From Rubrivirga sp. SAORIC476 (GTDB lineage: Bacteria; Bacteroidota; Rhodothermia; Rhodothermales; Rubricoccaceae): a stretch of DNA of 64,000 bases. Positions 1 to 64,000 of this stretch are shown one piece after another. The notes under the pieces were generated by a model, which ran no database searches, had not been told where the DNA came from, and worked only from the letters and a program-made list of their open reading frames with translations. Every line of letters starts with the position of its first letter. Position 1 is the first letter of the stretch. The position numbers and the translations under genes were made by a program. The stretch spans positions 310,001 through 374,000 of the forward strand of contig NZ_MVOI01000002.1 in the NCBI RefSeq assembly GCF_002283555.1, written 5' to 3'.

Positions 1-517
1 GGATCTGCTCCTGGCGCGGCAACACCAGCTCCGTCTTGTTGTGGAGCACGAGCACCTCGCGGCGCCGCGTCTGGTAGATCTCGCCGACGACGATCTCGTC
101 GATCAGCTCGGAGTACTCGCGGTGGATGTTCTCCTTCTCGATGTCGCGGATCCGCTGGCGGAACGTCTGGAGCGCGGCCTGGACGGCGCGGCGGCCGAAG
201 TCCTCGATGTGGATCTGGACGGCCACCTCGTCCTCGATGTCATACTCCTCGTCGATCTGGACCGCGTCGGTGTACTCGATCTGGAGGACGGGGTCCTCGA
301 GGTCGTAGTCCTCCACCACCTCGCGGACGTGGAGGATCTGGTAGTCGCCGTTGTCGGGGTTGAAGACGATCTGGAACGCCTCCGGGTCGTCGGCGCCGTA
401 GCGCTTCTTGATCATCGCCCGGAACACGTCCTCGATGATCACCTGGAGCGTGTCGCGGTCGATCTCCTTCTCGCGCGCGATCTCGGCGAAGGAAGAGACG
501 AGGACGGTGGACTGCAT
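1..517 (-). CDS. nusA: Transcription termination/antitermination factor NusA, N-terminal part (runs off the window)
   Basis: Only the first 172 residues are visible; the gene continues past position 1. NusA binds RNA polymerase and controls pausing, termination and antitermination in the cytoplasm. The visible part holds the NusA N-terminal RNAP-binding domain. It opens MQSTVLVSSFAEIAREK, has the family helix around IEDVFRAMIKKRYG, then an acidic stretch rich in D/E. The start of the S1 RNA-binding domain (GEIYQTRR...) comes from about residue 140. The ATG at 517 begins exactly where family members begin. It lies 81 bases after rimP, the usual rimP-nusA order, so both are probably one transcript from upstream of rimP. 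The KH domains lie outside the window. Confidence 0.95.
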   Translation of the reverse strand, partial: MQSTVLVSSFAEIAREKEIDRDTLQVIIEDVFRAMIKKRYGADDPEAFQIVFNPDNGDYQILHVREVVEDYDLEDPVLQIEYTDAVQIDEEYDIEDEVAVQIHIEDFGRRAVQAALQTFRQRIRDIEKENIHREYSELIDEIVVGEIYQTRRREVLVLHNKTELVLPRQEQI

Positions 518-598
518 AGAGTTGTCGGTGGTCGGTTTCCGGCGGGCGAAGGGCGTCGTTGTCAGGCGGGCGACCGAGGGCCGGTCACCGGAAACGGG

Positions 599-1069
599 TT
601 ACCAGGGAAGGACGACGCGGGCGTCGCGGATGGCATCGAAGGGGATGGGCGCCGTCTCGCCGTCGAGCACCAGCGCGCCGTCCTCGACGGCGAGCAGCTC
701 GCCCTGAACGGTCACGAGTTCGCTCTCGGCCCGCTCGACGGACACGGCGAGCGTGCGGCCGACGTGCTGCGGGTACTGGCGCGGATCGGCGATGGGACGG
801 TCGGCCCCCGGCGTCGATACGTCGAGGCGGTACGTGCCCTTGACGACGTCCTCGGTGTCGAGCAGGAAGCCGAGCGAGCGGCTCAGCGCCGTCAGGTCGT
901 CGGAGCCGGCGCCCGTCGGAGAGTCGACGAAGACCTCCACGACGCGGCTGCCCTGAAAGCCACGCACCTCCACACCGAGCACGAACAGGTCGGTGTCGGC
1001 GACGGCTTCCTCGGCGAAGCCGCGGATGCGGTCGGCGAGAGAGGGGGTGACGGGGGGCTGGACGGACAC
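599..1069 (-). CDS. rimP: Ribosome maturation factor RimP
   Basis: RimP assists late assembly of the 30S subunit in the cytoplasm. The 156-residue product has the N-terminal alpha/beta domain (LADRIRGFAEE, then VEVFVDSPTG) followed by DDLTALSRSLGFLLD, the signature region of the family. The C-terminal SH3-like barrel ends in DGALVLDG and RVVLPW. Length is typical. No ATG precedes the conserved core, so I use GTG at 1069, giving MSVQPPVTPSLADR; the open frame extends further upstream but looks non-coding. The leader between 1070 and 1254 carries two strong hairpins and a candidate promoter, which suggests regulation before the rimP-nusA operon. Function is confident; the start is moderately so. 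Confidence 0.9.
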   Translation of the reverse strand: MSVQPPVTPSLADRIRGFAEEAVADTDLFVLGVEVRGFQGSRVVEVFVDSPTGAGSDDLTALSRSLGFLLDTEDVVKGTYRLDVSTPGADRPIADPRQYPQHVGRTLAVSVERAESELVTVQGELLAVEDGALVLDGETAPIPFDAIRDARVVLPW

Positions 1070-1101
1070 GTGGGCGAAAACGGAGGAGGGGGAGACGGAA
1101 A

Positions 1102-1125
1102 ACGCCCGTTCGGCGGAACGGGCGT
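1102..1125. terminator. Perfect 10-bp hairpin in the rimP leader
   Basis: ACGCCCGTTC pairs with GAACGGGCGT around a 4-base loop. Read on the minus strand the stem is followed at once by TTTT, the form of an intrinsic terminator. It lies about 30 bases before the rimP start, so it could be an attenuator of rimP-nusA rather than the end of the upstream cytochrome gene. Confidence 0.6.
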
Positions 1126-1176
1126 CGCTCGGGCGGCCGGACGGGGGTGAGACCCGGGCGGGGCGCCAAACACAAC

Positions 1177-1195
1177 GGACGGCCGAGGGCCGTCC
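1177..1195. terminator. Second hairpin in the rimP leader
   Basis: GGACGGCC (1177-1184) pairs with GGCCGTCC (1188-1195) around a 3-base loop. On the minus strand GTTGTGTTTGG follows, only moderately T-rich. It lies between the candidate promoter and the 1102-1125 hairpin, so it could terminate, or be part of an alternative fold. Confidence 0.45.
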
Positions 1196-1223
1196 AGGCT
1201 GCTCGCTCTGCCGAGGAGCGTCC

Positions 1224-1254
1224 GAAAGGTACGGACGAGGCTCGGGCGTCGCAA
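1224..1254 (-). promoter_or_regulatory. Candidate Bacteroidota-type promoter for rimP-nusA
   Basis: On the minus strand TTG (1254-1252) is followed after 20 bases by TACCTTTC (1231-1224). This resembles the Bacteroidota sigma-A pattern TTG-n19-TAnnTTTG. Transcription would start near 1217 and give a leader of about 150 nt that holds both hairpins. Confidence 0.45.
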
Positions 1255-1308
1255 TCCATCCAACACCCCGAGACCTCCCCAGATCCGCGCTTTCGTGTGC
1301 ATAATGCG

Positions 1309-3393
1309 TTATGTCCCGTCCCGGACGACCGCGACGCGCCGGACCGCCCCGCCCGCCTGGACCACGTAGAGCCCAGCTCCCAGATCGCGAGCGACGCCCG
1401 GCCAGCGACCCCGGGCCAGGGGGGTTCCGGACGAGGAGTAGACCCCGGCATCGGACCCTAGGGGCACCGCGTCGGCGCGCGGCCACCCGAACACCGTCGG
1501 CGCGGTCCAGAGCGGGACGACGGTCTCCCCCACCCGGACGCCCGCCGACAGCGGCCCCACCAGATCGGGATCGAGGCGGACTGCTTCGCGCCAGTCGTCG
1601 GCGGGGTCGAGGCCGTTCATCGTCTGCACGATGCCCAGCAGCAGCCTGGTCTCGGCGTCCCACGGGTCGAGTCTGGCGGCCTCCCCCAGTTCTGGCTCCG
1701 CCCGGTCGAGCCGTCCCTGGCCCAGGAGAAAGCGTCCGTGCTCGCGCCGGGTCTCGGGCCGACGCGGCTGGGCCGACACGGCCTCGATGAAACGACTCTT
1801 CGCCCCGAGGTCCGATCCGGCGTCGGCGAGGGCGCGGGCGAGGGTTTCGAGGCGCTGAGGGCGCGTGCGGGCGTCCGCCAGGGCGACGGCCTGCTCCAGC
1901 GGCCCGACGGCGTCTGGCGCGCGGCCGGCCTGGAGGAGCGCGACGCCCAGCAGGAAGCGCGCGTCCCCCCAGTCGGCGGGTGCGTCGAGGCGGTCCAGCG
2001 CGATGCGGATGAACTCGGCGCCCCGCGCGAGGGCGTCGGGCCGGTTCGACTGGACGCCGTACGATACCGCCGCCATGCCTTCGTAGAGCCCGCCGAGATC
2101 GCCCTCCCGGTCCGCCTCGATGAGCGGGGCGACGAGGCCGGAGCGCCCGACCTCGGGACGCGGGCTCGGCGCCGGACCGTCCACGACCCGGATCCAGTGG
2201 TCGGTGAACGACGAGTGCGGCGCGTCATCGGCCTCGACACGGGGCATGTGGCAGGACACGCAGCCCGTCGGGGCGGTGTGCTCGGCCCGGAGCGCGGCCG
2301 GGACGGCATCGGCCACCGACGCGTGGCACGTCACGCAGGCGGCGCTCTGCGCGCCCGGCGGACGCGCCTCGAATCCCCGGTGCGGGTCGTGGCACGTCAC
2401 GCACTCCAGCGGCGCCTCCGTGCGGACGGTCGCCTCGAAGCACGCGCTCGCCTGCATCCGGGCGGCGTGCGACACGACGGCGACGCCGTCGCCGCCCTCC
2501 GCGACACCCGGCACGGCGAACAGCGCCTCGTGGGCCGAGAGCGGGCGCCCAGGGCGGAACGAGTACGCCGTCTCGCCCTGCCGGTACACGTCGAGGGTGG
2601 CGTGGAGATGGCACTGGCTGCACACGTCCAGCCGGAGGTCCAGCGGCAGCCAGACCGGGTTCACGATGGTCGGATCGGGCCCCTCCGCCGGACCGTCAGA
2701 CGCGAGCCGCGCCTCGACGTGGACCGAGCCCGGCCCGTGGCACCGCTCGCAGCCGATGCCCTCGGGGATCGACGCGAACGCGTCCTCGACGCCCACGACC
2801 GGCTCCGGGACCGCATTGTGACACGACATGCAGCCGTCCGGCATCGTCCGCCCGAAGCGCGGGTTGCTCTCGCGGTAGCCGGGCGAAAAGTCCCACCGGC
2901 CGCCGTCCTGCGTGTACCACGTCAGCGGGAGTTCGACGAGGCGGTCGCCGCGGCGGGCGAAGTAGGTCCGCGCGGCGTCGCCCGAGCCGACGACGATCTC
3001 CATCGGGCGTACGAGGCGGGCCACCTCGGCGCCGTCGGGGGCGAACTGGCGCTCCTCCTGGGCGAGGCCGTCGGGCGTCTCGATGACGCGGTACGCGAAG
3101 CCGGTGTGCGGGTCCACCAGCGGCTCGTCCAGCACCGGCTCGATGCGCGTCTCGGGGGTCAGTGGGTACGACGCGTTCGCCATCCCGTGCGTCGCGTACG
3201 CCTCGGCGATCTCCCCGTGGCACGTCGCGCAGGTCGCCGCGCCGACGTAGCTCGCGTCGGCGCCGAGGTTGGAAAAGGCAGGCGCCTCGGGGCCGCTCGC
3301 GCACCCGGCCAGCAGGAGAAGCACGACCGCGGACGACGTGCGGACGCCCCCGCGTGCACGCTCTCGCCGAGTCCGAGCGCGCCCGCCTCTCAC
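1309..3393 (-). CDS. Seven-heme c-type cytochrome lipoprotein with TPR-like C-terminal region
   Basis: A predicted exported multiheme electron carrier. The N-terminus is Arg-rich, then AVVLLLLAGC gives a lipobox with Cys31. Seven CxxCH heme sites are visible: residues 55-59, 188-192, 215-219, 258-262, 331-335, 353-357 and 378-382. From about 420 to 600 the sequence turns into Ala/Leu/Arg-rich helical repeats (GVALLQAGRAPDAVGPLEQA and similar) like TPRs. The last 45 residues (GVYSSSG...LGAGLYVVQAGG...VVRDGT) resemble a degenerate T9SS sorting domain. No ATG fits. GTG at 3393 overlaps the nadB stop as GTGA, implying translational coupling, and supplies a complete signal peptide; the next GTG, 3324, would leave almost none. 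Redox partner unknown. Confidence 0.85.
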   Translation of the reverse strand: MRGGRARTRRERARGGVRTSSAVVLLLLAGCASGPEAPAFSNLGADASYVGAATCATCHGEIAEAYATHGMANASYPLTPETRIEPVLDEPLVDPHTGFAYRVIETPDGLAQEERQFAPDGAEVARLVRPMEIVVGSGDAARTYFARRGDRLVELPLTWYTQDGGRWDFSPGYRESNPRFGRTMPDGCMSCHNAVPEPVVGVEDAFASIPEGIGCERCHGPGSVHVEARLASDGPAEGPDPTIVNPVWLPLDLRLDVCSQCHLHATLDVYRQGETAYSFRPGRPLSAHEALFAVPGVAEGGDGVAVVSHAARMQASACFEATVRTEAPLECVTCHDPHRGFEARPPGAQSAACVTCHASVADAVPAALRAEHTAPTGCVSCHMPRVEADDAPHSSFTDHWIRVVDGPAPSPRPEVGRSGLVAPLIEADREGDLGGLYEGMAAVSYGVQSNRPDALARGAEFIRIALDRLDAPADWGDARFLLGVALLQAGRAPDAVGPLEQAVALADARTRPQRLETLARALADAGSDLGAKSRFIEAVSAQPRRPETRREHGRFLLGQGRLDRAEPELGEAARLDPWDAETRLLLGIVQTMNGLDPADDWREAVRLDPDLVGPLSAGVRVGETVVPLWTAPTVFGWPRADAVPLGSDAGVYSSSGTPLARGRWPGVARDLGAGLYVVQAGGAVRRVAVVRDGT

Positions 3394-5006
3394 TCCCCGC
3401 CCCCGGCGTTGACGAGCGTGTCGTGCCGCTGGGCCGGGTCCGTCTCCGGGAAGTCGGCCATGAAGTGGAGGCCGCGGCTCTCGTGGCGGCGCTGGGCGCA
3501 CGACACGACGAGGTGGGCGATTGCCGACAGGTTGCGCAGTTCGCACAGCTCGGCCGAGATGCGCGTCCGCTGGTAGAACTCCTCCGTCTCCTGGTGGATC
3601 AGGTCGATGCGCCGCGCCGCCCGCGCCAGCCGGTGCTGGCTCCGCACGATGCCGACGTAGCCCTGCATCACCCGTCGCAGCTCCTCGCGGTTGTGCGACA
3701 CCAGGATCCACTCGCTCGGGTTCTCCGCGTTCGACTCGTCCCAGTCCGGGATGCGGTCCTCGTGGCCGTGCTCGGCGGCGTAGGCCGTCGCCGGTCCGAC
3801 CGCGTTGTGGGCATAGACGAGCGCCTCCAGGATCGAGTTGGACGCCAGCCGGTTGGCCCCGTGGAGGCCCGAGCACGTCACCTCGCCGCAAGCGAACAGC
3901 CCCGCGATGGACGTCTGGCCGACTGTGTCGACCACGACGCCGCCGCACGTGTAGTGAGCCGCCGGGACGACCGGGATCGGGCCCGTCGTCATGTCGAGGC
4001 CGTGCTGGAGCAGCGTCTCCTGGATGTTCGGGAAGTGGCGGATGACCGCCTCGGATGGCTTGTGGGAGATGTCCAGCCAGACGTGCTCGTCGCCCCGCTT
4101 CTTCATCTGGTCGTCGATGGCGCGGGCCACGATGTCGCGCGGGGCCAGCTCCTCGCGGTCGTCGTAGGCGGGCATGAAGCGCTCGCCGGCCAGGTTGGTC
4201 AGCAGGCCGCCGTCGCCGCGAACGGCCTCGGTGATCAGGAAGCTCCGCCCGTCGAAGTCTGCCCCGGGCAGGTAGAGGCTCGTCGGGTGGAACTGGATGA
4301 ACTCCATGTTGGCGACGACCGCACGGGCGCGGTAGGCCATCGCGATGCCGTCGCCGGTGGCGACGGTCGGGTTGGTGGTGTGCTGGTAGACCTGGCCCGC
4401 GCCGCCCGCCGCGAGCAGCGTCACCCGCGCCAGGACGGTGTGGACGACGCCGGTCGTGCTGTCCAGCACGTAGGCGCCGTAGCAGTGGATCGGGTCGCCC
4501 GCGACGGGCTCCTCGCCCAACTGGTGCTCGGTGAGCAGGTTGACCGCGTAGTGGTATTCGAGGACGGTGATGTTGGCGCTCCGGCGGACCGCCGTCAGCA
4601 GCGCGCGCTCGACCTCACGGCCCGTCATGTCCTCGGCGTGGACGATGCGGTCGGCCGAGTGGCCGCCCTCGCGTCCCAGATGGAGGTCGCCGTCCGGGTC
4701 CCGGTCGAACTGGGCGCCGAGGTCGATCAGGTCGCGGATCCGCTCGGGGCCTTCGGAGACCACCATCCGCACCACGTCCTCGTGGCACAACCCCGCGCCC
4801 GCGACGAGGGTGTCCTCGACGTGCGCCTCGATGCCGTCCTCGGGGTCCATCACGGCCGCGATGCCGCCCTGGGCGTAGTTCGTGTTGCTCTCCGCCGACT
4901 CCTTCTTGGTGACGACGCAAACGGTCCCGTGCTCGGCAGCGCGGAGGGCGAACGAGAGCCCGGCGACGCCGGAGCCGATGACCAGAAAATCGTAGCGGGT
5001 GCGCAT
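3390..5006 (-). CDS. nadB: L-aspartate oxidase
   Basis: This flavoenzyme oxidises L-aspartate to iminoaspartate, the first step of de novo NAD synthesis, in the cytoplasm. The FAD-binding Rossmann motif GSGVAG is at residues 11-16. QGGIAAVMDPEDG, the substrate-site region FIQFHPTSLY, CGGVVVDTVG, and HGANRLASNSILEALVYA follow in family order, with a helical C-terminus. At 538 residues it has the usual length. ATG at 5006 sits just before the FAD motif; the in-frame extension to 5105 is not conserved-looking. No nadA or nadC is nearby. Instead the gene overlaps the downstream multiheme cytochrome by GTGA, an unusual partner. Confidence 0.95.
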   Translation of the reverse strand: MRTRYDFLVIGSGVAGLSFALRAAEHGTVCVVTKKESAESNTNYAQGGIAAVMDPEDGIEAHVEDTLVAGAGLCHEDVVRMVVSEGPERIRDLIDLGAQFDRDPDGDLHLGREGGHSADRIVHAEDMTGREVERALLTAVRRSANITVLEYHYAVNLLTEHQLGEEPVAGDPIHCYGAYVLDSTTGVVHTVLARVTLLAAGGAGQVYQHTTNPTVATGDGIAMAYRARAVVANMEFIQFHPTSLYLPGADFDGRSFLITEAVRGDGGLLTNLAGERFMPAYDDREELAPRDIVARAIDDQMKKRGDEHVWLDISHKPSEAVIRHFPNIQETLLQHGLDMTTGPIPVVPAAHYTCGGVVVDTVGQTSIAGLFACGEVTCSGLHGANRLASNSILEALVYAHNAVGPATAYAAEHGHEDRIPDWDESNAENPSEWILVSHNREELRRVMQGYVGIVRSQHRLARAARRIDLIHQETEEFYQRTRISAELCELRNLSAIAHLVVSCAQRRHESRGLHFMADFPETDPAQRHDTLVNAGGGE

Positions 5007-5122
5007 GCGGCCGGGGTGTTTCCGGGAGGTTAACGCCGTCCCGACCCGTACGGGCGCTCGCCGAGTCAGCCCAGGCTCCACCCGAGGTCGGCCGCTCAGA
5101 GCCACGTTCGGCCACTGATGCC

Positions 5123-5130
5123 TACGTTTG
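5123..5130 (+). promoter_or_regulatory. -7 box TACGTTTG
   Basis: This matches the Bacteroidota consensus TAnnTTTG exactly. It lies 27 bases before the ATG at 5150, leaving a leader of roughly 13 nt. No clear TTG is seen at -33. Confidence 0.6.
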
Positions 5131-5149
5131 GGTCCCCACCCTCCTCCTC

Positions 5150-5509
5150 ATGTCGCGTCTCGCCCTCCTCGTTCTCCCCCTCGTCGTCGCCGGATGCGCC
5201 GGCTCCTCACCGCTGGTCGCCACCGACCTCGCACGCTCTACCTGGGCCGAGCGCTGTCCGGGCAGTACGCCTGACCTCGCCTACCTCCGCCTGGACCCTG
5301 ACGGCTCCTTCGCGTGGAGCTATTCGGATCCCAATGCGGTCGAGACCGACTCCGGCGATACGTGGTCCGTCGAGGGAACGACGCTCACCATCTCGTGGAA
5401 CGACGGCTTCGCAGTGACGACCTACGACCTCCGCTCGTTCGACACGGGGCGCCTCCAGGGCTCGTCCACGAAGACGTGCGGCGACACGGCCTCATTCGAG
5501 CGGGTCTGA
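5150..5509 (+). CDS. Small lipoprotein, unknown function
   Basis: A 119-residue predicted lipoprotein: MSRLALLVLPLVVAGC is a short signal peptide with Cys16 as lipidation site. The mature part has two more cysteines (ERCPGS and TKTCGDT) that may pair. Alternating strand-like segments such as YLRLDPDGSFAW and TTLTISWNDGFAVTTYDL suggest a small beta fold. I recognise no family. The gene stands alone, with its own -7 box at 5123-5130 and a convergent neighbour 9 bases beyond its stop. Coding status is supported by the promoter, the signal peptide and codon structure. Confidence 0.7.
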   Translation: MSRLALLVLPLVVAGCAGSSPLVATDLARSTWAERCPGSTPDLAYLRLDPDGSFAWSYSDPNAVETDSGDTWSVEGTTLTISWNDGFAVTTYDLRSFDTGRLQGSSTKTCGDTASFERV

Positions 5510-5518
5510 CGCGCGGCC

Positions 5519-5926
5519 TTACTGTGCCCGGCACTGGCCGCCCACCCACACCACTGTGGGCTCGGGCGTCACCGCGCAGTCTGACCCGAGGCCGAACTCG
5601 CGGTTGGCCTGCTCGTCCATCCGGGTGATCTCCTCGGCGGTCTGCACGATGGCCGCGGCCTCGCTCGCCTCGGCCGAGTAGACGGCGAAGTCGGTCGGGC
5701 CGCCGCACGCCTTGGCGCCGACGGGCACCGTGCGGCAGGCCGAGAGGCCGCTCGCCTCGGCGTCGCCGATGAGCCGGTCGAGGTCCGCCTCGGCGGCCTG
5801 GCGGGCCTGCTGGTAGACCTCGAAAGAGCCGAACGTCCCGAGGTCGCGGTCGTCGTCGACGAAGGCATTGCATCCGGCCCCCGCGAGTGCGGCCGAGAGG
5901 ACGAGGAGGGCTGGGAGGCAGCGCAT
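5519..5926 (-). CDS. Cys-rich small lipoprotein, paralogue of the next gene
   Basis: A 135-residue predicted lipoprotein with MRCLPALLVLSAALAGAGC and lipid Cys19. The mature domain contains ACRTVPVGAKACGGPTDFAVYSAE, then a long helix with MDEQANREFGLGSDC and a final GGQC, so four cysteines could form two disulfides. The neighbour at 6001-6429 shares the C-x2-P-x4-ACGGPTxFxVYS pattern and the spacing of the later cysteines, so the two arose by tandem duplication. The ATG at 5926 was chosen because it places the signal peptide at the N-terminus; an ATG nine codons upstream would add MPSVPFTPP. A near-match AACCTTGC lies 24 bases upstream. Function unknown. Confidence 0.75.
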   Translation of the reverse strand: MRCLPALLVLSAALAGAGCNAFVDDDRDLGTFGSFEVYQQARQAAEADLDRLIGDAEASGLSACRTVPVGAKACGGPTDFAVYSAEASEAAAIVQTAEEITRMDEQANREFGLGSDCAVTPEPTVVWVGGQCRAQ

Positions 5927-6000
5927 GGGTGGCGTGAAAGGAACCGACGGCAAGGTTCAGCCGGAGTCCGAGGTGGGGCAAGTCCAGACCGCGCGCCCTC

Positions 6001-6429
6001 CTACTCGTCGGCGACGCACCGGCCCTCACGGAGCGCGACCGGCGGGGGCGTGTAGGCCATGCACGTCGAGGCCCACTCGAACTGGGCGTTCGCGGCGCGG
6101 TCGAGCGCCACGAGGCGGGCCGCCAGCCGCTCGACCTCGCGCGCGTTCTCGTCCTCGGAGTAGACGACGAAGCTGGTGGGGCCGCCGCACGCCTGCTCGC
6201 TCGTCGGCGCGACGCGGCACGATGCCACCGCAGCCGCCGACGCGGTCCCCACCGCCGCGTCCAGGTCCGCGGCCGTGGCCTCGCGCTGAGCGCGGTAGTC
6301 GGCCTCGTCCTCGAACTCGATCGCGGCCGGGTCCGGCCCCGCCTGCCCCGGCAGCGGATCGGCGATGGGGCTGCACGCGGCCAGCAGGAACACCGTCAGC
6401 AGGACGAAAGCGGAGGCGGAGTGGCGCAT
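6001..6429 (-). CDS. Cys-rich small lipoprotein, paralogue of the downstream gene
   Basis: A 142-residue predicted lipoprotein: MRHSASAFVLLTVFLLAAC, lipid Cys19. The core SCRVAPTSEQACGGPTSFVVYSED, the helix with RAANAQFEWASTC and the terminal EGRC match the gene at 5519-5926 position by position. The CGGP-x-x-[FY]-x-VYS core is seen in other small envelope lipoproteins, but no activity is known to me. It starts 24 bases after prfB on the same strand, so it probably shares the prfB transcript. Confidence 0.75.
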   Translation of the reverse strand: MRHSASAFVLLTVFLLAACSPIADPLPGQAGPDPAAIEFEDEADYRAQREATAADLDAAVGTASAAAVASCRVAPTSEQACGGPTSFVVYSEDENAREVERLAARLVALDRAANAQFEWASTCMAYTPPPVALREGRCVADE

Positions 6430-6453
6430 CGGGGAGGTGGAGTCGGACCCCGT

Positions 6454-7560
6454 CTACTCTCCCACCTCCCGGCCCGTTTCCTGCAGCAGGTACGCCGTGA
6501 TGAACGTGTCGATGTCGCCGTCCATGACGGCCTGCACGTCGCCCACCTTGACCTCGGTGCGGTGGTCGTTGACGAGCGTGTACGGCTGGAAGACGTACGA
6601 GCGGATCTGCGAGCCCCACTCGATCTTTTTCTTGCCCGCCTCCTCGGCGTCCTTGGCCGCCTCCCGGATGGCCTGCTCCAGCGCGTAGATGCGCGACTTG
6701 AGCATCTGCATGGCCCGGTCGCGGTTCTGGAGCTGCGAGCGCTGCTCCGTCGATTCCGCCGTCACCCGTTCCTCCTGCCCGTTCGAAAGCGTGCCCGTCC
6801 AGATGTAGCGCGCGCCCGTCTCGACCTTGTTGACGTTCTGCCCGCCCTTGCCGCCCGAGCGGAACGTCTGCAGTTCCAGGTCGGCCGGGTTGAGGTCGAT
6901 CTCGATGGCGTCGTCGATCTCCGGGTAGACGAACACCGACGCGAACGAGGTCTGTCGCTTGTCCGCCGACCCGAACGGGCTGATGCGGACGAGGCGGTGG
7001 ACGCCGCTCTCGGCGCGGAGGTAGCCGTACGCCCAGCGGCCGTCCACGCGGAGCGAGGCGCTCTTGATGCCCGCCTCCTCGCCCTCCTGGTACTCCAGCA
7101 GCGTCGGGCTGTAGCCGTGGCGCTCGGCGTAGCGGGTGTACATGCGCAGGAGCATGTCGGCCCAGTCCTGCGCGTCGGTGCCACCCGCGCCCGAGTTGAT
7201 GGTCAGGATGGCCGTGCGGTGGTCGTCGGGCCCGGCGAGCATGCCGCGCAGTTCGAGCGCGTCGAGGGCCTTGGTGAGCGCCCGCTCCGCCTCGGCGACC
7301 ATCTCGGCGGTGTCCTCGCCATCCTCGTCGCCGATCTCGCGGTAGACCTCCAGGTCGTCGCGGAGGGCCAGCACGCGGTCGAACGCCTCGACCCAGTCGG
7401 TTTCGGCGGAGATCTCCTGCTCGGTGGCGGCGGCGGCCTCGGGGTCGTCCCAGTAGCCGGGCTCCAGGCGCTTGGCCTGGAGGCCCGCCAGCTGCTGGCG
7501 GCGGCCGTCGATGTCGAGGTAGCGGCCGAGGGTGTCGACGCGGTCGGAGAGGTCTGCCAT
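6454..7560 (-). CDS. prfB: Peptide chain release factor 2
   Basis: RF2 recognises UGA and UAA stop codons and triggers peptide release. The stop-codon tripeptide SPF is at residues 194-196 and the catalytic GGQ at 239-241 within SGGKGGQNVNK. INSGAGGTDAQDWA marks the core start. Length (368 aa) is normal. Unlike the many prfB genes with a +1 programmed frameshift after about codon 25, this frame is open from ATG 7560 straight through LGRYLDIDGRR, the region that aligns with the frameshift site in E. coli. Autoregulation by frameshifting is therefore absent. A -7 box, TACTTTCC, is 18 bases upstream. Confidence 0.95.
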   Translation of the reverse strand: MADLSDRVDTLGRYLDIDGRRQQLAGLQAKRLEPGYWDDPEAAAATEQEISAETDWVEAFDRVLALRDDLEVYREIGDEDGEDTAEMVAEAERALTKALDALELRGMLAGPDDHRTAILTINSGAGGTDAQDWADMLLRMYTRYAERHGYSPTLLEYQEGEEAGIKSASLRVDGRWAYGYLRAESGVHRLVRISPFGSADKRQTSFASVFVYPEIDDAIEIDLNPADLELQTFRSGGKGGQNVNKVETGARYIWTGTLSNGQEERVTAESTEQRSQLQNRDRAMQMLKSRIYALEQAIREAAKDAEEAGKKKIEWGSQIRSYVFQPYTLVNDHRTEVKVGDVQAVMDGDIDTFITAYLLQETGREVGE

Positions 7561-7578
7561 GGCGGGATCGGGGGGTCC

Positions 7579-7586
7579 GGAAAGTA
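7579..7586 (-). promoter_or_regulatory. -7-like box TACTTTCC before prfB
   Basis: It lies 18 bases upstream of the prfB ATG and belongs to the recurrent TA[C/G]nTTnn set in this window. No -33 TTG is evident. Confidence 0.4.
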
Positions 7587-7609
7587 CCGCCTCGCCCGAG
7601 GGCCGCGCG

Positions 7610-8263
7610 CTACAGGCGGACCCCGAGGTAGACGCGGATCGGTCCGCCGAACCGCAACCTCGTGCGCTGCTCGCCTTCGGGAAGGTCGACGATGACGTTC
7701 CCGTTTACGTCCGCACCGCGCGTCCGCTCCACGTTGAGCCCCAACGACGTCACTGAGCCCAGGTAGAGCGGACCGACCGTCCGCAGTTCGACACGCGTCA
7801 GGACTCCCAGCCCGAGCGCGTCGATCTGGCGCCCGTCCTCGTCCACGACAGGGGTCGAGAACTCGGGGTCCGCGTGCCCGACGAGGAGGTCGTCGGTCTG
7901 CCGCCGGGCGAAGGCCTGGAGGCCCGTCGCGTAGAACACCCGCTCCGGCGCGATCATCCCGCCGGTCTCGACGCTGAGCGAGACCGTCCGGGCGTCCCGC
8001 CCGCCGTCGATCGTCTCGCCGTACAACCCGATCGGGGCGTCGGATGTGAACGGCTGGCGGTCCAACGCGACCCCGACGGAGAGCCCGTCGGAGACCCAGT
8101 AGCGCGCCTCGGCGCTGAAGTCGAGGAGGCCCCCACTCAGCGCGAGCGCGACATCGCCGGTAACCGTGTCGTACGGACTGGACGGCGGAGCATCGGGCGT
8201 CTGCGCGTCGACGCCCCCCGCGACGAGGAGAGCAAGGAGACAGAGGCGAAGTGTCGAAGCCAT
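7610..8263 (-). CDS. Predicted outer-membrane beta-barrel protein, unknown function
   Basis: A 217-residue exported protein: MASTLRLCLLALLVAGGVDAQ is a signal peptide with likely cleavage after VDA. The mature part alternates strand-like segments with aromatic girdle residues (GLLDFSAEARYWVSDGLSVGVALDRQ, RTVSLSVETGGM, GPLYLGSVTSLGLNVE) and ends in PIRVYLGVRL, a typical final barrel strand. This looks like an eight-stranded porin-like family, but I cannot name it. The start at 8263 is fixed by the signal peptide. TACTTTGG lies 20 bases upstream, inside an AT-rich region shared with the divergent umuD gene. Confidence 0.75.
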   Translation of the reverse strand: MASTLRLCLLALLVAGGVDAQTPDAPPSSPYDTVTGDVALALSGGLLDFSAEARYWVSDGLSVGVALDRQPFTSDAPIGLYGETIDGGRDARTVSLSVETGGMIAPERVFYATGLQAFARRQTDDLLVGHADPEFSTPVVDEDGRQIDALGLGVLTRVELRTVGPLYLGSVTSLGLNVERTRGADVNGNVIVDLPEGEQRTRLRFGGPIRVYLGVRL

Positions 8264-8539
8264 GGTCGGAGGAGAAGGCCGTCCAAAGTATAGAGCATAA
8301 TGCGCTCGATGTTCAGCATATATCCCCGGAGGTGGCCCGCGCGGCCGAGCGAAAGGTCCACTGCGATGCAGAAGGAGACCGTCGAGACCTGGGCGAGTGC
8401 CCCCACTGCCGACGGCGGGATCGCCGTCCGCAGCGGTCCGAGGTCGTTCAGGAACGTCAGACACATCCTTCACACACCCTGACAGCGGAGATGACAGCCT
8501 GGAGGCGCCACCTTCGACCTCCCCTCTCCCCCGCGCTCC
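8264..8539. promoter_or_regulatory. Divergent regulatory region between the barrel gene and umuDC
   Basis: This 276-base gap holds no convincing gene. TACTTTGG (8290-8283, minus) is the -7-like box of the leftward gene. Bases 8283-8330 are unusually AT-rich for this genome, with AGCATA occurring twice. GACGGCG/CGCCGTC (8411-8428) forms a 7-bp hairpin. TGACAG is repeated at 8480-8485 and 8492-8497, one helical turn apart, about 42 bases before umuD. These repeats are candidates for the umuDC operator; I see no classical LexA box. Confidence 0.45.
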
Positions 8540-8992
8540 ATGACGACCACCCCGCCGGCGCCCCTCGTCGGCCGGACCGCCGTCCCCCGTCCCCTCTTCC
8601 AAGACCCGTGCCCGGCGGGTTTCCCTTCGCCCGCCTCGGACTACGTCGAGCGCGCGCTCGACCTCAACGAGCTGGTCATCTCCGACCCTGCGGCGACCTA
8701 CTACGTCCGCGCCGAGGGCCGGAGCGAGATGCGAGCGGGCGTCTGGTCGGGCGACCTGCTCGTCATCAACGCCGCGCTGATACCTGCCCACGGCGACCTC
8801 GTGGTGGCGTTCGTCGACGGCGAGCACACCGTGAAGCGCTTCTGCCGCGACCGGACGGGCGTCTACCTCGCCCCGGACCCACTCCCCGAGGAGGCGCACC
8901 GCTACGCCGAGATCCGCTTTTCGGACGGCCAGGAGTTGCTCATCACCGGCGTCGTGACGCACGTCATCCGTACCCTCCGGCGCCAGCCATGA
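8540..8992 (+). CDS. umuD: UmuD-like S24 self-cleaving peptidase, DNA polymerase V accessory subunit
   Basis: UmuD is cut to UmuD' during DNA damage and then activates UmuC for translesion synthesis. The 150-residue protein keeps the key positions of E. coli UmuD with a constant offset of two: cleavage site Ala26-Gly27 (CPAGF), nucleophile Ser62 (GRSEM) and general base Lys99 (GEHTVKRF). SGDLLVIN and GVVTHVIRTL complete the S24 fold. It overlaps umuC by ATGA, so the two are co-translated, matching the UmuD'2C complex. A tandem TGACAG repeat upstream may be an operator. Plain LexA is unlikely: there is no N-terminal HTH. Confidence 0.92.
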   Translation: MTTTPPAPLVGRTAVPRPLFQDPCPAGFPSPASDYVERALDLNELVISDPAATYYVRAEGRSEMRAGVWSGDLLVINAALIPAHGDLVVAFVDGEHTVKRFCRDRTGVYLAPDPLPEEAHRYAEIRFSDGQELLITGVVTHVIRTLRRQP

Positions 8993-10338
8993 CCGAGCGC
9001 CGCCGCCTGATCGCGTTCGTCGACTGCTCGGCGTTCTACTGCTCCTGCGAGCAGCTCTTCCGCCCGGACCTCCGGGGGAGGCCGGTCGTGGTGCTGTCCA
9101 ACAACGACGGCTGCGTGATCGCTCGGACGGAGGAGGCCAAGGCACTGGGCGTCCCGATGGGCGCGCCGTTCTACAAGATCCGCGGGCAGCTCCGACGCGA
9201 CGGCGTGGCGGTCTTCAGCTCCAACTATGCGCTCTACCACGACCTCTCGTCGCGCGTAGAGCAGGTGCTCGGCCGGTTCTCGCCGGATGTCGAGAAGTAC
9301 TCCATCGACGAGGCCTTCCTCGGCCTCAACGCCGACCCCGGCCGCCCCGAGGCGGAACGGGAGCGTCTGGAGGGTCTCGCCCGCGACATCCGCGCCGCGG
9401 TCTGGGCGGCGACCCGCATCCCGGTTCGCGTGTCCATCGCCGAGACGAAAACGCTCGCCAAGGTCGGCGCCGAGCACGCGCGCACCCTCGCCCACCCGAC
9501 CGTCTGCCTCTGGGGCCACCCGGACCGCCACGGCATCCTGGCCCGGCTGCCGGTCGGCGAGGTGTGGGGCGTCGGGCCGCGGTGGGCGAAGCGGCTCGTC
9601 GGCGACGGCGCGGTGACCGCGGCCGGGCTGGCGGCCCTGCCCGACGACCACCTCCGCCGTCACTACAACGTGGTCCTCCTGCGGACGGCGATGGAGTTGC
9701 GCGGCGTCTCGTGCATCCCGCTCGACCGCTGCCCCCCGCCCCGGCGGACGCTGATCCGCAGCCGGATGTTCGGGACCGCGCTCACCGACCCCGCCCTGAT
9801 CGGCCGCGCGGTCGGGCTCCACGCCTCCACGGCCGCAGCCCAGCTTCGCGCCCAGTCGCTGGCCGCGCAGGTGGTCGAGGTGTTCGTGACGACGGGCCGC
9901 TACGGGGCGCCGGTCCACCACGGCCGGGCGATGATCGAACTGGCGACGCCGACCAACGACACGTTCGCGCTCGTCGGCGCGGCACGGTCCCTGGTGGCGT
10001 CGTGCGTCCGCACGGCCCCGAATGGCGACCCGTACCGTTACAAGAAAGCGGGCGTGATGCTGTCCGCGCTGAGCCCCGCCGGGCAGGCCCAGGCTGACCT
10101 GTTCCGCACGCCCGTTCGCGAGCGGCCCGCGCTGATGGAGGCCATCGACGGCATCACACACCGGTTCGGGGCGGGCGCGGTGGCCATCGCCGCGCAGGGG
10201 ACGCCCGACGAGTTGCGGGCCGTGCTCGCAGGCGTGCCGGGCGCCGCGTGGGGCATGAAGCGCGAGCACCTCTCCCCGCGCTACACGTCGCGCTGGGCCG
10301 AGATCCCGCCCGCCTCGGTCACGCTGCGGGCCCGGTGA
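8989..10338 (+). CDS. umuC: Y-family translesion DNA polymerase V subunit UmuC
   Basis: Error-prone polymerase that copies damaged templates together with UmuD'. The palm carries the metal-binding residues Asp12 (FVDCSAFYCSCE) and Asp107-Glu108 (YSIDEAF). The UmuC-specific stretch VVVLSNNDGCVIART follows, then HhH thumb residues near GVGPRWAKRL and a C-terminal little-finger/UmuC domain. Length is 449 residues. The ATG at 8989 overlaps the umuD stop (ATGA) and sits directly before the polymerase fold; the longer open frame back to 8251 runs through umuD and the intergenic region in another frame and is not real. Confidence 0.95.
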   Translation: MTERRRLIAFVDCSAFYCSCEQLFRPDLRGRPVVVLSNNDGCVIARTEEAKALGVPMGAPFYKIRGQLRRDGVAVFSSNYALYHDLSSRVEQVLGRFSPDVEKYSIDEAFLGLNADPGRPEAERERLEGLARDIRAAVWAATRIPVRVSIAETKTLAKVGAEHARTLAHPTVCLWGHPDRHGILARLPVGEVWGVGPRWAKRLVGDGAVTAAGLAALPDDHLRRHYNVVLLRTAMELRGVSCIPLDRCPPPRRTLIRSRMFGTALTDPALIGRAVGLHASTAAAQLRAQSLAAQVVEVFVTTGRYGAPVHHGRAMIELATPTNDTFALVGAARSLVASCVRTAPNGDPYRYKKAGVMLSALSPAGQAQADLFRTPVRERPALMEAIDGITHRFGAGAVAIAAQGTPDELRAVLAGVPGAAWGMKREHLSPRYTSRWAEIPPASVTLRAR

Positions 10339-10372
10339 CACCCGACGCGCCGGTGCGCCGGGCGGCCTCCGC

Positions 10373-11014
10373 TCAGCCGCCGCGCGAGAACAGCAGCCGG
10401 AGGCTCGCCCCGTACGAGAGGTCGTAGCGCAGCGTGCCCTGACTGGTCCGGAAGCCGGAGTCGTCGGCCACCGAGACGGTCGGCTCGATGATGAGCGGCG
10501 CGGCCCGCGTGGGCACCACGATGCCCAGCGCGAGGCCGAGGCCGACGGTTCCGTCCGCGTCCGTCCGCCCGTCCAGTTCGGAGAGCATGGCGACCGACGC
10601 CTGGGGTACGAGTGTCACGCCCCCGGCCTCGACGCGGCCCGCCACACTCGCGCCGAGCACCACGCTCGTGCCATCGGCGTAGGCCGCGCGGACGTGACTG
10701 AGCCCGGCCGTCAGCCCCAGCCAGGCGGCCGGGCCAGCGAGCGGGTAGACGGTGCCCGTGCCCGTCGCGCTCCACCCGTCGAGGTAGCTGGCGCTCGGCC
10801 GGACGTAGGCCACCGTCGCCGCCAGATCCACCCGGGGCGCCACGGTCCCGACCACATCGACGCCGAGAGAGGTGACGTCCACCTTGGTGGTGTGGAGCCC
10901 CGAGGCCCCGACAGTCGCGCCCGTCTGGCCGGACCCGTGGTACGGAGCCTGGGCGAGGACAGGCACGGAGGATCCGAGCAGGAGCAGAAGAGCGAGCAGG
11001 CGAATCACGGGCAC
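10373..11014 (-). CDS. Predicted outer-membrane protein, unknown
   Basis: An exported protein of about 213 residues with signal sequence VIRLLALLLLLGSSVPVLAQ. The mature part has repeated amphipathic strands (LHTTKVDVTSLGVDVVGTV, RVDLAATVAYVRP, VGLGLALGIVV) and ends with SYGASLRLLFSRGG, so a barrel is likely. The frame is open from a GTG at 11032, but a -7-like box TAGGTTGT covers 11038-11031, so that codon would lie inside the promoter. I therefore use GTG 11014; GTG 11008 is also possible. It converges on umuC with 34 bases between the stops. No family recognised. Confidence 0.65.
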   Translation of the reverse strand: MPVIRLLALLLLLGSSVPVLAQAPYHGSGQTGATVGASGLHTTKVDVTSLGVDVVGTVAPRVDLAATVAYVRPSASYLDGWSATGTGTVYPLAGPAAWLGLTAGLSHVRAAYADGTSVVLGASVAGRVEAGGVTLVPQASVAMLSELDGRTDADGTVGLGLALGIVVPTRAAPLIIEPTVSVADDSGFRTSQGTLRYDLSYGASLRLLFSRGG

Positions 11015-11030
11015 ACGAGAGATCGGCCGC

Positions 11031-11038
11031 ACAACCTA
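11031..11038 (-). promoter_or_regulatory. -7-like box TAGGTTGT
   Basis: This belongs to the recurrent promoter-like set and lies 17 bases before the GTG at 11014. It argues against the more distal GTG at 11032, which it overlaps. Confidence 0.35.
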
Positions 11039-11099
11039 CGCGACGCGCCACACGGCGAGACGGCCCGGCGCGTCCACGAGGCGGGCCCTCCCGGGCGGG

Positions 11100-12314
11100 C
11101 TACCCCTCCGCCCGCACCCGGTCCGCGAATCGCGTGATCCGGCGGACGGCCTCCTTCACCTTGTCGAGCGACGTTGCGTACGAGCACCGGAGGTAGCCCT
11201 CGCCGCTGGGCCCGAACGCCGAGCCCGGCACGCAGGCGACGTGCTCCTCCTGGAGCAGCCGCTGTGCGAAGTCCTCCGACGACAGGCCCGTCGACGTGAT
11301 GTCGGGGAACGCGTAGAAGGCGCCCTCCGGCTCGAAGGTCGGCAGTCCGGCCGCGTTCAGACCGTCCACGATGACGCGGCGGCGCGCGTCGTAGGCCTGC
11401 CGCATGGTCTCGACGTCGTCCTGCGCCTCGCGGATGCCCGCCAGCGCGCCCACCTGCGACATCGTCGGGGCCGACATCACGACGTACTGGTGGGCCTTGT
11501 ACATCTGGTCCATGATCGGCTTTGGGGCGCACGCGTAGCCGATGCGCCAGCCCGTCATAGCGTAGCCCTTCGAGAACCCGCCGAGCAGGATCGTCCGCTC
11601 GTAAAGGCCCGGCAGCGTGGGCACCGAGACGTGGCCGCGGTCGTGGGCCTCGCCGTAGACCAGGCGGTCGTAGATCTCGTCCGACAGCACGAACAGGTCG
11701 TGCTCCACCACCACCTCGGCGATCGCCTCGAGGGTGTCGCGGCGGAGGACGGCGCCCGTCGGGTTGTTGGGGTACCCGAGGAAGAGCATCTTCGTCTTGT
11801 CCGTGATCCGGGAGCGGATGTCCTCGGCGGTGACCTGGAAGTCGTTCTCGGCGCGCGTCGGCACCCACACCACCTTGCCGCCGCAGAACTCGGCCGTCGG
11901 GCCGTAGCTCACGAAGCAGGGCTCCGGGATCAGGATCTCGTCGCCGGGGTCGACCACGGCCAGCATCGCGATCATCATGGCCTCGGAGGCGCCGATGGTG
12001 GCGATGATCTCGTTCTTGGGCTCGTAGCTCAGCCCGTAGAGGCGGTCCATCTCGCCCGCGATGGCGACCCGGAGGTCGGCCAGGCCGAGGTTGGCGGTGT
12101 AGCCGGTCATGCCCGCGTCGAGCGACGCCTTGGCCGCGTCGATGATGGGCTGCGGCGAGACGAAGTCGGGCTCGCCGATGCCGAGCGAGATCACGTCGTC
12201 CATGGTGGCGGCGATCTCGAAGAAGCGCCGGATGCCGGACGGCGGAACGCTGCGGATGCGCTCGGAAAGACGGCCTGCGAGGCGGGCGGACGTGTCGATG
12301 GTGGGGGTCTCCAT
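11100..12314 (-). CDS. Class I/II pyridoxal-phosphate aminotransferase (aspartate/aromatic type)
   Basis: A cytoplasmic fold-type I PLP enzyme of 404 residues, most like the aspartate/aromatic aminotransferase group. ISLGIGEPDF opens the substrate region. YPNNPTGAV (from 181), SDEIYDRLVYG (Asp212, Tyr215 for PLP) and GGFSKGYAMTGWRIGY with Schiff-base Lys249 follow, and the C-terminal substrate carboxylate Arg is in GYLRCSY. Precise amino acid specificity cannot be read from the sequence. It is divergent from the flippase gene. The -7-like box TAGCTTCC lies 25 bases upstream, so it is probably monocistronic. Confidence 0.92.
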   Translation of the reverse strand: METPTIDTSARLAGRLSERIRSVPPSGIRRFFEIAATMDDVISLGIGEPDFVSPQPIIDAAKASLDAGMTGYTANLGLADLRVAIAGEMDRLYGLSYEPKNEIIATIGASEAMMIAMLAVVDPGDEILIPEPCFVSYGPTAEFCGGKVVWVPTRAENDFQVTAEDIRSRITDKTKMLFLGYPNNPTGAVLRRDTLEAIAEVVVEHDLFVLSDEIYDRLVYGEAHDRGHVSVPTLPGLYERTILLGGFSKGYAMTGWRIGYACAPKPIMDQMYKAHQYVVMSAPTMSQVGALAGIREAQDDVETMRQAYDARRRVIVDGLNAAGLPTFEPEGAFYAFPDITSTGLSSEDFAQRLLQEEHVACVPGSAFGPSGEGYLRCSYATSLDKVKEAVRRITRFADRVRAEG

Positions 12315-12339
12315 GGGGGCGGTCGGGCTCGGGATGGCC

Positions 12340-12347
12340 GGAAGCTA
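12340..12347 (-). promoter_or_regulatory. -7-like box TAGCTTCC before the aminotransferase
   Basis: A member of the recurrent set, 25 bases upstream of the ATG at 12314. Confidence 0.4.
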
Positions 12348-12458
12348 CCCCGCCCGCGACCTGCGAGGCGGCGGCCCGAGACGGATGTGGAAGACGTGAC
12401 GAGGGACCACACCGGACCCCGCCGAGTTGACCGCCTTCCGCTGCTTCCGCCGTTCCTC

Positions 12459-13511
12459 GTGACCGTCACGCTCCCGTCCACCCGCCGGCTCCTCTGGGCC
12501 GCAGCCTGGCTGATCCCGCTGGGCGTGCTGCTGAACGTGGGCGTGACGCTGCTCACGACGGACTTCCGCTACCTCCGGGAGGTCGGGAGCGTCTCGCCGC
12601 TGGCGGTGGGCGCCACCGTGGCGCTGGCGCTCCTGCCGTGGGCGACCCAGAGCCTCCGGATCGGCATCTGGACGCACTTCGTGGGCCACCCGGTCGGCTT
12701 TCGGTCCGGACTGCGGGTGGCAGCGGGCGGGGTGCTGGGCTCGGCGGTCACGCCGACGGCCGTCGGCGGGGGAACCATCCGCTGGGCGCTCGCGACACGC
12801 TACGGGCTGCCTCCAGGCAAGGCGGCCTCCCTGCTGGCCGTCGAAGCGGTCGAGGACCTCCTGTTCTTCGCCGTCGCGCTCCCGGCGGCCCTCCTGCTTT
12901 CCCAGGCGGACGAGGCGTCGGCCATCCGGCGGCTCGCGACCTCGCCCGCCCAGGCGCTCGACGACCCCGTGTGGGTCGGCCTCGGCGTCACCGCCGCCGG
13001 GCTCCTGCTCGTCGGCACGGCCGCACGGCTGGCGGTGCGCGGCCAGTTCGGCGCGACCTGGCGGCGGCGGACCGTCCGCGGAGCCGCGCGGCTCCGGGCC
13101 TCGCTCCGCTCCGTGACGACGGACATCCGCTACGTGCTCGGCCTCGTCGCCCGACACGGCAAGCGCCGGTTCGCGCTCTCCCTCTCGCTGACGGCCGTCC
13201 AGTGGATCGCACGCTACTCGCTGGCCACGCTCGTGATCGCGCTGCTGGGCGGCCCGCTTCGGCCGTACCTGTTCTGGGTGCTGTCGTGGGCCACCTACGC
13301 CGTTTCGTCGGCCGTGCCGACGCCGGGCGCGGCGGGCGCTGCCGAGGCCACGTTCTACGTGCTCCACGCCCCGTTCGTGGACGCCCAGCGGCTGGTGGTG
13401 GCGACTGCGGCATGGCGACTGCTCATGTTCTACGTGCCCGCGCTGGTCGCGGTGGTGGCGTTCCCGGCGCTCGGGGCGGTCGAACGCCGGAAGGCGCCCG
13501 TCACGCCGTAG
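12459..13511 (+). CDS. Lysylphosphatidylglycerol synthase TM region / UPF0104 (YbhN-like) flippase
   Basis: An integral inner-membrane protein of about 350 residues with some eight hydrophobic segments. The family pattern is clear: LRVAAGGVLGSAVTPTAVGGGTIRWALATRYG carries the conserved VTP-x4-GG loop, VEAVEDLLFF follows, and VPTPGAAGAAEATFY is the PTPGG-type motif near the C-terminus. Relatives flip or handle lipids and polyprenyl-linked substrates; the substrate here is unknown. No ATG is in frame. GTG 12459 gives MTVTLPSTRRLLWAA; GTG at 12396 or 12387 would add 21-24 residues. It ends ten bases from the convergent lipoprotein stop. Confidence 0.85.
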   Translation: MTVTLPSTRRLLWAAAWLIPLGVLLNVGVTLLTTDFRYLREVGSVSPLAVGATVALALLPWATQSLRIGIWTHFVGHPVGFRSGLRVAAGGVLGSAVTPTAVGGGTIRWALATRYGLPPGKAASLLAVEAVEDLLFFAVALPAALLLSQADEASAIRRLATSPAQALDDPVWVGLGVTAAGLLLVGTAARLAVRGQFGATWRRRTVRGAARLRASLRSVTTDIRYVLGLVARHGKRRFALSLSLTAVQWIARYSLATLVIALLGGPLRPYLFWVLSWATYAVSSAVPTPGAAGAAEATFYVLHAPFVDAQRLVVATAAWRLLMFYVPALVAVVAFPALGAVERRKAPVTP

Positions 13512-13521
13512 CGCGCCCGGC

Positions 13522-14778
13522 TCACTTCGCGGCATCCTCCCGAGGCGGGGCGAACCGGGGTGGAAGCCGCCTCGCCGTCCGGGCGCTGCCGACGGTGAAC
13601 GTGGTCACGGCGTCGGTCTGGCCGGTCGAGACGCTGCCCGTGAACGTCTGCGTCCGCCCCGCGACGACGGTCGTGACGCGCCACGCCGAAGGGCTGGCAC
13701 CGGCGTAGTGATCGACCTGGACGGTGTAGGTGCCTGCGGGCGCCCCGTTGGTCGGCCAGAAGATGTTCTCCGGCCCGAACCCGCTCGTGTCGTCCACGTC
13801 GAGCTGGCCGCCGGACGCCGAGGTGCGGTTGCCGTAGTAGATGCGCTCGCCTGCCGGGTCGGTGACCCAGAGGTCGAGGTCGGCGGTCGTGTTCCAGGTG
13901 AGCGAGACCTGCACGTCGCCGCCGCCCCCTGCGAGGAGGGCGCGGGCGTCGTCGATGAGCTGCTGCACCTGCGCCTCGGTGAGCGCGTTGCGGGAGAGGG
14001 CGCCGCTGGCGAGCCCGAGCGCGGCCTCGACGCACGCGACCGGGTTGGCGCCCGCGCACTCGCCGATGGCGCCCGCCGCGCCGACTGCGTTGAAGAACGC
14101 GTTCGTGCCCTCCAGTTCGGCACTGGCCGTCCCGTGACGGTTGCGGTACTCGGTGAGCACGCCGACGACGGCGCCCGCGCACCCCAGCGCCCCGCCCCCC
14201 GCGACGGTGGCTCCAATGGGCCCCGTCACCGGGATCGACCCGAGCCCGACGACGACCGTGATCGTGCACCCGACGATCCCGACGCCCAGCCCCGCCGCGT
14301 TGGCCACCTCCCCCACCGACGGCGGGGCCTGCCCAGCCCGGCGCGCCTCGGCGAAGGCGCGGACCCGCCGCGCAGCGTCCGCATCGACGGTCACGTCCCG
14401 GACGACCGTGCTTTCGCCGGACGGCATGATCACGACCACGTCGGCGAGGTCGGACCGGACGTTGGCGTACACGAGCACCACCTCGCCGACCGTCGCCGTC
14501 GTGGGCATCCCGTCGGCGCCGAGGGTGACGACCAGTTCCAGGCCCGCGCGGTCGCGCAGGGCGACCCGGTGGAGGCGGTCGGCGGCGTCCAGTTCCACCG
14601 CCATTGTCTCGCCGGACTGATGGGTGAACACGTAGGGCCGGTCGGGGTCGTCCGTGGGCGCGGCGGCGAGGCCCATGAACGAGCCCTCCACCGGTTCCTC
14701 CTCGGGCTCGCCGCCTCCCACGAGGTCGCACCCGGCGACGAGAACGGCCAGCAGGACGAGGAGCGGGAGAGCACGCAT
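13522..14778 (-). CDS. Lipoprotein with C-terminal YfaP/DUF2135-like domain
   Basis: A 418-residue predicted lipoprotein: MRALPLLVLLAVLVAGC with Cys17, then an acidic GGGEPEEEPVEG linker. The middle contains a Gly/Ala-rich hydrophobic stretch near 175-215 (GLGVGIVGCTITVVVGLGSIP) that could insert in a membrane. From about 290, SLTWNTTADLDLWVTDPAGERIYYG, GGQLDVDDTSGFGPENIFWP and AGTYTVQVDHYAG match the DUF2135/YfaP beta domain, which has an acidic DLDLWV motif reminiscent of metal or ligand binding. Role unknown. The start is fixed by the lipobox. It lies 142 bases downstream of the response regulator on the same strand. Confidence 0.8.
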   Translation of the reverse strand: MRALPLLVLLAVLVAGCDLVGGGEPEEEPVEGSFMGLAAAPTDDPDRPYVFTHQSGETMAVELDAADRLHRVALRDRAGLELVVTLGADGMPTTATVGEVVLVYANVRSDLADVVVIMPSGESTVVRDVTVDADAARRVRAFAEARRAGQAPPSVGEVANAAGLGVGIVGCTITVVVGLGSIPVTGPIGATVAGGGALGCAGAVVGVLTEYRNRHGTASAELEGTNAFFNAVGAAGAIGECAGANPVACVEAALGLASGALSRNALTEAQVQQLIDDARALLAGGGGDVQVSLTWNTTADLDLWVTDPAGERIYYGNRTSASGGQLDVDDTSGFGPENIFWPTNGAPAGTYTVQVDHYAGASPSAWRVTTVVAGRTQTFTGSVSTGQTDAVTTFTVGSARTARRLPPRFAPPREDAAK

Positions 14779-14920
14779 GGGACGACGAGGAGTACCGTCC
14801 GCAGCGTAGGGCATCCGCCCCTCCGCTCGCCTCCCGAAGGTTCGGGATCTCCCGTCCGCATCGGAACCGGAACCGGGGAACCGACGCCGGAACCGGGGAA
14901 CCAGATGTCGGAACCTGCCC

Positions 14921-15571
14921 TCAGACGATCCGCTCGCGGAGCGCCTTCGCGACCGCCCCGCCACGCGACCGCACCTGCAGCTTCGCGTACACGTGCCGCA
15001 CGTGCGTGTCGACGGTGTGGTAGCTGACGCCCATCCGCGCGGCGACCTCCTTCATCGTCAGCCCGGCGACGAGCAGTTCGAGCGTGTCGTGCTCGCGCGG
15101 CGTCAGGCCGTAGTCGGGGCCGGGGGACGCGAGCCGAGCCAGCAGCGTCAGCACGCGCCCGGCGATGAAGCCGTTGATGGGCGCCGCGCCCGCCTGCACC
15201 TGGCGGACCGCCTCGATGATGCGGTCGGGCGAGGTCGGCTTGAGGAGATAGCCCGAGGCACCCGCGCAGATGGCCGCGACCACGTTCTCATCCTCCTCGT
15301 GCACGGTCAGAATGACGACCCGCGCCGTCGGCACGCGCTCGCGGAACCGTCGCGCGCCCTCGATTCCGTCGATCCCCGGCAGGCCGATGTCCATCAGCAC
15401 GATGTCCGGCCGGTGCCCGATGTCCAGCGCCTCCTCGGCGGCTTCGACCCGGTCTACGGCCACGGGGCACGCGAGCCCGTCGGCGGCGTCGAGGACGGCT
15501 TCCAGACCACCGCGAAGGAGCGCATTGTCTTCCACGAGCCAGACCTGGATCTCTCGGGGCGGGCGGCTCAT
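14921..15571 (-). CDS. NarL/LuxR-family response regulator
   Basis: A 216-residue DNA-binding response regulator. The receiver domain has acidic Asp15, phospho-acceptor Asp61 (IVLMDIGLPG) and Lys111 (YLLKPTS). The C-terminal LuxR helix-turn-helix runs from about 155: YGLTPREHDTLELLVAGLTMKEVAARMGVSYHTVDTHVRHVYAKL. Its ATG overlaps the stop of the upstream histidine kinase (ATGA), so kinase and regulator are made together and are almost certainly cognate. Target genes are not evident; the lipoprotein just downstream and the tandem lipoproteins upstream are candidates by position only. Confidence 0.93.
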   Translation of the reverse strand: MSRPPREIQVWLVEDNALLRGGLEAVLDAADGLACPVAVDRVEAAEEALDIGHRPDIVLMDIGLPGIDGIEGARRFRERVPTARVVILTVHEEDENVVAAICAGASGYLLKPTSPDRIIEAVRQVQAGAAPINGFIAGRVLTLLARLASPGPDYGLTPREHDTLELLVAGLTMKEVAARMGVSYHTVDTHVRHVYAKLQVRSRGGAVAKALRERIV

Positions 15572-18500
15572 GGGGCGGGAGGGCGTTCGGCCCACGGTAC
15601 GGCCCACCGCCGCTGCCGCGCCTCCCGATTCCTCGCGAGGTCGACGGCGAGCGCCACGCGGGTGCCCTCGCCCGGCGCGCTGACCACGTCGAGCGTACCC
15701 CCGAGGCGAGCGGCGCGGGCGCGGAGGCTGCCCAGCCCATGCCCCTCGCGGACCACCGCTGGGTCGAAGCCGAGGCCGTCGTCGGCGACAGCCAGCGTGA
15801 GGCGGGTCCCCTCCCGGCGAAGAGTAACGGCAACACGGCCCGCCCCGGCATGGCGGATGACGTTGTGGAGGGCCTCCTTGAGGATGAGCATCAGCTCGCG
15901 ACGGACCGCCATGGGAAGCGGCCCGCCTGGAGCGCCGAGGTCGATGTCGAGCGTGTGGGCATGGCCCTCCAGAAGCCGCTGCGCCACGACCCGGACGCGC
16001 CGTCCGAACGCCTCTACGGAGTCGTGCGCCGGGTCGACGGCCCACACGATGTCGCGGAGGGCATCGACCATGGACGTGGCCGCGTCGCGCACGTCGGCGA
16101 GGCGCTGGCGGTCGGCGGGCGCGAGGCCGGGGCGGCGGCCCAGCAGGTCTGTGGCGAGCGCGATGCCCGAGAGGTCGCTCGAGAGGTCGTCGTGGAGATC
16201 GCCCGCGATGCGGAGGCGCAGGCGCTCGACGGCCAGCAACTGTCCCACACGGACGCGGTAGGCGACGACGCCCAGCCCGAGCAACGCCAGCAGCGCCAGC
16301 GCGCGGAACCACCCCGTCTCCCACACGCGCGGCGTCACGCGGACGGGCAAAACGGCCTCGTGCTCGGACGCCACGCCGTCGGGCGTCACGGCCCGCACGC
16401 GGAGCGTGTAGTCGCCCGGCGGGAGCGCCGTGTAGCGGGCCTGCCGCTGCGTGCCCGCCTCCACCCACCCGTCGTCCAGCCCGTCGAGGCGGTAGCGGTA
16501 GCGAGTCGCAGCAGGGTCGGCGAACCTGAGGGCCGAGAAGGTGACCGTGAGCGTCCGCTCGGCGGGACCGAGCACGAGCCGGTCGAGCGCTCGCGTGTCG
16601 ACGGCCCGCGAGCCTGCGCGCGAGGCCACCTCGGCACCGACGAGCACGACCGTCGGGGCCCGCTCGTCGGCACGGATCGCATCGGGGTCGAAGGCCACGA
16701 CTCCCTCGGCCCCGCCGAGCCAGATCCGCCCATCGCGCGTCCGCAGGCGAGCCGCACGGTTGAACTCCATCATCCCGATGCCGTCGGCGAGGTCGTAGGC
16801 AGCCACGTCTCCGGTGGCGGGGTCGAAGCGGGCGAGGCCGCGGCTGGTGCCGAGCCAGAGCCGGTTCCGGGCGTCGGGCTGGATGCTGTAGACGACCGTG
16901 CCCGGCAGTCCGTCGGCGGTGGTGAGGTGGCGGAGAATGCGGTCCGCCCGGGCATGGTAGAGGCCCGAGGCGGTCGCGACCCAGACGCCGCCGTCGCCGT
17001 CGGGGTGGAGGTCGTAGGTGGCTTCGCCCGTGAGCCGCCCATCGCCATCGTCCGCCAGGGGAACGGGCAGGAACCGGCCTGCGGCGAGGTCGAAGCGGTC
17101 GAGGCCGCCCCACGGCTGCCCCAGCCAGAGGTGGCCTCCGTCGGCACGGACGGTGTTGACCACGTCACGGCTCGGCCCCCGGCCGTCGCCGGTCATGGGG
17201 AACGAGGTCACGACGCCCGTGGCCGGGTCGACGCGGACGAGCCCCCCGAAGGACGACACCCAGATGCGGCCGTCGGCGTCCTCGGCGAGGCTCGTCGCGA
17301 CAGAACCGCCCAGCGCCTCGGCCACGCCGGGGACGACTCGGGCTCGCCCCGTCTGAGTGTCGACCTGGGCGAGTCCGCTCCCGCCGCCGGCCCAGAGCCG
17401 CCCGCGCGAGTCGACCAGCAGCGCCCAGAGGCTCCACAGGACCGGACCCCGCGGGCCGCCCACGCCGAACCGCTGGACGCGGCCGGTGACCGGGTCCAGC
17501 CGGTCGAGGCCGCCGTCGAACGAGCCCACCCAGATGCGGCCCTCGGCGTCCTCGGCCAGCGCCGAAACGGCGGGCGTGGAGAGCGACGCCGGGTCGCGCG
17601 GCCGGTGGCCGAACGTCCGGAACGGCTTCTGCGCCGGGTCCCAGCGGTAGACGCCGCCGTAGGTCCCCACCCAGACCGCGCCCGTCCGGTCCTCGGCGAC
17701 GGCACGGACGTAGTTGTGGATCCAGTCGGGCCGCTCGGGGTCGACCAGCGCGTCCACACACCCCGCCTCGGCGCAGCGCCGGACCCCCGAGCCGACGCCG
17801 CCGATCCACATCTCGCCGTCGCCCAGCGCTTCCACGACGCGAGTCGTGTAGTCGGCTCCTCCATCGACGCGGTCGCCGTCGAAGGCGGCGGGCCCCTCGC
17901 CGGTGATCCACGGGCGGCCCTCGCCGTCGAGGTCCAGCGCCAGCGGCGTGCCGTAGGCGGTCTCCACGCGCCACCGTCCCGAGACGCGGCGGCGGCGGAC
18001 ATCCACCTGGACGAGCGAGCGGGACTGCTCGGGCGCGTCGCCGCCCAGCACCCAGAGCGTGTCGGCGCGGAGCGCCAGCCCGTGCGCGACGCCGTCGAGC
18101 GCGCGGACGAACCGGCCCGCAGTCTCGTCGAGGCGGAGCAACCCGCCAGCGGAGGCCGCCCACAGCGTCCCGTGCCGGTCGCGGACGATCTCGAACACGC
18201 TCCGGTCGCCCGTCGCCCGGTCGGCGGGGACGGCGAACCGCTCGAAGCCCGGCGCCCGCGCCCGGCGCCGCGCCACTCCGTTCTGCGTCCCGATCCACAG
18301 GGTCCCGTCGGCGTCCTCGAACAGGGACCGGACGAGGTTGTGCGGCAGCGATGTCGGGTCGGCCGGGTCGTGGCGGTGCGTGACGAACGCGTAGCCATCG
18401 TAGCGGTCGAGCCCGTCGAGGGTGCCGAACCACAGGAACCCCTCGCGGTCCTGGTGGATGGCGTAGACCGAGTTGTGAGCCAGCCCGTCGCCCACGTGGA

Positions 18501-18576
18501 GGCGCGTCCAGCCCTCGGGCGCCTGCGCGACGGCAGACCCGGCCAGCAGAGAGAGGAGCAGGAGGGCGCGGAGCAC
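15568..18576 (-). CDS. Two-component sensor histidine kinase with Reg_prop beta-propellers, Y_Y_Y domain and HisKA_3
   Basis: A 1002-residue inner-membrane sensor. Signal MLRALLLLSLLAGSAVAQ leads into a periplasmic region of repeated Reg_prop blades (FLWFGTLDGLDRYDG, LWIGTQNGVARR, IWVGSFDGGLDRLDP and about eight more) up to about 650. A Y_Y_Y domain follows (YRYRLDGLDDGWVEAG... GDYTLRVRAV), then one membrane helix near 750 (FRALALLALLGLGVVAY). The cytoplasmic HisKA_3 motif is GDLHDDLSSDLSG with phospho-His795, and the HATPase_c domain has KEALHNVIRHA and DDGLGFD. Such sensors in Bacteroidota read glycans or other periplasmic signals; the ligand is unknown. It is ATGA-coupled to its regulator. 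A promoter is seen at 18596-18625. Confidence 0.92.
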   Translation of the reverse strand: MLRALLLLSLLAGSAVAQAPEGWTRLHVGDGLAHNSVYAIHQDREGFLWFGTLDGLDRYDGYAFVTHRHDPADPTSLPHNLVRSLFEDADGTLWIGTQNGVARRRARAPGFERFAVPADRATGDRSVFEIVRDRHGTLWAASAGGLLRLDETAGRFVRALDGVAHGLALRADTLWVLGGDAPEQSRSLVQVDVRRRRVSGRWRVETAYGTPLALDLDGEGRPWITGEGPAAFDGDRVDGGADYTTRVVEALGDGEMWIGGVGSGVRRCAEAGCVDALVDPERPDWIHNYVRAVAEDRTGAVWVGTYGGVYRWDPAQKPFRTFGHRPRDPASLSTPAVSALAEDAEGRIWVGSFDGGLDRLDPVTGRVQRFGVGGPRGPVLWSLWALLVDSRGRLWAGGGSGLAQVDTQTGRARVVPGVAEALGGSVATSLAEDADGRIWVSSFGGLVRVDPATGVVTSFPMTGDGRGPSRDVVNTVRADGGHLWLGQPWGGLDRFDLAAGRFLPVPLADDGDGRLTGEATYDLHPDGDGGVWVATASGLYHARADRILRHLTTADGLPGTVVYSIQPDARNRLWLGTSRGLARFDPATGDVAAYDLADGIGMMEFNRAARLRTRDGRIWLGGAEGVVAFDPDAIRADERAPTVVLVGAEVASRAGSRAVDTRALDRLVLGPAERTLTVTFSALRFADPAATRYRYRLDGLDDGWVEAGTQRQARYTALPPGDYTLRVRAVTPDGVASEHEAVLPVRVTPRVWETGWFRALALLALLGLGVVAYRVRVGQLLAVERLRLRIAGDLHDDLSSDLSGIALATDLLGRRPGLAPADRQRLADVRDAATSMVDALRDIVWAVDPAHDSVEAFGRRVRVVAQRLLEGHAHTLDIDLGAPGGPLPMAVRRELMLILKEALHNVIRHAGAGRVAVTLRREGTRLTLAVADDGLGFDPAVVREGHGLGSLRARAARLGGTLDVVSAPGEGTRVALAVDLARNREARQRRWAVPWAERPPAP

Positions 18577-18595
18577 GCGAAGGGGGAGACCTGCC

Positions 18596-18625
18596 GCAAA
18601 GTATCGCGGCGCTCAACACGCACAA
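18596..18625 (-). promoter_or_regulatory. Promoter of the two-component operon
   Basis: TTG (18625-18623) is separated by exactly 19 bases from TACTTTGC (18603-18596), the best full match to the Bacteroidota TTG-n19-TAnnTTTG layout in the window. It ends 20 bases before the kinase ATG. Confidence 0.6.
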
Positions 18626-18694
18626 GCACAACCGCTTGCGCGGCATCCCGAGGACTCGGGAGGCGACGCGCCGCCACGCTGTCTTGATTCCGGC

Positions 18695-19054
18695 ATGCGG
18701 TGTCCCTCCCCCCTGCCCCGCCTCGGTGCTCTCCTGCTCGCCCTCGCCCTGGTCGGCTGCGACCCGGCCGCGCCGGACGCGACAGTCTCGACGGTCACGC
18801 TGCGCAACGAGAACGCCGCGACCGCCCACATCCTGGCCGAGGGCGAGTCCGCGTCGGCATCGACCGAACTGACGAGCGGCACCACACGGCGGGTCGAGGT
18901 GGCGCCCGGCGCGCGGGACGAGCAGCGGGCCTTCCGCCTCGTCCGCGACGGCGCCGGGGTGGACGCGATCGACTGCACCATTCTCCAGGGCATCGGCCCT
19001 GCCACCGAAGTCCGCTTCACGGCCGAGGGCGGGCTCGTCTGCCTCCGCTGGTAA
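18695..19054 (+). CDS. Small lipoprotein 1 of a tandem trio
   Basis: A 119-residue predicted lipoprotein with a signal ending LALVGC (Cys22). The mature part is about 97 residues: VSTVTLRNENAATAHILAEGE, RRVEVAPGARDEQRAFRLVRDGAGVDAIDCT, and a C-terminal LVCLRW. The pattern strand-N-x-HI[LF], [FR]-R-x-G, internal Cys and terminal C-x-x-W recurs in the two genes that follow, so the three are tandem paralogues. The two mature cysteines probably form a disulfide. The fold looks like a small immunoglobulin-like beta sandwich (inference). No known family. Confidence 0.72.
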   Translation: MRCPSPLPRLGALLLALALVGCDPAAPDATVSTVTLRNENAATAHILAEGESASASTELTSGTTRRVEVAPGARDEQRAFRLVRDGAGVDAIDCTILQGIGPATEVRFTAEGGLVCLRW

Positions 19055-19066
19055 CTCCCTCCCTCC

Positions 19067-19423
19067 ATGCCCCGACTCCTCCTGCTGGCCTCCGCCCTCC
19101 TCTTGCCGATGATCGCCGGGTGCGACGGCGCCGCCGACGAACTCGTCCGCGTCGAGGTGAGCCTGTTCAACGACTCGCTCACTCCGACCCACATCTTCTA
19201 CGAGACCGAAGACTTCGCGCCGTCGAACCAGGTCGCGCCGCTGGGGGGGCGGGTCATCCAGATCGACATCCTGGCCAACGAGGGGACCCCGCAGATCTTC
19301 CGCGCCGGCCGCAACGGGACGGTGCTCCAGACGGTCTCGTGCCGCCCCAGTGCGGCGTCGTCCATGGATACGTACCAGGTCGTGTTCGGGGCGGACGGCA
19401 CGCTCCGGTGTGTGGGGTGGTGA
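19067..19423 (+). CDS. Small lipoprotein 2 of a tandem trio
   Basis: A 118-residue predicted lipoprotein: MPRLLLLASALLLPMIAGC, Cys19. The mature part has VSLFNDSLTPTHIFYETEDF, GGRVIQIDILANEG, QIFRAGRNGTVLQTVSC and the terminal LRCVGW. It begins 12 bases after the preceding paralogue, consistent with one transcript. It is closest to paralogue 3 around FRAG-x-NG-x-V-x-QTV-x-C. Function unknown. Confidence 0.72.
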   Translation: MPRLLLLASALLLPMIAGCDGAADELVRVEVSLFNDSLTPTHIFYETEDFAPSNQVAPLGGRVIQIDILANEGTPQIFRAGRNGTVLQTVSCRPSAASSMDTYQVVFGADGTLRCVGW

Positions 19424-19463
19424 CGCCTCCGACCGCTCGATGCCCTCTCGTTCACGCCCCCCC

Positions 19464-19811
19464 ATGCACCGTTTCCCCATCGCCGGCCTCCTTCTCCTGG
19501 CCGCACTCCCGCTGGGCTGCGACCTCTTCAGCTCGTCGGACTTCGCGGTCAATCTGGTCAACCAGGACTCGCAGGCCATCCACATCCTGGCGCCTGGCGA
19601 CGCGTTTTCCCCAGACAACCGCCTCGACCCGGGCGCCAACCGGTTCGCCAACTTCCCGAACGCCACCGGCGCGGAACCGAAGACGTTCCGCGCGGGCGCG
19701 AATGGCATGGTGTTCCAGACGGTGACCTGCATGCCCAGCGCCGACAGGGCGCCGTCGAACGCCAACGTGGTGTATCGAGCGTCTGGGCTCCTCGTCTGTG
19801 AGGACTGGTAG
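19464..19811 (+). CDS. Small lipoprotein 3 of a tandem trio
   Basis: A 115-residue predicted lipoprotein: MHRFPIAGLLLLAALPLGC, Cys19. The mature part has AVNLVNQDSQAIHILAPGD, ANRFANFPNATG, TFRAGANGMVFQTVTC and the terminal LVCEDW. The ATG at 19464 was preferred over one eight codons upstream (MPSRSRPP) because it gives a clean signal peptide. An inverted repeat at 19823-19856 just after the stop probably ends the trio's transcript. Function unknown. Confidence 0.72.
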   Translation: MHRFPIAGLLLLAALPLGCDLFSSSDFAVNLVNQDSQAIHILAPGDAFSPDNRLDPGANRFANFPNATGAEPKTFRAGANGMVFQTVTCMPSADRAPSNANVVYRASGLLVCEDW

Positions 19812-19822
19812 GGACGGCACCC

Positions 19823-19856
19823 CGCCCGCCTCGGCGACGCACCGGCCGAGGTGGGC
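19823..19856. terminator. Stem-loop of the CCTCGG/CCGAGG family after the lipoprotein trio
   Basis: CGCCCGCCTCGG (19823-19834) pairs with CCGAGGTGGGC (19846-19856), one G-T wobble, 11-base loop. It begins 12 bases past the third lipoprotein stop. It has no T-run, like the other members of this stem family. Confidence 0.5.
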
Positions 19857-19905
19857 ACGCCGCGAGGATGGGAGCGCTTCCGGAATCGCCGCTCGGAGCG
19901 CGGAC

Positions 19906-19940
19906 TTGACCGAAGCGCCACACGCGGCTCTCTACCTTGC
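19906..19940 (+). promoter_or_regulatory. Candidate promoter of the aldehyde dehydrogenase
   Basis: TTGAC at 19906-19910 and the -7-like box TACCTTGC at 19933-19940, 24 bases before the ATG. The spacing (24 after TTG) is longer than the usual 19-21. Confidence 0.45.
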
Positions 19941-19964
19941 GGTCCCCCAACCCGAGACCGCTCG

Positions 19965-21455
19965 ATGCCCGAGACCTTCCAGAACTACATCAACGGCCAG
20001 TGGGTCGACGCCGCCTCCGGCGCCACCTTCGAGAGCCGCAACCCGGCCCGCCAGTCCGACCTGATCGGCCACTTCCCGGACTCGTCCGCCGACGACGTGG
20101 CCGCGGCCGTCGACGCCGCCAAGGCCGCCTTCGACTCGTGGCGCAAGATGCCCGCCCCCAAGCGCGGCGAGATCCTCAAGCGCGTCGGCGACATCATGAC
20201 GGAGCGCAAGAGCGCGATCGCGCGGGCGATGACGCGCGAGATGGGCAAGCCCTTCTTCGAGACCAAGGGCGACGTGCAGGAGGCCATCGACACGGCCTAC
20301 TACGCCATGACGATGGGCCGCCAGCTCTTCGGCCACACGGTCCCGTCGGAGATGAACGACAAGTTCAACATGACGGTCCGCCGCCCGATCGGCGTGTGCG
20401 GCCTGATCACGGCCTGGAACTTCCCGGTCGCCGTGCCGACGTGGAAGATGTTCCCCGCCATCCTGAGCGGCAACACGGTCGTGTTCAAGCCGAGCGAGGA
20501 CGCGCCCCACTCCGGGATGCTGCTCGTCCAGGTGATGCACGACGCAGGCGTGCCCCCGGGCGTCGTCAACTTGGTGCAGGGCGCGGGCGTGACGGGCCAG
20601 GCCATCGTGGACCATCCCGACGTGCAGGCGATCTCGTTCACGGGCTCCTCGGAGACCGGCGCGGCCATCGCCTCGAAGGCGGCCGAGCGCCACGCGCGCG
20701 TCTCGCTGGAGATGGGCGGCAAGAACCCGGCGATCGTGATGGAGGACGCCGACATCGACCTCGCCATGGAGGGCCTCGTCTGGGGCGCCTTCGGCACGAC
20801 CGGTCAGCGTTGCACGGCGACCTCGCGCCTGATCGTCCACGAGGACGTGCACGACGAGCTGGTCCGCCGCATCGTCGAGGCGGGCGAGAACCTGACGCTC
20901 GGCTACGGCAACGACGACGATACCGAGATGGGGCCGCTCATCAACCAGAAGGCGCTCGACAAGGTGACCGGCTACATGGACGTCGCCCGCGAGGACGGCG
21001 CCACCATCGCGACCGGCGGCGAGCGCGCCACGGGCGAGGGACTCGACGACGGCTTCTTCTTCAAGCCGACGGTCCTGACCGGCGTGACCCGCGACATGCG
21101 GGTCGCCCGCGAGGAGATCTTCGGGCCGGTCCTGTCGGTCATCAAGATCAAGGACTTCGACGAGGCCATCGACATCGCCAACGACGTGATCTACGGGTTG
21201 TCGTCGGCGCTCTACACGGCCGACATCAGCCGCGCCTTCCGGGCGCTCCGCGATATCGACGCGGGCATCACGTACATCAACGGGCCAACCATCGGCGCGG
21301 AGGCGCACATGAGCTTCGGCGGCGTCAAGGCGACCGGCAACGGCCACCGCGAGGGCGGCTGGGAGGTCTACGACTTCTACACCGAGACCAAGACCTGCTA
21401 CATCGACTTCTCGGGTGGGCTCCAGCGCGCCCAGATCGACAACTACGACGACTAG
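19965..21455 (+). CDS. NAD(P)-dependent aldehyde dehydrogenase family protein
   Basis: A cytoplasmic enzyme of 496 residues that oxidises an aldehyde to its acid. The ALDH fold is complete: GLITAWNFPVAVP (cofactor site, from 147), FKPSEDAP, FTGSSETGAAI, general base Glu249 in SLEMGGKNP, catalytic Cys283 in FGTTGQRCTATS, and the late EIFGPVLSV. C-terminal GAEAHMSFGGVKATGNGHREGG resembles ALDHs acting on semialdehydes (alpha-ketoglutaric or aminoadipic), but substrate assignment is only inference. ATG at 19965 fits the family start, and a promoter-like box lies just upstream. It is monocistronic and followed by a 12-bp terminator hairpin. Confidence 0.92.
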   Translation: MPETFQNYINGQWVDAASGATFESRNPARQSDLIGHFPDSSADDVAAAVDAAKAAFDSWRKMPAPKRGEILKRVGDIMTERKSAIARAMTREMGKPFFETKGDVQEAIDTAYYAMTMGRQLFGHTVPSEMNDKFNMTVRRPIGVCGLITAWNFPVAVPTWKMFPAILSGNTVVFKPSEDAPHSGMLLVQVMHDAGVPPGVVNLVQGAGVTGQAIVDHPDVQAISFTGSSETGAAIASKAAERHARVSLEMGGKNPAIVMEDADIDLAMEGLVWGAFGTTGQRCTATSRLIVHEDVHDELVRRIVEAGENLTLGYGNDDDTEMGPLINQKALDKVTGYMDVAREDGATIATGGERATGEGLDDGFFFKPTVLTGVTRDMRVAREEIFGPVLSVIKIKDFDEAIDIANDVIYGLSSALYTADISRAFRALRDIDAGITYINGPTIGAEAHMSFGGVKATGNGHREGGWEVYDFYTETKTCYIDFSGGLQRAQIDNYDD

Positions 21456-21480
21456 GCTTCGGCCCGGCCCCGTCTCTCCT

Positions 21481-21512
21481 CGCCCGCCTCGGTGACCGTG
21501 CCGAGGCGGGCG
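21481..21512. terminator. Perfect 12-bp bidirectional terminator hairpin
   Basis: CGCCCGCCTCGG (21481-21492) pairs perfectly with CCGAGGCGGGCG (21501-21512) around an 8-base loop, midway between two convergent stops (21455 and 21535). It shares its stem sequence with several other intergenic hairpins in the window. Confidence 0.7.
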
Positions 21513-21534
21513 GGGTCGTGTTCGGCCGGGGCCG

Positions 21535-22296
21535 TCAGATCTCCTCCCAGTACGGCTCGCCGCGCAGCTCGGCCGGGGCATCGGGGAGCCGGTCCTCGAC
21601 GGGGTCGTGGCGCGGGTGGCTCTTGCCCCGCACGTACAGCACGAACCGGCGCTTCCGGGGCTCCCGGCGGACTCCGCGCAGAGACCAGCCCTCCTGCCGG
21701 AGCAGGTCCTGGTACAGCGCGATGGAGGGCTCGATGGCCTTCCGGTGGACGCCGTCCACGACGAGCCGGTAGTACGTGCCCCGCTCGAGTCCCCAGATCA
21801 GCACCCAGCCGACGAGCGTAGCGACGATGGCCATCGGGTAGCGGCCCAGCCCGCACGCGACACCCACGAGCGTCGCCAGGATGACGTGGCCCGTGGCGTG
21901 CGCCGCCCCCACGTCCGTCCGGAACCGGAGCAGCCCCCCGATTCCGAACACCACGAGCGCCATCGCCGGACTGAGCACGACGATGGCCGAGACCATCGTG
22001 CCGACAACGGCATAGAGCAGGACCGTCTTGGGGTACTCCACCTCCTCCGTGCTCAACGCGCTGCCGTGCCGCCGGGGGTGAAACGCGATGGCCGACGAGA
22101 GCAACAAGGCCAGCGCGAGGTCGGCGCAGATCTGGAGGACCACCCGGAGCTCCAGAACCCGGTCCCATCCCCGCACGAACGAGGGGTCGTCCTCGGCGAT
22201 CCCGTCCGACAGCAGGTCGCCGAGCCCACCGGCCGTGGCCTGGGCGATCTGAAGAACGAGGGCGGGGCCATCTTGAATCAGGTCGAGGAAAGGCAT
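21535..22296 (-). CDS. DUF4956-like integral membrane protein
   Basis: A 253-residue inner-membrane protein. After an amphipathic N-terminus (MPFLDLIQDGPALVLQ) come about four to five hydrophobic segments: LALALLLSSAIAF, VLLYAVVGTMVSAIVVLSPAMALVVFGIGGLLRFRTDV, HVILATLVGVACGLG and MAIVATLVGWVLIWGLE. The GIGGLLRFRT-x5-A...GVACGLG arrangement resembles DUF4956 proteins, and more loosely MgtC. A soluble C-terminal domain of about 90 residues follows, basic and ending in YWEEI. Role unknown; DUF4956 proteins often sit near polyphosphate genes, but none is here. I used ATG 22296; the frame is open further upstream without support. Confidence 0.7.
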   Translation of the reverse strand: MPFLDLIQDGPALVLQIAQATAGGLGDLLSDGIAEDDPSFVRGWDRVLELRVVLQICADLALALLLSSAIAFHPRRHGSALSTEEVEYPKTVLLYAVVGTMVSAIVVLSPAMALVVFGIGGLLRFRTDVGAAHATGHVILATLVGVACGLGRYPMAIVATLVGWVLIWGLERGTYYRLVVDGVHRKAIEPSIALYQDLLRQEGWSLRGVRREPRKRRFVLYVRGKSHPRHDPVEDRLPDAPAELRGEPYWEEI

Positions 22297-22571
22297 GGCG
22301 ATCTCTACGCGGGGGGAAGGCAGAGAGGATAGCCAGCCCATCGGCCCGTCAGGGCGCTCTTCCAGAGGGACGTGCAGACGAAACCGACCGGGAGTGGCCC
22401 GCCGAACGCCGCGACCTCGGCCGCGCAGTCTCCGCCTCGGCGCGAGCACCGAGGCAGACGGGACCGGGCGCCGGCGGCCCTCCCTCGAACCGACGGGTTC
22501 GGACTGGTAAGATCACACCAGGGCGCCGCGGAGATGCAGAGCGAGGTTGACCGCGCCTCCTCTCCCCCGCC

Positions 22572-24110
22572 ATGCTCCGATCCCTCCCCCTCCTCGGCCT
22601 CGCGCTCGTCCTCGGCGGCTGCGTGGTCCTGTTCCACCGGGCCGACGTGGACCCGCTCGCGACCACCGCCCCCCAGCAGGTCACGTCGCCGCTCCGCGTG
22701 CACCTGACCGACGGCTCGGTCCTCCTTTTCCCGAACGGCGCCGTGTTCGCGGCCGACAGCGTCACGGGCACGGGCGCAACCATGCTCACCGTCCCCGCCA
22801 ACGAGACGACGGCCGTCCGCGGCGCCCCGATGGACCGCGTGCTGGGCGCCGAGGTGTACTCCACCGACACCAACGTGGAGTCGAGCGTGGCGGCGACGCT
22901 GGGCGCCAGCGCGGTGAGCTACGTCGCCATCGGGGTGGCCGCCGTCGTCATCTTCGGCTCGTGCCCGACGGTCTACGTGGACTCGGATGGGACGCCGACG
23001 CTCCAGGCCGAGCTGTTCTCGAACAGCATCGCGCCACTGTTCGAGATGCGCGACCGCGACGTGCTGCCGGACGCCGCGCTCCGCGCCGACGGCACGCTCC
23101 GGCTGGAGATCCGCAACGAGGCCCTGGAAACGCACTACCTCGACGACCTCGCCGTCGAGGCCGTCACGCACGCGCCCGGCGAGCGGGCCGTGCCGGGGGA
23201 GATCGGCACCGCGCTGGTGCTGGGCCGGGAGCGGGCGCCCCTCGCCGCCACCGACCGGACGGGCCGCGACGTGCTCGCCGCGCTCCGCGACGCCGACGAC
23301 CGCGCCTACGCCACCCTCGACGCCGTCACCGCGGCCGTCACCGAGGACGACCTCACCGACACGGTCACCCTCACCTTCCCCCGCCCCGACGCCGACTCGG
23401 CCGCGGTCGCGCTCCGGTTCCGCAGCAGCCTGCTCACGACGGTGCTCCTCTACGAGCACATGCTGGCCGGGCAGGGCGCGCGCGGCCTCGACTGGATCGG
23501 GCAGGACATGGCGTCCATCGGGTCCGTCGCCGAGTTCGGCGACTACTACCTCCGCCGGCTCGGGCTGCGCGTCGAGGTGGAGGAGGACGGCGTCTTCCGC
23601 GAGGTCGGGCGCGTGGCCGAGGCGGGGCCCATCGCGTGGGCCGAGCGGGCGGTCGTGATCCCGGTGCCCGACGAGGGCGAGCACGTCCGCGTGCGCCTCC
23701 GGTTCGTGGCCGACGGCTGGCGCATCGACCGCGCCACCCTGGCGGAGGTGCGGACGGTGACGCCGGAGCGCGTTCCGCTCGCCGAGGTGACCGCGGACGA
23801 CGGGGCCGAGATGCCCGCGCTGGCGGCGCAGCTCGCGACGACGGACCTGCGCCACGCCGTCCGCGGCCCCGGCAGCGTCTTCCACGCCGCCTTCCGCCCG
23901 ACGCCCGCGCCCGACGGGCAGCGCCAGACGTTCTTCGTCTCCTCTCAGGGCCACTACATCGAGTGGATGCGCCCCGACTGGCTCCGCCGGCCCGACCAGG
24001 GCCGGTTCGTCCCCAACGACTCGACGATGGTCTCGGCCATCGGCACCTGGCGGCGCCTCCGGGCCGACTACGAGGCGCGCTTCGAGTCGTCCATGCTCCC
24101 GGTCCGATGA
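22572..24110 (+). CDS. Large lipoprotein, unknown function (first gene of a coupled trio)
   Basis: A 512-residue predicted lipoprotein with MLRSLPLLGLALVLGGC, Cys17. Near 45-60 a strand pair VHLTDGSVLLFPNG suggests a small SH3-like element. A hydrophobic segment about 115-135 (SAVSYVAIGVAAVVIFGSCPTVYV) could be a membrane anchor or buried hairpin. The rest is mixed alpha/beta with regular strands (RLEIRNEALETHYL, LRVEVEEDGVFREVGRV) and a Trp/Tyr-rich end. I do not recognise the family. Its stop overlaps the next start as ATGA. Confidence 0.75.
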   Translation: MLRSLPLLGLALVLGGCVVLFHRADVDPLATTAPQQVTSPLRVHLTDGSVLLFPNGAVFAADSVTGTGATMLTVPANETTAVRGAPMDRVLGAEVYSTDTNVESSVAATLGASAVSYVAIGVAAVVIFGSCPTVYVDSDGTPTLQAELFSNSIAPLFEMRDRDVLPDAALRADGTLRLEIRNEALETHYLDDLAVEAVTHAPGERAVPGEIGTALVLGRERAPLAATDRTGRDVLAALRDADDRAYATLDAVTAAVTEDDLTDTVTLTFPRPDADSAAVALRFRSSLLTTVLLYEHMLAGQGARGLDWIGQDMASIGSVAEFGDYYLRRLGLRVEVEEDGVFREVGRVAEAGPIAWAERAVVIPVPDEGEHVRVRLRFVADGWRIDRATLAEVRTVTPERVPLAEVTADDGAEMPALAAQLATTDLRHAVRGPGSVFHAAFRPTPAPDGQRQTFFVSSQGHYIEWMRPDWLRRPDQGRFVPNDSTMVSAIGTWRRLRADYEARFESSMLPVR

Positions 24111-24592
24111 TGCGCTCCCTCCTCTTCCTCACCGTCCTTCTCACCGTGAGCGGCTGCACGTTCGGCCTGCGCGGGAGCGACGTGTACCAGGCGCGCGGCG
24201 TCACGCTGGCGCTGGAGATGCGCGGCGCGGGGGTGATCGCGGGCGAGTTGCTCACCGTCGAGTCCGGCGCCTTCGTGATCGACGCCGTCGACGAGGTCGC
24301 GCGACCGACCCGCGTCGTCCGCGTGCCGATGACGAGCGTGCTCCGGGGCGTAGTCCTCGGCGGGACGCCCTCGCCGGGCGAGATCCGGGACGTGCAGCGC
24401 ACGCCGCCTGGACTCGAACGCCTGGACCGCCTCTCGGAGAACGGCAACGCCCGCCGCCTCGACCTCCCCCCACTCAGCCGCTTCCCCTACGGCATCCCCG
24501 ATGCTGCGCTCGACCGGCTCCTCGACGCCCGCGGCCAGACCGAGGTGGCCGGACTCGACCGCGCGCCGACCCGCATGACGCCCCCCCGATGA
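24107..24592 (+). CDS. Small lipoprotein, unknown function (second gene of a coupled trio)
   Basis: A 161-residue predicted lipoprotein, MMRSLLFLTVLLTVSGC with Cys17. The mature part begins GLRGSDVYQARGVTLALEMRGAGVIAGELLTVESGAFVI, a strand-rich segment reminiscent of the VHLTDGSVLLFPNG part of the preceding lipoprotein. It ends in a Pro/Arg-rich tail without obvious fold. It overlaps both neighbours by ATGA, so all three genes must be translated together. The start CCGATGATGCGC is repeated almost exactly at the next gene. Confidence 0.72.
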   Translation: MMRSLLFLTVLLTVSGCTFGLRGSDVYQARGVTLALEMRGAGVIAGELLTVESGAFVIDAVDEVARPTRVVRVPMTSVLRGVVLGGTPSPGEIRDVQRTPPGLERLDRLSENGNARRLDLPPLSRFPYGIPDAALDRLLDARGQTEVAGLDRAPTRMTPPR

Positions 24593-25467
24593 TGCGCCTC
24601 CTCCTCCTCGTCCTCGTGCTGGCCGCGCCGGTCGCCGCTCAGCACGCGCATCACGCGCACGCCGCGGCGACGCTCGACTCCGTGCAAGTCGCCTTCCTGG
24701 CTGACGCGACGCACGCCCTCGCCGCCTTCGCCGACCCCGCCGACGCGCTGGCGGCAGGCTTCCGCCCGCTCGGCCCCGACATGCCGCACATGGGCCAGCA
24801 CTGGGTCCACCCCGGCCGGGCCGTCGGGCGCGCGTTCGACGCCGCCGAGCCGTCGATGCTGACCTACCTGCCGGTGGACGGTCGGCAGGTTCTCACCGGT
24901 GCCGCCTGGACGATCCCGATCCGAGCGGGCGAGGCGCCCCCGGACTTTCCGTGGCCGGGCGCGTGGCACGCCCACGCCGGGAGGCTAATGGATGAGGCGT
25001 TCGGACTCGTCCCCCACGGCGTCCGCGAGGCCGACCGGCCCCGGCTGGCGATGCTGCACGCGTGGACGGGCATCGAGAACCCGGACGGCGTGTTCACGGC
25101 CGACAACTGGGCGCTCCCCTTCGCCCGCGCGGGCGTGCCGGTCCCCCACCACGTGACGCCCGAAGCGGGCCGGGCCGTGGCGCTGGCGGCGGGCTACCTG
25201 CCCTTCTACCGCGAGGCCGTCGTCCGCGCTGCCGCGCCGCCACCCGATGTTCTCGCGCGAATCGAGGCTGCATTCGCCCATCGCGCGGCGTCTGTCCGCG
25301 CCCTGATCGCGGCCGAGCGCGTGCCCGACGTGGAGGCGCTCGCCGCCGAGTGGGCCCGCCTCGGCGCCGAGGTGGAGGCCGTCGCGCCGGACGCGTGGCC
25401 GCGGCTGGCGGGGCTGTTCGGCGCGCAGGGCCACACCGGGACGCACGCGATCGCGGAGGGCGACTGA
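24589..25467 (+). CDS. His-rich exported protein, unknown (third gene of a coupled trio)
   Basis: A 292-residue periplasmic or secreted protein: MMRLLLLVLVLAAPVAAQ signal, then HAHHAHAA at the mature N-terminus. His-containing motifs PDMPHMGQHWVHPG (near 65-75) and AWHAHAGRLMDE (near 125) could form a metal site; metal binding is inference. MLHAWTGIENPDGVFTADNW follows, then a helical C-terminal half. No named family recognised. ATGA overlap with the preceding lipoprotein gene suggests that it works with those two envelope lipoproteins, possibly in metal handling at the cell surface. Confidence 0.72.
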   Translation: MMRLLLLVLVLAAPVAAQHAHHAHAAATLDSVQVAFLADATHALAAFADPADALAAGFRPLGPDMPHMGQHWVHPGRAVGRAFDAAEPSMLTYLPVDGRQVLTGAAWTIPIRAGEAPPDFPWPGAWHAHAGRLMDEAFGLVPHGVREADRPRLAMLHAWTGIENPDGVFTADNWALPFARAGVPVPHHVTPEAGRAVALAAGYLPFYREAVVRAAAPPPDVLARIEAAFAHRAASVRALIAAERVPDVEALAAEWARLGAEVEAVAPDAWPRLAGLFGAQGHTGTHAIAEGD

Positions 25468-25854
25468 GGGCCGACGTACCTGCCGTCGTGGTCCCGACAC
25501 CGGAACCATCGCCTGCAAATGCGGGCGTTCGACGCGTGGCGCTCCGGCGGGAAGCACCCCACTCGGCGGCGGCGCCACGTGCGGCCAGATGCTCGGCCGA
25601 GCGAGTGTGCTGAGGCGCAGCACGGCAAGCGACTCGGCGTCCTATCCATGATGCTCCTCTTCGAGATATAGGATGAAACCTAGACCAGGGCGCTGACGCG
25701 CGCCAGGGCACGTCGGCGCGGCACACGAACGGCGCCCTGTTCCATCACCGCCGCGACCTGATCGACCCGACGGGCCTCCTCCACGGGCGCCGCTGCCCTC
25801 CTGACTCCGAGCGAGGCCCGAAGGCTAGTTTGCCTCCCCCTCTTCCCCTGGCCC
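25468..25854. other. 387-base intergenic region
   Basis: No convincing gene on either strand. It holds an 8-bp imperfect hairpin (CGCCTGCA 25510-25517 with TGCGGGCG 25520-25527), which may end the preceding operon. TCCTAT (25640-25645) is mirrored by ATAGGA (25668-25673) in the most AT-rich stretch here. TAGTTTGC (25826-25833) lies just before the next gene. The rest is featureless GC-rich sequence. Confidence 0.5.
25826..25833 (+). promoter_or_regulatory. -7-like box TAGTTTGC
   Basis: A member of the recurrent set, 21 bases before the ATG at 25855. Confidence 0.4.
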
Positions 25855-26484
25855 ATGGGACTCTTCTCGTCCGACCCCGCGACCCACTTCCCCCTCGTCA
25901 CCGGCCGCACGCTCGACGGCGACGATGTCCGCTTCCCGCAGGACCTGCCCGCCGACGCGACGCTGCTGATCGTCTACTTCCAGGACGACCTCGACCCGTT
26001 GGCCGACCAGTGGGCCCGCCTCGGCGAACGCATGGCCGAGCCCCTGGACGGTCGCCTGGCGGTCGTCGAGACGCCCGTCGTGGGACGCACGTTCAAGCTG
26101 CTCGGCGACCTCGGCACGATGGGCATCCGCGGCCAGGTGGACGACGAGGCGGAGCACGCGCGCACGGTTCCGCTCTACGTCGACACGAAGGTCTTCCGCA
26201 AGACGCTCTCGATCAAGACCGGCGACGTGTACGCGTTTCTCCTCGCCCGCGACGGCCGGATCGCGTGGCGCGGCGAGGGCGCCATCGACATGGACGAGAT
26301 CCACGACCTGGAGGCCGCCGTCGCCGACGTGCTCGCAGCCCCGATCCCAGCGCCCACCGACCACCCGGACCTCGACGCCGAGGCGGACGACGCAGAGCCG
26401 GAGGCCGATGCACCGAAGACGGAGGGCGAGGCTCCGGAGGTCGACTCGTCCGGGACGGACGGCGAGGACCCGAGCGCCCCTTGA
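25855..26484 (+). CDS. ATP10/redoxin-like protein without cysteines, acidic tail
   Basis: A 209-residue soluble protein without a signal peptide. The first 160 residues follow a thioredoxin-like layout: TLLIVYFQDDLDPLADQWARLGERM for the strand-helix of the redox site, RTVPLYVDTKVFRKTLSIKTGDVYAFLLARDGRIAWRGEGAID for the second half. The last block resembles the C-terminal motif of ATP10-type proteins. There is no cysteine at the place of the redox-active pair, nor anywhere else, so any role is not thiol chemistry. From about 165 to the end the chain is mostly Asp, Glu, Pro and Ala, probably disordered. Family assignment is tentative. Confidence 0.6.
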   Translation: MGLFSSDPATHFPLVTGRTLDGDDVRFPQDLPADATLLIVYFQDDLDPLADQWARLGERMAEPLDGRLAVVETPVVGRTFKLLGDLGTMGIRGQVDDEAEHARTVPLYVDTKVFRKTLSIKTGDVYAFLLARDGRIAWRGEGAIDMDEIHDLEAAVADVLAAPIPAPTDHPDLDAEADDAEPEADAPKTEGEAPEVDSSGTDGEDPSAP

Positions 26485-26502
26485 TGTCTGGCGGCGGGCG
26501 CC

Positions 26503-27972
26503 TCAGTACGCCCCCGACCCCTTCATCACCACGCGGACGGTCCGCACCAGGATGACGGCGTCCAGCCACGGCGACCAGTTGCGGACGTAGTACGGGTCCC
26601 AGCGCTCCATTCCGAGGTTGCCCGCGTCGCTCCGCCCGGAGACCTGCCACAGCCCCGTGATGCCGGGGCGGACGCGCTCCCGCAGTGCGCGGACGCGCTC
26701 GCTCAGTTCCTCGTAGTGGTACGCCGGGAGCGGCCGCGGACCGACGAGGCTCATGTCGCCCATGAGGACGTTCCAGAGCTGAGGCAGTTCGTCGAGGCTC
26801 GTCCGGCGGAGGAGGCGGCCGGGGGCGGTGATGCGCGGGTCGCGCTCCAGCTTGAAGTGCTCCTCCCACTCGGCCTTGAGGGCGGGGTCGGCGGCGAGGG
26901 CAGCCTGGAGCACGCCCTCGGCGTCGGGCACCATCGTGCGGAGCTTCCAGGCGGGGAAGGTCTCGCCGTCCTCCCCGATGCGCTCCTGCGCGTAGAACGG
27001 ATTGGCGCGGTCGGACGCCCAGACCCAGAGCGCGAGCAGGCCCACGAGCGGCATCCAGAGCGGCGCCAGCCCGACGACCACGGCGAGGTCGGCGGCCCGC
27101 TTCATGAACCGTGGCGCGCGGCGCGTCAGCGTCGACTTGAGCTCCAGGCCGAGGACGCCCGCGATGTCACGCGGCGTGACCCACAGGCTCGGCGCCTCGA
27201 ACAGGTTGGGGATGATGACGACCGTCTGGTAGCACGACAGCGGCCCTTCGAGGAGCGCGATCTGGTGGTCCGGGTGGTCGTCGGGCAGGGCCAGGAAGGC
27301 GACGGCCGCCTCGGGTGCCACGCGCGACGAGTCGCCGACGACCGGGATGGTGTCGAGGTACTCGCCCCACATCGCCTCGTCGTCGCTGAAGACGGCGACC
27401 GGCGTGTAGCCGATGCCCCGCTCCTCCTGTAGTTGGCGGACGATCCGCGCGCCCGCCGGGCCCGCTCCGTACACGACGGCCGGGACGCCCCACTGGTCGC
27501 TCTTCACGAGCATGCTCTTGATGCTCCACCGGGCCATCGGCACGAACGCGAGCGATAGGATGCCCGCAGCACCCAGCGCGAGGCGGCTCGCCGTCGGGCC
27601 GACGCCTGAGTCGGTCGCCAGCCAGAGGCCGACCACGGTGACCGCGAACACGCCCGCGAGCACCCACACGACGCGCCGAAGCTCCTCGACCGCCCCGAGC
27701 CCCCAGCCGGGCAGCAGCCCTGCCATCGCGGAGACGGCCAGATACAGCGGCACCACCGCCCACCCGTACCCGACCTCCGACCCGAACTCGCCGACCACCA
27801 GTTGCCGCACGAACCCGGCGATCAGCAGCGCGACGGCCAGCGCGAGCGCCTCGCCATAGGCCACCGTGAGTCCGTTGATGACGCGGCGACGGGTGTGGTC
27901 TCCGGTGTAGGCACGGGCCAGCTCACGGTACCGCGAGAACGGACGGTCGGGCGTGTGGAGAACGGTTTCCAT
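26503..27972 (-). CDS. wbaP: Undecaprenyl-phosphate sugar phosphotransferase, WbaP-like
   Basis: An inner-membrane enzyme that transfers a sugar-1-phosphate to undecaprenyl phosphate and starts a repeat unit of surface polysaccharide. The 489-residue protein has four to five N-terminal membrane segments (to about 150), a nucleotide-binding CoA-like domain (VYGAGPAGARIVRQLQEE, near 170), then a reentrant helix around 310-330. The catalytic PglC-like core follows, with KLRTMVPDAE, RITAPGRLLRRTSLDELPQLWNVLMGDMSLVGPRP and GITGLWQVSGRS. ATG 27972 (METVLHTP) was chosen; an ATG at 28011 is possible. It is the last gene of the polysaccharide operon. The sugar specificity (Gal or Glc) is not certain. 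Confidence 0.9.
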   Translation of the reverse strand: METVLHTPDRPFSRYRELARAYTGDHTRRRVINGLTVAYGEALALAVALLIAGFVRQLVVGEFGSEVGYGWAVVPLYLAVSAMAGLLPGWGLGAVEELRRVVWVLAGVFAVTVVGLWLATDSGVGPTASRLALGAAGILSLAFVPMARWSIKSMLVKSDQWGVPAVVYGAGPAGARIVRQLQEERGIGYTPVAVFSDDEAMWGEYLDTIPVVGDSSRVAPEAAVAFLALPDDHPDHQIALLEGPLSCYQTVVIIPNLFEAPSLWVTPRDIAGVLGLELKSTLTRRAPRFMKRAADLAVVVGLAPLWMPLVGLLALWVWASDRANPFYAQERIGEDGETFPAWKLRTMVPDAEGVLQAALAADPALKAEWEEHFKLERDPRITAPGRLLRRTSLDELPQLWNVLMGDMSLVGPRPLPAYHYEELSERVRALRERVRPGITGLWQVSGRSDAGNLGMERWDPYYVRNWSPWLDAVILVRTVRVVMKGSGAY

Positions 27973-28079
27973 GGTCAGACGCGAGGGGGTGCGAGCCCCT
28001 TCCGCAACCATCGGGCCACGCCTCGACCAGACGCATTTACCACGGGCTCAGCAGATCGAAACGTCACCGCCTGCCCAGC

Positions 28080-29945
28080 TTAACGGGGCCACCAGGGCGC
28101 TGCGGGGGCTCCGGACCAGTCCCCTCGCGCACGCACCCGAGCGAGATCGGCCCCCACCTGAGCGGAAGGAATCACTCGCGTGCCGGGCGCCCCGGCATCG
28201 ACCGGGTCGACGGGGCCTGCGGGGACGCGGTCGCCCGGGTTCACGAGCCGCGCCGTCCGGTCGCCGCCGACGAGGCGCTGCCACATGGCGAGGTCGTCGC
28301 TTCGGAAGTCGGCCTCCAGGTCGGGGACGGGCGCCAGGTAGAAGGTCGACTGGTAGAGGTCGCGGCCGCGGCGGCCGTAGGCGTTGCCCGCGAACCGCGT
28401 CGTGCGGACGTGCGCGGGGCTCGTCCCGGCGATTGACATCTCGCGCGCCTCATGCTCTCCGGTCACGTTCCCCGCGATCCAGTTGTTGGCCACCACGTTG
28501 GCACCGTCGGGCGCGCGACGGTCGGGGTCGAGGCGAAGCCAGACGCCACTGCCCTCGTTCGCCTCGACGGTGTTGTGGACGTAGGCGTTGCGGCTCGCCG
28601 CCTGCGAGAGAATGCCCGTCCCGGTCCAGCGCAGCCAGCGCGTCGCGGCGGCGACGTTGTGCTGAACGAGCGTCTCGGTCGTGTTCAGTTCGAGCATGAT
28701 GCCCGCGCTCGCGTTGCCCACCAGCAAGCACCCCTCGATGGTGTTGCGGTGATTGCCGCCGTCGAGCCAGATGCCGGGGCCACCGTTGTGGGCCGCGTAG
28801 TGGCGGCGGATGACCGAGTCGGTGGTGCCCACCCACTTCCCTCCTCCCGCCTCCCAGTAGGGATCGTGCCCCTTCCAGTTGTTCCCGACCGCGGCGTTGT
28901 CCTCGAACAGGCAGCCCTGGCAGCCGCCGCCCCAGCCCATCTGGCCGTTCAGGTCGGCGCGCGTCTGCCGGAAGGTGTGGCCCCGCCCCGACGCGTCGAT
29001 GCCCAGCCCGTTCGTCCACTCCACGCGGACGTCTTCGACCAGCCCGCCCTCGCGTCCGGCGCACACGGCCCCTTCCTGGGCGCGGTTCGTCGCGTACCGG
29101 AACGTCAGGCCGACGACCCGGAACCAGCCGGGCGTGGACGGATCGCCGCACTCGGCGTAGGGGTCGCTGCCGACGGGGGAGAACAGCACACGCCGCATGC
29201 CCACCTCCACGCCGCCACCGAGGCCGGGGGCCTGGTCGTCGCGAAAGCGGGCCACGAGGGCGGTCGGCTGGGCGTCCGGGCCCTCGCGCCAGAACCGCCC
29301 TGGCGCGAGGTCGGCGCGCTGGCCGACGGGCCGCAGCACGCGCCCTGCGGCGACGACCTGCTCGAGGCGGAAGGTCGGGTCGTCGGAGTAGGTGAGCATC
29401 TGCCCGCCCGTCCAGGGCCGCCGCCACGCGCCGTCGCGCTGGCGCTCCCAGCCGCCGTCGGCCGGGTCCGCACCGGTGATGACGACCGTGTCGCCGGGAT
29501 AGGCGGCGAACGTGACGCGCGCGTCGGGGCCGGTCCCCCCAGACGCAGGGCGAACCGACTCCCGATAGACGCCCGCGCGGATCAGCACGGCGTCGCCGGG
29601 CCGGAGAGCGCCTGCACGAGCTGCGCGGGAGATCGTCCGCCAGGGCCGTTCGGCCGTGCCGGGGTTGCGGTCACTCGCCGAGGGGTCGGCACCCGCCACG
29701 ACGTAGGTAGATCTTCCTGGGGCCGCGAAGGCCGCCAGCGGATCGGAGCAGTCGGCGTCCGATCCGCACACGTCGCTCGGCTCCAGGTCGTCCCAGGCCG
29801 CCTCGGTGAGCGGACGGGGGGGATCGTCGTGGCAACCGGAGAGCGCGAGCGTCAGCCAGGAGGCGACGAGCACGAGGCCGGAGGCCGCGAGGGCCATCCA
29901 GGACGCCGTGAGGGCCGCCGAGGCGCCGGGGTCGGCGGGCGTCAC
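28080..29945 (-). CDS. Right-handed parallel beta-helix lipoprotein (DUF1565/PbH1 repeats)
   Basis: A 621-residue exported protein. The segment ALAASGLVLVASWLTLALSGC is a signal with a lipobox Cys. Next come DVCGSDADC and the DUF1565-like opening NPGTAERPWRTISRAARAGALRPGDAVLIRAGVYRE. Beta-helix rungs fill the middle (GLGIDASGRGHTFRQTRADLNG, NHRNTIEGCLLVGNASAGIMLELNTTETLVQHN, RNAYVHNTVEANEGSGVWL). Such folds belong to polysaccharide lyases, epimerases and adhesins, so it may trim or bind the polymer made here. GTG 29945 overlaps the deacetylase stop (GTGA); an alternative ATG, 29897, starts at MALAASG and gives a more typical signal peptide. Confidence 0.8.
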   Translation of the reverse strand: MTPADPGASAALTASWMALAASGLVLVASWLTLALSGCHDDPPRPLTEAAWDDLEPSDVCGSDADCSDPLAAFAAPGRSTYVVAGADPSASDRNPGTAERPWRTISRAARAGALRPGDAVLIRAGVYRESVRPASGGTGPDARVTFAAYPGDTVVITGADPADGGWERQRDGAWRRPWTGGQMLTYSDDPTFRLEQVVAAGRVLRPVGQRADLAPGRFWREGPDAQPTALVARFRDDQAPGLGGGVEVGMRRVLFSPVGSDPYAECGDPSTPGWFRVVGLTFRYATNRAQEGAVCAGREGGLVEDVRVEWTNGLGIDASGRGHTFRQTRADLNGQMGWGGGCQGCLFEDNAAVGNNWKGHDPYWEAGGGKWVGTTDSVIRRHYAAHNGGPGIWLDGGNHRNTIEGCLLVGNASAGIMLELNTTETLVQHNVAAATRWLRWTGTGILSQAASRNAYVHNTVEANEGSGVWLRLDPDRRAPDGANVVANNWIAGNVTGEHEAREMSIAGTSPAHVRTTRFAGNAYGRRGRDLYQSTFYLAPVPDLEADFRSDDLAMWQRLVGGDRTARLVNPGDRVPAGPVDPVDAGAPGTRVIPSAQVGADLARVRARGDWSGAPAAPWWPR

Positions 29946-30589
29946 CAGACCAGCTTGGTGCAGTGGAACGCCTCGGCGTAGCGCGCCCCGGCCTCGACGC
30001 CGCGAAGGCGCGCGAGGCCACGGAACGTCTCGGCGTCGTACCAGCCCTTCGTGGCCTGGCTGGGGAAGTGGGCGTCGAGGATCGCCAGCTTGTGGTCCAG
30101 CACGGCCGCGTCGAGGCGGACGTAGGCGTTGGGCCGGTCGAGGTCGCCGTCCCACTTCGGGATCTCGTACGCCGCGATCGCCGCGCCACGGAACGTCTGC
30201 CACGCGAGGTCCGCGATCACCCGGTGGTCCTGGTGGGCGTCGTCGCGGCGGTGCGTCAGCACGAGGTGGGGGCGGACGGATTCGAGCGTCTCCCGCGCAA
30301 AGGCCTTGATGTCGCTCGCCTCGAACGGGAAGAAGCCGTCGCGGTGCGACAGCAGGTGGACGTCGGCGCGAGCGGCGTCGGCCAGCAACGCGTCCGCGGC
30401 GGCGCGGGCCTCGGCGGCGCGGTCGGCCGAGCCGGAGAAGACGACGTGGGTGACCTCGGTGCGCGGCCGCTCAGCGAGCAGGCGCAGCAGCGTCCCTCCG
30501 GCCCCGATCTCGATGTCGTCGGCGTGGGCGCCGAGGCAGACCACGCGCAGCGGCTCGGCACGCCCGAGGGCAGGGTCGAGAGCGAACAC
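29942..30589 (-). CDS. PIG-L/LmbE family N-deacetylase
   Basis: A 215-residue zinc-dependent deacetylase, probably acting on an N-acetylated (amino)sugar or its nucleotide. The metal-binding motif is H22-A-D24-D25 in GAHADDIEIGAGGTL, and the third ligand lies in HRRDDAHQDHR. The ending KGWYDAETFRGLARLRGVEAGARYAEAFHC matches PIG-L proteins of O-antigen loci. No ATG exists. GTG 30589 shares a base with the stop of the nucleotidyltransferase gene (TAGTG), indicating termination-reinitiation. Its place between sugar activation and the initiating transferase argues for deacetylation of a surface-glycan precursor. Confidence 0.88.
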   Translation of the reverse strand: MFALDPALGRAEPLRVVCLGAHADDIEIGAGGTLLRLLAERPRTEVTHVVFSGSADRAAEARAAADALLADAARADVHLLSHRDGFFPFEASDIKAFARETLESVRPHLVLTHRRDDAHQDHRVIADLAWQTFRGAAIAAYEIPKWDGDLDRPNAYVRLDAAVLDHKLAILDAHFPSQATKGWYDAETFRGLARLRGVEAGARYAEAFHCTKLVW

Positions 30590-31458
30590 TACACCTTCCG
30601 GAGCACGGGCCGCTGGTCGGCGCCATCGCCGAGGACGGGCGGCGCCGAGGACGCGCCCGGCGCCACGCCGTCGCCCATGGCCCGGTGGGCGCCCCAGACC
30701 TCCCAGGGCGCGTGGCCCTCGTTGTAGATGTCCTCCAGCATGGTCTTCTCCTTGAACGTGTCCATGCACGCCCAGAAGCCGCCGTAGTCGTACGACCCGA
30801 GCTGGCCGACGGCCGCCATGCGGTGCGAGGGCGGCCCCAGGATGTCCTCGCCGGGCTCGATGTAGTCGAAGAAGCGCTGGTTCATCACGAAAAAGCCCCC
30901 GTTGATGCGGAGGCCCACCTCGGTCACGTGGCGGACCATCGTGACGGCGCCCGAGTCGTTTGTCTCGATGACGTGGCTCGTGTAGTTCGGCTGGACGCCG
31001 AGGAATGTCGCCGCCCGGTCGCTCTGCTGCGCGAACTGGATCATGTCGTCCAGGGGCGCATCGGTCACGCCGTCGGCGTAGTTGGCCAGGAACCACTCGT
31101 CGTCGCCGAGGAACTCGCGGACGGCCAGCAGTCGCTCCCCCACGCAGGCCTTCAGGCCGGTGTCGACGAACGTGATCCGCCAGTCGTGGATGTCGCTCTT
31201 GAGCAACTCCACCGACGTCCCGCCTGTGAGGACGAAGTCGTTGGAGACGGTCTCGTCGTAGTCGACGAAGTAGCGCTTGATGTGATCGGCGCCGTGGCCG
31301 AGGCAGAGGATGAAGTCCTTGTGGCCGTAGTGGGCGTAGTACTTCATCAGGTGCCAGAGGATCGGCCGGTAGCCGACGCACACCATGGGCTTCGGGACCG
31401 GGCCCGAGTGCTCCTTGATGCGCATGCCTTCTCCTCCACAGAACAGGACGACTTTCAT
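30589..31458 (-). CDS. Sugar-1-phosphate nucleotidyltransferase (glucose-1-phosphate cytidylyltransferase-like)
   Basis: A cytoplasmic enzyme of 289 residues that joins a sugar-1-phosphate to an NTP. The nucleotide loop is VLFCGGEGMRIKEHSGPVPKPMV, with Met in place of the usual Thr in G-x-G-T-R. ILWHLMKYYAHYGHKDFILCLG and IKRYFVDY match the RfbF cytidylyltransferase group, as do NYADGVTD (metal Asp) and FFVMNQRFFDYI. About 30 residues after AHRAMGDG form a C-terminal extension. The base used, C or another, is not proven. It is ATGA-coupled to the aminotransferase upstream. Confidence 0.85.
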   Translation of the reverse strand: MKVVLFCGGEGMRIKEHSGPVPKPMVCVGYRPILWHLMKYYAHYGHKDFILCLGHGADHIKRYFVDYDETVSNDFVLTGGTSVELLKSDIHDWRITFVDTGLKACVGERLLAVREFLGDDEWFLANYADGVTDAPLDDMIQFAQQSDRAATFLGVQPNYTSHVIETNDSGAVTMVRHVTEVGLRINGGFFVMNQRFFDYIEPGEDILGPPSHRMAAVGQLGSYDYGGFWACMDTFKEKTMLEDIYNEGHAPWEVWGAHRAMGDGVAPGASSAPPVLGDGADQRPVLRKV

Positions 31459-32867
31459 GAGTCTTGGGGGGTCGCGCGGATGCGCGGATGTGCAGAAACG
31501 GCGCCGTCGCCGCCGGATCGCGATACAGAGGTCCAAACCGTCCCGGCTTTCTTCCGGAACACAGGCTGAACCGGTCGGCCGAGCAGGAAGCCGTCCGTGG
31601 TGCCCGCGTCGAGGGCGCGGACGTAGACCGCCAGCGCGCCCGCGACCGCCTCGACGGTCTCGTCGATCACCGGGTCCGTGTGGGCCGTCGTGATCACGAA
31701 CGACGGCGCGAGGACGCCACGGCGCGTCAGCTCTTGGAGGAAGAGGGTCCGGTAGGGCTGGGACGCCGCGCCATCGGGGTCTCGGGTATAGAACACGAGG
31801 TTGCAGTCCCGGCCGGCCGTTCCCACGAAGCCCTCCGCGCCCGACTGGCGGACGACCTCGGCGACGCCCTCTCGCAGTCGCGCGCCCTGGCGCATGAGCT
31901 GGCCCTCGACGTCTTCGGCGCGAGCGATCCGCATCGTCTCGACTGCCGCGGCCAGTCCGTGCGTCTCGGCGCCGTGCGTACTGGAGAGCAGGAAGACGCG
32001 GTCGGCGTCCGTGTCGAGCCCGCCCGCCGCCATCAGGTCCCGGCGCCCGGCGAGGGCGCTGACCGAGTGGCCGTTGGCGAGCGCCTTGCCGAACGTCGAC
32101 AGGTCGGGGTCGAGGCCGAACAGGCCCTGGGCGCCGCGGGCCGACCACCGGAAGCCGGTGATCATCTCGTCCAGCACGAACACCACGCCCCGCTCGCGGC
32201 ACGCGGCGATGCAGGCGCGGAGGTAGTCCGTCGGGTCGCTCTCGTCGCGGACCGCCTCCATGATGACGCACGCGGGCCGGTGCGCGTCGAGCACGTCCAC
32301 CAGCGCACCGAGGTCGCCGTACGGGAACGCCACCGTCAGGTCCTTGACGGCCTGCGGGATGCCCGCGTCCATCGGCGTCGTGCCGATGAACCAGTCGTCC
32401 TGGGACAGGAACGGGTGGTCGCCGCACATCGCGACGGTATCGCGGCCGGTCGCGGCGCGGGCCACCTTGACGGCCGCCGTCGTCGCCGACGAGCCGTCCT
32501 TGCAGAACTTGACGCACTCGGCGCCGACGAGGTCGAGGAACGCCTCGGCAGCCTCCAGCTCCACGCGTGCCGGACGGGAGAAGTTGGTGCCTCGCTCCAT
32601 CTGCCGGACCGCCGCCGCGACGACGCGCGGCTCGGCGTGGCCCAGCGTGACCGCCCGCAGCCCCTGGCCGTACTCGATGAATCGGTTGCCGTCGAGGTCC
32701 CAGACATGCGCCCCCTCGCCGCGGTCGACCACGACAGGCATCCACTCGGGCATCTGGTCGTCGCCCTTGGCATACGTGTGCGCGCCGCCCGGAATCAGTC
32801 GATGCGCGCGGGCCTGGTGGGCGCGGCTGGTGGCGAAGCGGTCGAAGTAGGGGTCGAGAGGCGACAT
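31455..32867 (-). CDS. Class III PLP aminotransferase, glutamate-1-semialdehyde-aminomutase-like, in a glycan locus
   Basis: A 470-residue fold-type I PLP enzyme. IPGGAHTYAKG and DLDGNRFIEYGQGLRAVTLGH open the fold. Phosphate and ring contacts are in KFCKDGSSATTAAVKVAR and VLDEMITGFRWS, and the Schiff-base lysine is Lys261 in LSTFGKALANG. HemL is around 430 residues and serves tetrapyrrole synthesis; this one sits among glycan genes and has a 25-residue C-terminal tail, so a sugar or side-chain amination/mutase role is more likely (inference). ATGA overlap with the nucleotidyltransferase; four bases from the preceding gene. Confidence 0.85.
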   Translation of the reverse strand: MSPLDPYFDRFATSRAHQARAHRLIPGGAHTYAKGDDQMPEWMPVVVDRGEGAHVWDLDGNRFIEYGQGLRAVTLGHAEPRVVAAAVRQMERGTNFSRPARVELEAAEAFLDLVGAECVKFCKDGSSATTAAVKVARAATGRDTVAMCGDHPFLSQDDWFIGTTPMDAGIPQAVKDLTVAFPYGDLGALVDVLDAHRPACVIMEAVRDESDPTDYLRACIAACRERGVVFVLDEMITGFRWSARGAQGLFGLDPDLSTFGKALANGHSVSALAGRRDLMAAGGLDTDADRVFLLSSTHGAETHGLAAAVETMRIARAEDVEGQLMRQGARLREGVAEVVRQSGAEGFVGTAGRDCNLVFYTRDPDGAASQPYRTLFLQELTRRGVLAPSFVITTAHTDPVIDETVEAVAGALAVYVRALDAGTTDGFLLGRPVQPVFRKKAGTVWTSVSRSGGDGAVSAHPRIRATPQDS

Positions 32868-32871
32868 GGGC

Positions 32872-34239
32872 TCAGGCGGCGACGAGCAGGCCCGCCTCGG
32901 CCAGACGGTCGGCGGCGGCGCGGACGGTGGAAAACGGCAGGGCGCTCCGCTCGGCCACATCCAGGAGCGAGCGCGTGCCGTCGGACAGGTTGAGGACCCA
33001 GAGCGCGGCCTGCTGGGCGGCAGGGCCCTCGGGGAGACCGCCGAGGCTGGCGTAGAGGCCACGTCGGCCCAGTTGCGGCTCGCCGTAGGGCTGCGTGTTG
33101 CGGTAACGGCGGTCGCCGTCGAGCACGTCGACGACGGCTTCGAGGGCAGACAGCGAGGCCGCGAGCGCCTCGGGGCGGACGAGGCCGAGGTCGTCGCCGG
33201 AGGTGTGGTACTCGGGGTACTCGCCGTGCGGCGTCCGCGTCAAGCGGCCGACGGGGAGGTCGAAGCCGGGACTCCCGAACTGGCGCTCGTCGTAGCCGGT
33301 CGGCTCGAACGGCCGCACGTCCACGTCGCGGCCGAGATCGCGCATCGCGACGGCCACGGCGCGGTCGACGGCCAGCGGAGCGCCGAGCGTCCCGGCGCGC
33401 GTCTGCTTGTACGTGAAACCACCCGCGTCGCCCAGGTTGGCGAGCACCAAGCCGTGGCGGATCCGCCCGAGGTCGGCGTGGTGGCGGTCGAGCCACGTGA
33501 TGGCGCCCAGCGTGCCGGGCGCGAACAGGAACCGGATCGTGTGGCGCCGCTTCGGGCCGTTCAGCAGGCGGCGGGCGAGCATCGTGGCGACGGCCAGCGA
33601 GGCCGTGTTGTCGTTGGCGAGCGCCGGGTGGCAGGCGTGGGCCGAAAACAGGATCTCGTCGCTCGTCTCGCCCTCGATCACCACCTCCCCCATCGTCAGG
33701 CTCCCGTCCACATGCTCGGCGTCGATCACGACCCGGACCTCGCCCCCCTCTCCGATCTCGGCCGCCAGCGCGTCGAGCGCGTCGTGCGTCAGGCAGAAGC
33801 CCCACGTCGGCGCGTAGTAAGACGTGCGGTACGGGACGAGCGAGGGCTGCTCGGGCAGCGTGTGGAGGTGCGCCCGGAGCGCCCAGAGCGGCATCGTGTC
33901 GCGCACGGCGACGCTGTACTGGACGAGGTGGAGCGGGCTGTCCGCCCAGTCCACGATCCGCGTCCCGTCCTCGCGGGCCAGGTATGCCTCGCGGACGCGC
34001 CACTCCTTGGGGACCGTCCAGTCGAGCACCTTCGTGCCACTGGGGACCTCCGAGATCCGCATCGGCACCCGCTCGCTGATGGCGAGGAGTTGTTCGCGGA
34101 GCCCGGCGCCCGTTAGCCCGCGCCGGAACGGCAGCCACTCCGCGACCAGCTTGTGGAGCGCGGCGCCCACGTCAGGGACGTCCGCCTCGGCAGACTCACC
34201 GAGGCGGGCAGGGGCAGGCGGCGGGGCAGCGACGGGCAC
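32872..34239 (-). CDS. DUF4910 aminopeptidase-like protein of glycan loci
   Basis: A 455-residue soluble protein. It has the family order: LPFRRGLTGAGLREQLLAI, GTKVLDWTVPKEW (DUF2172-like insert), LFSAHACHPALANDNTASLAVATMLARRLL (M28-like zinc-peptidase fold), EYHTSGDDLGLV, and a winged-helix C-terminus (SLLDVAERSALPFSTVRAAADRLAEAGLL). Relatives occur in O-antigen and capsule clusters; activity is unproven. It heads the six-gene operon. ATG 34239 is used, but the first 23 codons cover a dispersed hairpin (34182-34207), and GTG 34170 would match the usual family N-terminus better. Confidence 0.82.
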   Translation of the reverse strand: MPVAAPPPAPARLGESAEADVPDVGAALHKLVAEWLPFRRGLTGAGLREQLLAISERVPMRISEVPSGTKVLDWTVPKEWRVREAYLAREDGTRIVDWADSPLHLVQYSVAVRDTMPLWALRAHLHTLPEQPSLVPYRTSYYAPTWGFCLTHDALDALAAEIGEGGEVRVVIDAEHVDGSLTMGEVVIEGETSDEILFSAHACHPALANDNTASLAVATMLARRLLNGPKRRHTIRFLFAPGTLGAITWLDRHHADLGRIRHGLVLANLGDAGGFTYKQTRAGTLGAPLAVDRAVAVAMRDLGRDVDVRPFEPTGYDERQFGSPGFDLPVGRLTRTPHGEYPEYHTSGDDLGLVRPEALAASLSALEAVVDVLDGDRRYRNTQPYGEPQLGRRGLYASLGGLPEGPAAQQAALWVLNLSDGTRSLLDVAERSALPFSTVRAAADRLAEAGLLVAA

Positions 34240-34447
34240 GGGTCAGGCGACGGTTCCCCCCCGGTATCGGCGACCTCGCGCCCCTACTCAACCCATGCCG
34301 GCCTTCTCCGGACCCGCGCGCGGCCTTTGCCGAGCCCGTGCAGAGCCTTTGCCGGGCCTCCCTCAACCCACCGTCACCCACGGCCGATTGATCCGTTCCT
34401 TGCTGGCCATCCACAACGAACCGCCGGTCCTGTCCGGCGAGCCTCTT

Positions 34448-34654
34448 ATGACCAAGGGTACGATCACCCACTTCGACCCGCGCCGCGGCACGGGCTTCGT
34501 CCGCCATCACCACGCCGAATCGGGCATCCCGTTCTCGGTGCGCCACGCCCAGGACCGCCAGTTCGCCCACGGCGACGCGGTCGAGTTCACCGTCCGCGGT
34601 GGCATGGCGGGTGTGGCTGCGCACGGCGTCCGCCGCGTCCGCGCCACGACCTAG
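34448..34654 (+). CDS. Divergent cold-shock-domain (CspA-like) nucleic-acid-binding protein
   Basis: A 68-residue single-domain protein. MTKGTITHFDPRRGTGFVRHH corresponds to beta1-beta2 of the cold-shock fold with RNP1 K/R-G-x-G-F. IPFSVRHA replaces the usual VFVHFS RNP2, and AHGDAVEFTVRGGMAGVAAHGVRRV ends the barrel. The His cluster HHHAE and the loss of the RNP2 phenylalanines are unusual, so RNA binding may be altered. It is followed by two hairpins, the second a strong intrinsic terminator. It is transcribed alone, divergent from the glycan operon; the 208-base leader region could hold a long 5' UTR. Confidence 0.8.
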   Translation: MTKGTITHFDPRRGTGFVRHHHAESGIPFSVRHAQDRQFAHGDAVEFTVRGGMAGVAAHGVRRVRATT

Positions 34655-34661
34655 TCCGAGA

Positions 34662-34683
34662 CGGCCGTCCCGTAAGACGGCCG
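34662..34683. terminator. Hairpin after the cold-shock gene
   Basis: CGGCCGTC (34662-34669) pairs with GACGGCCG (34676-34683), 6-base loop, starting seven bases past the stop codon. No T-run follows. Confidence 0.5.
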
Positions 34684-34693
34684 CCTCCTTTCG

Positions 34694-34732
34694 CGAGCGC
34701 CCAATGGGAAACCGTCGGGCGCTCGTTTTTTT
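34694..34732 (+). terminator. Strong rho-independent terminator of the cold-shock gene
   Basis: CGAGCGCCC (34694-34702) pairs perfectly with GGGCGCTCG (34717-34725), followed immediately by seven T (34726-34732). It is the only textbook intrinsic terminator with a long T-run that I see in the window. Confidence 0.9.
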
Positions 34733-34757
34733 GCGTCACCTCGCAGCGCCCCCTCCG

Positions 34758-35174
34758 CTACCTAGCCGCGGCGCTGGCGACGACCCACACCGTGACCACG
34801 GCCGACACGCCGAACCCGACGACCAGCGTGCTCAGGTTGAGCCAGAAGAGCGTGGGGGCCTCGGCGTATCGGACCGTCCGCCACCCGCGGCCGAAAAAGA
34901 ACGGCGGGACCGCCCCCGACCTCCACACGAACACCGTCGCGACGCCGAGGCCCAGGCTGAGCAGCAGACACATCGCGAGGAGGTGGATGCCCGCCCCGAC
35001 GTACAGGAGGCCCCCGAGCCCCACGACGTAGGCCAGGTTCAGCATGCCCGCGTTGGCGTACTCGGGATTGGGCTTCCCGTCCTTCAGAACGCCCTGCTCC
35101 TCCAGCCGCTCCACGTTCCTCTCTGCGAGGCGCAACCAGGCGTGCCGGAGACGTGAGAAGGGAGTGCGTGACAT
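34758..35174 (-). CDS. Small integral membrane protein, unknown
   Basis: A 138-residue protein with a basic, helical N-terminus (MSRTPFSRLRHAWLRLAERNVERLEEQGVLKDG), then three to four membrane segments: GMLNLAYVVGLGGLLYVGAGIHLLAMCLLLSLGLGVATVFVW (two helices) and LFWLNLSTLVVGFGVSAVVTVWVV. No catalytic motif and no family recognised. ATG 35174 gives the intact basic N-terminus; the open frame continues far upstream, antisense to the oxidoreductase gene, and is not coding. It converges on the cold-shock gene across its terminator. Confidence 0.7.
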   Translation of the reverse strand: MSRTPFSRLRHAWLRLAERNVERLEEQGVLKDGKPNPEYANAGMLNLAYVVGLGGLLYVGAGIHLLAMCLLLSLGLGVATVFVWRSGAVPPFFFGRGWRTVRYAEAPTLFWLNLSTLVVGFGVSAVVTVWVVASAAAR

Positions 35175-35384
35175 GAGACGGAGACTCCGCCGCCTGGAGT
35201 AGGCGACTCGGTGCGGGGATACCCGAGGATACCGCGATCGCACCCGGAGCCCAGAAGACGACCGCTGAGAGACGGCCCGGCGAAGGTGCGACTCAGGCTT
35301 CGGGAAGAGGCCGCGTGTCGCCGCTCCGGTTGGAACGCCCCACGGCACCCGACCGTCCGCGCGCGCACCCACACCGATCCCACC

Positions 35385-36428
35385 ATGCCCCAGACTCCAG
35401 ACACGAACCGACGCGTCGTCCTCGCCGCGCGCCCCGAGGGAGCCCCCACCCCGGACACCTTCCGCCTCGAACACGACCCGGTGCCGGAGCCCGCCGAGGG
35501 CCAGCTTCTGCTGCGCACCGTTTACCTGTCGCTCGACCCGTACATGCGCGGCCGCATCAGCGACGCACCGTCGTACGCCGCGCCCGTCGCGGTCGGCGGC
35601 CTGATGGTCGGCGGCACGGTCTGCCGCGTGGAGATCTCCCGTCACCCGGACTACGCCGCCGGGGACTGGGTCCTCGGCTACACCGGCTGGCAGGACTATG
35701 CGCTCTCCGACGGCCAGGGCCTCACGGCGCTCGACCCGACCCGCATGCAGCCCTCCTGGGCGCTCGGCATCCTCGGCATGCCCGGCTTCACCGCCTACAT
35801 GGGCCTGACCGACATCGGCCAGCCCAAGGCCGGCGAGACCGTGGTCGTCGCCGCGGCCTCCGGCGCGGTCGGCTCCGTCGTCGGCCAGGTCGCCAAGCTG
35901 CTGGGCTGTCGCGTGGTCGGCATCGCGGGCGGCACGGAGAAGTGTGACTACGTCGTGGACACGCTGGGCTTCGACGCCTGCATCGACCACCGCCAGGACG
36001 ACCTCCCCGGACGCCTCGCGGATGCCTGCCCGGATGGGATCGACGTGTACTTCGAGAACGTCGGCGGTAAGGTCTTCGACGCCGTCCTCCCTCTCCTGAA
36101 CACCCGGGCGCGCATCCCGCTCTGCGGCCTGATCGCCACGTACAACGCCACCGAACTCCCTCCCGGCCCAGACCGCATGTCGGTCCTGACGGGCACGCTG
36201 CTCAAGAAGAGCATCCGCATGCAGGGCTTCATCGTCTTCGACGACTATGGCGACCGGTACGGCGAGTTCCTGAAGACGGTCGGCCCCTGGGTCGCCGACG
36301 GCAAGCTGCACTACCGCGAAGACGTGGTCGACGGCCTGGAGCACGCGGCCGAGGGCCTGATCGGCATGCTGGAGGGCCAGAACTTCGGCAAGCTGGTCGT
36401 GCGCGTTGGCCCCGACGACCTCGCGTGA
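35385..36428 (+). CDS. MDR-superfamily NADP-dependent oxidoreductase (CurA/YncB, LTB4-dehydrogenase-like)
   Basis: A 347-residue cytoplasmic zinc-free medium-chain reductase that likely reduces alkenal or enone double bonds with NADPH. SLDPYMRGRIS and WQDYALSDG belong to the N-terminal GroES-like domain. The Rossmann fold has ETVVVAAASGAVGSVVGQVAKLLGC with the A-A-x-G-x-V-G pattern. DVYFENVGGKVFDAVLPLL and GFIVFDDY are diagnostic of the LTB4DH/YncB branch. No zinc ligands are present, as expected. It is monocistronic; physiological substrate unknown, probably detoxification of reactive carbonyls. Confidence 0.92.
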   Translation: MPQTPDTNRRVVLAARPEGAPTPDTFRLEHDPVPEPAEGQLLLRTVYLSLDPYMRGRISDAPSYAAPVAVGGLMVGGTVCRVEISRHPDYAAGDWVLGYTGWQDYALSDGQGLTALDPTRMQPSWALGILGMPGFTAYMGLTDIGQPKAGETVVVAAASGAVGSVVGQVAKLLGCRVVGIAGGTEKCDYVVDTLGFDACIDHRQDDLPGRLADACPDGIDVYFENVGGKVFDAVLPLLNTRARIPLCGLIATYNATELPPGPDRMSVLTGTLLKKSIRMQGFIVFDDYGDRYGEFLKTVGPWVADGKLHYREDVVDGLEHAAEGLIGMLEGQNFGKLVVRVGPDDLA

Positions 36429-36540
36429 GCGGAGCGCCGGGGGACCATGCCGTCGGCCCGTTTCATCCCCCCATGTGGCGCCCGTCCTGCCCCCCACGTG
36501 AGGCCCACATTGGGGGCCAGGCGCTCCGATCGGCCCCTCG

Positions 36541-37116
36541 TCACGGCTTCTCTTCTCGGCTCAACCTGTCGAGGAACGTCTCGAACCGCCGTCGCCGGGT
36601 TTCGGGCTTCTTCGCCGTCATCAACCCGGATGCGATGACGTACCGGCTCGACTTGTTCAGGGTCTGGAAGAACCGCTTCGCAACTGGCCGACTCTCCAGC
36701 GCAGCCACGAAGTCTGCCGGGACCTCCATCTCACTCGGCGGGGGGTACGCGTTCTCCCATCGGCCGTCCGCCTTCGCCGCACGCACCTGCGCGAGGCCCG
36801 GCTCCTCCATGCGGCCCTCGCGGATCAGGCGCGCCACGTGCTCGGTGTTGCGCTTCGACCAGATGCTCCGCGCCGTCCTGGGCGTGATCCGCTGGAGGTA
36901 GGCCTGGTCGTCGAGCGACTTCTTGATGCCGTCGATCCAGCCCCAGCACAGCGTCTCGGCCACGATGTCGTCCCAGCCGACGCTCGGGAGTCCCGACTTC
37001 TTTTTGAACACCTTCACCCAGAGCTCGGATTCCGTCGCGTGGTTCGCCGTCAGCCACTCGCGGAGGGCTTCGGGTGAGGCAAAGGATCTCGTCGTTTCTG
37101 GATTGACGTCGGGCAT
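36541..37116 (-). CDS. YdeI/OmpD-associated family protein
   Basis: A cytoplasmic protein of 191 residues. It shows the family blocks SFASPEALREWLTANHATESELWVKVFKKKSG, VGWDDIVAETLCWGWIDGIKK (Cys-Trp-Gly-Trp), RITPRTARSIWSKRNTEHVARLIREGRM and the C-terminal FQTLNKSSRYVIASGLMTAKKPETRRRR. Proteins of this family are widespread; some are tied to resistance to cationic peptides or phages, but the biochemical role is unsettled. ATG 37116 starts MPDVNPETTRSF; ATG 37134 adds six residues. A -7-like box, TAGCTTCG, lies about 60 bases upstream. Confidence 0.85.
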   Translation of the reverse strand: MPDVNPETTRSFASPEALREWLTANHATESELWVKVFKKKSGLPSVGWDDIVAETLCWGWIDGIKKSLDDQAYLQRITPRTARSIWSKRNTEHVARLIREGRMEEPGLAQVRAAKADGRWENAYPPPSEMEVPADFVAALESRPVAKRFFQTLNKSSRYVIASGLMTAKKPETRRRRFETFLDRLSREEKP

Positions 37117-37176
37117 GGCGTAGTCCAGAGGCATCTGTCGGACGTTCGGCCGCGACAGGCAGAGGAAGGGGTGCCG

Positions 37177-37184
37177 CGAAGCTA
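37177..37184 (-). promoter_or_regulatory. -7-like box TAGCTTCG before the YdeI-like gene
   Basis: Identical to the box before asnS. It lies 43-61 bases upstream of the two possible ATGs. Confidence 0.35.
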
Positions 37185-37317
37185 TGGACGCCGCCGGAGA
37201 CTGCGGCGCCCGAGGATGCAGGAGCCCATCGTCGGCATGGGGTGGCGAGGTCTTCACCCCGGCCGGCGCCCTCCAGAACCGAGTCTGCGCGCTCGACGCG
37301 AGCGGCCCCCTCGCGCC

Positions 37318-37986
37318 TCAGCGCCAGATCACCACCTCCGAGAGCGGCTTCCGCTGGAGGTCCGGCACCCTCGCCCCCTCCGCCGGGTAGCCCACCGGGA
37401 AGAGGATGAACGGCGCCTCGTTCGCCGGGCGTTCCAGCACCTCCGAGAGAAACCGCATCGGCGACGGCGTGTGCGTCAGCGTCGCCAGCCCAGCCCGGTG
37501 GAGCGATGCGATGAACAGCCCCGCCGCGATGCCGCAGCTCTCCTGCACGTAGTAGTGCTTCCGCTTCGTGCCGTCTGCCGTCACGCCGGTCCGCTGCGCG
37601 AACAGCACCACGAGCCACGGCGCCGTCTCCAGGAACGGCTTCTGCCAGTCGGTGCCGAGCGGCGCGAGCGCCTCCAGCCACTCGTCCGACATCCGCCCGC
37701 CGTAGCTGGCCCGCTCCTCTGCCTCCGCCGCCTCCCGGATGCGGCGCTTCAGGTCCGGGTCCGAGACGGCCACGAACGTCCACGGCTGCATGTGGGCCCC
37801 GCTGGGCGCCGTGCCCGCCGTCGCGATGGCGTGCTCGATCAGCGCCCGCGGCACCGGCCGGTCCGAGAACTCGCGCACCGAGCGCCGCGCGTCCATCACG
37901 TCGAAGAACGCCTCCGCCCGCTCCAGCGACTCCGCCTCGGTCAGCGGGTCGACGGTGTACGGGATCGTCGGGAGCGGCCCTGCCAC
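37318..37986 (-). CDS. Nitroreductase-family FMN oxidoreductase
   Basis: A 222-residue flavoprotein. The FMN-binding opening RRSVREFSDRPVPRALIEHAIATAGTAPSGAHMQPW is typical, followed by WLVVLFAQRTG and KHYYVQESCGIAAGLFIASLHRAGLATLTHTP, the dimer and cofactor part. It resembles the enzymes related to iodotyrosine deiodinase more than oxygen-insensitive NfsB types, because of the TAPSGAHMQPW-TFVAV block; substrate unknown. There is no ATG. GTG 37986 shares a base with the asnS stop (TAGTG), so it is translated by reinitiation after asnS, an unexpected pairing of a tRNA synthetase with a redox enzyme. Confidence 0.88.
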   Translation of the reverse strand: MAGPLPTIPYTVDPLTEAESLERAEAFFDVMDARRSVREFSDRPVPRALIEHAIATAGTAPSGAHMQPWTFVAVSDPDLKRRIREAAEAEERASYGGRMSDEWLEALAPLGTDWQKPFLETAPWLVVLFAQRTGVTADGTKRKHYYVQESCGIAAGLFIASLHRAGLATLTHTPSPMRFLSEVLERPANEAPFILFPVGYPAEGARVPDLQRKPLSEVVIWR

Positions 37987-39494
37987 TACGGGTGGAGGCG
38001 TCCGAGGAGCCGCGGGAAAGGCCCGGTCTCGCGAACGTGCGACAGGCCGCAGACCCACGCCACGGTTCGCTCCAGGCCCAGCCCGAAGCCCGCGTGCGGC
38101 ACGCTGCCGTACTTGCGCAGGTCGAAGTACCAGTCGAAGGCGCTCTCCGGCAGTCCGTGCGCCTCCACCTGATCCCTCAGGAACTGGAGGTCGGTCGCGC
38201 GTTCTCCCCCGCCGATGATCTCGCCGTAGCCCTCCGGCGCGAGCACGTCCATGCCCAGCGCCAGCCGGTCGTCCTCGGGGTCGCGCTTCATGTAGAACGC
38301 CTTCACTGCCGCCGGGTAGCGGTGCACGATGACCGGCGTCGGGAAGTGCTTCGTCAGGATCGTCTCGTCGGACGCCCCGAAGTCGGCGCCCCACTCGAAG
38401 CCCGCCGCGCTGGCCTTCCAAGTCGGGATGTTGCGCAGCCCCTCCGCGATCTCGTCGAGACGGACGTTGATCTCGATCTCGCGGGCGTCGATGCGCCGCT
38501 TCTCGCCCTTCTTGGCCTGTCCGTAGGCTCCGCGGTTGCGGTCGCGCTCGTCTTCCAGGGCCTTCTGCTCGTCCTCCAGCCCTTCCTGCTCGGCGTCGAG
38601 CATCAGCTGGGTCTGGTCGCTCGTCAGCAGTTCCACCGCCTCCGAGTAGCTGAGGCGCGGGAACGGAGCCCCCGCCGCTGCCTCCAGCGCGCCCGTGTCG
38701 CGCTCCAGGACCGCCAGTTCGTCGCGGCAGTCGGCCAGGACCGCCGTCAGGATCGCCACCAGCAGTTCCTCCGCCACCTCCATGTTCATGGACAGGTCGT
38801 AGAACGCCATCTCCGGCTCGATCATCCAGAACTCCGTCAGGTGCCGCCGGGTGCGCGACTTCTCCGCCCGGAAGGTCGGGCCGAAGGTGTAGATCTTGCC
38901 GTGCGCCATCGCCATCGCCTCCCCGTGGAGCTGGCCGCTCTGGGTCAGGTAGGCGGGCTCGTCGAAGTAGTCCAGCTCGAACAGCGTCGAGGTGCCCTCG
39001 ACCGCGTTGCCGGTCAGGATCGGGGCGTCCATCTGGATGAAGTCCTCGCCCTGGAAGTAGGCGTGGATGGCCATGATGATGCGGTTGCGGATCCGCATGG
39101 CCGCCCACTGGCGCTGGCTCCGCAGCCACAGGTGACGGCGGTCCATGAGGAACTCGACGCCGTGCTCCTTGGGCGTGATCGGGTAAGGCTCGGCCAGCGC
39201 GATGACCTCCAGGGAGGTCGCCTGCACCTCCACCCCACCCCGCTGCCGGTCGTCCGCCCGGACGGTGCCGACGACGCGGAACGCGCTCTCCTGCGTCAGC
39301 GACGCCGCGGCCTCCCACGACGCAGCGTCCACCTGCTCCTCGTTCACCACCACCTGCACGATGCCGGAGCCGTCGCGCAGTTCGAGGAACATCAGTCCCT
39401 TCGAGCCGCGGGCGTTGTACAGCCACCCGTTCACGGTGACGGTCTCACCGGTGGACTCGGGCAGGGCGTGGACGCGGACGAACGGCTCGGTCAT
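37986..39494 (-). CDS. asnS: Asparaginyl-tRNA synthetase with an internal coiled-coil insertion
   Basis: Class IIb synthetase charging tRNA-Asn, cytoplasmic, 502 residues. OB-fold anticodon domain at 1-100 ([24 protein letters not shown]); motif 2 region [25 protein letters not shown]; motif 3 in the final [18 protein letters not shown]. Between about 295 and 366 a charged, Lys/Glu/Arg-rich helical stretch ([20 protein letters not shown] and on) interrupts the catalytic domain and probably forms a coiled-coil arm. ATG 39494 follows the -7-like box TAGCTTCG by 22 bases. It is co-translated with a nitroreductase. Confidence 0.94.
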
Positions 39495-39515
39495 GACGGG
39501 GCGCAGGGGGAAGCC

Positions 39516-39523
39516 CGAAGCTA
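39516..39523 (-). promoter_or_regulatory. -7-like box TAGCTTCG before asnS
   Basis: A member of the recurrent set, 22 bases before the asnS ATG and just downstream of the hairpins that would end the preceding GWxTD transcript. Confidence 0.45.
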
Positions 39524-39584
39524 CCGTCGCCGCGGGGGCCGCCGCGCGTAGAGCGTGGGAGAAGAGGGCCGCGACGCCGCGCGA

Positions 39585-39630
39585 CCGCCTCGGCGCCGTC
39601 ACCGAGGCGGGGCGCCCGACGGGGGGCGCC
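39585..39630. terminator. Double hairpin ending the GWxTD gene
   Basis: CCGCCTCGG (39585-39593) pairs with CCGAGGCGG (39602-39610) around 8 bases, and GGCGCCC (39611-39617) with GGGCGCC (39624-39630). They lie between the GWxTD stop and the asnS promoter. The first stem belongs to the dispersed CCTCGG family. Confidence 0.6.
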
Positions 39631-39644
39631 CGCGCACGCGCCGC

Positions 39645-41048
39645 CTAGAAGCGGCGCAGTTCGTTCTGCCAGTCCAACACCGACGACTCGCCGGTCACGT
39701 TCGAGTGCAGCAGCTCGTAGCGGTCCGACGAGTAGCGGTCCACGAACACGAACAGCGAGCGGCCCTCGCCGGGGATGTTCTCGTAGCTCCAGATCTCGTG
39801 CTGCAGCAGGTCCGCCTCGAACGGGCGCCGGTCGATCTCCGACGGCGGGCCGTAGGTGAGGTAGATCCGGCCCCGGTCGGTTTCGTAGGGCTCCTGGCCG
39901 AACTCGCTGTAGTTGGCCATGACGGTCCGCAACCGGCCATAGAAGGTCTGCCGCGCATCGTTGATGCTGGGGCGCTCGTCCTGGTCACGAGAGCTCCAGA
40001 ACGAGACCAGGAAGCGGCGGCGGTCCTCGTCGGTGGCGAGCGCCGCGATCTGGGCCTCCTCGCGAGCCGTCGCGATCACCCGCGCGTGGCGAATGTTGAG
40101 GTCCAGTTCCTCCTCGCCCATGGCCGCGTACAGTGTCTCCTCGTAGGACATCATGTCCGCCGCGGAGAGGGCCCGCTCCACGTCCGGGTTGATGACGAAG
40201 AAGCGCTTGGTCTGCTCCGCGACCGCTTCGTTGGCCTCATTCAGGGCCACCAGCCGGAGATGATAGATGCCGCTGGGCAACGTGCTCACGTCGATCTGTC
40301 CCGCGACCACGTCCACGGGTCGGGCTGTGCGCGCCAGCCGCGTCTCGTGCGCCGGAAGCGCAGCGCCTCCGGCACTTTCCGCGATGAACGAGACCAGCGT
40401 GTAGGTGTCCGTGTCGGACGGCGGGCTGTACACCTCGGTGTAGTAGCTGACCGTCGCCCCGATGCCGCCATAGAAGGCGTCCGGGTTCGGGCGGATCATC
40501 AGCCCGCTCTTGGTCAGCGGGTTCGTCGCGTCGGTGGACGGCTGGATGGCCGTCGCCAGTTGGATCGCCGAGATGGAGGTGCCCTCCGCTCCGGCGTAGT
40601 CCGGAACGGTCAGGTTGAGCAGCGCCTTGACCTCCGCCTGCCCCTCCGGCTGGAGCGTCACGTCGACCTCGTACTCGCCCGGCGCGACGGCCATCCGGAG
40701 CTGCTCGACGAAGACCTGGCTGGACGACAGGGCCGCGGTGTCGGCGAGGGCGTAGGCGAAGGGCAGCGTCTGGTCGAAGGCGGGCGTGACCTCAGCGGAC
40801 GAGGGCGCCGCCTGCGCGACGGGGCGCACGACCACATGCGTCGGGACCGTGGCCTCGAAGCCCTCCGCCGCCGCGGCGAACGGCAGCGTCTCGGCACGGA
40901 ACGACAGGTACAACTCCACGAGCGCCTGATCCTCGGTGTAGCGGAACGTCGCGACATCCGGACGGAAGATGACGCCCTCCTGGGCCGAGACCGCCGAGGC
41001 GGACAGGGAGAGCACGGCCAGGAGGACGGCGGAATAAAAACGGGGCAT
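39645..41048 (-). CDS. GWxTD domain-containing exported protein
   Basis: A 467-residue protein with signal MPRFYSAVLLAVLSLSASAVSAQ. The N-terminal two thirds form beta-sandwich-like repeats (ATFRYTEDQALVELYLSFRAE, GEYEVDVTLQPEGQAEVKALLNLTV, GIYHLRLVALNEANE). The C-terminal domain (from about 350) matches the GWxTD module: REEAQIAALATDEDRRRFLVSFWSSRDQDERPSINDARQTFYGRL, then GRIYLTYGPPSEIDRRP and HEIWSYENI. Such proteins occur in Bacteroidota and Acidobacteriota, always exported, function unknown. The -7-like box TATCTTCG is 41 bases upstream. Confidence 0.85.
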   Translation of the reverse strand: MPRFYSAVLLAVLSLSASAVSAQEGVIFRPDVATFRYTEDQALVELYLSFRAETLPFAAAAEGFEATVPTHVVVRPVAQAAPSSAEVTPAFDQTLPFAYALADTAALSSSQVFVEQLRMAVAPGEYEVDVTLQPEGQAEVKALLNLTVPDYAGAEGTSISAIQLATAIQPSTDATNPLTKSGLMIRPNPDAFYGGIGATVSYYTEVYSPPSDTDTYTLVSFIAESAGGAALPAHETRLARTARPVDVVAGQIDVSTLPSGIYHLRLVALNEANEAVAEQTKRFFVINPDVERALSAADMMSYEETLYAAMGEEELDLNIRHARVIATAREEAQIAALATDEDRRRFLVSFWSSRDQDERPSINDARQTFYGRLRTVMANYSEFGQEPYETDRGRIYLTYGPPSEIDRRPFEADLLQHEIWSYENIPGEGRSLFVFVDRYSSDRYELLHSNVTGESSVLDWQNELRRF

Positions 41049-41088
41049 GCGGTTCAGAAATGCGGGTGTCGGACCAGAACGGACGGGG

Positions 41089-41096
41089 CGAAGATA
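41089..41096 (-). promoter_or_regulatory. -7-like box TATCTTCG before the GWxTD gene
   Basis: Fits TAnnTTnn, 41 bases before the ATG at 41048, divergent to the pckA box at 41143. Confidence 0.35.
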
Positions 41097-41142
41097 ACGT
41101 GCGTTGCCCCCCGGCCCGGTCGTGGTGCCTGCGGAGACCCCG

Positions 41143-41150
41143 TAGTTTCG
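41143..41150 (+). promoter_or_regulatory. -7-like box TAGTTTCG before pckA
   Basis: A member of the recurrent set; it leaves a leader of about 58 nt before the pckA ATG. Confidence 0.45.
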
Positions 41151-41214
41151 AACTCTGCGCCGCGCTCCGCGTCCAACTTCCGGAAGCGCTTCCTGTCGCC
41201 TGACTCCTCGATTC

Positions 41215-42821
<1,607 letters not shown>

Positions 42822-42825
<4 letters not shown>

Positions 42826-43226
42826 CCACGCCGCGCGTCGTCCTCGACACGAACGTGCTCGTCGCCGCGGGCTTCCGGCCGGACTCTGCGTCCGGTCGGC
42901 TGGTCGCGGCGACGAGGGGCGGCCGCCTGCTCGCACTCTGGACCGACGCGACGCGCGCCGAGGCGAAGCGCATTCTCGGCCAGATCCCCCCGCTCGAAGA
43001 CCAGGACCTCGCCCTTCTCTTCCCCGAGGCGGGACAGGTCGCGGCCCCGCTGGCCGTCGGCCCCGTATCGGGGGCGGACGGCGTCATCGACCAGACGCTC
43101 GCGGCGCTGGCGCTCTCTGCAGGCGCCCCTCTCGTCACCGCCGACCGGCTGCTGGCAGCCGCCGCCACGGCTGCGGGCGCGACGGTCCTCTCCCCCACCG
43201 AGGCCGAGCGGCGACTCGCCAGCTAG
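42822..43226 (+). CDS. PIN-domain protein (putative toxin family) with an apparent ATA start
   Basis: A 134-residue PIN-fold protein, probably a ribonuclease. PRVVLDTNVLVAAGF carries the first catalytic Asp (Asp9), ATRAEAKRIL an acidic helix, SGADGVIDQTLAALALSAGAPLVTADRLL the second and third acidic sites. It resembles COG1569-type PIN proteins. No ATG, GTG or TTG precedes Asp9 in frame. The only codon in the right place is ATA at 42822, which overlaps the pckA stop as ATAG, just like the ATGA junctions elsewhere here. No antitoxin gene is adjacent. Either a rare ATA start with coupled reinitiation, or a sequence or mutational change from ATG. Confidence 0.75.
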
Positions 43227-44743
43227 CTCAGCCGGAGCGCCAGGCCCGCGGCCACCAGGGTACCGATGCTCACGATCACCGTGTACATCATCGCGATGCC
43301 CGTCGCCTTCAACACAGTCCGTGGCCAGGATTGCCGGTAGACCCGCTTCTGGGCGAACAGGAAGTACGTCGGGATCGACAGGGCGAGCACCACCTGCATC
43401 TGGGAGACCCACGCACTGCCCTCCCCTCCGAGGCGGGTGACGATGAGCAACGCGGCGCCGACCAGGAACGTGAACGCGTGGACGTGCAGCCCGAACACGA
43501 GGTGTTCGCTGTAATAGGGGCTCCCGGCGTTGCGGACCGCCGCGCGAAGCTGCCGCAGCCTCCGAACCCTCCACGGCCGGAGCGCGGGGAGCGACCAGAC
43601 CACGCCCCGAAGCCGCCGCACGGCTCCACGGATGCGCCGCCGTCGAGCCAGACGCAGCTTCTTCCGCCGGCGGCGGACGCGACGCGCCTCCCGCCAGCGT
43701 CCTACCGTCCACCACCCCAACGCGACCTGGGCGGCGGCCTGTCGCCACCAGGGGGCATCCGGCGCAGGCCGGGACGGCCGAGGCCGGTGCCGAGGCGCGG
43801 TCCCGGCCCCCGCCACGAAGAACAGCTTGAGCAGGAGCGCGAACAGCGGCAGGACGAGGAAGAGCGCCGTCGGCACCTGCTGGACGACGGCTCGCTGGTA
43901 CTGGGCCGTCAGGAGCCGACGCTCGGTGGGCGACTCGGTCGCTTCGAGCCGCTGCGCGAGCCTGCCCTTCGCCCACTCGGGGATGCTGTCGTCGATGCCC
44001 TGGATCAATCCCTGCCCGACCGTGCTCACCTCCACGCGGCCGGTGTCGGCCAGAGCGGAGGCGACCGCGACCGGGAGCGAGGACACTGCGACGAGCGAGT
44101 CCTCGGGGAACGCGTCCAGCGAATCCTCCCAGGCCTGAAACAGCGTATCGGCCTCGGCGAGGTCGGCGGCCAGGGCCCGCAGCGAGTCGCCACGGCCGAG
44201 GCCCGGCAGGAGGACAGCCGCCGAGAGCACCGCGTCGCGCTCGATGCCATACACGTCCCCCCGCTCGTCGAGTCGCTCCGCCAGGTCCGCAGCCGTCAGC
44301 GTCGTGTCCGCGCGAACCGGGTCCAGCGTGATGCTCAGGGTGCCTCCCTGGAGCGGGTCCAGCAGCGACAGGAGGAAGAAGAACAGCAGCGTCGCCGTGA
44401 GGTAGAGCCGCAGCGGGCGCAGGTAGCGCGTCCGCCGACCGTCGAGGTACGCCTCGGTCAGGACGCCGGGACGAAACAGGAGCAGCCCGAGCGACCGCCA
44501 CAGCCGACCGTCGAGGCCGAAGTACTCCGACACCGACTCGCCGATGAAGACGTGCGCGGGCTGTCGGATCGGCTGGTCGCGCTGCCCGCAGTCGGGGCAG
44601 AACTGGCCCGGCAGCACGGCCCCGCAGTTGAGGCACGTCGTCGGCGGCTGGTGCGCCAGCCGGTCCGCGTCGGAGACGACGGTGTCCTCCCCCGGCGGAT
44701 CCGGGGTCACGAGGTCGGGCGGTGGGAGGGCGAGGTCAGGCAC
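43223..44743 (-). CDS. DUF3667 membrane protein with N-terminal zinc ribbon
   Basis: A 506-residue inner-membrane protein. Residues 37-52 form a zinc-ribbon (Cys37-x2-Cys40-x8-Cys49-x2-Cys52), then VSEYFGLDGRLWRSLGLLLFRPGVLTEAYLDGRRTRYLRPLRLYLTATLLFFFL, the DUF3667 signature. A long extramembrane part (about 135-265) follows, an Arg-rich stretch near 345-395 (RRVRRRRKKLRLARRRR), and three C-terminal helices. DUF3667 is common in Bacteroidota; function unknown. Start is GTG 44743, nine bases from the -7-like box TAGGTTCG. Its stop overlaps the convergent PIN gene's stop through the palindrome CTAG. Confidence 0.85.
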   Translation of the reverse strand: MPDLALPPPDLVTPDPPGEDTVVSDADRLAHQPPTTCLNCGAVLPGQFCPDCGQRDQPIRQPAHVFIGESVSEYFGLDGRLWRSLGLLLFRPGVLTEAYLDGRRTRYLRPLRLYLTATLLFFFLLSLLDPLQGGTLSITLDPVRADTTLTAADLAERLDERGDVYGIERDAVLSAAVLLPGLGRGDSLRALAADLAEADTLFQAWEDSLDAFPEDSLVAVSSLPVAVASALADTGRVEVSTVGQGLIQGIDDSIPEWAKGRLAQRLEATESPTERRLLTAQYQRAVVQQVPTALFLVLPLFALLLKLFFVAGAGTAPRHRPRPSRPAPDAPWWRQAAAQVALGWWTVGRWREARRVRRRRKKLRLARRRRIRGAVRRLRGVVWSLPALRPWRVRRLRQLRAAVRNAGSPYYSEHLVFGLHVHAFTFLVGAALLIVTRLGGEGSAWVSQMQVVLALSIPTYFLFAQKRVYRQSWPRTVLKATGIAMMYTVIVSIGTLVAAGLALRLS

Positions 44744-44752
44744 GGCGATGCG

Positions 44753-44760
44753 CGAACCTA
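44753..44760 (-). promoter_or_regulatory. -7-like box TAGGTTCG before the DUF3667 gene
   Basis: Ends nine bases before the GTG at 44743, so the mRNA would be nearly leaderless. Confidence 0.4.
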
Positions 44761-44779
44761 CGCGCGCGGCGCCGCCTCG

Positions 44780-45610
44780 TTACGAGAGGCTCCGCTCGAA
44801 CGTCGTCCGCCGGGCCTCCTCGAACCCGCCCGACGCGGGGTCGAACTGCCGCTCGGCCACCGTGAACGCCGCCCCCTCGATCTCGACGCGGTTGTAGAAG
44901 TTGATGCCCTTGTTGGAGCCTCGCCCGCGCGACGACGTGGCCGTGCCCGCGCTCGCGATCACGAGGCCGGTCCGCCCCCCCGCCTCGACGGGCAGTTCGA
45001 CCAACTGGACGTGGCTGCGGTGGAGGTGGCCGCACAGCACGAGGTCGACGTTCGCGCGCTGAGCCGCGTCGAGCGCGGCGCGAGCGTTGCGTGACACGTC
45101 GTGGTCCCCGAGTGCGTCGAGGTGGAGCAAGTGGTGGTGGAGCGTCAGCACGCGAAACGTCTCGGGAGGCTGCTCGGCGAAGAACGCCTCCATCTCCGCG
45201 ACGTGGCGAGAGCGGATCCGTCCGCCCTTGATGGTCCACCCGTGCGCCGAGTTGAGCCCGAACGCCGCCAGCCCGTCGATGGCGAACGCAGGCGTCGTGT
45301 CGTCGGCGATGTACTTGCGGAACCGCTTGGAGGGCCGCCAGAGGCGGTCGACCGGGTGATGCCACCACGCCCGCACGTCGTGGTTGCCAGGGACCACCAC
45401 CACGGGGGGCTCGAAGGCGTCCAGCATCGCCCGCGCCGCTCTGAACTCGTGCCGGCGCGCCCGCTGCGTGAGGTCTCCGGACACCACGACGAGGTCGACC
45501 GCGGCCGCGTTCACTTCCTCGACCAGCGCGCCGACCACGCGCTCGTCCGCGATCTTCCCGAAGTGGATGTCGGAGAGATGGGCGAGGGTACGGGATGCGG
45601 GTTCCATCAT
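44780..45610 (-). CDS. Calcineurin-like metallophosphoesterase
   Basis: A 276-residue dinuclear metal phosphoesterase without a signal peptide. All signature motifs are present: LAHLSDIHFG (DxH), VVSGDLTQR (GD-x), VVPGNHDVR (GNHD), TLHHHLLH and CGHLHRSHVQ (GHxH). The family includes cyclic nucleotide, lipid A-precursor (UDP-diacylglucosamine) and nuclease enzymes. This one fits the generic 3',5'-cAMP-phosphodiesterase-like group, but substrate is not decidable. It follows pdhC by 40 bases on the same strand and may be read through from the pdh operon. Two adjacent ATGs, 45610 and 45607, are possible starts. Confidence 0.88.
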   Translation of the reverse strand: MMEPASRTLAHLSDIHFGKIADERVVGALVEEVNAAAVDLVVVSGDLTQRARRHEFRAARAMLDAFEPPVVVVPGNHDVRAWWHHPVDRLWRPSKRFRKYIADDTTPAFAIDGLAAFGLNSAHGWTIKGGRIRSRHVAEMEAFFAEQPPETFRVLTLHHHLLHLDALGDHDVSRNARAALDAAQRANVDLVLCGHLHRSHVQLVELPVEAGGRTGLVIASAGTATSSRGRGSNKGINFYNRVEIEGAAFTVAERQFDPASGGFEEARRTTFERSLS

Positions 45611-45650
45611 GGACGAACGCGTACCTCGCACCCCGGACTCCGTACCCGCA

Positions 45651-46970
45651 TCAGACCAGCATGAGCGACGGGTTCTCCAGCATCGCCTGCACGTCGCCGA
45701 GGAAGGCGGCGCCGGTCGCGCCGTCCACGACCCGGTGGTCGCAGGTCAGCGTGAGCGCCATGCGCTTGCCCGGCACCACCGCGCCGTCCTTCACGACGGG
45801 CTCGTCGCGAATCCCGCCGATGGCGAGAATGCAGGCGTTCGGCGGGTTCAGGATGGCCGTGAACTCGGAGATCCCGAACATGCCCAGGTTGGACGTGGTG
45901 AACGTCGACCCCGCGTACTCGGACGGGTCCAGCTTGCCGTCGCGGGCGCGGCCCGCCAGTTCGCGCGTCTCGGCGGCGATGGCTGCGAGCCCCTTGCGGT
46001 CGGCGTCGCGAACGACCGGCGTGATGAGGCCCTCCGGCATGGCCACTGCGATGGCGACGTGGACGCCGGCGTGCTGCCGAATGACGCCCTCGTCCTCCAG
46101 GTAGCTCGCGTTGACGTAGGGATGCCGACCGAGCGCCGAGGCAGCGGCCTTCGTGACGAGGTCGTTGAAGCTGACCTTGGCGAGCCCCTGCTTCTCCGTC
46201 AGCGCGTTGATCTCGGCGCGGAATGCGATGGCCGCCGTCATGTCCACGTCCACCGTGAGGTAGAAGTGCGGCAGCAGGAAGGACTGGCCGAGGCGGCGCG
46301 TGATGGTCTTCCGCATCTGGGTGATGCGGAGGTCCTGACTGGCGTCCGTGGTCGCGGCGACCGGCGCCACCGCACTCGACGGTGCAGGCACGGGGGCGGG
46401 GGTCGGCGCCGCCGCGGGCACCTCGACGGGGGTGGGTGCCGAACTCGTGCCGCCCGCCTGGGCCGCCTCGATGTCGCGCTTGACGACGCGGCCGTCGGGG
46501 CCTGAGCCTGCGATGCTGGCGAGGTCGAGGCCCGCCTCCTCCGCCATCCGACGCGCCAGGGGCGACGCCTTGACGCGTCCGCCGTCAGTAGAGGGCGCCG
46601 CTGGCGGCACTTCCGTCGCCGCGCCATCGCCCGAGGCCTCGGGGGCGTCGACCGGCGCGACGTCGGTGGCCTCCGACGCGCTCGAGGCGCCGTCGCCGCC
46701 GTACTGGCCGAGGATGGCATCCGGGCTCTCGCCTTCCGACCCGAGGACGGCGATCAGGGCACCGATCGGCACCGAGTCGCCCTCGCCGACGACGCGCTTC
46801 AGCAGCACGCCGTCGTCGTAGACCTCGAGGTCCATGGTGGCCTTGTCGGTCTCGACCTGGGCGATCACGTCGCCCGCCGACACGCTGGCGCCCTCCTCGG
46901 CGAGCCACGCCACGAGGACGCCCTCCTCCATCGTGTCGCTCATCTTGGGCATTTCAACTGCAATCGCCAT
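45651..46970 (-). CDS. pdhC: Pyruvate dehydrogenase complex E2, dihydrolipoamide acetyltransferase
   Basis: Core of the PDH complex; transfers acetyl from lipoamide to CoA. One N-terminal lipoyl domain with lipoyl-Lys43 in ETDKATMD. A linker rich in Ala/Pro/Thr follows, then the peripheral-subunit-binding domain (KASPLARRMAEEAGLDLASIAGSGPDGRVVKRDIE, near 133-167). The catalytic domain ends with the active-site motif HRVVDG near 410. 439 residues, normal. It is third in the order pdhA-pdhB-pdhC; no E3 (lpd) follows, so it must be encoded elsewhere. Could be 2-oxoacid-specific in another way, but the E1 sequences fit pyruvate. Confidence 0.94.
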   Translation of the reverse strand: MAIAVEMPKMSDTMEEGVLVAWLAEEGASVSAGDVIAQVETDKATMDLEVYDDGVLLKRVVGEGDSVPIGALIAVLGSEGESPDAILGQYGGDGASSASEATDVAPVDAPEASGDGAATEVPPAAPSTDGGRVKASPLARRMAEEAGLDLASIAGSGPDGRVVKRDIEAAQAGGTSSAPTPVEVPAAAPTPAPVPAPSSAVAPVAATTDASQDLRITQMRKTITRRLGQSFLLPHFYLTVDVDMTAAIAFRAEINALTEKQGLAKVSFNDLVTKAAASALGRHPYVNASYLEDEGVIRQHAGVHVAIAVAMPEGLITPVVRDADRKGLAAIAAETRELAGRARDGKLDPSEYAGSTFTTSNLGMFGISEFTAILNPPNACILAIGGIRDEPVVKDGAVVPGKRMALTLTCDHRVVDGATGAAFLGDVQAMLENPSLMLV

Positions 46971-47019
46971 CGGGGTAGGGCAAAGGGGGGAAGGGGCACG
47001 AGGCGAGGGGCGCAGACAG

Positions 47020-47035
47020 GGAGCCGGTCGGCTCC
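47020..47035. other. Hairpin between pdhB and pdhC
   Basis: GGAGCC (47020-47025) pairs with GGCTCC (47030-47035) around GGTC, within the 78-base pdhB-pdhC spacer. No T-run; it may shape transcript stability inside the operon. Confidence 0.4.
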
Positions 47036-47048
47036 TGCCCCCCGCTCT

Positions 47049-48029
47049 CTACAGGTAGAGCGTCTTCTTGACGGCCTCGATCACGCCCTCGGTGGACGGC
47101 ATCCAGGCGGCGATGAGGTTCTTGGCGTACGGCGCTGGCACGTCCTTGGCGGTGACCCGCTCGACGGGCGCGTCGAGGTAGTGGAAGCAGTCGCGCTGGA
47201 TCTGGAAGCCGATCTCGGCCGCGATGCCCCCGAACGGCTGGCTCTCGTCCACGATCACGAGCCGGTTGGTCTTCTTGACGGAGTCGACGACGGCCTGGAC
47301 CGGGAACGGGCGGATCGTGCGCGGGTCGATGACCGTCGCCTCGATGCCCTGCTTGGCCAACTCCTCGGCCGCCTCCATCGCGAGCCAGTAGCTCTTCGAG
47401 TGAGCCACGATGGTCACGTCGTCGCCCTCGCGGGCGATGCGCGCCTCGCCGATCGGGATGATGTAGTCCTCGGCGTCCGACACCTCGCCACGCAGCCCGA
47501 ACATCAGCTCGGACTCCAGGAACAGCACCGGGTCGTCGTCGCGGATGGCGGCCTTGAGCAGGCCCTTCGCGTCGTCCGGGTTGGAGGGCGCGATGATCTT
47601 GAGGCCGGGGACATTCGAGTAGAGCGCCTCGACCGAGTTCGAGTGCGTCGCGCCGAGCTGGCCCGCCGCGCCGTTGCCGCCGCGGAACACGATCGGCACC
47701 TTGGACTGGCCGCCCGACATGTAGCGCACCTTGGCCGCGTTCGACACGATCTGGTCGAAGCAGACGAAGGTAAAGTTCCACGTCATGAACTCGACGATCG
47801 GCCGGAGCCCCATCAGCGCCGCGCCGATGCTGAGACCGGCGAAGCCCGCCTCCGAGATCGGCGTGTCGATGATCCGCTTGGGCCCGAACTGGTCGAGCAT
47901 GCCCTGGGACACCTTGTAGGCGCCGTCGTACTCGGCCACCTCCTCGCCGATCAGGTACACGCTCTCGTCGCGCACCATCTCCTCGGTCATCGCGTCGCGA
48001 AGGGCCTCGCGGAATTGCAGCTCTGCCAT
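47049..48029 (-). CDS. pdhB: Pyruvate dehydrogenase E1 component, beta subunit
   Basis: Partners with PdhA in the alpha2beta2 thiamine-diphosphate enzyme that decarboxylates pyruvate. The 326 residues show the transketolase pyrimidine-binding domain: FREALRDAMTEEM, IGEEVAEYDGAYKVSQG (catalytic Glu), PISEAGFAGLSIGAALMGLRPIVEFM. The C-terminal transketolase domain has EATVIDPRTIRPFP and VIVDESQPFGGIAAEIGFQI. MAELQFREAL is a typical start. It lies 78 bases after pdhA and 78 bases before pdhC, each spacer holding a hairpin. Confidence 0.95.
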   Translation of the reverse strand: MAELQFREALRDAMTEEMVRDESVYLIGEEVAEYDGAYKVSQGMLDQFGPKRIIDTPISEAGFAGLSIGAALMGLRPIVEFMTWNFTFVCFDQIVSNAAKVRYMSGGQSKVPIVFRGGNGAAGQLGATHSNSVEALYSNVPGLKIIAPSNPDDAKGLLKAAIRDDDPVLFLESELMFGLRGEVSDAEDYIIPIGEARIAREGDDVTIVAHSKSYWLAMEAAEELAKQGIEATVIDPRTIRPFPVQAVVDSVKKTNRLVIVDESQPFGGIAAEIGFQIQRDCFHYLDAPVERVTAKDVPAPYAKNLIAAWMPSTEGVIEAVKKTLYL

Positions 48030-48051
48030 GTGTCGGTCGGTGGGGTCGTCG

Positions 48052-48082
48052 GCCTCGGGCGTCTCGCGGACGCTGCCGAGGC
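48052..48082. other. Bulged hairpin between pdhA and pdhB (CCTCGG family)
   Basis: GCCTCGG plus GCGTC (48052-48063) pair with GACGC and CCGAGGC (48069-48073 and 48076-48082); a TG bulge and a five-base loop. It sits inside the operon, so if it terminates it would lower pdhB/pdhC relative to pdhA. Confidence 0.45.
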
Positions 48083-48107
48083 GAGGGAAGTCAGGGAATG
48101 GGACGGA

Positions 48108-49241
48108 CTAGACGGTCGGCGGGAAGTGCCCGGACGCGTAGACGTCCTCGTACATGGTCTCGACGGGCGGCACCGGCGATTGCTCGGCGAACTCGACCGA
48201 CGCCATGACCTCGGCCTTCACCTCCTCATCGATCGCCTCCAGCGCCTCGTCGGTCGCCAGGTCGTGGTTCAGGATGTAGAGGCGCGTGCGGACGATGGGG
48301 TCCTCGTTCTTCTTGGCCTCCATCTCCTCCTTCGTCCGGTACTTCTGGGGGTCGGACATCGAGTGGCCCCGATAGCGGTACGTCTGGACCTCGACGAAGT
48401 AAGGCTTCGTCTGGCCGTCGGTCTCGCCGCGCGCGTCGTCGCCGATCTGCTTGAAGGCGCCGTAGACCTCGAACAGGTCCATGCCGTCGATGACGGCCGT
48501 CTTCATGCCGTACGGGTAGCCCTGCTTGTAGAGCTGCGCGTCGCCGCGAGAGCGCTCCACGGAGGTGCCCATCGCGTACTCGTTGTTCTCGACGATGATG
48601 AGCGCCGGCACGTCGTAGAGCGCCGCGAGGTTGGCCGCCTCGTGGAACGCCCCCTGGTTGATGGCGCCGTCCCCGAAGAAGGTCATCGAGCAACCGCCGT
48701 CCTCCTTGTACTTGGACGCGAAGCCCATCCCGACGCCCACCGGGATCTGCCCGCCGACGATGCCGTGGCCGCCGTAGAAGTGGCGGCTGACGTCGAAGAA
48801 GTGCATCGAGCCACCCTTGCCGCGCGAGCAGCCGTCGATCTTGCCGAACAGCTCGGCCATGCCGGAGTCGGCGCTCATGCCACGCGCGAGCGCGAGCCCG
48901 TGGTCGCGGTAGGCCGTGATGATGGGGTCGGTGTCCCGCATCGCCCAGACGGCGCCGGTCGAAACGGCCTCCTGACCGATGTAGAGGTGCAGGAAGCCTG
49001 CGATCTTCTGGCGACCGTACATCTGGGCGGCCCGCTCCTCGAAGCGGCGCTGCAGCAGCATGTTGCGGTACATCGCCAGCACGTCGTCCGCGCTCAGGCC
49101 CAGCGACTCGTGCGTGTGGCCCGAGTTGCGGAAGATGGTGACGTCCGGGACGTCGGGCGTGAAGGTCGCAGCGCCGTTGGCGGACCCGTTGGAGGTCGCG
49201 TCGGCGTCGGGAGCCTGCTTCGTGGAGGTCGTACCGGCCAT
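48108..49241 (-). CDS. pdhA: Pyruvate dehydrogenase E1 component, alpha subunit
   Basis: Thiamine-diphosphate-binding subunit of pyruvate dehydrogenase, 377 residues. The first 35 residues are a Thr/Ala/Asn-rich extension without structure. Then MYRNMLLQRRFEERAAQMYGRQKIAGFLHLYIGQEA, YRDHGLALARGM, and the phosphorylation-loop-like GGSMHFFD-x3-HFYGGHGIVGGQIPVG. The ThDP/Mg motif GDGAINQGAFHEAANLAALYDVPALIIVENN and the second loop YRYRGHSMSDPQKYRTKEE follow. It heads the pdhABC operon; the -7-like box TAGCTTTT is at 49307-49314, about 66 bases upstream. Confidence 0.95.
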   Translation of the reverse strand: MAGTTSTKQAPDADATSNGSANGAATFTPDVPDVTIFRNSGHTHESLGLSADDVLAMYRNMLLQRRFEERAAQMYGRQKIAGFLHLYIGQEAVSTGAVWAMRDTDPIITAYRDHGLALARGMSADSGMAELFGKIDGCSRGKGGSMHFFDVSRHFYGGHGIVGGQIPVGVGMGFASKYKEDGGCSMTFFGDGAINQGAFHEAANLAALYDVPALIIVENNEYAMGTSVERSRGDAQLYKQGYPYGMKTAVIDGMDLFEVYGAFKQIGDDARGETDGQTKPYFVEVQTYRYRGHSMSDPQKYRTKEEMEAKKNEDPIVRTRLYILNHDLATDEALEAIDEEVKAEVMASVEFAEQSPVPPVETMYEDVYASGHFPPTV

Positions 49242-49306
49242 GAGGAAGGGGTGGTCGGGGAGGGCGGAGACGTACCGGCGACGGGGGTAGGGGATCCGCC
49301 GGGGCG

Positions 49307-49314
49307 AAAAGCTA
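49307..49314 (-). promoter_or_regulatory. -7-like box TAGCTTTT before pdhA
   Basis: A member of the recurrent set, 66 bases before the pdhA ATG; it would be the promoter of the pdh operon. Confidence 0.4.
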
Positions 49315-49412
49315 CCGCCGCCCCGTCCCTCGGCGCACGGCCGAGTGCACCCCGCCGCCGTCTCAGCCGTCTCTCAACGGAACGCAGGCATCGCCCCGCC
49401 GCATTCCCCCTG

Positions 49413-49420
49413 TAGTTTCC
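49413..49420 (+). promoter_or_regulatory. -7-like box TAGTTTCC directly before the glycosyltransferase
   Basis: Ends four bases before the GTG at 49425. If used as -7 box, transcription would begin at or next to the start codon, i.e. a leaderless mRNA. Confidence 0.4.
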
Positions 49421-49424
49421 CGCC

Positions 49425-50195
49425 GTGGCCGACATCTTCCTCTCCCCCCCTGCTCCCGGCGGCGCCGTCGTCGTCGTCCCGACGTACAACGAGACGGCGA
49501 ACATCGAGGCGATCGTGCGCCAGGTCCTCGGCCTGCCCGGCGACCTCGCCGTCCTCGTCGTCGACGACGGCTCGCCCGATGGCACCGGCGACCTCGTGGA
49601 CGCGCTCCGCCAGCAGCACCCGGACCGCGTCGGGCTGCTCCGGCGTGCGGGCAAGCTGGGCCTCGGCACGGCCTACCTCGATGGCTTCCGGGTCGCCCTG
49701 GACCTCGGCTTCTCGCGCCTCTGCGAGATGGACGCCGACTTCTCGCACAACCCGAACGACCTGCCGCGTCTCATCGCTGCCTGCGCGCCCGAGGCAGAGG
49801 GGGGCCGGGGGGCCGACGTGGCCATCGGCAGCCGCTACGTGGACGGGCTCCGGGTGCTCAACTGGCCGCTGGGGCGCCTCGTGCTGAGCTACGGGGCGGG
49901 CGTCTACACGCGCCTTATCACGCGGCTCCCCATCCGCGACGTGACGGCGGGCTTCAAGTGCTTCCGCCGCGAGGTGCTGGAGGCCATCCCGTTCGACCGC
50001 GTCAAGTCGAACGGCTACTCGTTCCAGATCGAGATGAACTACCGCGCGTGGCGGCGCGGCTTCACCCTCGTCGAGGTGCCGATCATCTTCACCGAGCGCA
50101 GCGAGGGCGAGAGCAAGATGAGCAGCGGCATCGTGCGCGAGGCGATGGGCAAGGTCTGGGAGCTTCGCGCGCGGGCGCTGGTCGGGCGGCTGTAG
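49425..50195 (+). CDS. Polyprenol-phosphate mannosyltransferase (DPM1/Ppm1-like GT2)
   Basis: A 256-residue GT2 glycosyltransferase likely making polyprenyl-phosphate mannose (or a related lipid-linked sugar) at the inner face of the membrane. VVVVPTYNETANIEAIVRQVL, VLVVDDGSPDGTGDLV, GKLGLGTAYLDGFRVAL, and the metal motif EMDADFSHNP are in family order. VAIGSRYVDG, RDVTAGFKCFRREVL and IFTERSEGESKMS end it. There is no C-terminal membrane domain, as in soluble DPM1. GTG 49425 is the start; a -7-like box ends four bases upstream, suggesting leaderless translation. It converges on murF. Confidence 0.92.
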   Translation: MADIFLSPPAPGGAVVVVPTYNETANIEAIVRQVLGLPGDLAVLVVDDGSPDGTGDLVDALRQQHPDRVGLLRRAGKLGLGTAYLDGFRVALDLGFSRLCEMDADFSHNPNDLPRLIAACAPEAEGGRGADVAIGSRYVDGLRVLNWPLGRLVLSYGAGVYTRLITRLPIRDVTAGFKCFRREVLEAIPFDRVKSNGYSFQIEMNYRAWRRGFTLVEVPIIFTERSEGESKMSSGIVREAMGKVWELRARALVGRL

Positions 50196-50222
50196 CTGGG
50201 CGCAGGTGCCTTCGCGCTCCGG

Positions 50223-51518
50223 CTATGGAATCGCCTTCCACTGGGGCGACTGGCGCGGGAGTTCGGCGGCCGGGTCGAGGTCAGGGTGAAGCACCCCCTC
50301 CGACACGCGCTCCATCCGCGCGCCCTGGCTGCCCTTGACGAGCACCACGTCGTCCGGCCCGAGGCCGAGGTCGCCAGCCCGGACCGCCTCGGCGGCGTCG
50401 CGGGAGGTGGCGAAGAGGCGGAGTCGTGTCGCGTCGGACACCCGCATGGCCGCGTCGTGCATGATCGACCCGACGGCCCAGACGCGGTCGGCGACCTGGA
50501 GCGCCTCAGCGAGGACGCGGTGGTGCTGGTCCACCTCCGACGGCCCGAGCTCCAGCATGTCACCCAGGATGGCCGTCCGCCGCGCGCCGGGCAGCGACGC
50601 GAGCACGCCCAGCGCCGAGAGCGCCGCGTCCGGGGAGGCGTTGTAGGTGTCGTCGATGAGCGTGCTCCCGCCGACGCCCGCGAGCCGCCGGAGGCGCCCG
50701 GCCTCGGTGCGGATCGCCTCCAGCCCACGTGTGATCGCAGCGTCGTCCATGTCGAACGCACGGCCGACGGCGGTCGCCAGCAGCGCGGTGGACATCGCGT
50801 GGTCGCCGAGCATGGGGAGGATCGCCGTGATGTGGTCCGGGCGCACGTCGCAGTCGGGCGTGGTGCCGTAGAGAAGCACGCGGGCGTCGGTGACCTCGGC
50901 CATGCGGCGCACGCGCGGGTCGTCGCCGTTGAGCACCGCCGTGCCCGCCTCAGGAAGCGCGCGGACGATCTCGGACTTCTCGCGCTCGACGCCGTCGATG
51001 CTGCCCAGCGTCTCGACGTGCACCGGCCGCACAGTCGTGACCACGCCGACGGTCGGCGGGAAGGCGTCGCACAGTTCCTCGATGTCGCCGGGGAGGCGGG
51101 CGCCCATTTCGAGCACGAGGACCGTCTCGGGCGTCAGGTCGGCGTTGAGGAGCGTCAGCGAGAGGCCGAGTGGCGTGTTCTTGTTGCCCTCCGACCCCTT
51201 CACCGTCCGCGCCTGCTGGAGCACCGACACGACGGCGGCCCGCGCGGTCGTCTTGCCGACCGAGCCGGTGATGGCCACGACCGGACAGCCGACCTCGCGC
51301 ACCCGCGCCGACGCCCGCTCGACGAGCGCCTGGATGCTGCTCTCGACCACCTCGACCTGGACCGTCTCCGGCACATCGACGGCCTCCTCGACGATCAGCG
51401 CTGTCGCGCCCTTCGCGACGGCGTCGGCGACGAAGGCGTGGCCGTCGTGGGTCTCGCCGCGGATGGCGACGTAGGTGTCGCCGGGCTGGAGGGTGCGGGT
51501 GTCAGTCGAGTAGGGCAT
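50223..51518 (-). CDS. murF: UDP-MurNAc-tripeptide:D-Ala-D-Ala ligase
   Basis: Adds D-Ala-D-Ala to the UDP-MurNAc-tripeptide in the cytoplasm, the last soluble step of peptidoglycan precursor synthesis. The N-terminal Mur domain begins DTRTLQPGDTYVAIRGETHDGHAF. The P-loop GSVGKTT is at residues 85-91. EMGARLPGDIEEL, VLNGDDPRVRRMAE and DDTYNASPDA in the C-terminal domain follow. 431 residues. ATG 51518 gives MPYSTDTRTL, as in homologues. It is alone, not in a mur/fts cluster: M28 peptidase on one side and a mannosyltransferase on the other. Confidence 0.93.
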   Translation of the reverse strand: MPYSTDTRTLQPGDTYVAIRGETHDGHAFVADAVAKGATALIVEEAVDVPETVQVEVVESSIQALVERASARVREVGCPVVAITGSVGKTTARAAVVSVLQQARTVKGSEGNKNTPLGLSLTLLNADLTPETVLVLEMGARLPGDIEELCDAFPPTVGVVTTVRPVHVETLGSIDGVEREKSEIVRALPEAGTAVLNGDDPRVRRMAEVTDARVLLYGTTPDCDVRPDHITAILPMLGDHAMSTALLATAVGRAFDMDDAAITRGLEAIRTEAGRLRRLAGVGGSTLIDDTYNASPDAALSALGVLASLPGARRTAILGDMLELGPSEVDQHHRVLAEALQVADRVWAVGSIMHDAAMRVSDATRLRLFATSRDAAEAVRAGDLGLGPDDVVLVKGSQGARMERVSEGVLHPDLDPAAELPRQSPQWKAIP

Positions 51519-51578
51519 GGGCAGGGAGAGGCGGGCCGGACGTACTCGCATCCCACGCGATGGTGCCGGGCCGAGCCG

Positions 51579-51586
51579 TAGACTTG
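51579..51586 (+). promoter_or_regulatory. -7-like box TAGACTTG before the M28 peptidase
   Basis: Differs from TAnnTTTG at one base, 23 bases before the ATG at 51610. Confidence 0.35.
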
Positions 51587-51609
51587 AGGTCCGCCTCTCC
51601 CCCGCCCCG

Positions 51610-53304
51610 ATGCGCCGACTTCTCCTGGTCCTCCCTCTCCTCGCCCTGGTCGCCTGCGGCGACGCCGACGCTCCGGCCGACGCGCCCGCAGCGCCGTTCG
51701 ACGCCAGCACCGCTCCGGCGCCGCCCGAGGCGGCCCTGGCGGCCATCGACACGGTCGCTCTCCGCGCCCACATCGCCGCCCTCGCCGACGACGCGATGGG
51801 CGGGCGCGGCACGGGCACGCCGGGCGAGCAGCTCGCGGTCGACTACATCATCGAGCAGTTCCGCGCCGCCGGGCTGGAGGGCGGCATGCCCGACGGGTCG
51901 TTCACGCAGGACGTGCCGCTACGGAGCATCCGCGTCACCGAGGCCTCGCCGCTGACCTTCCGCCCCGATGTCGGCGAGCCCGCGTCGTTCGACTTCGTCG
52001 AGGACGCCGCGCTCGGCACCGACACCGACGCGGCCTCCGTCGCGCTCGACGGCGCCGACCTCGTCTTCGTCGGCTACGGCATCACCGCGCCCGGCTACGA
52101 CTGGGACGACTTCGGCGACACCGACGTGTCGGGCAAGGTGCTGGTCGCCTTCGTCAACGACCCGCCTGCGACGGCCGAGGAGCCCGCCCTCTTCCAGGCC
52201 GACACGCTGACCTACAACGGCCGATGGACGTACAAGTACGAGGAGGCCCGGCGCCGCGGCGCGAAGGGCATTCTGCTGGTCCACACCGAGGAGATGGCCG
52301 GCTACCCGTTCGGCGTCGTCGCCGACGACGCGTTCGGCGCGCACCCCGCGGGCGCCGACGTGCCGGAGGGCGCCCTGGAGGTCCGCGGCTGGATCTCGCG
52401 GCGCGCGGGCGAGGCGCTGGCCGAGATGTCGGGCTCGTCGCTCGACGCCTGGATGGAGATGGCCGCACAGCGCGACTTCGCGCCGGTCGAACTGCCCGTC
52501 GTCGCCGACCTGACGATGGAGGTCGAGCAGACGGCCGACCTCGTCGGCCAGAACGTGGTCGCCAAGCTGCCCGGCCGCTCGGCGGAGGGGGTCGTGTTCG
52601 GCGCCCACCACGACCACCTCGGCACCAACGACGAGCTGGTGGCCGCGGGCCAGGACGGCATCTACAACGGCGCCGTCGACAACGCCTCCGGCGTGGCGAT
52701 GATGATCGAGATCGCGAAGGCGTTCGCGGCAGCGGGCCAGATGGAGCGGACCATCTACTTCGTCACGTTCACGGCCGAGGAGGCCGGGCTGCTCGGCTCG
52801 GCGTACTTCGCCCAGAACCCGCCCATCCCGCTGTCCCAGATGGTCGCCAACGTCAACGTCGACAGCGGCAACCTCTACGGGCCCACCGAGGACATCGTGG
52901 GCATCGGCTCGGAGCGGAGCGACCTCCGCGGCCTCCTCGCCACGACGGCCGAGGCGGAGGGGCTGACCGTCTCGCCGGACGCCGCGCCCAACCAGGGGCT
53001 GTTCTTCCGGTCCGACCAGCTCGCCTTCGCGCGCGGCGGCGTCCCGGCCGTATTCATCAACACCGGCGACCGGTTCGTCGGCCAGGACGCGGACTACGGC
53101 CAGCGGATGCGCGACGCCTACCGCGCCGACCGCTACCACCAGCCGTCCGACGAGCTGACCGACGACCTCTCTTTCGGCGGCATCCTCCAGCAGACGCGTG
53201 TGGCCTTCCGTCTTGGCTACGCGCTCGCAGCGAGCGACCTCGCCCCCCAATGGCGTCCCTCGGAGGCCTTCGCGGAGACCCGCCGCCAGTCGATGGCGGA
53301 CTGA
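51610..53304 (+). CDS. M28-family zinc aminopeptidase lipoprotein with PA domain
   Basis: A 564-residue exported metallopeptidase. MRRLLLVLPLLALVAC gives lipid Cys16, followed by an Ala/Pro/Asp linker. A protease-associated insert spans about 150-280 (DLVFVGYGITAPGYDWDDFGDTDVSGKVLVAFVNDPP, RGAKGILLVHTEEM). The zinc site has GAHHDHLG, YNGAVDNASGVAMMIEIAKAF, TFTAEEAGLLGS (general-base and ligand Glu) and NVNVDSGNLYG, and the last His ligand is in DRYHQPSDEL. It probably trims peptides at the cell surface or in the periplasm. The next lipoprotein begins 84 bases later. Confidence 0.92.
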   Translation: MRRLLLVLPLLALVACGDADAPADAPAAPFDASTAPAPPEAALAAIDTVALRAHIAALADDAMGGRGTGTPGEQLAVDYIIEQFRAAGLEGGMPDGSFTQDVPLRSIRVTEASPLTFRPDVGEPASFDFVEDAALGTDTDAASVALDGADLVFVGYGITAPGYDWDDFGDTDVSGKVLVAFVNDPPATAEEPALFQADTLTYNGRWTYKYEEARRRGAKGILLVHTEEMAGYPFGVVADDAFGAHPAGADVPEGALEVRGWISRRAGEALAEMSGSSLDAWMEMAAQRDFAPVELPVVADLTMEVEQTADLVGQNVVAKLPGRSAEGVVFGAHHDHLGTNDELVAAGQDGIYNGAVDNASGVAMMIEIAKAFAAAGQMERTIYFVTFTAEEAGLLGSAYFAQNPPIPLSQMVANVNVDSGNLYGPTEDIVGIGSERSDLRGLLATTAEAEGLTVSPDAAPNQGLFFRSDQLAFARGGVPAVFINTGDRFVGQDADYGQRMRDAYRADRYHQPSDELTDDLSFGGILQQTRVAFRLGYALAASDLAPQWRPSEAFAETRRQSMAD

Positions 53305-53388
53305 CGCGGCCTGCGCCCCCTGCAACCGGCGCCGCGCCATCCGTATGCCCCACCTCGGCATCCCGCTGGACGACCCCCTCCCCTGCCC

Positions 53389-53958
53389 ATGACCCGCGCC
53401 CTGCTCCTCGCCCCCGCCCTGCTCCTCGCCGCCTGCGGCTCCCCGGACGCTCCCGACGAGCCCTCCCCCGACGACGAGACGATCCAGTCCGCCCCCGAGG
53501 CGGATAGTCCGACCGGCGACATCGACCTCGACCTCGGCGACCTCGCAGTCACCTCCGAGCTGCCCGGCTCCCTCGTCGACGTCGTCACCACCGACGACGG
53601 ACACATCGAACTCGGCGTGACCGACGAGGTGCTGTTCTCGCGCCTCTCGGAGTCGCTCCGCGACGAGATCCAGTCCGAGATGGACGACGAGACGGCCGAC
53701 GAGACCGGGCTCGGCGGCACCATCGCGAGGGCCGTCACCGGCGCCGTCGCCGAGGGGCTGGCGGCCAGCGTCAGCGTACCGCTGGACGAGGTCCGCGACC
53801 TCCGCTACGAGAACGGCCGCATCGAGATCGACATGGTGGACGGCCAGCCGTCGCCGTTCGAGAGCGCGACGTCCGACGACGAGCCGATGCTGTCCCAGTT
53901 CTCCGCGGACGCCGGGCGCCGCCTCGCGGACGCCTTCGACAAGGCGACGGGCCGGTAG
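53389..53958 (+). CDS. Acidic lipoprotein, unknown
   Basis: A 189-residue predicted lipoprotein: MTRALLLAPALLLAAC, Cys16. The mature protein is very acidic (Asp/Glu-rich linker to about residue 60: PDEPSPDDETIQ). Then come a short strand-rich part, an amphipathic helical region (LSESLRDEIQSEMDDE), a Gly/Ala stretch GLGGTIARAVTGAVAEGLAAS that could contact a membrane, and a helical end. No family recognised. A bidirectional terminator follows immediately. It may be cotranscribed with the M28 gene, which shares its lipoprotein location. Confidence 0.7.
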   Translation: MTRALLLAPALLLAACGSPDAPDEPSPDDETIQSAPEADSPTGDIDLDLGDLAVTSELPGSLVDVVTTDDGHIELGVTDEVLFSRLSESLRDEIQSEMDDETADETGLGGTIARAVTGAVAEGLAASVSVPLDEVRDLRYENGRIEIDMVDGQPSPFESATSDDEPMLSQFSADAGRRLADAFDKATGR

Positions 53959-53970
53959 ACCTGAACGCAG

Positions 53971-54002
53971 CGCGGGGCGCCTCCCGAAAGAGACGCCCCG
54001 CG
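53971..54002. terminator. Bidirectional terminator between lipoprotein and subtilase genes
   Basis: CGCGGGGCG (53971-53979) pairs with CGCCCCGCG (53994-54002), then one mismatch, then CTC/GAG and a loop CCGAAA. It lies between convergent stops at 53958 and 54025. Confidence 0.7.
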
Positions 54003-54024
54003 TCGGTGTCCTTCCCCAGACACG

Positions 54025-56835
54025 TTAGCGGACGACGGTCATCTGCCGGACGAGCGACTGGCCACCGGCGAAGAGGCGGTAGACGTACGTGCCCGTCGAG
54101 AGACCGGCGGCATCCACGCGGACCTCGTGACGGCCCTCGGCCATCGGGCCGTCCGCGAGGACGGCGACCTCGCGGCCGAGCACGTCGTAGACGGCGAGGC
54201 GAGCGGGACCGGCCTCGGCGAGCGTGAACGCGATCTGTGTCTCGGCGCCGAACGGGTTGGGCGCGTTGGCCTCGAGCGACACCTCACTGACGACCGCGCT
54301 GCTGCGGGCCGACGGCGCCGACGCGAAAGCCGCGCCCCCGGCGGCGACCGCATCCGGGTCCACGCTGTCGTAGATGTCGTGCAGGCGAACTGCCGCGACG
54401 GTGTAGTCGGCGCGGGTGACCCACGTGTTGGGGCCGAAGCGCGCCATCACCACCGGTCCGGGGATCGTGTTGACGATCGAGAACGTGGCGTTGAGCAGGC
54501 CCGCGTCGAGGGCCAGCTGCACGTAGCCGCGGTACTCGGCCGGGATCTGGTCGCTGTCTGCGAGGCGGATCCGCTCCCCCTGGAAGGTGGCGAACACGTC
54601 GCCCGTGTAGCCGTCGGCGACGCCCTGGAGGCCGAGGGCGCTCACGAGCGAGTACGCCAGTTCGGGGCGCGTCACGCCGCGGTCCGGCGCCGCCTCCCCC
54701 TCCACCAGCTGGAGCACCGGGCCGTCGAAGCCGTCGCGGTCCTTGAGCGCGCCGCCGTCGGCGAGAACGGCCTCGAAGTACGGCTGCAAGCCACCGGAGA
54801 CGAACGGGAAGTCCGGCACGTCCTCGGGGACGGCCTGGCGGACGCCCGTGCCCATCACCAGGAAGCGCGCCATGTCGTTGCGGCGCAGGCGGACATCCGG
54901 CTGGAACCAGCGGTTGTTGACGCCGTCGGCCAGACGCTCCACGACCGCCGTCTCGATGAAGCCGCGGGCGGGGTGCCCCTCGGTGTCGTCGAGGCCGGTG
55001 AAGCCGTCCGTGGCCACCAGCGACACGACCGCGTCGATCTGACCCGGCAGCGCCGTGCCGTTGGTCACGCCGAGCGGGTCGAGGCCGACGCCCGAGACGC
55101 TCCCGATGCCGCTCACCGAGTACGTCCACGTCCCGGCCATGCCGGGCGCGGCGACCGCGGCGACCTCGCCGAGGACCGGCAGCGTGATGCCCGAGCCGTA
55201 GCGGTTGCCCGCCGGGTCGGTCAGCACGATCGCGATGGTGTTGGCCGGGACCGTCGCGCGGGCCTTCACCAGCGTCACGCCCTCCGGCACCTCGAACGAC
55301 ACCGTCTCGGGCTCGCCGACGGGGTTGAAGAAGGCCGACACCGGGAACGAGCCTGCGTCCACCAGGAGCGCCTCCGAGCGGAACGGCGCGAACTGGTTCA
55401 CCATCCGCTGCGAGCCGACCGGCTGGCCGAGCACCGACGCGACCGCGGCGTGCGCGTTGACGTAGCCCGAGCCCGCCTCCCAGGGCTCACGCCCCGGCAT
55501 GTTGGTCGCCGTCCGCTGCAGCACCGCCTTGACCTCCAGCGGGTCGAGCGTCGGATCGGCTTCCAGCAGGAGGGCCACGATGCCCGCCACGTGCGGGGTC
55601 GCCATCGACGTGCCCGAGATCATCGTGTAGAAGGGCAGAAACGCCGGGGGAATGGCGTCCACGTCGCCCTCTCCGCCGTTGGCGCCGCCGTTGGTCAGCG
55701 CCCGCGTCGAGATGATGTCGACGCCCGGAGCGGTGATGCTCACGTCGTTCGTGTAGGTCCAGGTCTCGCCGTCGTAGGTCTGGAAGTCGTAGCTCTCGCC
55801 CTTCTGGCCGCGGCTGGAGAAGTCGGCCAGCGCGCCGGTCTTCGTGCCCGCGCCGACCGAGATGACCCACGGCGCCTGCGCGTAGATGTTGTGCGTGTCC
55901 TCGCCCGGCCCCGAGTTGGACGCCGCGAACAGGACGTTGATGCCCCGCTGGTAGGCGCGGTACGACGCCTGCACGATCGGGCTCTCCGGCTGGAACTCAC
56001 CGTCGGAGCCCCACGAGTTGGTGATGACGCGGATCGGGTCCTCGAACGAGAACTGGTGGGTGATGGCGTAGTCGAAGCCCCCTAGGCCGTCCAGGATCAG
56101 AATGACGCCGCCCGAGCCGTAGCCGACCAGGCTCGCGCCCGGCGCGACGCCCTCGTACAGGCCGCCACTGCGAACGCCCAGCCCGGCGACGGTGCCCGCG
56201 CAGTGCGTGCCGTGGCCCGAGTTGGTGTCCGTGTTGGGCGTGCCCTCGATGTAGGAGATCGGCAACAGGGTCGAGAGCGCGTTCAGGTTGGTCAGCGCCT
56301 GGACGTTCTCCAGCACCTTCGTGCCCATCGGCAGGTCCGCGTGCGTCGCGTCGATGCCCGAGTCGTTCACGACCACTGCGACGCCCTGGCCGGAGAACGG
56401 CAGGCCCTGGCTCGTGCGCAGCGACTGGTCGGTGCGGAGCCGGTCCACGCCCGTCAGCTGACGCGCGTCCTCGTTGGAGTACTGCAGTTCCTCGTTCAGC
56501 CACACCGACGTGACGCCGGGCAGCGACGCGATCTGTCCGATCTGGGCTGGCGTCGCGACGATGCCCGCGATCGGGAGGCTCTCGAAGAAGACGCCGCCGC
56601 CACCGAGCGCGCTGAGCGCGGTCCGCTGGACGAGCGAGAGCGGACCCTCCTGGTCGTAGGTCACGACGACCTCCAGCGTGGAGAGCGGGCTCGTGACGGA
56701 GGACAGGGCGTCCTGGAGCGAGGCGCCGAGCACCGCCCCCTGGGCGAAGGCGGGCGCGGCCACGACGAGCGCGACAAGGACGGTGAGGCGGCGGAGCCAG
56801 CGGACGGGCGCGGCGGCAGAAGTACGAATGGACAT
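54025..56835 (-). CDS. Secreted subtilisin-like (S8) protease with SLH-like repeats and T9SS type A sorting domain
   Basis: A 936-residue exported serine protease. Signal to about residue 32, then an inhibitor-type propeptide. Catalytic Asp158 (VVNDSGID), His208 (GHGTHCAG) and Ser410 (SGTSMATPHVAG), with oxyanion Asn307 (AASNSGPGE). A beta-domain and pre-C-like region follow to about 630. Residues about 640-830 hold two or three SLH-like units (ARGFIETAVVERLADGVNNR, FQPDVRLRRNDMARFLVMG, and VTRADYTVAAVRLHD). The last 80 residues (APNPFGAETQIAFTL, YDVLGREV, TGTYVYRL, MTVVR) are a T9SS sorting signal, so it crosses the outer membrane and is anchored or released there. ATG 56835 sets the signal peptide. 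Confidence 0.92.
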   Translation of the reverse strand: MSIRTSAAAPVRWLRRLTVLVALVVAAPAFAQGAVLGASLQDALSSVTSPLSTLEVVVTYDQEGPLSLVQRTALSALGGGGVFFESLPIAGIVATPAQIGQIASLPGVTSVWLNEELQYSNEDARQLTGVDRLRTDQSLRTSQGLPFSGQGVAVVVNDSGIDATHADLPMGTKVLENVQALTNLNALSTLLPISYIEGTPNTDTNSGHGTHCAGTVAGLGVRSGGLYEGVAPGASLVGYGSGGVILILDGLGGFDYAITHQFSFEDPIRVITNSWGSDGEFQPESPIVQASYRAYQRGINVLFAASNSGPGEDTHNIYAQAPWVISVGAGTKTGALADFSSRGQKGESYDFQTYDGETWTYTNDVSITAPGVDIISTRALTNGGANGGEGDVDAIPPAFLPFYTMISGTSMATPHVAGIVALLLEADPTLDPLEVKAVLQRTATNMPGREPWEAGSGYVNAHAAVASVLGQPVGSQRMVNQFAPFRSEALLVDAGSFPVSAFFNPVGEPETVSFEVPEGVTLVKARATVPANTIAIVLTDPAGNRYGSGITLPVLGEVAAVAAPGMAGTWTYSVSGIGSVSGVGLDPLGVTNGTALPGQIDAVVSLVATDGFTGLDDTEGHPARGFIETAVVERLADGVNNRWFQPDVRLRRNDMARFLVMGTGVRQAVPEDVPDFPFVSGGLQPYFEAVLADGGALKDRDGFDGPVLQLVEGEAAPDRGVTRPELAYSLVSALGLQGVADGYTGDVFATFQGERIRLADSDQIPAEYRGYVQLALDAGLLNATFSIVNTIPGPVVMARFGPNTWVTRADYTVAAVRLHDIYDSVDPDAVAAGGAAFASAPSARSSAVVSEVSLEANAPNPFGAETQIAFTLAEAGPARLAVYDVLGREVAVLADGPMAEGRHEVRVDAAGLSTGTYVYRLFAGGQSLVRQMTVVR

Positions 56836-57114
56836 GTGGGAGTCGAAGGTGGAGAGAGTGGCCCCGAGAGGCACGCTCAACATCCTGGTTCGGCAGACTC
56901 TGCGAAAGCAGCGACTCACCCGGACCCGCGTCGGAATCGGGGAGCCGAGCGTGTCGGACAGATCCCACAACCGTCTCGATCGCGTTCCTCCCGCCCGCCG
57001 TGGCACCCCACCTCCCCGGGGAGCCTGTCCACCGGCTCGCAGAGGCGCGCCGCCACCCGACAGGGGCGGTTCATCGGCAGGAAGCACGCCTGTCGCGACC
57101 GCCTGATTCCCCGG

Positions 57115-60054
57115 TCAGGGCATCTTCTTCCGCGCCCGGCTGGGCGGCTCCGGCCCGGCCTCGACCGTCAGCGCCGCCGTGGACGTGTCGCGCCCGAGCG
57201 TCACCTCGACCGTGTACGCCCCCGGCACGAGGTAGAACGCCCCCGTGTCTTCCCCCGCCTCGGCGCCGTCGGCGAGGGCGCGGTCGGCCCGCAGGTCATA
57301 GGCGAGCAGGTTGAGGCCCGGCTCCGCCGCGTCGTTCCACTGGCGGACCACCGCGCCGGTGCTGTCGAGCACGCGCACGCGCGCCTCTCCGCTGCCCGTC
57401 GTCCAGTACGCGAGATCGACCGACGGCTCGCGCGGGTCGGCCCAGGTGTAGGACCGACTTCCCCAGTTCGACCGGTGCTCCGTCGTGGGCGGCTCGAACA
57501 CGTGCAGCGCTTGGGCGCGGGTCTCAGGCGTCAACTGCGCCACCAGCCCCACGTCCGCGATCCAGATCGACCGCCCATGCGTGCCGACGACCAGCTCCCG
57601 CTCCCGCGCCTGCACCACCAGATCGTGCACGGGCACGTTGGGGAGCCGCACGCCCTCCTGCGCCGAGGCGAACGGACCCGCCGCCTCGGGAGCCGCGGCC
57701 CGCTGCCCGTGGAACGCGGCGAACGTCGCCCCGCCGTCCAGCGACACGTACAGCCCCCCGTCCGTCCCGACGTAGAGCACGTCGCCGTTCGCCGGGTCCT
57801 CCTTGGCCACGTTCACCGGCTCGGCGGGCAGGTCGGTGCCGATGCGCGTCCACGTCTGCCCGAGGTCGTCGGAGGTGTAGACGTAGCTCGCGAAGTGATC
57901 CCAGCGGTAGCCGTTCAGCGCGATCAGCAGACGCTCGCGGGCGTGGCCCGACAGCTCGACGCGGCTCACCCACAGGTCGGCCGGAAGCCCGGCGCTCCGG
58001 TCCTGCCACGTCCGCCCGCCGTCCTCGGTCACCCACACGTGCCCATCGTCCGACCCCGCCGCCAGCAGCCCGAACTCCAGCGGCGACTCGTGGATCGAAG
58101 TCAGCGTCCCGTACGGCACGTCGCCGGGGCGCCCGCCCGAGGTGAGGTCGTCGCTCAGCTCCTCCCACGTCTCCCCCCGGTCCAGCGACCGGTGGACGCG
58201 GTTGGAGCCGAAGTAGAGCACGTCCGGCAGGTGCCGGCTCAGCCAGATCGGCGTCTGCCAGTTGAAGCGGAACGGCCGCTCGCCCAACTCGTGCTGCGGC
58301 ACCGTCCGCTGGGCGCGGCCCTCCCCGCTCCGATGCATCCGCGCGTAGTTGCCGAACTGGAAGCCCGTGTAGACCGTCCCGTCGCGATCGTCCACCTGGA
58401 TCTGCATCCCGTCGCCGCCGAAGAGGCGCCGGTACGGGTAGTGGCCCTCGGCCTGCCACTCGGGCGACGCCTCGTAGGTGCTCGGCCCGACCCACACGCC
58501 GTTGTCCTGCAAGCCGCCGTAGATGTTGTAGGGCTCGGCGTCGTCCACCTGCACCGTGTAGAACTGGCCCACGGCGGGCGTGTTGAGCTTCGTCCACGTC
58601 GCGCCCGCGTCGTAGCTCAGGTTCAGGCCGCCGTCGTTGCCGGACAGCAGAAAGCCCGGCCGCGTCGGGTCGAACCAGAGGTCGTGGTGGTCGACGTGGA
58701 CGTGGTCGGCGTCGGCGCGTTGCCACGTCGCGCCGCCGTCCACCGATCCGATCAGCGGGACGCCCAGCAGGTAGACCCGCTCCACGTCCGCCGGGTCCAC
58801 CTTGACGATGCCGAAGTAGTAGCCGTACGAGTAGTAGAGGTCCTCGAGGAAGCCCTCATGGGTCCGTGTCCACGTCCGTCCCTGATCGTCCGAGCGGTAC
58901 AGCTCCGCGCCGATGACCGGCGTATCGAACAGCTGCGCGTTGGCATCCTCCAGGTACGCCACGAGGTCAGCCGGAGCGATGCGCCCGTCGCGCACGTCCT
59001 CCAGCACCGACTCGGCGGTGTAGTTGTAGGGGACGTTGTTGGCATCCAGGAAGGCGTTCAGGTCCGCCTCGGTCAGGTCGAGGAACGCCTCACGAGAGAT
59101 CGTCCGCAGCAGGTCCCGCGTGACGGCGGGCGCGTCCTCGTCGGGCTCGTCCGGCCGCCGCGCCTGGTTGTCGACGACCGCGAACACGGCCCCGCTCGGG
59201 TGCACGTCCAGCCCGATGCGGCCCACCTCGGCGCCCGTTGGGAAGCCCGACCCCTCGACGGAGAGGCGGCTCCACGTCGCGCCGCCGTCGTCGCTGGCCC
59301 AGATCGCCGAGCCCGGCCCGGCCTCGCGGAAGTCCCACGCCCGGCGCTCGCGCGTCCACGTGCTGGCATACAGCCGCGCCGGGTCGCCGGGGTCGCGGAC
59401 GAGGTCGATGGCGCCGGTCTCGTCGTCCACGAACAGCGTCCGGGTCCACGTCGCGCCGCCGTCCGTCGTGCGGTAGACGCCGCGCTCGGGGTTGGACGAG
59501 TAGAGGTGGCCGACGGCCGCGACCGTCGCCACGTCCGGGTCGGCCGGGTCGAGGAGGATGCGACCGACGTGGTGCGTCTCCTCCAGCCCGAGGTGCGCCC
59601 ACGTCGCGCCGCCGTCGGTGCTCCGGTAGACGCCCGTGCCGGCGTACGACGACCGCGACGAGTTGGCCTCGCCGGTGCCCACCCACAGCGTCGGCCCGTC
59701 GCCCTCCGGGTCCGCCCAGTCGACCGCCACGTCGCCGATGGTGAGGGTCGGCATCTGGTCGAAGAGCGGCGTGAAGCTGGCGCCGCCGTTGCGCGTCATC
59801 CACACCCCGCCGGAGGCGTAGGCGACGACGAAGGTGGACGGGTCGCCGACCTTCCCCTCGACGTCCGTCACGCGCCCGCTCATCACGGTCGGGCCGACAG
59901 ACCGGAACGGGACCTCGGCGACCGGCGACCGCTCGGCCAGTCCGGCTCGCTCCACGGCCGCATCGAGGCGGACGGCGGCGGGGGTCGCCTCGGGGACGGG
60001 CTGGGCAAAGACGGGGGTGGCGAGCAGGCTCGCCAGGGCGAAGAAGCGGCGCAT
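57115..60054 (-). CDS. Exported sortilin/BNR-repeat beta-propeller protein
   Basis: A 979-residue exported protein; signal MRRFFALASLLATPVFAQ. It consists mainly of propeller blades with Asp-boxes S-x-D-x-G-x-T-W: YRSTDGGATWAHLG, YRTTDGGATWTRT, WASDDGGATWSRL, YRSDDQGRTWTRT, SLDRGETWEELS, VTEDGGRTWQDRS, YTSDDLGQTWTRIG, SLDGGATF. Family: VPS10/sortilin-like glycosyl-hydrolase-like repeat proteins, frequent in Bacteroidota; catalysis unproven. A short beta-domain ends the chain (VEVTLGRDTSTAALTVEAG) and the last residues RARKKMP are basic, with no T9SS signal. The -7-like box TACCTTCG lies 19 bases before the ATG. Confidence 0.9.
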   Translation of the reverse strand: MRRFFALASLLATPVFAQPVPEATPAAVRLDAAVERAGLAERSPVAEVPFRSVGPTVMSGRVTDVEGKVGDPSTFVVAYASGGVWMTRNGGASFTPLFDQMPTLTIGDVAVDWADPEGDGPTLWVGTGEANSSRSSYAGTGVYRSTDGGATWAHLGLEETHHVGRILLDPADPDVATVAAVGHLYSSNPERGVYRTTDGGATWTRTLFVDDETGAIDLVRDPGDPARLYASTWTRERRAWDFREAGPGSAIWASDDGGATWSRLSVEGSGFPTGAEVGRIGLDVHPSGAVFAVVDNQARRPDEPDEDAPAVTRDLLRTISREAFLDLTEADLNAFLDANNVPYNYTAESVLEDVRDGRIAPADLVAYLEDANAQLFDTPVIGAELYRSDDQGRTWTRTHEGFLEDLYYSYGYYFGIVKVDPADVERVYLLGVPLIGSVDGGATWQRADADHVHVDHHDLWFDPTRPGFLLSGNDGGLNLSYDAGATWTKLNTPAVGQFYTVQVDDAEPYNIYGGLQDNGVWVGPSTYEASPEWQAEGHYPYRRLFGGDGMQIQVDDRDGTVYTGFQFGNYARMHRSGEGRAQRTVPQHELGERPFRFNWQTPIWLSRHLPDVLYFGSNRVHRSLDRGETWEELSDDLTSGGRPGDVPYGTLTSIHESPLEFGLLAAGSDDGHVWVTEDGGRTWQDRSAGLPADLWVSRVELSGHARERLLIALNGYRWDHFASYVYTSDDLGQTWTRIGTDLPAEPVNVAKEDPANGDVLYVGTDGGLYVSLDGGATFAAFHGQRAAAPEAAGPFASAQEGVRLPNVPVHDLVVQARERELVVGTHGRSIWIADVGLVAQLTPETRAQALHVFEPPTTEHRSNWGSRSYTWADPREPSVDLAYWTTGSGEARVRVLDSTGAVVRQWNDAAEPGLNLLAYDLRADRALADGAEAGEDTGAFYLVPGAYTVEVTLGRDTSTAALTVEAGPEPPSRARKKMP

Positions 60055-60073
60055 CGGTCGGACGGGTGACGTG

Positions 60074-60081
60074 CGAAGGTA
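60074..60081 (-). promoter_or_regulatory. -7-like box TACCTTCG before the propeller gene
   Basis: A member of the recurrent set, 19 bases before the ATG at 60054; back to back with the box at 60138. Confidence 0.45.
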
Positions 60082-60137
60082 CCCGGTGCGTCGGGGCCGG
60101 GCACCTGAACCCGTCTCGCAGCGTTGGGGCGAGACCG

Positions 60138-60145
60138 TACGTTGC
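60138..60145 (+). promoter_or_regulatory. -7-like box TACGTTGC before the DUF1232 gene
   Basis: A member of the recurrent set, 22 bases before the GTG at 60168. Confidence 0.45.
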
Positions 60146-60167
60146 CGCTGCCTCCCCCCCGCTCGCC

Positions 60168-60602
60168 GTGTCCACCTCCGACCGCTCCACCGCCCGCCGC
60201 GGCCTCCGCCTCGTCCAGGACGACGCCGAGGATCTCGCCGCCCACCCGAGCCGCCTCCGCGCCATCATCCGCCGTGCGCAGACCCAGCTCCGCGACGACC
60301 GCAGCCGCATCGGCTCGCTCCGCGCCGACATGCCGCGCCTGACGCGCCTCGCCTCGGCCATCGCGCGCGGCGAGTACCGCCACCTGCCCTGGAAGAGCAT
60401 CGTGCTCATCGCCGCCGGGCTCCTCTACTTCGTCACCCCGGCCGACCTGATCCCGGACTTCATCCTGGGAACGGGGTTCTTGGATGACGCCGTCGTGGTG
60501 GCCTATGTGATGAAGGCCATCCGCGACGACCTCGCGCGCTTCGAGGACTGGGAGCTCCAGAACGCCCCGGCCGACCCCGAGACGCTCAACCCGCCCTATT
60601 GA
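60168..60602 (+). CDS. YkvA/DUF1232 family membrane-associated protein
   Basis: A 144-residue protein. A charged, helical N-terminal half (RLRAIIRRAQTQLRDDRSRIGSLRADMPRLTRLASAIARGEYRHLPWKSI) precedes the DUF1232 core VLIAAGLLYFVTPADLIPDFILGTGFLDDAVVVAYVMKAI, which has the hallmark YF-x-x-P-x-DLIPDF and GFLDDA. Such proteins are small inner-membrane proteins of unknown role. No ATG fits before the core; GTG 60168 follows the box TACGTTGC by 22 bases. It is followed by two strong hairpins that separate it from the convergent repeat protein. Confidence 0.88.
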   Translation: MSTSDRSTARRGLRLVQDDAEDLAAHPSRLRAIIRRAQTQLRDDRSRIGSLRADMPRLTRLASAIARGEYRHLPWKSIVLIAAGLLYFVTPADLIPDFILGTGFLDDAVVVAYVMKAIRDDLARFEDWELQNAPADPETLNPPY

Positions 60603-60610
60603 CCCGACCC

Positions 60611-60642
60611 CGCCCACCTCGGGACACACTCCGAGGCGGGCG
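60611..60642. terminator. CCTCGG-family hairpin after the DUF1232 gene
   Basis: CGCCCACCTCGG (60611-60622) pairs with CCGAGGCGGGCG (60631-60642) with one A/C mismatch and an 8-base loop, nearly the same as the terminator at 21481-21512. Confidence 0.65.
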
Positions 60643-60644
60643 GG

Positions 60645-60668
60645 ACTGCGCGGCCACCTCCGCGCAGT
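60645..60668. terminator. Second hairpin at the end of the giant repeat gene
   Basis: ACTGCGCGG (60645-60653) pairs with CCGCGCAGT (60660-60668), a 9-bp stem that touches the stop codon of the leftward gene. Confidence 0.6.
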
Positions 60669-63600
60669 TACCGGACCACCGTGAGGCGCTGCGTCGCGTC
60701 GAGCGCCCCGGCCGTCAGCCGGACCACGTAGACGCCCGTCGAGAGCCGTGACGCGTCGAGCGGCACCGCGTGACGGCCCGCCGCCACCGGACCGTCGGCG
60801 ACCACTGCCACCACGCGGCCCGTCATGTCGTACAGGGCCACCCGCACCTCCGACGCCTCGGCCAGGTCGAACGCCACCGTCGCGCGACCGAACGCCGGGT
60901 TCGGGAACGGCGCGCGGAGCCGAGTCTCGGTCGGCAGCCCCGCCGCCAGCGGAGACTCCTCGTCGTCCGTCGGCATACCGTCGACCGTGACCTCGCCGGC
61001 GGTGATTTCGACCACGGTCTCGTTCGGCTCCGCGAGGAAGTCGGTCTCCGGCACCTCCTCCCGTGCGGCGAGGGTCGCCTTCTCGAACTCGTAGATGCCG
61101 ACCGCCAGCGTGTCCACGCCCTGCGTCCCAGCGTAGCGGCGGTAGGTGTAGAAGCCCGCATCCGCCTCCCCATCCAGCACGATCAGGGTCGCGTTGCGTG
61201 AGGTCTCGCCGGGCGCCAGGTCGAGCGGCTGCGCCCCCGTGAGGTCGATGGTGCTGCCGTCGGGCTGTGTCAGCGTGGTCCACGTCTGCGTCGAGATCGC
61301 CGCGCTGGTGGGGTTGGCCGTGACCGTCTTGATCCGGAACTGGCCGCCTTCCGGAGCCACGATGAACTGGCCTGCGGGCTGGAACCGTGAGATCGTGAGG
61401 CCGACCTCGGTGATCGTGACCACGACCTCGTTCGCCTCGACGGTCACGGTGGCTCCGATGCCGGGCTGGAGGCCCAGTTCGTCGAACTCCCCCGTGCACG
61501 CGGTCACGCACGTGAGGATGGTATAGGTGTCACCGACCTCCGGGGTGTAGCCGTCGAGGAACGCCATCCGGAGCAGGCCGCCGGGGGTGGCCGTGCCCGT
61601 CACCGCCAGCTGGCTGTACTCGGTGCCCGGCGTCGCGCCCGTGACCTCGATCCCGAGCGTAGCCTCCGCCGTCGGCGACCAGTCGCCCTCCCACATCAGC
61701 AGGCCCGGCGACGACCCCGGCTTGGTGATGCCGTCCAGCATCAGCGCGCCCGCGCCGAGGACATCCAGCGTTCCGTTTCCGCTGATGGCCCCGGTCGAGG
61801 CGTGCGTGAACGGGAGATTGATATCGAGCTCCCCGCTCTCGACGATGATGCGCCCTGCGTTCTCGAAGACGAGCCCCCCGCCGGTCACTTGCGTCAGCGT
61901 CCCCTCCCCTGCCTTGGTCAGCCGTCCCGAGATGGCATTGGCGAAGGAGCCCGGACCGGTCGAGCCGAGATAGTCGCCGGCGCCGGTCACGTTCCACACC
62001 GCCGCGTTCTCGACAGCCGCGGCCAGGTAGACGTAGAACGCGCCCGTGCTGGAATGCTCCACGGTGCCCTCGTTGCGCAGCACCACGTCGGCGTTGCGTA
62101 CCCCACGCGAGCCGGTGGTACCGGTCAGCCGGATCAGGCCCGAGTTGAGCAGCGTGCCCGCGTCGAGGTAGTTGCCCGTCCACTCGATGCCCGTGCCCGA
62201 GAACGCCCACTCGGCATCCGCCCCGGCCACCATGTTGTCGTTGGTGAGCAGCGTGCCCGCCTGCTCACCCGAGACCGTGCCGACGAACGTCGCGCCGCCG
62301 GTGTTGAACCGGAGGACGGCTTCGCTGGCGGTGGTGAGCGTGGCGTCGGTGTGGAGCGAGGGCCTGTCGAAGCGGAACTCGCCCTCCTGTACGTCGATGA
62401 CTCCGGCGTTGTCGAACGTGAGGCCGCCGCCGCTGACGGTCGACAGCCCGCCGCCGGATTTGGTGAGGGTGCCGGTCGACTCGTTGACGAACGTGCCCGG
62501 ACCGGTCGAGCCGACCAAGTCGCCCGCGCCGGTCACGTCCCAGACGGCCGCGTTCTCGACACGCCCTCCCAGGTAGATGTAGAACGCGCCCGTGCTGGAG
62601 TGCTCCACGGTGCCCTCGTTGCGCAGCACCACGTCGGCGTTGCGTACCCCACGCGAGCCGGTGGTACCGGTCAGCCGGATCAGGCCCGAGTTGAGCAGCG
62701 TGCCCGCGTCGAGGTAGTTGCCCGTCCACTCGATGCCCGTGCCCGAGAACGCCCACTCGGCATCCGCCCCGGCCACCATGTTGTCGTTGGTGAGCAGCGT
62801 GCCCGCCTGCTCACCCGAGACCGTGCCGACGAACGTCGCGCCGCCGGTGTTGAACCGGAGGACGGCTTCGCTGGCGGTGGTGAGCGTCGCGTCGGTGTGG
62901 AGCGAGGGCCTGTCGAAGCGGAACTCGCCCTCCTGTACGTCGATGACTCCGGCGTTGTCGAACGTGAGGCCGCCGCCGCTGACGGTCGACAGCCCGCCGC
63001 CGGATTTGGTGAGGGTGCCGGTCGACTCGTTGACGAACGTGCCCGGGCCGGTCGAGCCGAGATAGTCGCCCGCGCCGGTCACGTTCCACACCGCCGCGTT
63101 CTCGACAGCCGCGGCCAGGTAGACGTAGAACGCGCCCGTGCTGGAGTGCTCCACGGTGCCCTCGTTGCGCAGCACCACGTCGGCGTTGCGCACCCCGCGC
63201 GAGCCGGTGGTACCGGTCAGCCGGATCAGGCCCGAGTTGAGCAGCGTGCCCGCGTTGAGGTAGTTGCCCGTCCACTCGATGCCGGTGCCCGAGAACGCCC
63301 ACTCGGCACCCGCCCCGGCCACCATGGTGTCGTTGGTGAGCAGCGTGCCCGCCTGTTCGCCCGCGATGGTGCCGACGAACGTCGCGCCGCCGGTGTTGAA
63401 CCGGAGGACGGCTTCGCTGGCGGTGGTGAGCGTCGCGTCGGTGTGGAGCGAGGGCCTGTCGAAGCGGAACTCGCCCTCCTGTACGTCGATGACTCCGGCG
63501 TTGTCGAACGTGAGGTTGCCGCCGCTGACGGTCGACAGCCCGCCGCCGGATTTGGTGAGGGTGCCGGTCGCCTCGTTGGCGAACGTGCCCGGGCCGGTCG

Positions 63601-64000
63601 AGCCGACCAGGTCTCCCGCCTCGGTCACGGTCCACTCCGCCGTGTTCTCGACACGCCCTCCCAGGTAGATGTAGAACAGCCCGGTGCCGCTGTGCTCTAC
63701 CGTGCCCTGGTTCCGAAGCGTCGTGCCATTAACGCCGCGCGAGCCCGTGCTGCCGGTCAGCCGGATCAGGCCCGAGTTGGTCATCGTGCCCGAGGTCATG
63801 TACCCGCTCGTCCACTCGAAGACGCCGTTGGCCGAGATCTCGGCCGAGGTGCTGAAGGCGAGCGTGCCTCCAGCGACGAGCGTCTGGGTCCCCGATGTGG
63901 CCCCGAGGCGGAGCACGTCGGTGGTGATGCCACCGACGGTGACCGTGTAGGTGCCGTCCAGCGTAATGCAGGCGACCGATGTCGCCGTGGGGACGCCATT
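60668..64000 (-). CDS. Giant secreted repeat protein with T9SS type A sorting domain (5' end outside window)
   Basis: The frame is open to the window edge, so only the last 1110 residues are seen. Three consecutive 182-residue repeats (plus diverged copies on both sides) consist of beta-rich, Gly/Thr-rich segments such as LTKSGGGLSTVSGGGLTFDNAGVIDVQEGEFRFDRP and LLNSGLIRLTGTTGSRG, suggesting a long beta-helix, adhesin-like stalk. After the repeats comes a non-repetitive region (about 250 residues), then the sorting domain: FPNPAFGRATVAFDLAEASEVRVALYDMTGRVV, RLSTGVYVVRL, LTVVR. It should be exported by T9SS to the cell surface. The apparent start at GTG 63916 is internal. Confidence 0.88.
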   Translation of the reverse strand, partial: NGVPTATSVACITLDGTYTVTVGGITTDVLRLGATSGTQTLVAGGTLAFSTSAEISANGVFEWTSGYMTSGTMTNSGLIRLTGSTGSRGVNGTTLRNQGTVEHSGTGLFYIYLGGRVENTAEWTVTEAGDLVGSTGPGTFANEATGTLTKSGGGLSTVSGGNLTFDNAGVIDVQEGEFRFDRPSLHTDATLTTASEAVLRFNTGGATFVGTIAGEQAGTLLTNDTMVAGAGAEWAFSGTGIEWTGNYLNAGTLLNSGLIRLTGTTGSRGVRNADVVLRNEGTVEHSSTGAFYVYLAAAVENAAVWNVTGAGDYLGSTGPGTFVNESTGTLTKSGGGLSTVSGGGLTFDNAGVIDVQEGEFRFDRPSLHTDATLTTASEAVLRFNTGGATFVGTVSGEQAGTLLTNDNMVAGADAEWAFSGTGIEWTGNYLDAGTLLNSGLIRLTGTTGSRGVRNADVVLRNEGTVEHSSTGAFYIYLGGRVENAAVWDVTGAGDLVGSTGPGTFVNESTGTLTKSGGGLSTVSGGGLTFDNAGVIDVQEGEFRFDRPSLHTDATLTTASEAVLRFNTGGATFVGTVSGEQAGTLLTNDNMVAGADAEWAFSGTGIEWTGNYLDAGTLLNSGLIRLTGTTGSRGVRNADVVLRNEGTVEHSSTGAFYVYLAAAVENAAVWNVTGAGDYLGSTGPGSFANAISGRLTKAGEGTLTQVTGGGLVFENAGRIIVESGELDINLPFTHASTGAISGNGTLDVLGAGALMLDGITKPGSSPGLLMWEGDWSPTAEATLGIEVTGATPGTEYSQLAVTGTATPGGLLRMAFLDGYTPEVGDTYTILTCVTACTGEFDELGLQPGIGATVTVEANEVVVTITEVGLTISRFQPAGQFIVAPEGGQFRIKTVTANPTSAAISTQTWTTLTQPDGSTIDLTGAQPLDLAPGETSRNATLIVLDGEADAGFYTYRRYAGTQGVDTLAVGIYEFEKATLAAREEVPETDFLAEPNETVVEITAGEVTVDGMPTDDEESPLAAGLPTETRLRAPFPNPAFGRATVAFDLAEASEVRVALYDMTGRVVAVVADGPVAAGRHAVPLDASRLSTGVYVVRLTAGALDATQRLTVVR
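61961..63660 (-). repeat. Tandem 546-bp repeats inside the giant T9SS gene
   Basis: Units begin near 61961, 62507, 63053 and (partial) 63599, all 546 bases apart, i.e. 182 codons. Copies are nearly identical at DNA level. Units 1 and 3 share one variant block (AAAVENAAVWNV, GDYLG) and units 2 and 4 share another block (GGRVEN, GDLVG), implying duplication of a two-unit block. Confidence 0.9.

Follow-up and report, generated by a model that had tools for sequence, protein, structure and literature searches.

A conserved three-gene envelope cassette in Rubrivirga and a possible histidine site in its third protein

According to an excerpt of PMC11876164, plant OBAP1 is required for oil-body structure. 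Our literature searches on TTHB210 and on DUF5602 found no paper. The DUF1264/OBAP family (PF06884) and the TTHB210-like proteins (PF18197) entered our study as possible relatives of g3, the third protein of the locus described here, a suspicion that we then tested. UnbV-type proteins were likewise a starting idea, as possible relatives of the first protein, g1. With g3, DUF1264/OBAP appears to share four motifs in the same order, H(Y/F/W), G(V/I/A)xY, WHxH and H(A/V/T)W, and the TTHB210-like proteins share a VPxMGxHW segment (about 44 columns aligned, 30% identity). The likeness of g1 to proteins of the TPR/FG-GAP/UnbV type (about 1100–1230 amino acids; PF13517, PF07593) covers about 75–100 g1 residues (model positions about 171–272), a stretch of the form ELWETHYxD...VDH that lies near the C-terminal half of the long proteins. 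In one long g1-matching ORF that we tested, FG-GAP and TPR repeats are present and a UnbV domain falls slightly short of the cut-off, whereas g1 itself is a 512-amino-acid lipoprotein without TPR, FG-GAP or UnbV domains.

The window, by which we mean the whole stretch of 64,000 nucleotides from Rubrivirga sp. SAORIC476 that was analysed, holds three plus-strand genes, g1, g2 and g3, whose neighbours overlap by ATGA (G numbers denote other genomes):

22572–24110, + strand: g1, 512 amino acids, lipoprotein-like with lipobox LGGC; FGSCPT and RNEALETH are conserved; core of the g1–g2 pair
24107–24110, + strand: ATGA stop–start overlap of g1 and g2, also found in G003, G001, G006, G055, G096 and G191
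24107–24592, + strand: g2, 161 amino acids, small and lipoprotein-like with lipobox VSGC; conserved GELL and RFPxG motifs
24589–24592, + strand: ATGA stop–start overlap of g2 and g3, likewise ATGA in G006
24589–25467, + strand: g3, 292 amino acids, exported; core at about residues 36–176 plus a trio-specific C-terminal extension

The first-pass annotation had described three genes joined by ATGA overlaps in a nearly identical start context. This description is accurate: its coordinates are correct and the 12-mer CCGATGATGCGC stands at both junctions, g1/g2 and g2/g3, which hold its only two copies on both strands of the 64 kb. The repeat exists because the genes end in Arg-stop and start with Met-Met-Arg. 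In relatives the exact 12-mer is lost and the stop–start overlap is often retained. At the g1/g2 junction G054 has a 3-base gap and no overlap; the g2/g3 junction reads TGATG in G003 and G001 and TAATG in G191, is spaced in G054 and G096, and is fused in G055. Differences from G003 at codon positions 1, 2 and 3 number 80, 84 and 157 in g1, 50, 43 and 72 in g2, and 45, 35 and 91 in g3. Because of this pattern we regard all three genes as truly coding, and together with their conservation it rules out spurious ORFs on a GC-rich strand.

That two of the proteins are lipoproteins and the third is exported agrees with our own reading by eye. A lipobox-like Cys follows a hydrophobic start in g1 (LGGC) and g2 (VSGC), and g3 begins with a signal-peptide-like stretch ending APVAA/Q. 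Across relatives the lipobox Cys is found in 10/10 rows for g1 and in 8/9 rows for g2 (it is absent in L029). Nor could we name a gene that the annotation had left without a name: Pfam and NCBIfam scans of g1, g2 and g3 of the window returned no family at its cut-off, and the same was true of a Pfam scan of seven relatives. Sub-threshold library matches to FlgH and Mago-bind (g1), FAD_binding_4 (g2) and the sunset domain (g3) were taken as chance, as was SH3_Rv0428c on the fused g2–g3 of G055 (E 0.003, below cut-off). Divergent to g1 lies a minus-strand gene (21535–22449) that resembles a DUF4956 membrane protein (E 5.7e-6, 26.6 bits; cut-off 30.6).

The nearest named relative, a Rubrivirga MAG contig, carries the same trio. 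A single-sequence search of our initial set of 60 genomes, the window's own included, found g3 in 8, g1 in 10 and g2 in 4; g2 is short and fast-diverging, and this search overlooked copies that were later found by reading the regions. Two of the eight g3 matches are not of the trio type: the one in G013 is unlinked, and the one in G040 is short and contains an internal stop. Inspection of the gene neighbourhoods revealed g1–g2–g3 in G003, G001, G006, G054 and G055. When a g3 profile was run against 395 genomes of the phylum, 21 of which have a g3-family match, the trio turned up also in G096 and G191. Trio-type g3 is found in eight genomes (window included) of four family-level groups, always in the same gene order, and in 8/8 it either follows g1 and g2 immediately or forms a fusion with g2. 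The annotation had proposed to check whether the trio is conserved together, and it is: this is a real, conserved, uncharacterised envelope cassette. In G055, g2 and g3 share one reading frame and the g3 part has no signal peptide of its own; this single case lies at a contig end, inside the fused frame, in a genome that is 72% complete. None of the 17 unlinked g3 loci (L033, L063–L078) had a g1 or g2 match at E≤0.01 within the DNA retrieved.

The trio is sporadic. It occurs in 4/9 genomes of the window's family and in 1/6, 1/16 and 2/92 genomes of three other families. Neighbouring ORFs of 25 loci cluster only as g1, g2, g3 and mixed generic families, so that there is no conserved fourth gene among them, and no metal-related or otherwise telling neighbour recurs in this clustering. 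An upstream aldehyde dehydrogenase and a downstream gene of 209 amino acids have a match in G003 only, among ten relative loci, some of them short. The distances of g1 and of g3 over the eight genomes correlate at 0.926, a value attained by 3 of 40320 relabellings; the same co-divergence would be expected if the cassette were simply inherited vertically as a unit.

The core unit is the g1–g2 lipoprotein pair, which is spread through the phylum, and g3 is an add-on. A g1 profile search of the 395 genomes matched 63, many of them only by a stretch of 70–100 residues in ORFs of about 1100–1230 amino acids. We read 31 loci with g1 in its lipoprotein form (8 trio loci, L029–L032 and 19/20 of L114–L133, the long ORF of L132 being omitted) and found a g2-like neighbour at 25 of them, namely the 8 trio loci, L029–L032 and L114–L126. 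Twelve of the matches in L114–L126 have E≤4e-4 and the one in L114 is weak (E 0.017). The six loci without such a neighbour (L127–L131 and L133) all hold distant g1 relatives. That the N-terminal domain of g1 is a paralogue of g2 is unsupported (score 11.2, equalled by 19 of 100 shuffles). The g1 of G055 (L028:2682-4421) contains an in-frame low-complexity insert of His-Ala-Asp-Ala repeats that is absent from relatives. In a distant g1 relative in G188 (L133:4010-5911), an N-terminal beta-rich segment is, by eye, seemingly repeated three times.

The core of g3 belongs to a wide, unnamed family with members in the window's phylum, Gemmatimonadota, Alphaproteobacteria and haloarchaea. Relatives in the plasmid collection come from Gemmatirosa, Ensifer, Neorhizobium, Limimaricola, Haloarcula, Halorarius and Natronosalvus and are called "hypothetical protein" where annotated; they were reached only from unlinked members, the g3 of the window giving no match there as query. 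A search of viral contigs with g3 found no relative, Pfam and NCBIfam scans of ten further family members found no covering family, and PDB sequence searches returned no credible relative of the g3, DUF1264 or TTHB210-like profile. Profiles of trio and unlinked g3 match each other at 99.5% probability, and the g3 of the window matches the family profile over its core, with H71, H157, W159, N164 and G167. Trio forms are extended at the C-terminus by about 115 residues, which align only among these forms. In a tree of 47 domains, from which two held-out fragments were omitted and for which the program warned of long branches (including L027), the eight trio forms make up one group (support 100/99), with one label change. 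Structure prediction from two close sequences each gave a pLDDT of 40.1 for g3 and 35.0 for g1, too poor for reading a fold.

Within this family we compared trio and unlinked forms position by position in an alignment of 31 members (8 trio, 23 unlinked):

24799–24801, + strand: codon of H71 (MGxHW motif), His in 8/8 trio and 21/23 unlinked forms
24904–24906, + strand: codon of A106, Glu in 0/8 trio forms (Ala or Gly) and 23/23 unlinked forms
24967–24996, + strand: codons of H127, H129 and E136 (WHxH(x)6E), each present in 8/8 trio forms
25057–25059, + strand: codon of H157 (LHxW motif), His in 7/7 trio forms (the eighth is cut by the contig end) and 23/23 unlinked forms

Unlinked forms have His at column 127 in 4/23, His at column 129 in 0/20 read, and Glu at column 136 in 5/23. 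Held-out unlinked domains (18 fetched later, 17 of which reach each column) repeat their pattern: Glu106 in 17/17, H71 in 16/17 and H157 in 17/17. The g3 of the window, without Glu106, represents a distinct sub-type rather than a typical member, as judged from the alignment. Since the trio forms fall into one group of the tree with one label change, the exchange of Glu106 is one event that has been fixed since, and its residues are therefore not independent witnesses.

The g3 of the window contains 17 His in 292 residues, and the invariant ones resemble a site for metal binding or catalysis. The annotation had suspected a metal site and had pointed to a HAHHAHA terminus; this run is indeed there, N-terminal in the predicted mature protein, which begins QHAHHAHA. 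A start of QH(T/A)H or QHT is found in 4/4 members of the window's family. The run is absent in G054, G096 and G191, which keep the core His, and as a conserved feature it is ruled out, being confined to the Rubrivirga family. Hence the annotation's question of whether the His residues vary freely has a divided answer: H71, H127, H129 and H157 do not vary among the trio forms, whereas the N-terminal run, H67 and H74 do. A metal site is no more than plausible, and none of our findings speaks for its other suggestion, a chaperone system.

What could such a cassette do? The reading that we favour, tentatively and at somewhat less than even chances, is a lipoprotein-anchored envelope complex in which g3 carries one metal-binding His site and there binds a small molecule or converts it. 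The envelope lipoproteins g1 and g2 would form the conserved pair, which in the window's class would have gained g3 as a third, exported subunit. Translational coupling would let g3 be made in step with g1 and g2, and g2 would hold it at the membrane. H71, H127, H129, H157 and probably E136 would come together in this one site, which would work either in the periplasm or at the surface. In the stand-alone relatives H71, E106 and H157 may serve the same place, and the trio clade would have swapped Glu106 for the HxH...E element. We favour this reading because trio-type g3 is always linked (8/8), because of the g2–g3 fusion, the kept overlaps and the co-divergence of g1 and g3, and because the unlinked forms lack g1 and g2 (17/17) while the trio forms make up a single supported group with invariant residues and the Glu-for-HxH exchange. 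Against it count that there is a single case of fusion, that co-divergence would also follow from descent, that no neighbour is telling, that the trio is sporadic, and that pLDDT is low.

How distant is the kinship with described families? The g3 profile scored 27.0 against DUF1264 (7 sequences, from one genome and six plasmid records), the best of 150 shuffles reaching 23.8. Unlinked rows alone scored 26.1 (shuffles at most 23.6), and trio rows alone scored 18.0, which 14 of 150 shuffles equalled. The pattern of four motifs is matched by all 7 DUF1264 and all 7 full-length trio proteins, by no other of 3662 ORFs and by none of 21000 shuffles, counts that are descriptive more than a test, the pattern having been composed after both sets were seen and with Ala allowed for Glu. 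DUF1264 retains the Glu that trio forms lack and also has HxH, as though the two versions of the putative site were combined in it. Against the TTHB210-like proteins (13 sequences) the score was 36.0, with 70 shuffles at most at 17.7 and two unrelated alignments at 25.2 and 25.7; a second profile comparison gave a probability of 49%. The likeness ends after the VPxMGxHW segment, and the second His motif of these proteins, PHFDxHFY, sits upstream of MGxHW and is missing from the g3 alignments. In a ranked search of the 3662 ORFs together with both sets, both families came directly below the true members, at E of at least 0.015 and among a few unrelated ORFs; the hhalign probability for either family is at most 60%, and none of the g3 proteins scanned has a Pfam match to PF06884 or PF18197 above the gathering score. 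A match of one TTHB210-like protein to the endosulfatase PDB 6j66 (E 0.0056 over 42 residues) was set aside, the family profile having no match. A distant kinship of g3 with both families is suggestive only, below usual significance, and g3 is assigned to neither. It is an unlikely, wider possibility that all three make up one unrecognised His-site superfamily, in which the trio clade traded Glu for HxH(x)6E when it joined a lipoprotein-anchored complex as the third subunit: an envelope metalloenzyme not yet characterised.

One could also argue that g3 is a non-catalytic protein of an OBAP/TTHB210-like superfamily that binds lipid or a surface, and that His, Trp and Asn shape its fold with no metal involved. 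Conserved Trp, Pro, Asn and Gly do accompany the His, and the profile similarity to both families, along with the oil-body role reported for plant OBAP1 in the source excerpted above, would fit; we consider this doubtful, given that the kinship stays below usual significance and that an exact swap of Glu for HxH...E at otherwise invariant positions is more site-like than a fold element. It is rather unlikely, too, that the genes are merely co-transcribed, g1 and g2 working alone and g3 being a free periplasmic protein that never touches them. Such independence would explain why g1–g2 occurs without g3 in most lineages and g3 relatives occur without g1–g2, but trio-type g3 is linked in every case, once by fusion to g2, and the unlinked forms group apart and carry a different putative site. 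Very improbable is that the N-terminal His run is the working part of g3, a tail that buffers or chelates metal: its recurrence in the window's family would suit this, and its loss in G054, G096 and G191 despite their core His argues against it.

The suspected metal or catalytic site is open to direct mutational test through the Glu-for-His exchange, whose unlinked pattern was upheld on held-out sequences. Three protein families outside the scanned Pfam and NCBIfam models are now set out, and that of g3 spans bacteria and haloarchaea. If the link to DUF1264 were true, a small bacterial protein would offer a way into the study of plant oil-body proteins, which are poorly understood.

Some g3-type proteins carry the domain in tandem: three copies in L063:5284-6561 (G188) and two in L077:4549-5469 (G391), with two-domain forms also in G440, G446, G447 and G454. 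A Rotamase_2 match on the three-domain protein (30.3 bits against a cut-off of 27) was rejected, no single stretch being significant. The form at L070, from a genome of the window's order (G052), groups with L083 from a Haloarcula plasmid (support 97/94), a pattern suggestive of transfer between bacteria and haloarchaea.

Follow-up and report, generated by a model that had tools for sequence, protein, structure and literature searches.

What is made by an operon in which a protein of the DUF4910 family is followed by an aminotransferase, a nucleotidyltransferase (NTase) and a PIG-L family de-N-acetylase? The question is raised by a locus on contig C2 of the 4.48 Mb genome of Rubrivirga sp. SAORIC476, which we analysed within a window of 64,000 nucleotides. 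A reading made from the sequence only had proposed a surface-glycan locus that makes an activated sugar, deacetylates or aminates it and then starts a lipid-linked polymer. Our comparison across genomes suggests that this view is sound as far as it goes, but that the operon probably encodes only half of a pathway.

Layout of the operon

Six genes lie on the minus strand and run in one direction from 34239 to 26503, in the order DUF4910 protein, aminotransferase, NTase, PIG-L, beta-helix protein and WbaP-like transferase; the operon and its family assignments are as the sequence-only reading had described them. The DUF4910 and aminotransferase genes are separated by a 4-base gap, and the three joins reported earlier were all recovered: ATGA between aminotransferase and NTase (4-base overlap), TAGTG between NTase and PIG-L (1-base overlap) and GTGA between PIG-L and the beta-helix gene (4-base overlap). 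The WbaP-like gene is the most loosely attached of the six, spaced 68 bases from the beta-helix gene, or 107 if it starts at the ATG at 27972 instead of at 28011, both starts being possible. A scan of 26300-28200 revealed no terminator-like or promoter site, and Rfam gave no match over 25400-37500.

Upstream of the operon, genes for a nitroreductase-family protein, a class II (D/K/N) tRNA synthetase and a GWxTD-domain protein occupy 37318-41048 (minus strand). Their homologues hold the same position in several relatives, so that the location of the operon is constant for part of the family. A short ORF divergent from the operon (34447-34654, plus strand) encodes, by its sequence, a putative cold-shock-domain protein.

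The two distal genes have different distributions. The beta-helix protein (28080..29945, minus strand; PF13229, PF05048) carries a lipobox-like LALSGC near its N-terminus. Its homologues within the window's family are 51-71% identical, no other clear homologue was found in the module clusters, and the gene is absent from G002, a genome of the same genus. The predicted lipoprotein is, judging from these comparisons, an accessory that was added locally, within the window's family. Its match to the xylosidase 3vst covers an N-terminal stretch only and gives no enzyme class, and an AlphaFold model built from four sequences reached a mean pLDDT of 41. The WbaP-like protein (26503..28011, minus strand), a predicted polyprenyl-phosphate sugar-1-phosphate transferase, matches PF02397 (Bac_transf) with 187.6 bits and TIGR03025 with 321.9 bits (cut-off 295.55), and scores 398.9 bits against the galactose-specific WbaP model TIGR03022 (cut-off 403). 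Its gene stands beside the module in most of the Rhodothermia read. The operon contains no complete Wzx/Wzy locus, having neither flippase nor polymerase, as had been remarked; the five Polysacc_synt and four Wzy_C matches of the genome all lie elsewhere.

A recurring set of seven genes

Gene neighbourhoods were read in public genomes and in relatives of the window's organism, using DUF4910 as the anchor. This gave 90 DUF4910 loci. Relatives of the window protein are over-represented among them, some loci end at contig edges, and the linkage counts are therefore lower bounds. Six genes recur beside DUF4910: the NTase, PIG-L, the aminotransferase, a C-methyltransferase (CMeT; Methyltransf_13/14), an RmlC-type epimerase and an SDR epimerase. 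All seven occur within about 10 kb in at least 29 of the 90 loci, which belong to Rhodothermia, actinobacteria and rhizobia. According to its annotation, Sinorhizobium fredii NGR234 carries the seven genes on pNGR234b (NC_012586, near 1335990-1336754), and the independent annotation of Mesorhizobium shows most of the set. The earlier reading had treated the operon genes as belonging together, and comparison with other genomes bears this out: the four core genes (DUF4910, aminotransferase, NTase and PIG-L) remain together, unsplit, in the window's family. The grouping is not due to chance, since the order is kept in that family and the core recurs in other phyla. On a DUF4910 tree, a quick one with weak deep forks, PIG-L-linked loci were grouped, requiring 7 changes versus a mean of 29 with shuffled labels.

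A DRL_cat oxidoreductase is encoded near RmlC in seven related clusters (L211, L213, L172, L148, L073, L071 and L053). The match is to the NAD-binding part, accompanied in some clusters by an SAF domain, and some of these clusters have no C-methyltransferase; the enzyme may represent another route to a branched sugar.

The nucleotidyltransferase and PIG-L

The NTase (30589..31458, minus strand) is related to glucose-1-phosphate cytidylyltransferases, with a score of 203 bits against TIGR02623, under the cut-off of 300.25. Within the NTase superfamily, the EKP motif provides a sugar-phosphate contact. Alignment with 1tzf showed that the window enzyme keeps GGxGxR and the aspartates and that RHV stands where EKP is expected. 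Use of glucose-1-phosphate thus appears unlikely, and because the usual sugar-binding motif has been lost, the substrate may be new.

The motif was compared in 71-72 NTase sequences from DUF4910 loci. EKP was absent from every NTase of the loci containing PIG-L (47/47), and present in 24 of 25 NTases from loci without PIG-L, the exception (L050) being on a cut contig. Conversely, PIG-L and the aminotransferase were found only with an EKP-less NTase or where the stretch had no NTase, and in none of the 24 loci with an EKP NTase alone; Fisher tests gave p of about 3e-18 for PIG-L and 1e-13 for the aminotransferase, values to be taken as a guide, the rows being related. Invariant positions peculiar to the EKP-less sequences include Cys7, Glu108, Asn126 and His162. 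A reverse search of 100 genomes of the class with EKP-less NTases yielded six strong matches (343-454 bits), all six with an adjoining PIG-L gene, while weaker matches (up to 256 bits) formed a separate group. In almost every module locus, too, the PIG-L and NTase genes are neighbours. Taken together, the linkage across loci and the six strong matches indicate that the two enzymes very probably share a substrate.

PIG-L itself (29942..30589, minus strand) is a predicted zinc de-N-acetylase, with 53.9 bits against PF02585 (cut-off 28.2), a match to 6p2t, and HADD and HQDH motifs. An assignment as bacillithiol deacetylase (BshB1, TIGR04001) was rejected at 46 bits versus a cut-off of 182.5.

Other arrangements were encountered. 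One 20 kb cluster (L212, genome G388) contains both NTase types, EKP and EKP-less, and two C-methyltransferases. Seven Frankiaceae loci (L047, L058, L065, L074, L086, L090 and L100) have a canonical EKP NTase directly followed by DUF4910, no PIG-L and mostly no C-methyltransferase in reach, and represent a different cluster type.

The aminotransferase

The class III aminotransferase (31455..32867, minus strand) matches NF004856 (PRK06209) with 633.5 bits, above the cut-off of 486. Its score against the HemL model TIGR00713 is 180 bits, under the cut-off of 527.3, which is exceeded by a full-length hemL elsewhere in the genome (569.5 bits). The functional residues of glutamate-1-semialdehyde 2,1-aminomutase (GSAM) comprise the substrate-binding arginine of SPVR, a gating loop and the glutamate of SxFEA. 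In an alignment with the organism's own HemL and 42 homologues, the operon enzyme shares with HemL the class III PLP fold and the PLP lysine, but lacks all three of these determinants, and a conserved HTYA.G.DQ.P motif replaces the SPVR arginine. The enzyme is therefore not HemL, given this loss and the full hemL gene encoded elsewhere.

A PRK06209 gene scoring over the cut-off was found in 12 of the 395 Bacteroidota drawn. Besides the window, three of the five top PRK06209 loci (G410, G349 and G004) have a DUF4910 context, and other loci in Bacteroidota include ones beside CMP-sugar or NeuB-type genes. This suggests that the name attached to NF004856, glutamate-1-semialdehyde 2,1-aminomutase, is wrong for this surface-glycan-linked family.

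The DUF4910 protein

The first gene of the operon (32872..34239, minus strand; its start is at 34239 or at a later GTG, both being possible) encodes a protein of the CA_C2195/Cj1295 family with an M28-like fold. Three Pfam domains score over their curated cut-offs: DUF4910 (PF16254, 293.2 bits), DUF2172 (105.4 bits) and HTH_47 (100.1 bits), and the crystal structure of CA_C2195 (PDB 3k9t), described in PMC4000134, is matched at 1.8e-106. Residue columns of 90 homologues show that the zinc-ligand positions are kept, His204, Asp210 and His345 corresponding to His189, Asp195 and His324 of CA_C2195; in three divergent loci, Asn takes the place of the ligand Asp. Read with the available text of PMC4000134, the catalytic Asp and Glu of M28 peptidases are Ala206 and Pro241 in the window protein, which scores 20 bits against the peptidase M28 profile, under the cut-off of 21.3.

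Like CA_C2195 as presented in the part of PMC4000134 available to us, the window protein has three domains and keeps the zinc ligands. The two differ at Glu226 of CA_C2195, which is Gly242 here. In this sample, where relatives of the window protein are over-represented, 84 of the 90 homologues have Gly at the position. Glu is confined to L104, L107, L112, L119 and L178, none of which has CMeT nearby; the converse is not strict, as Frankia-type loci have Gly and mostly no CMeT in reach. The change from Glu226 to Gly had been considered as a loss-of-function mark of the genus, and this was dropped, Gly being the commonest state in the sample. The genome of L112 (G004) carries this PET-type DUF4910 gene as a second copy, about 430 kb from its module copy, and the DUF4910 protein of L212 (G388) reads PAT at the PGT site.

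The sequence-only reading had called the chemistry of this step unknown. Structural and genetic work has in fact been published, but neither the accessible text of PMC4000134 nor that of PMC3068675 gives the reaction. A link of DUF4910 to sugar clusters was already known, the same part of PMC4000134 proposing a role in modified carbohydrate synthesis for CA_C2195, whose neighbourhoods resemble the operon in containing epimerase, NTase, glycosyltransferase and methylase genes; PIG-L, the PRK06209 aminotransferase and the NTase subfamily are not named in that portion of the paper. In Campylobacter jejuni, pseudaminic acid bearing a di-O-methylglyceroyl group is made only if Cj1295 is present, and the protein was proposed to cleave an N-acyl group (Hitchen et al., PMC3068675). 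It resembles the window protein in being of DUF4910 type, in having no signal peptide and, if our working hypothesis below holds, in being needed for an N-acyl change on an activated amino sugar. Its substrate is different, pseudaminic acid with a di-O-methylglyceroyl group, whereas the operon shows no sign of nonulosonic acids.

A trio of genes on another contig

The three members of the set that are missing from the operon were found in the same genome, on contig C3 (about 401.7-404.7 kb), where SDR, CMeT and RmlC lie beside a WecG/TagA-type glycosyltransferase gene. They are 60-61%, 63-68% and 55-66% identical, respectively, to the copies in clusters of the order, and a partial match in G008 is 79% identical; the C3 genes are thus apparent orthologues of the copies found within clusters. 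In G005 and G008, which belong to the same family, CMeT and RmlC directly precede DUF4910. These two observations indicate that the operon foursome is probably half of a seven-gene pathway that has been split in the window's genus. The earlier proposal of a sugar that is activated, amino-modified and destined for a surface glycan is supported, with the correction that SDR, CMeT and RmlC must be sought on C3.

One pathway or several

We lean towards a single pathway in which the seven genes make a nucleotide-activated, C-methyl-branched amino sugar of a surface polysaccharide; its product and the order of its reactions we infer from the gene set. The NTase would activate some sugar phosphate, though not glucose-1-phosphate, and PIG-L would take the N-acetyl group off the NTase product or its precursor. 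The aminotransferase would add an amino group to a keto or aldehyde intermediate, or shift it along this intermediate. CMeT, RmlC and SDR would provide the C-methyl branch, epimerisation and reduction, as in other NDP-C-methyl-deoxysugar pathways, and DUF4910, as a working hypothesis taken from Cj1295, would alter or swap the N-acyl group. The WbaP-like transferase would then start the lipid-linked polymer, to be exported and polymerised by Wzx/Wzy proteins encoded elsewhere. More tentatively, this route to a C-methyl-branched amino sugar would be one not described before, distinguished by an NTase subfamily that acts on a sugar phosphate different from glucose-1-phosphate and works with PIG-L, and by a DUF4910 branch, reading PGT and not PET, that carries out a non-peptidase step on the sugar.

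Two observations count against a single pathway: the trio is not beside the operon, and in Nitrospira-type clusters SDR-CMeT-RmlC-DUF4910 is accompanied by a canonical NTase, PIG-L being absent. In addition, the Rhodothermia G037 and G026 hold an EKP-less NTase, PIG-L and RmlC, but the 20 kb read there contained neither DUF4910 nor CMeT nor the aminotransferase, so that the set may consist of two modules. These points, including the location of trio and foursome on different contigs, the presence of NTase-PIG-L without CMeT in G037 and G026 and the Nitrospira arrangement, would all be expected if two activated units were made for the same glycan. SDR-CMeT-RmlC would then form a C-methyl deoxysugar from an NDP-4-keto-6-deoxyhexose, NTase-PIG-L with the aminotransferase and DUF4910 would form a second, amino-bearing unit, and the genes would stay linked because a single repeat unit contains both sugars. 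We regard this as a rather unlikely but serious alternative: the affinities of the trio's SDR agree with the NTase type, the C3 enzyme sharing 49-61% identity with SDRs from the PIG-L clusters read versus 41% with a Nitrospira one, and in actinobacteria and rhizobia the gene directly upstream of the EKP-less NTase is CMeT.

Activation of a non-hexose phosphate, for example a branched polyol phosphate, leading to a CDP-alditol-like donor and a branched polyol amine, is improbable. It would fit the lack of EKP in every PIG-L-linked NTase and the DRL_cat oxidoreductase of some related clusters, which, from the family name, we take to be a DXP-reductoisomerase-like enzyme making a branched polyol phosphate. 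However, just seven of the loci read contain the DRL-like gene, several of them with a canonical NTase, no copy was identified in the window operon, and a 4-keto sugar is what RmlC and CMeT suggest. Finally, that the aminotransferase is a second HemL in a chance neighbourhood is suggested by the NF004856 name but can be dismissed as extremely improbable, in view of the hemL gene elsewhere, the missing GSAM determinants, the CMP-sugar and NeuB-type clusters among other Bacteroidota loci of PRK06209 and the recurrence of the gene set in three phyla.

Relation to known systems and significance

The single C-methyl-branched amino sugar pathway has partial counterparts in two described systems, the ddhA-ddhB-C-methyltransferase genes of Sinorhizobium meliloti (SMb21416-SMb21418, CDP-glucose/C-methyl type; PMC4053727) and the virenose model of Coxiella (PMC3539893). 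As far as the available portions of both papers describe them, they share with our set an RfbF-like NTase or a C3-methyltransferase, followed by epimerase and reductase steps. They differ in using canonical glucose-1-phosphate or other standard NTases, and PIG-L, the PRK06209 aminotransferase and DUF4910 go unmentioned in those portions. The literature searched, which covered few subscription journals, yielded no paper on the module in searches for the gene set, PRK06209 or a DRL-like branched-sugar route; neither the seven-gene set, the EKP-less PIG-L-tied NTase subfamily nor the genus-level split was found there.

DUF4910 has had a mutant phenotype since 2010 and a crystal structure since 2014. 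The conserved set now gives this family fixed partners and a divergent activating enzyme as a starting point, and Sinorhizobium fredii NGR234 offers a genetically workable host in which to find the product.
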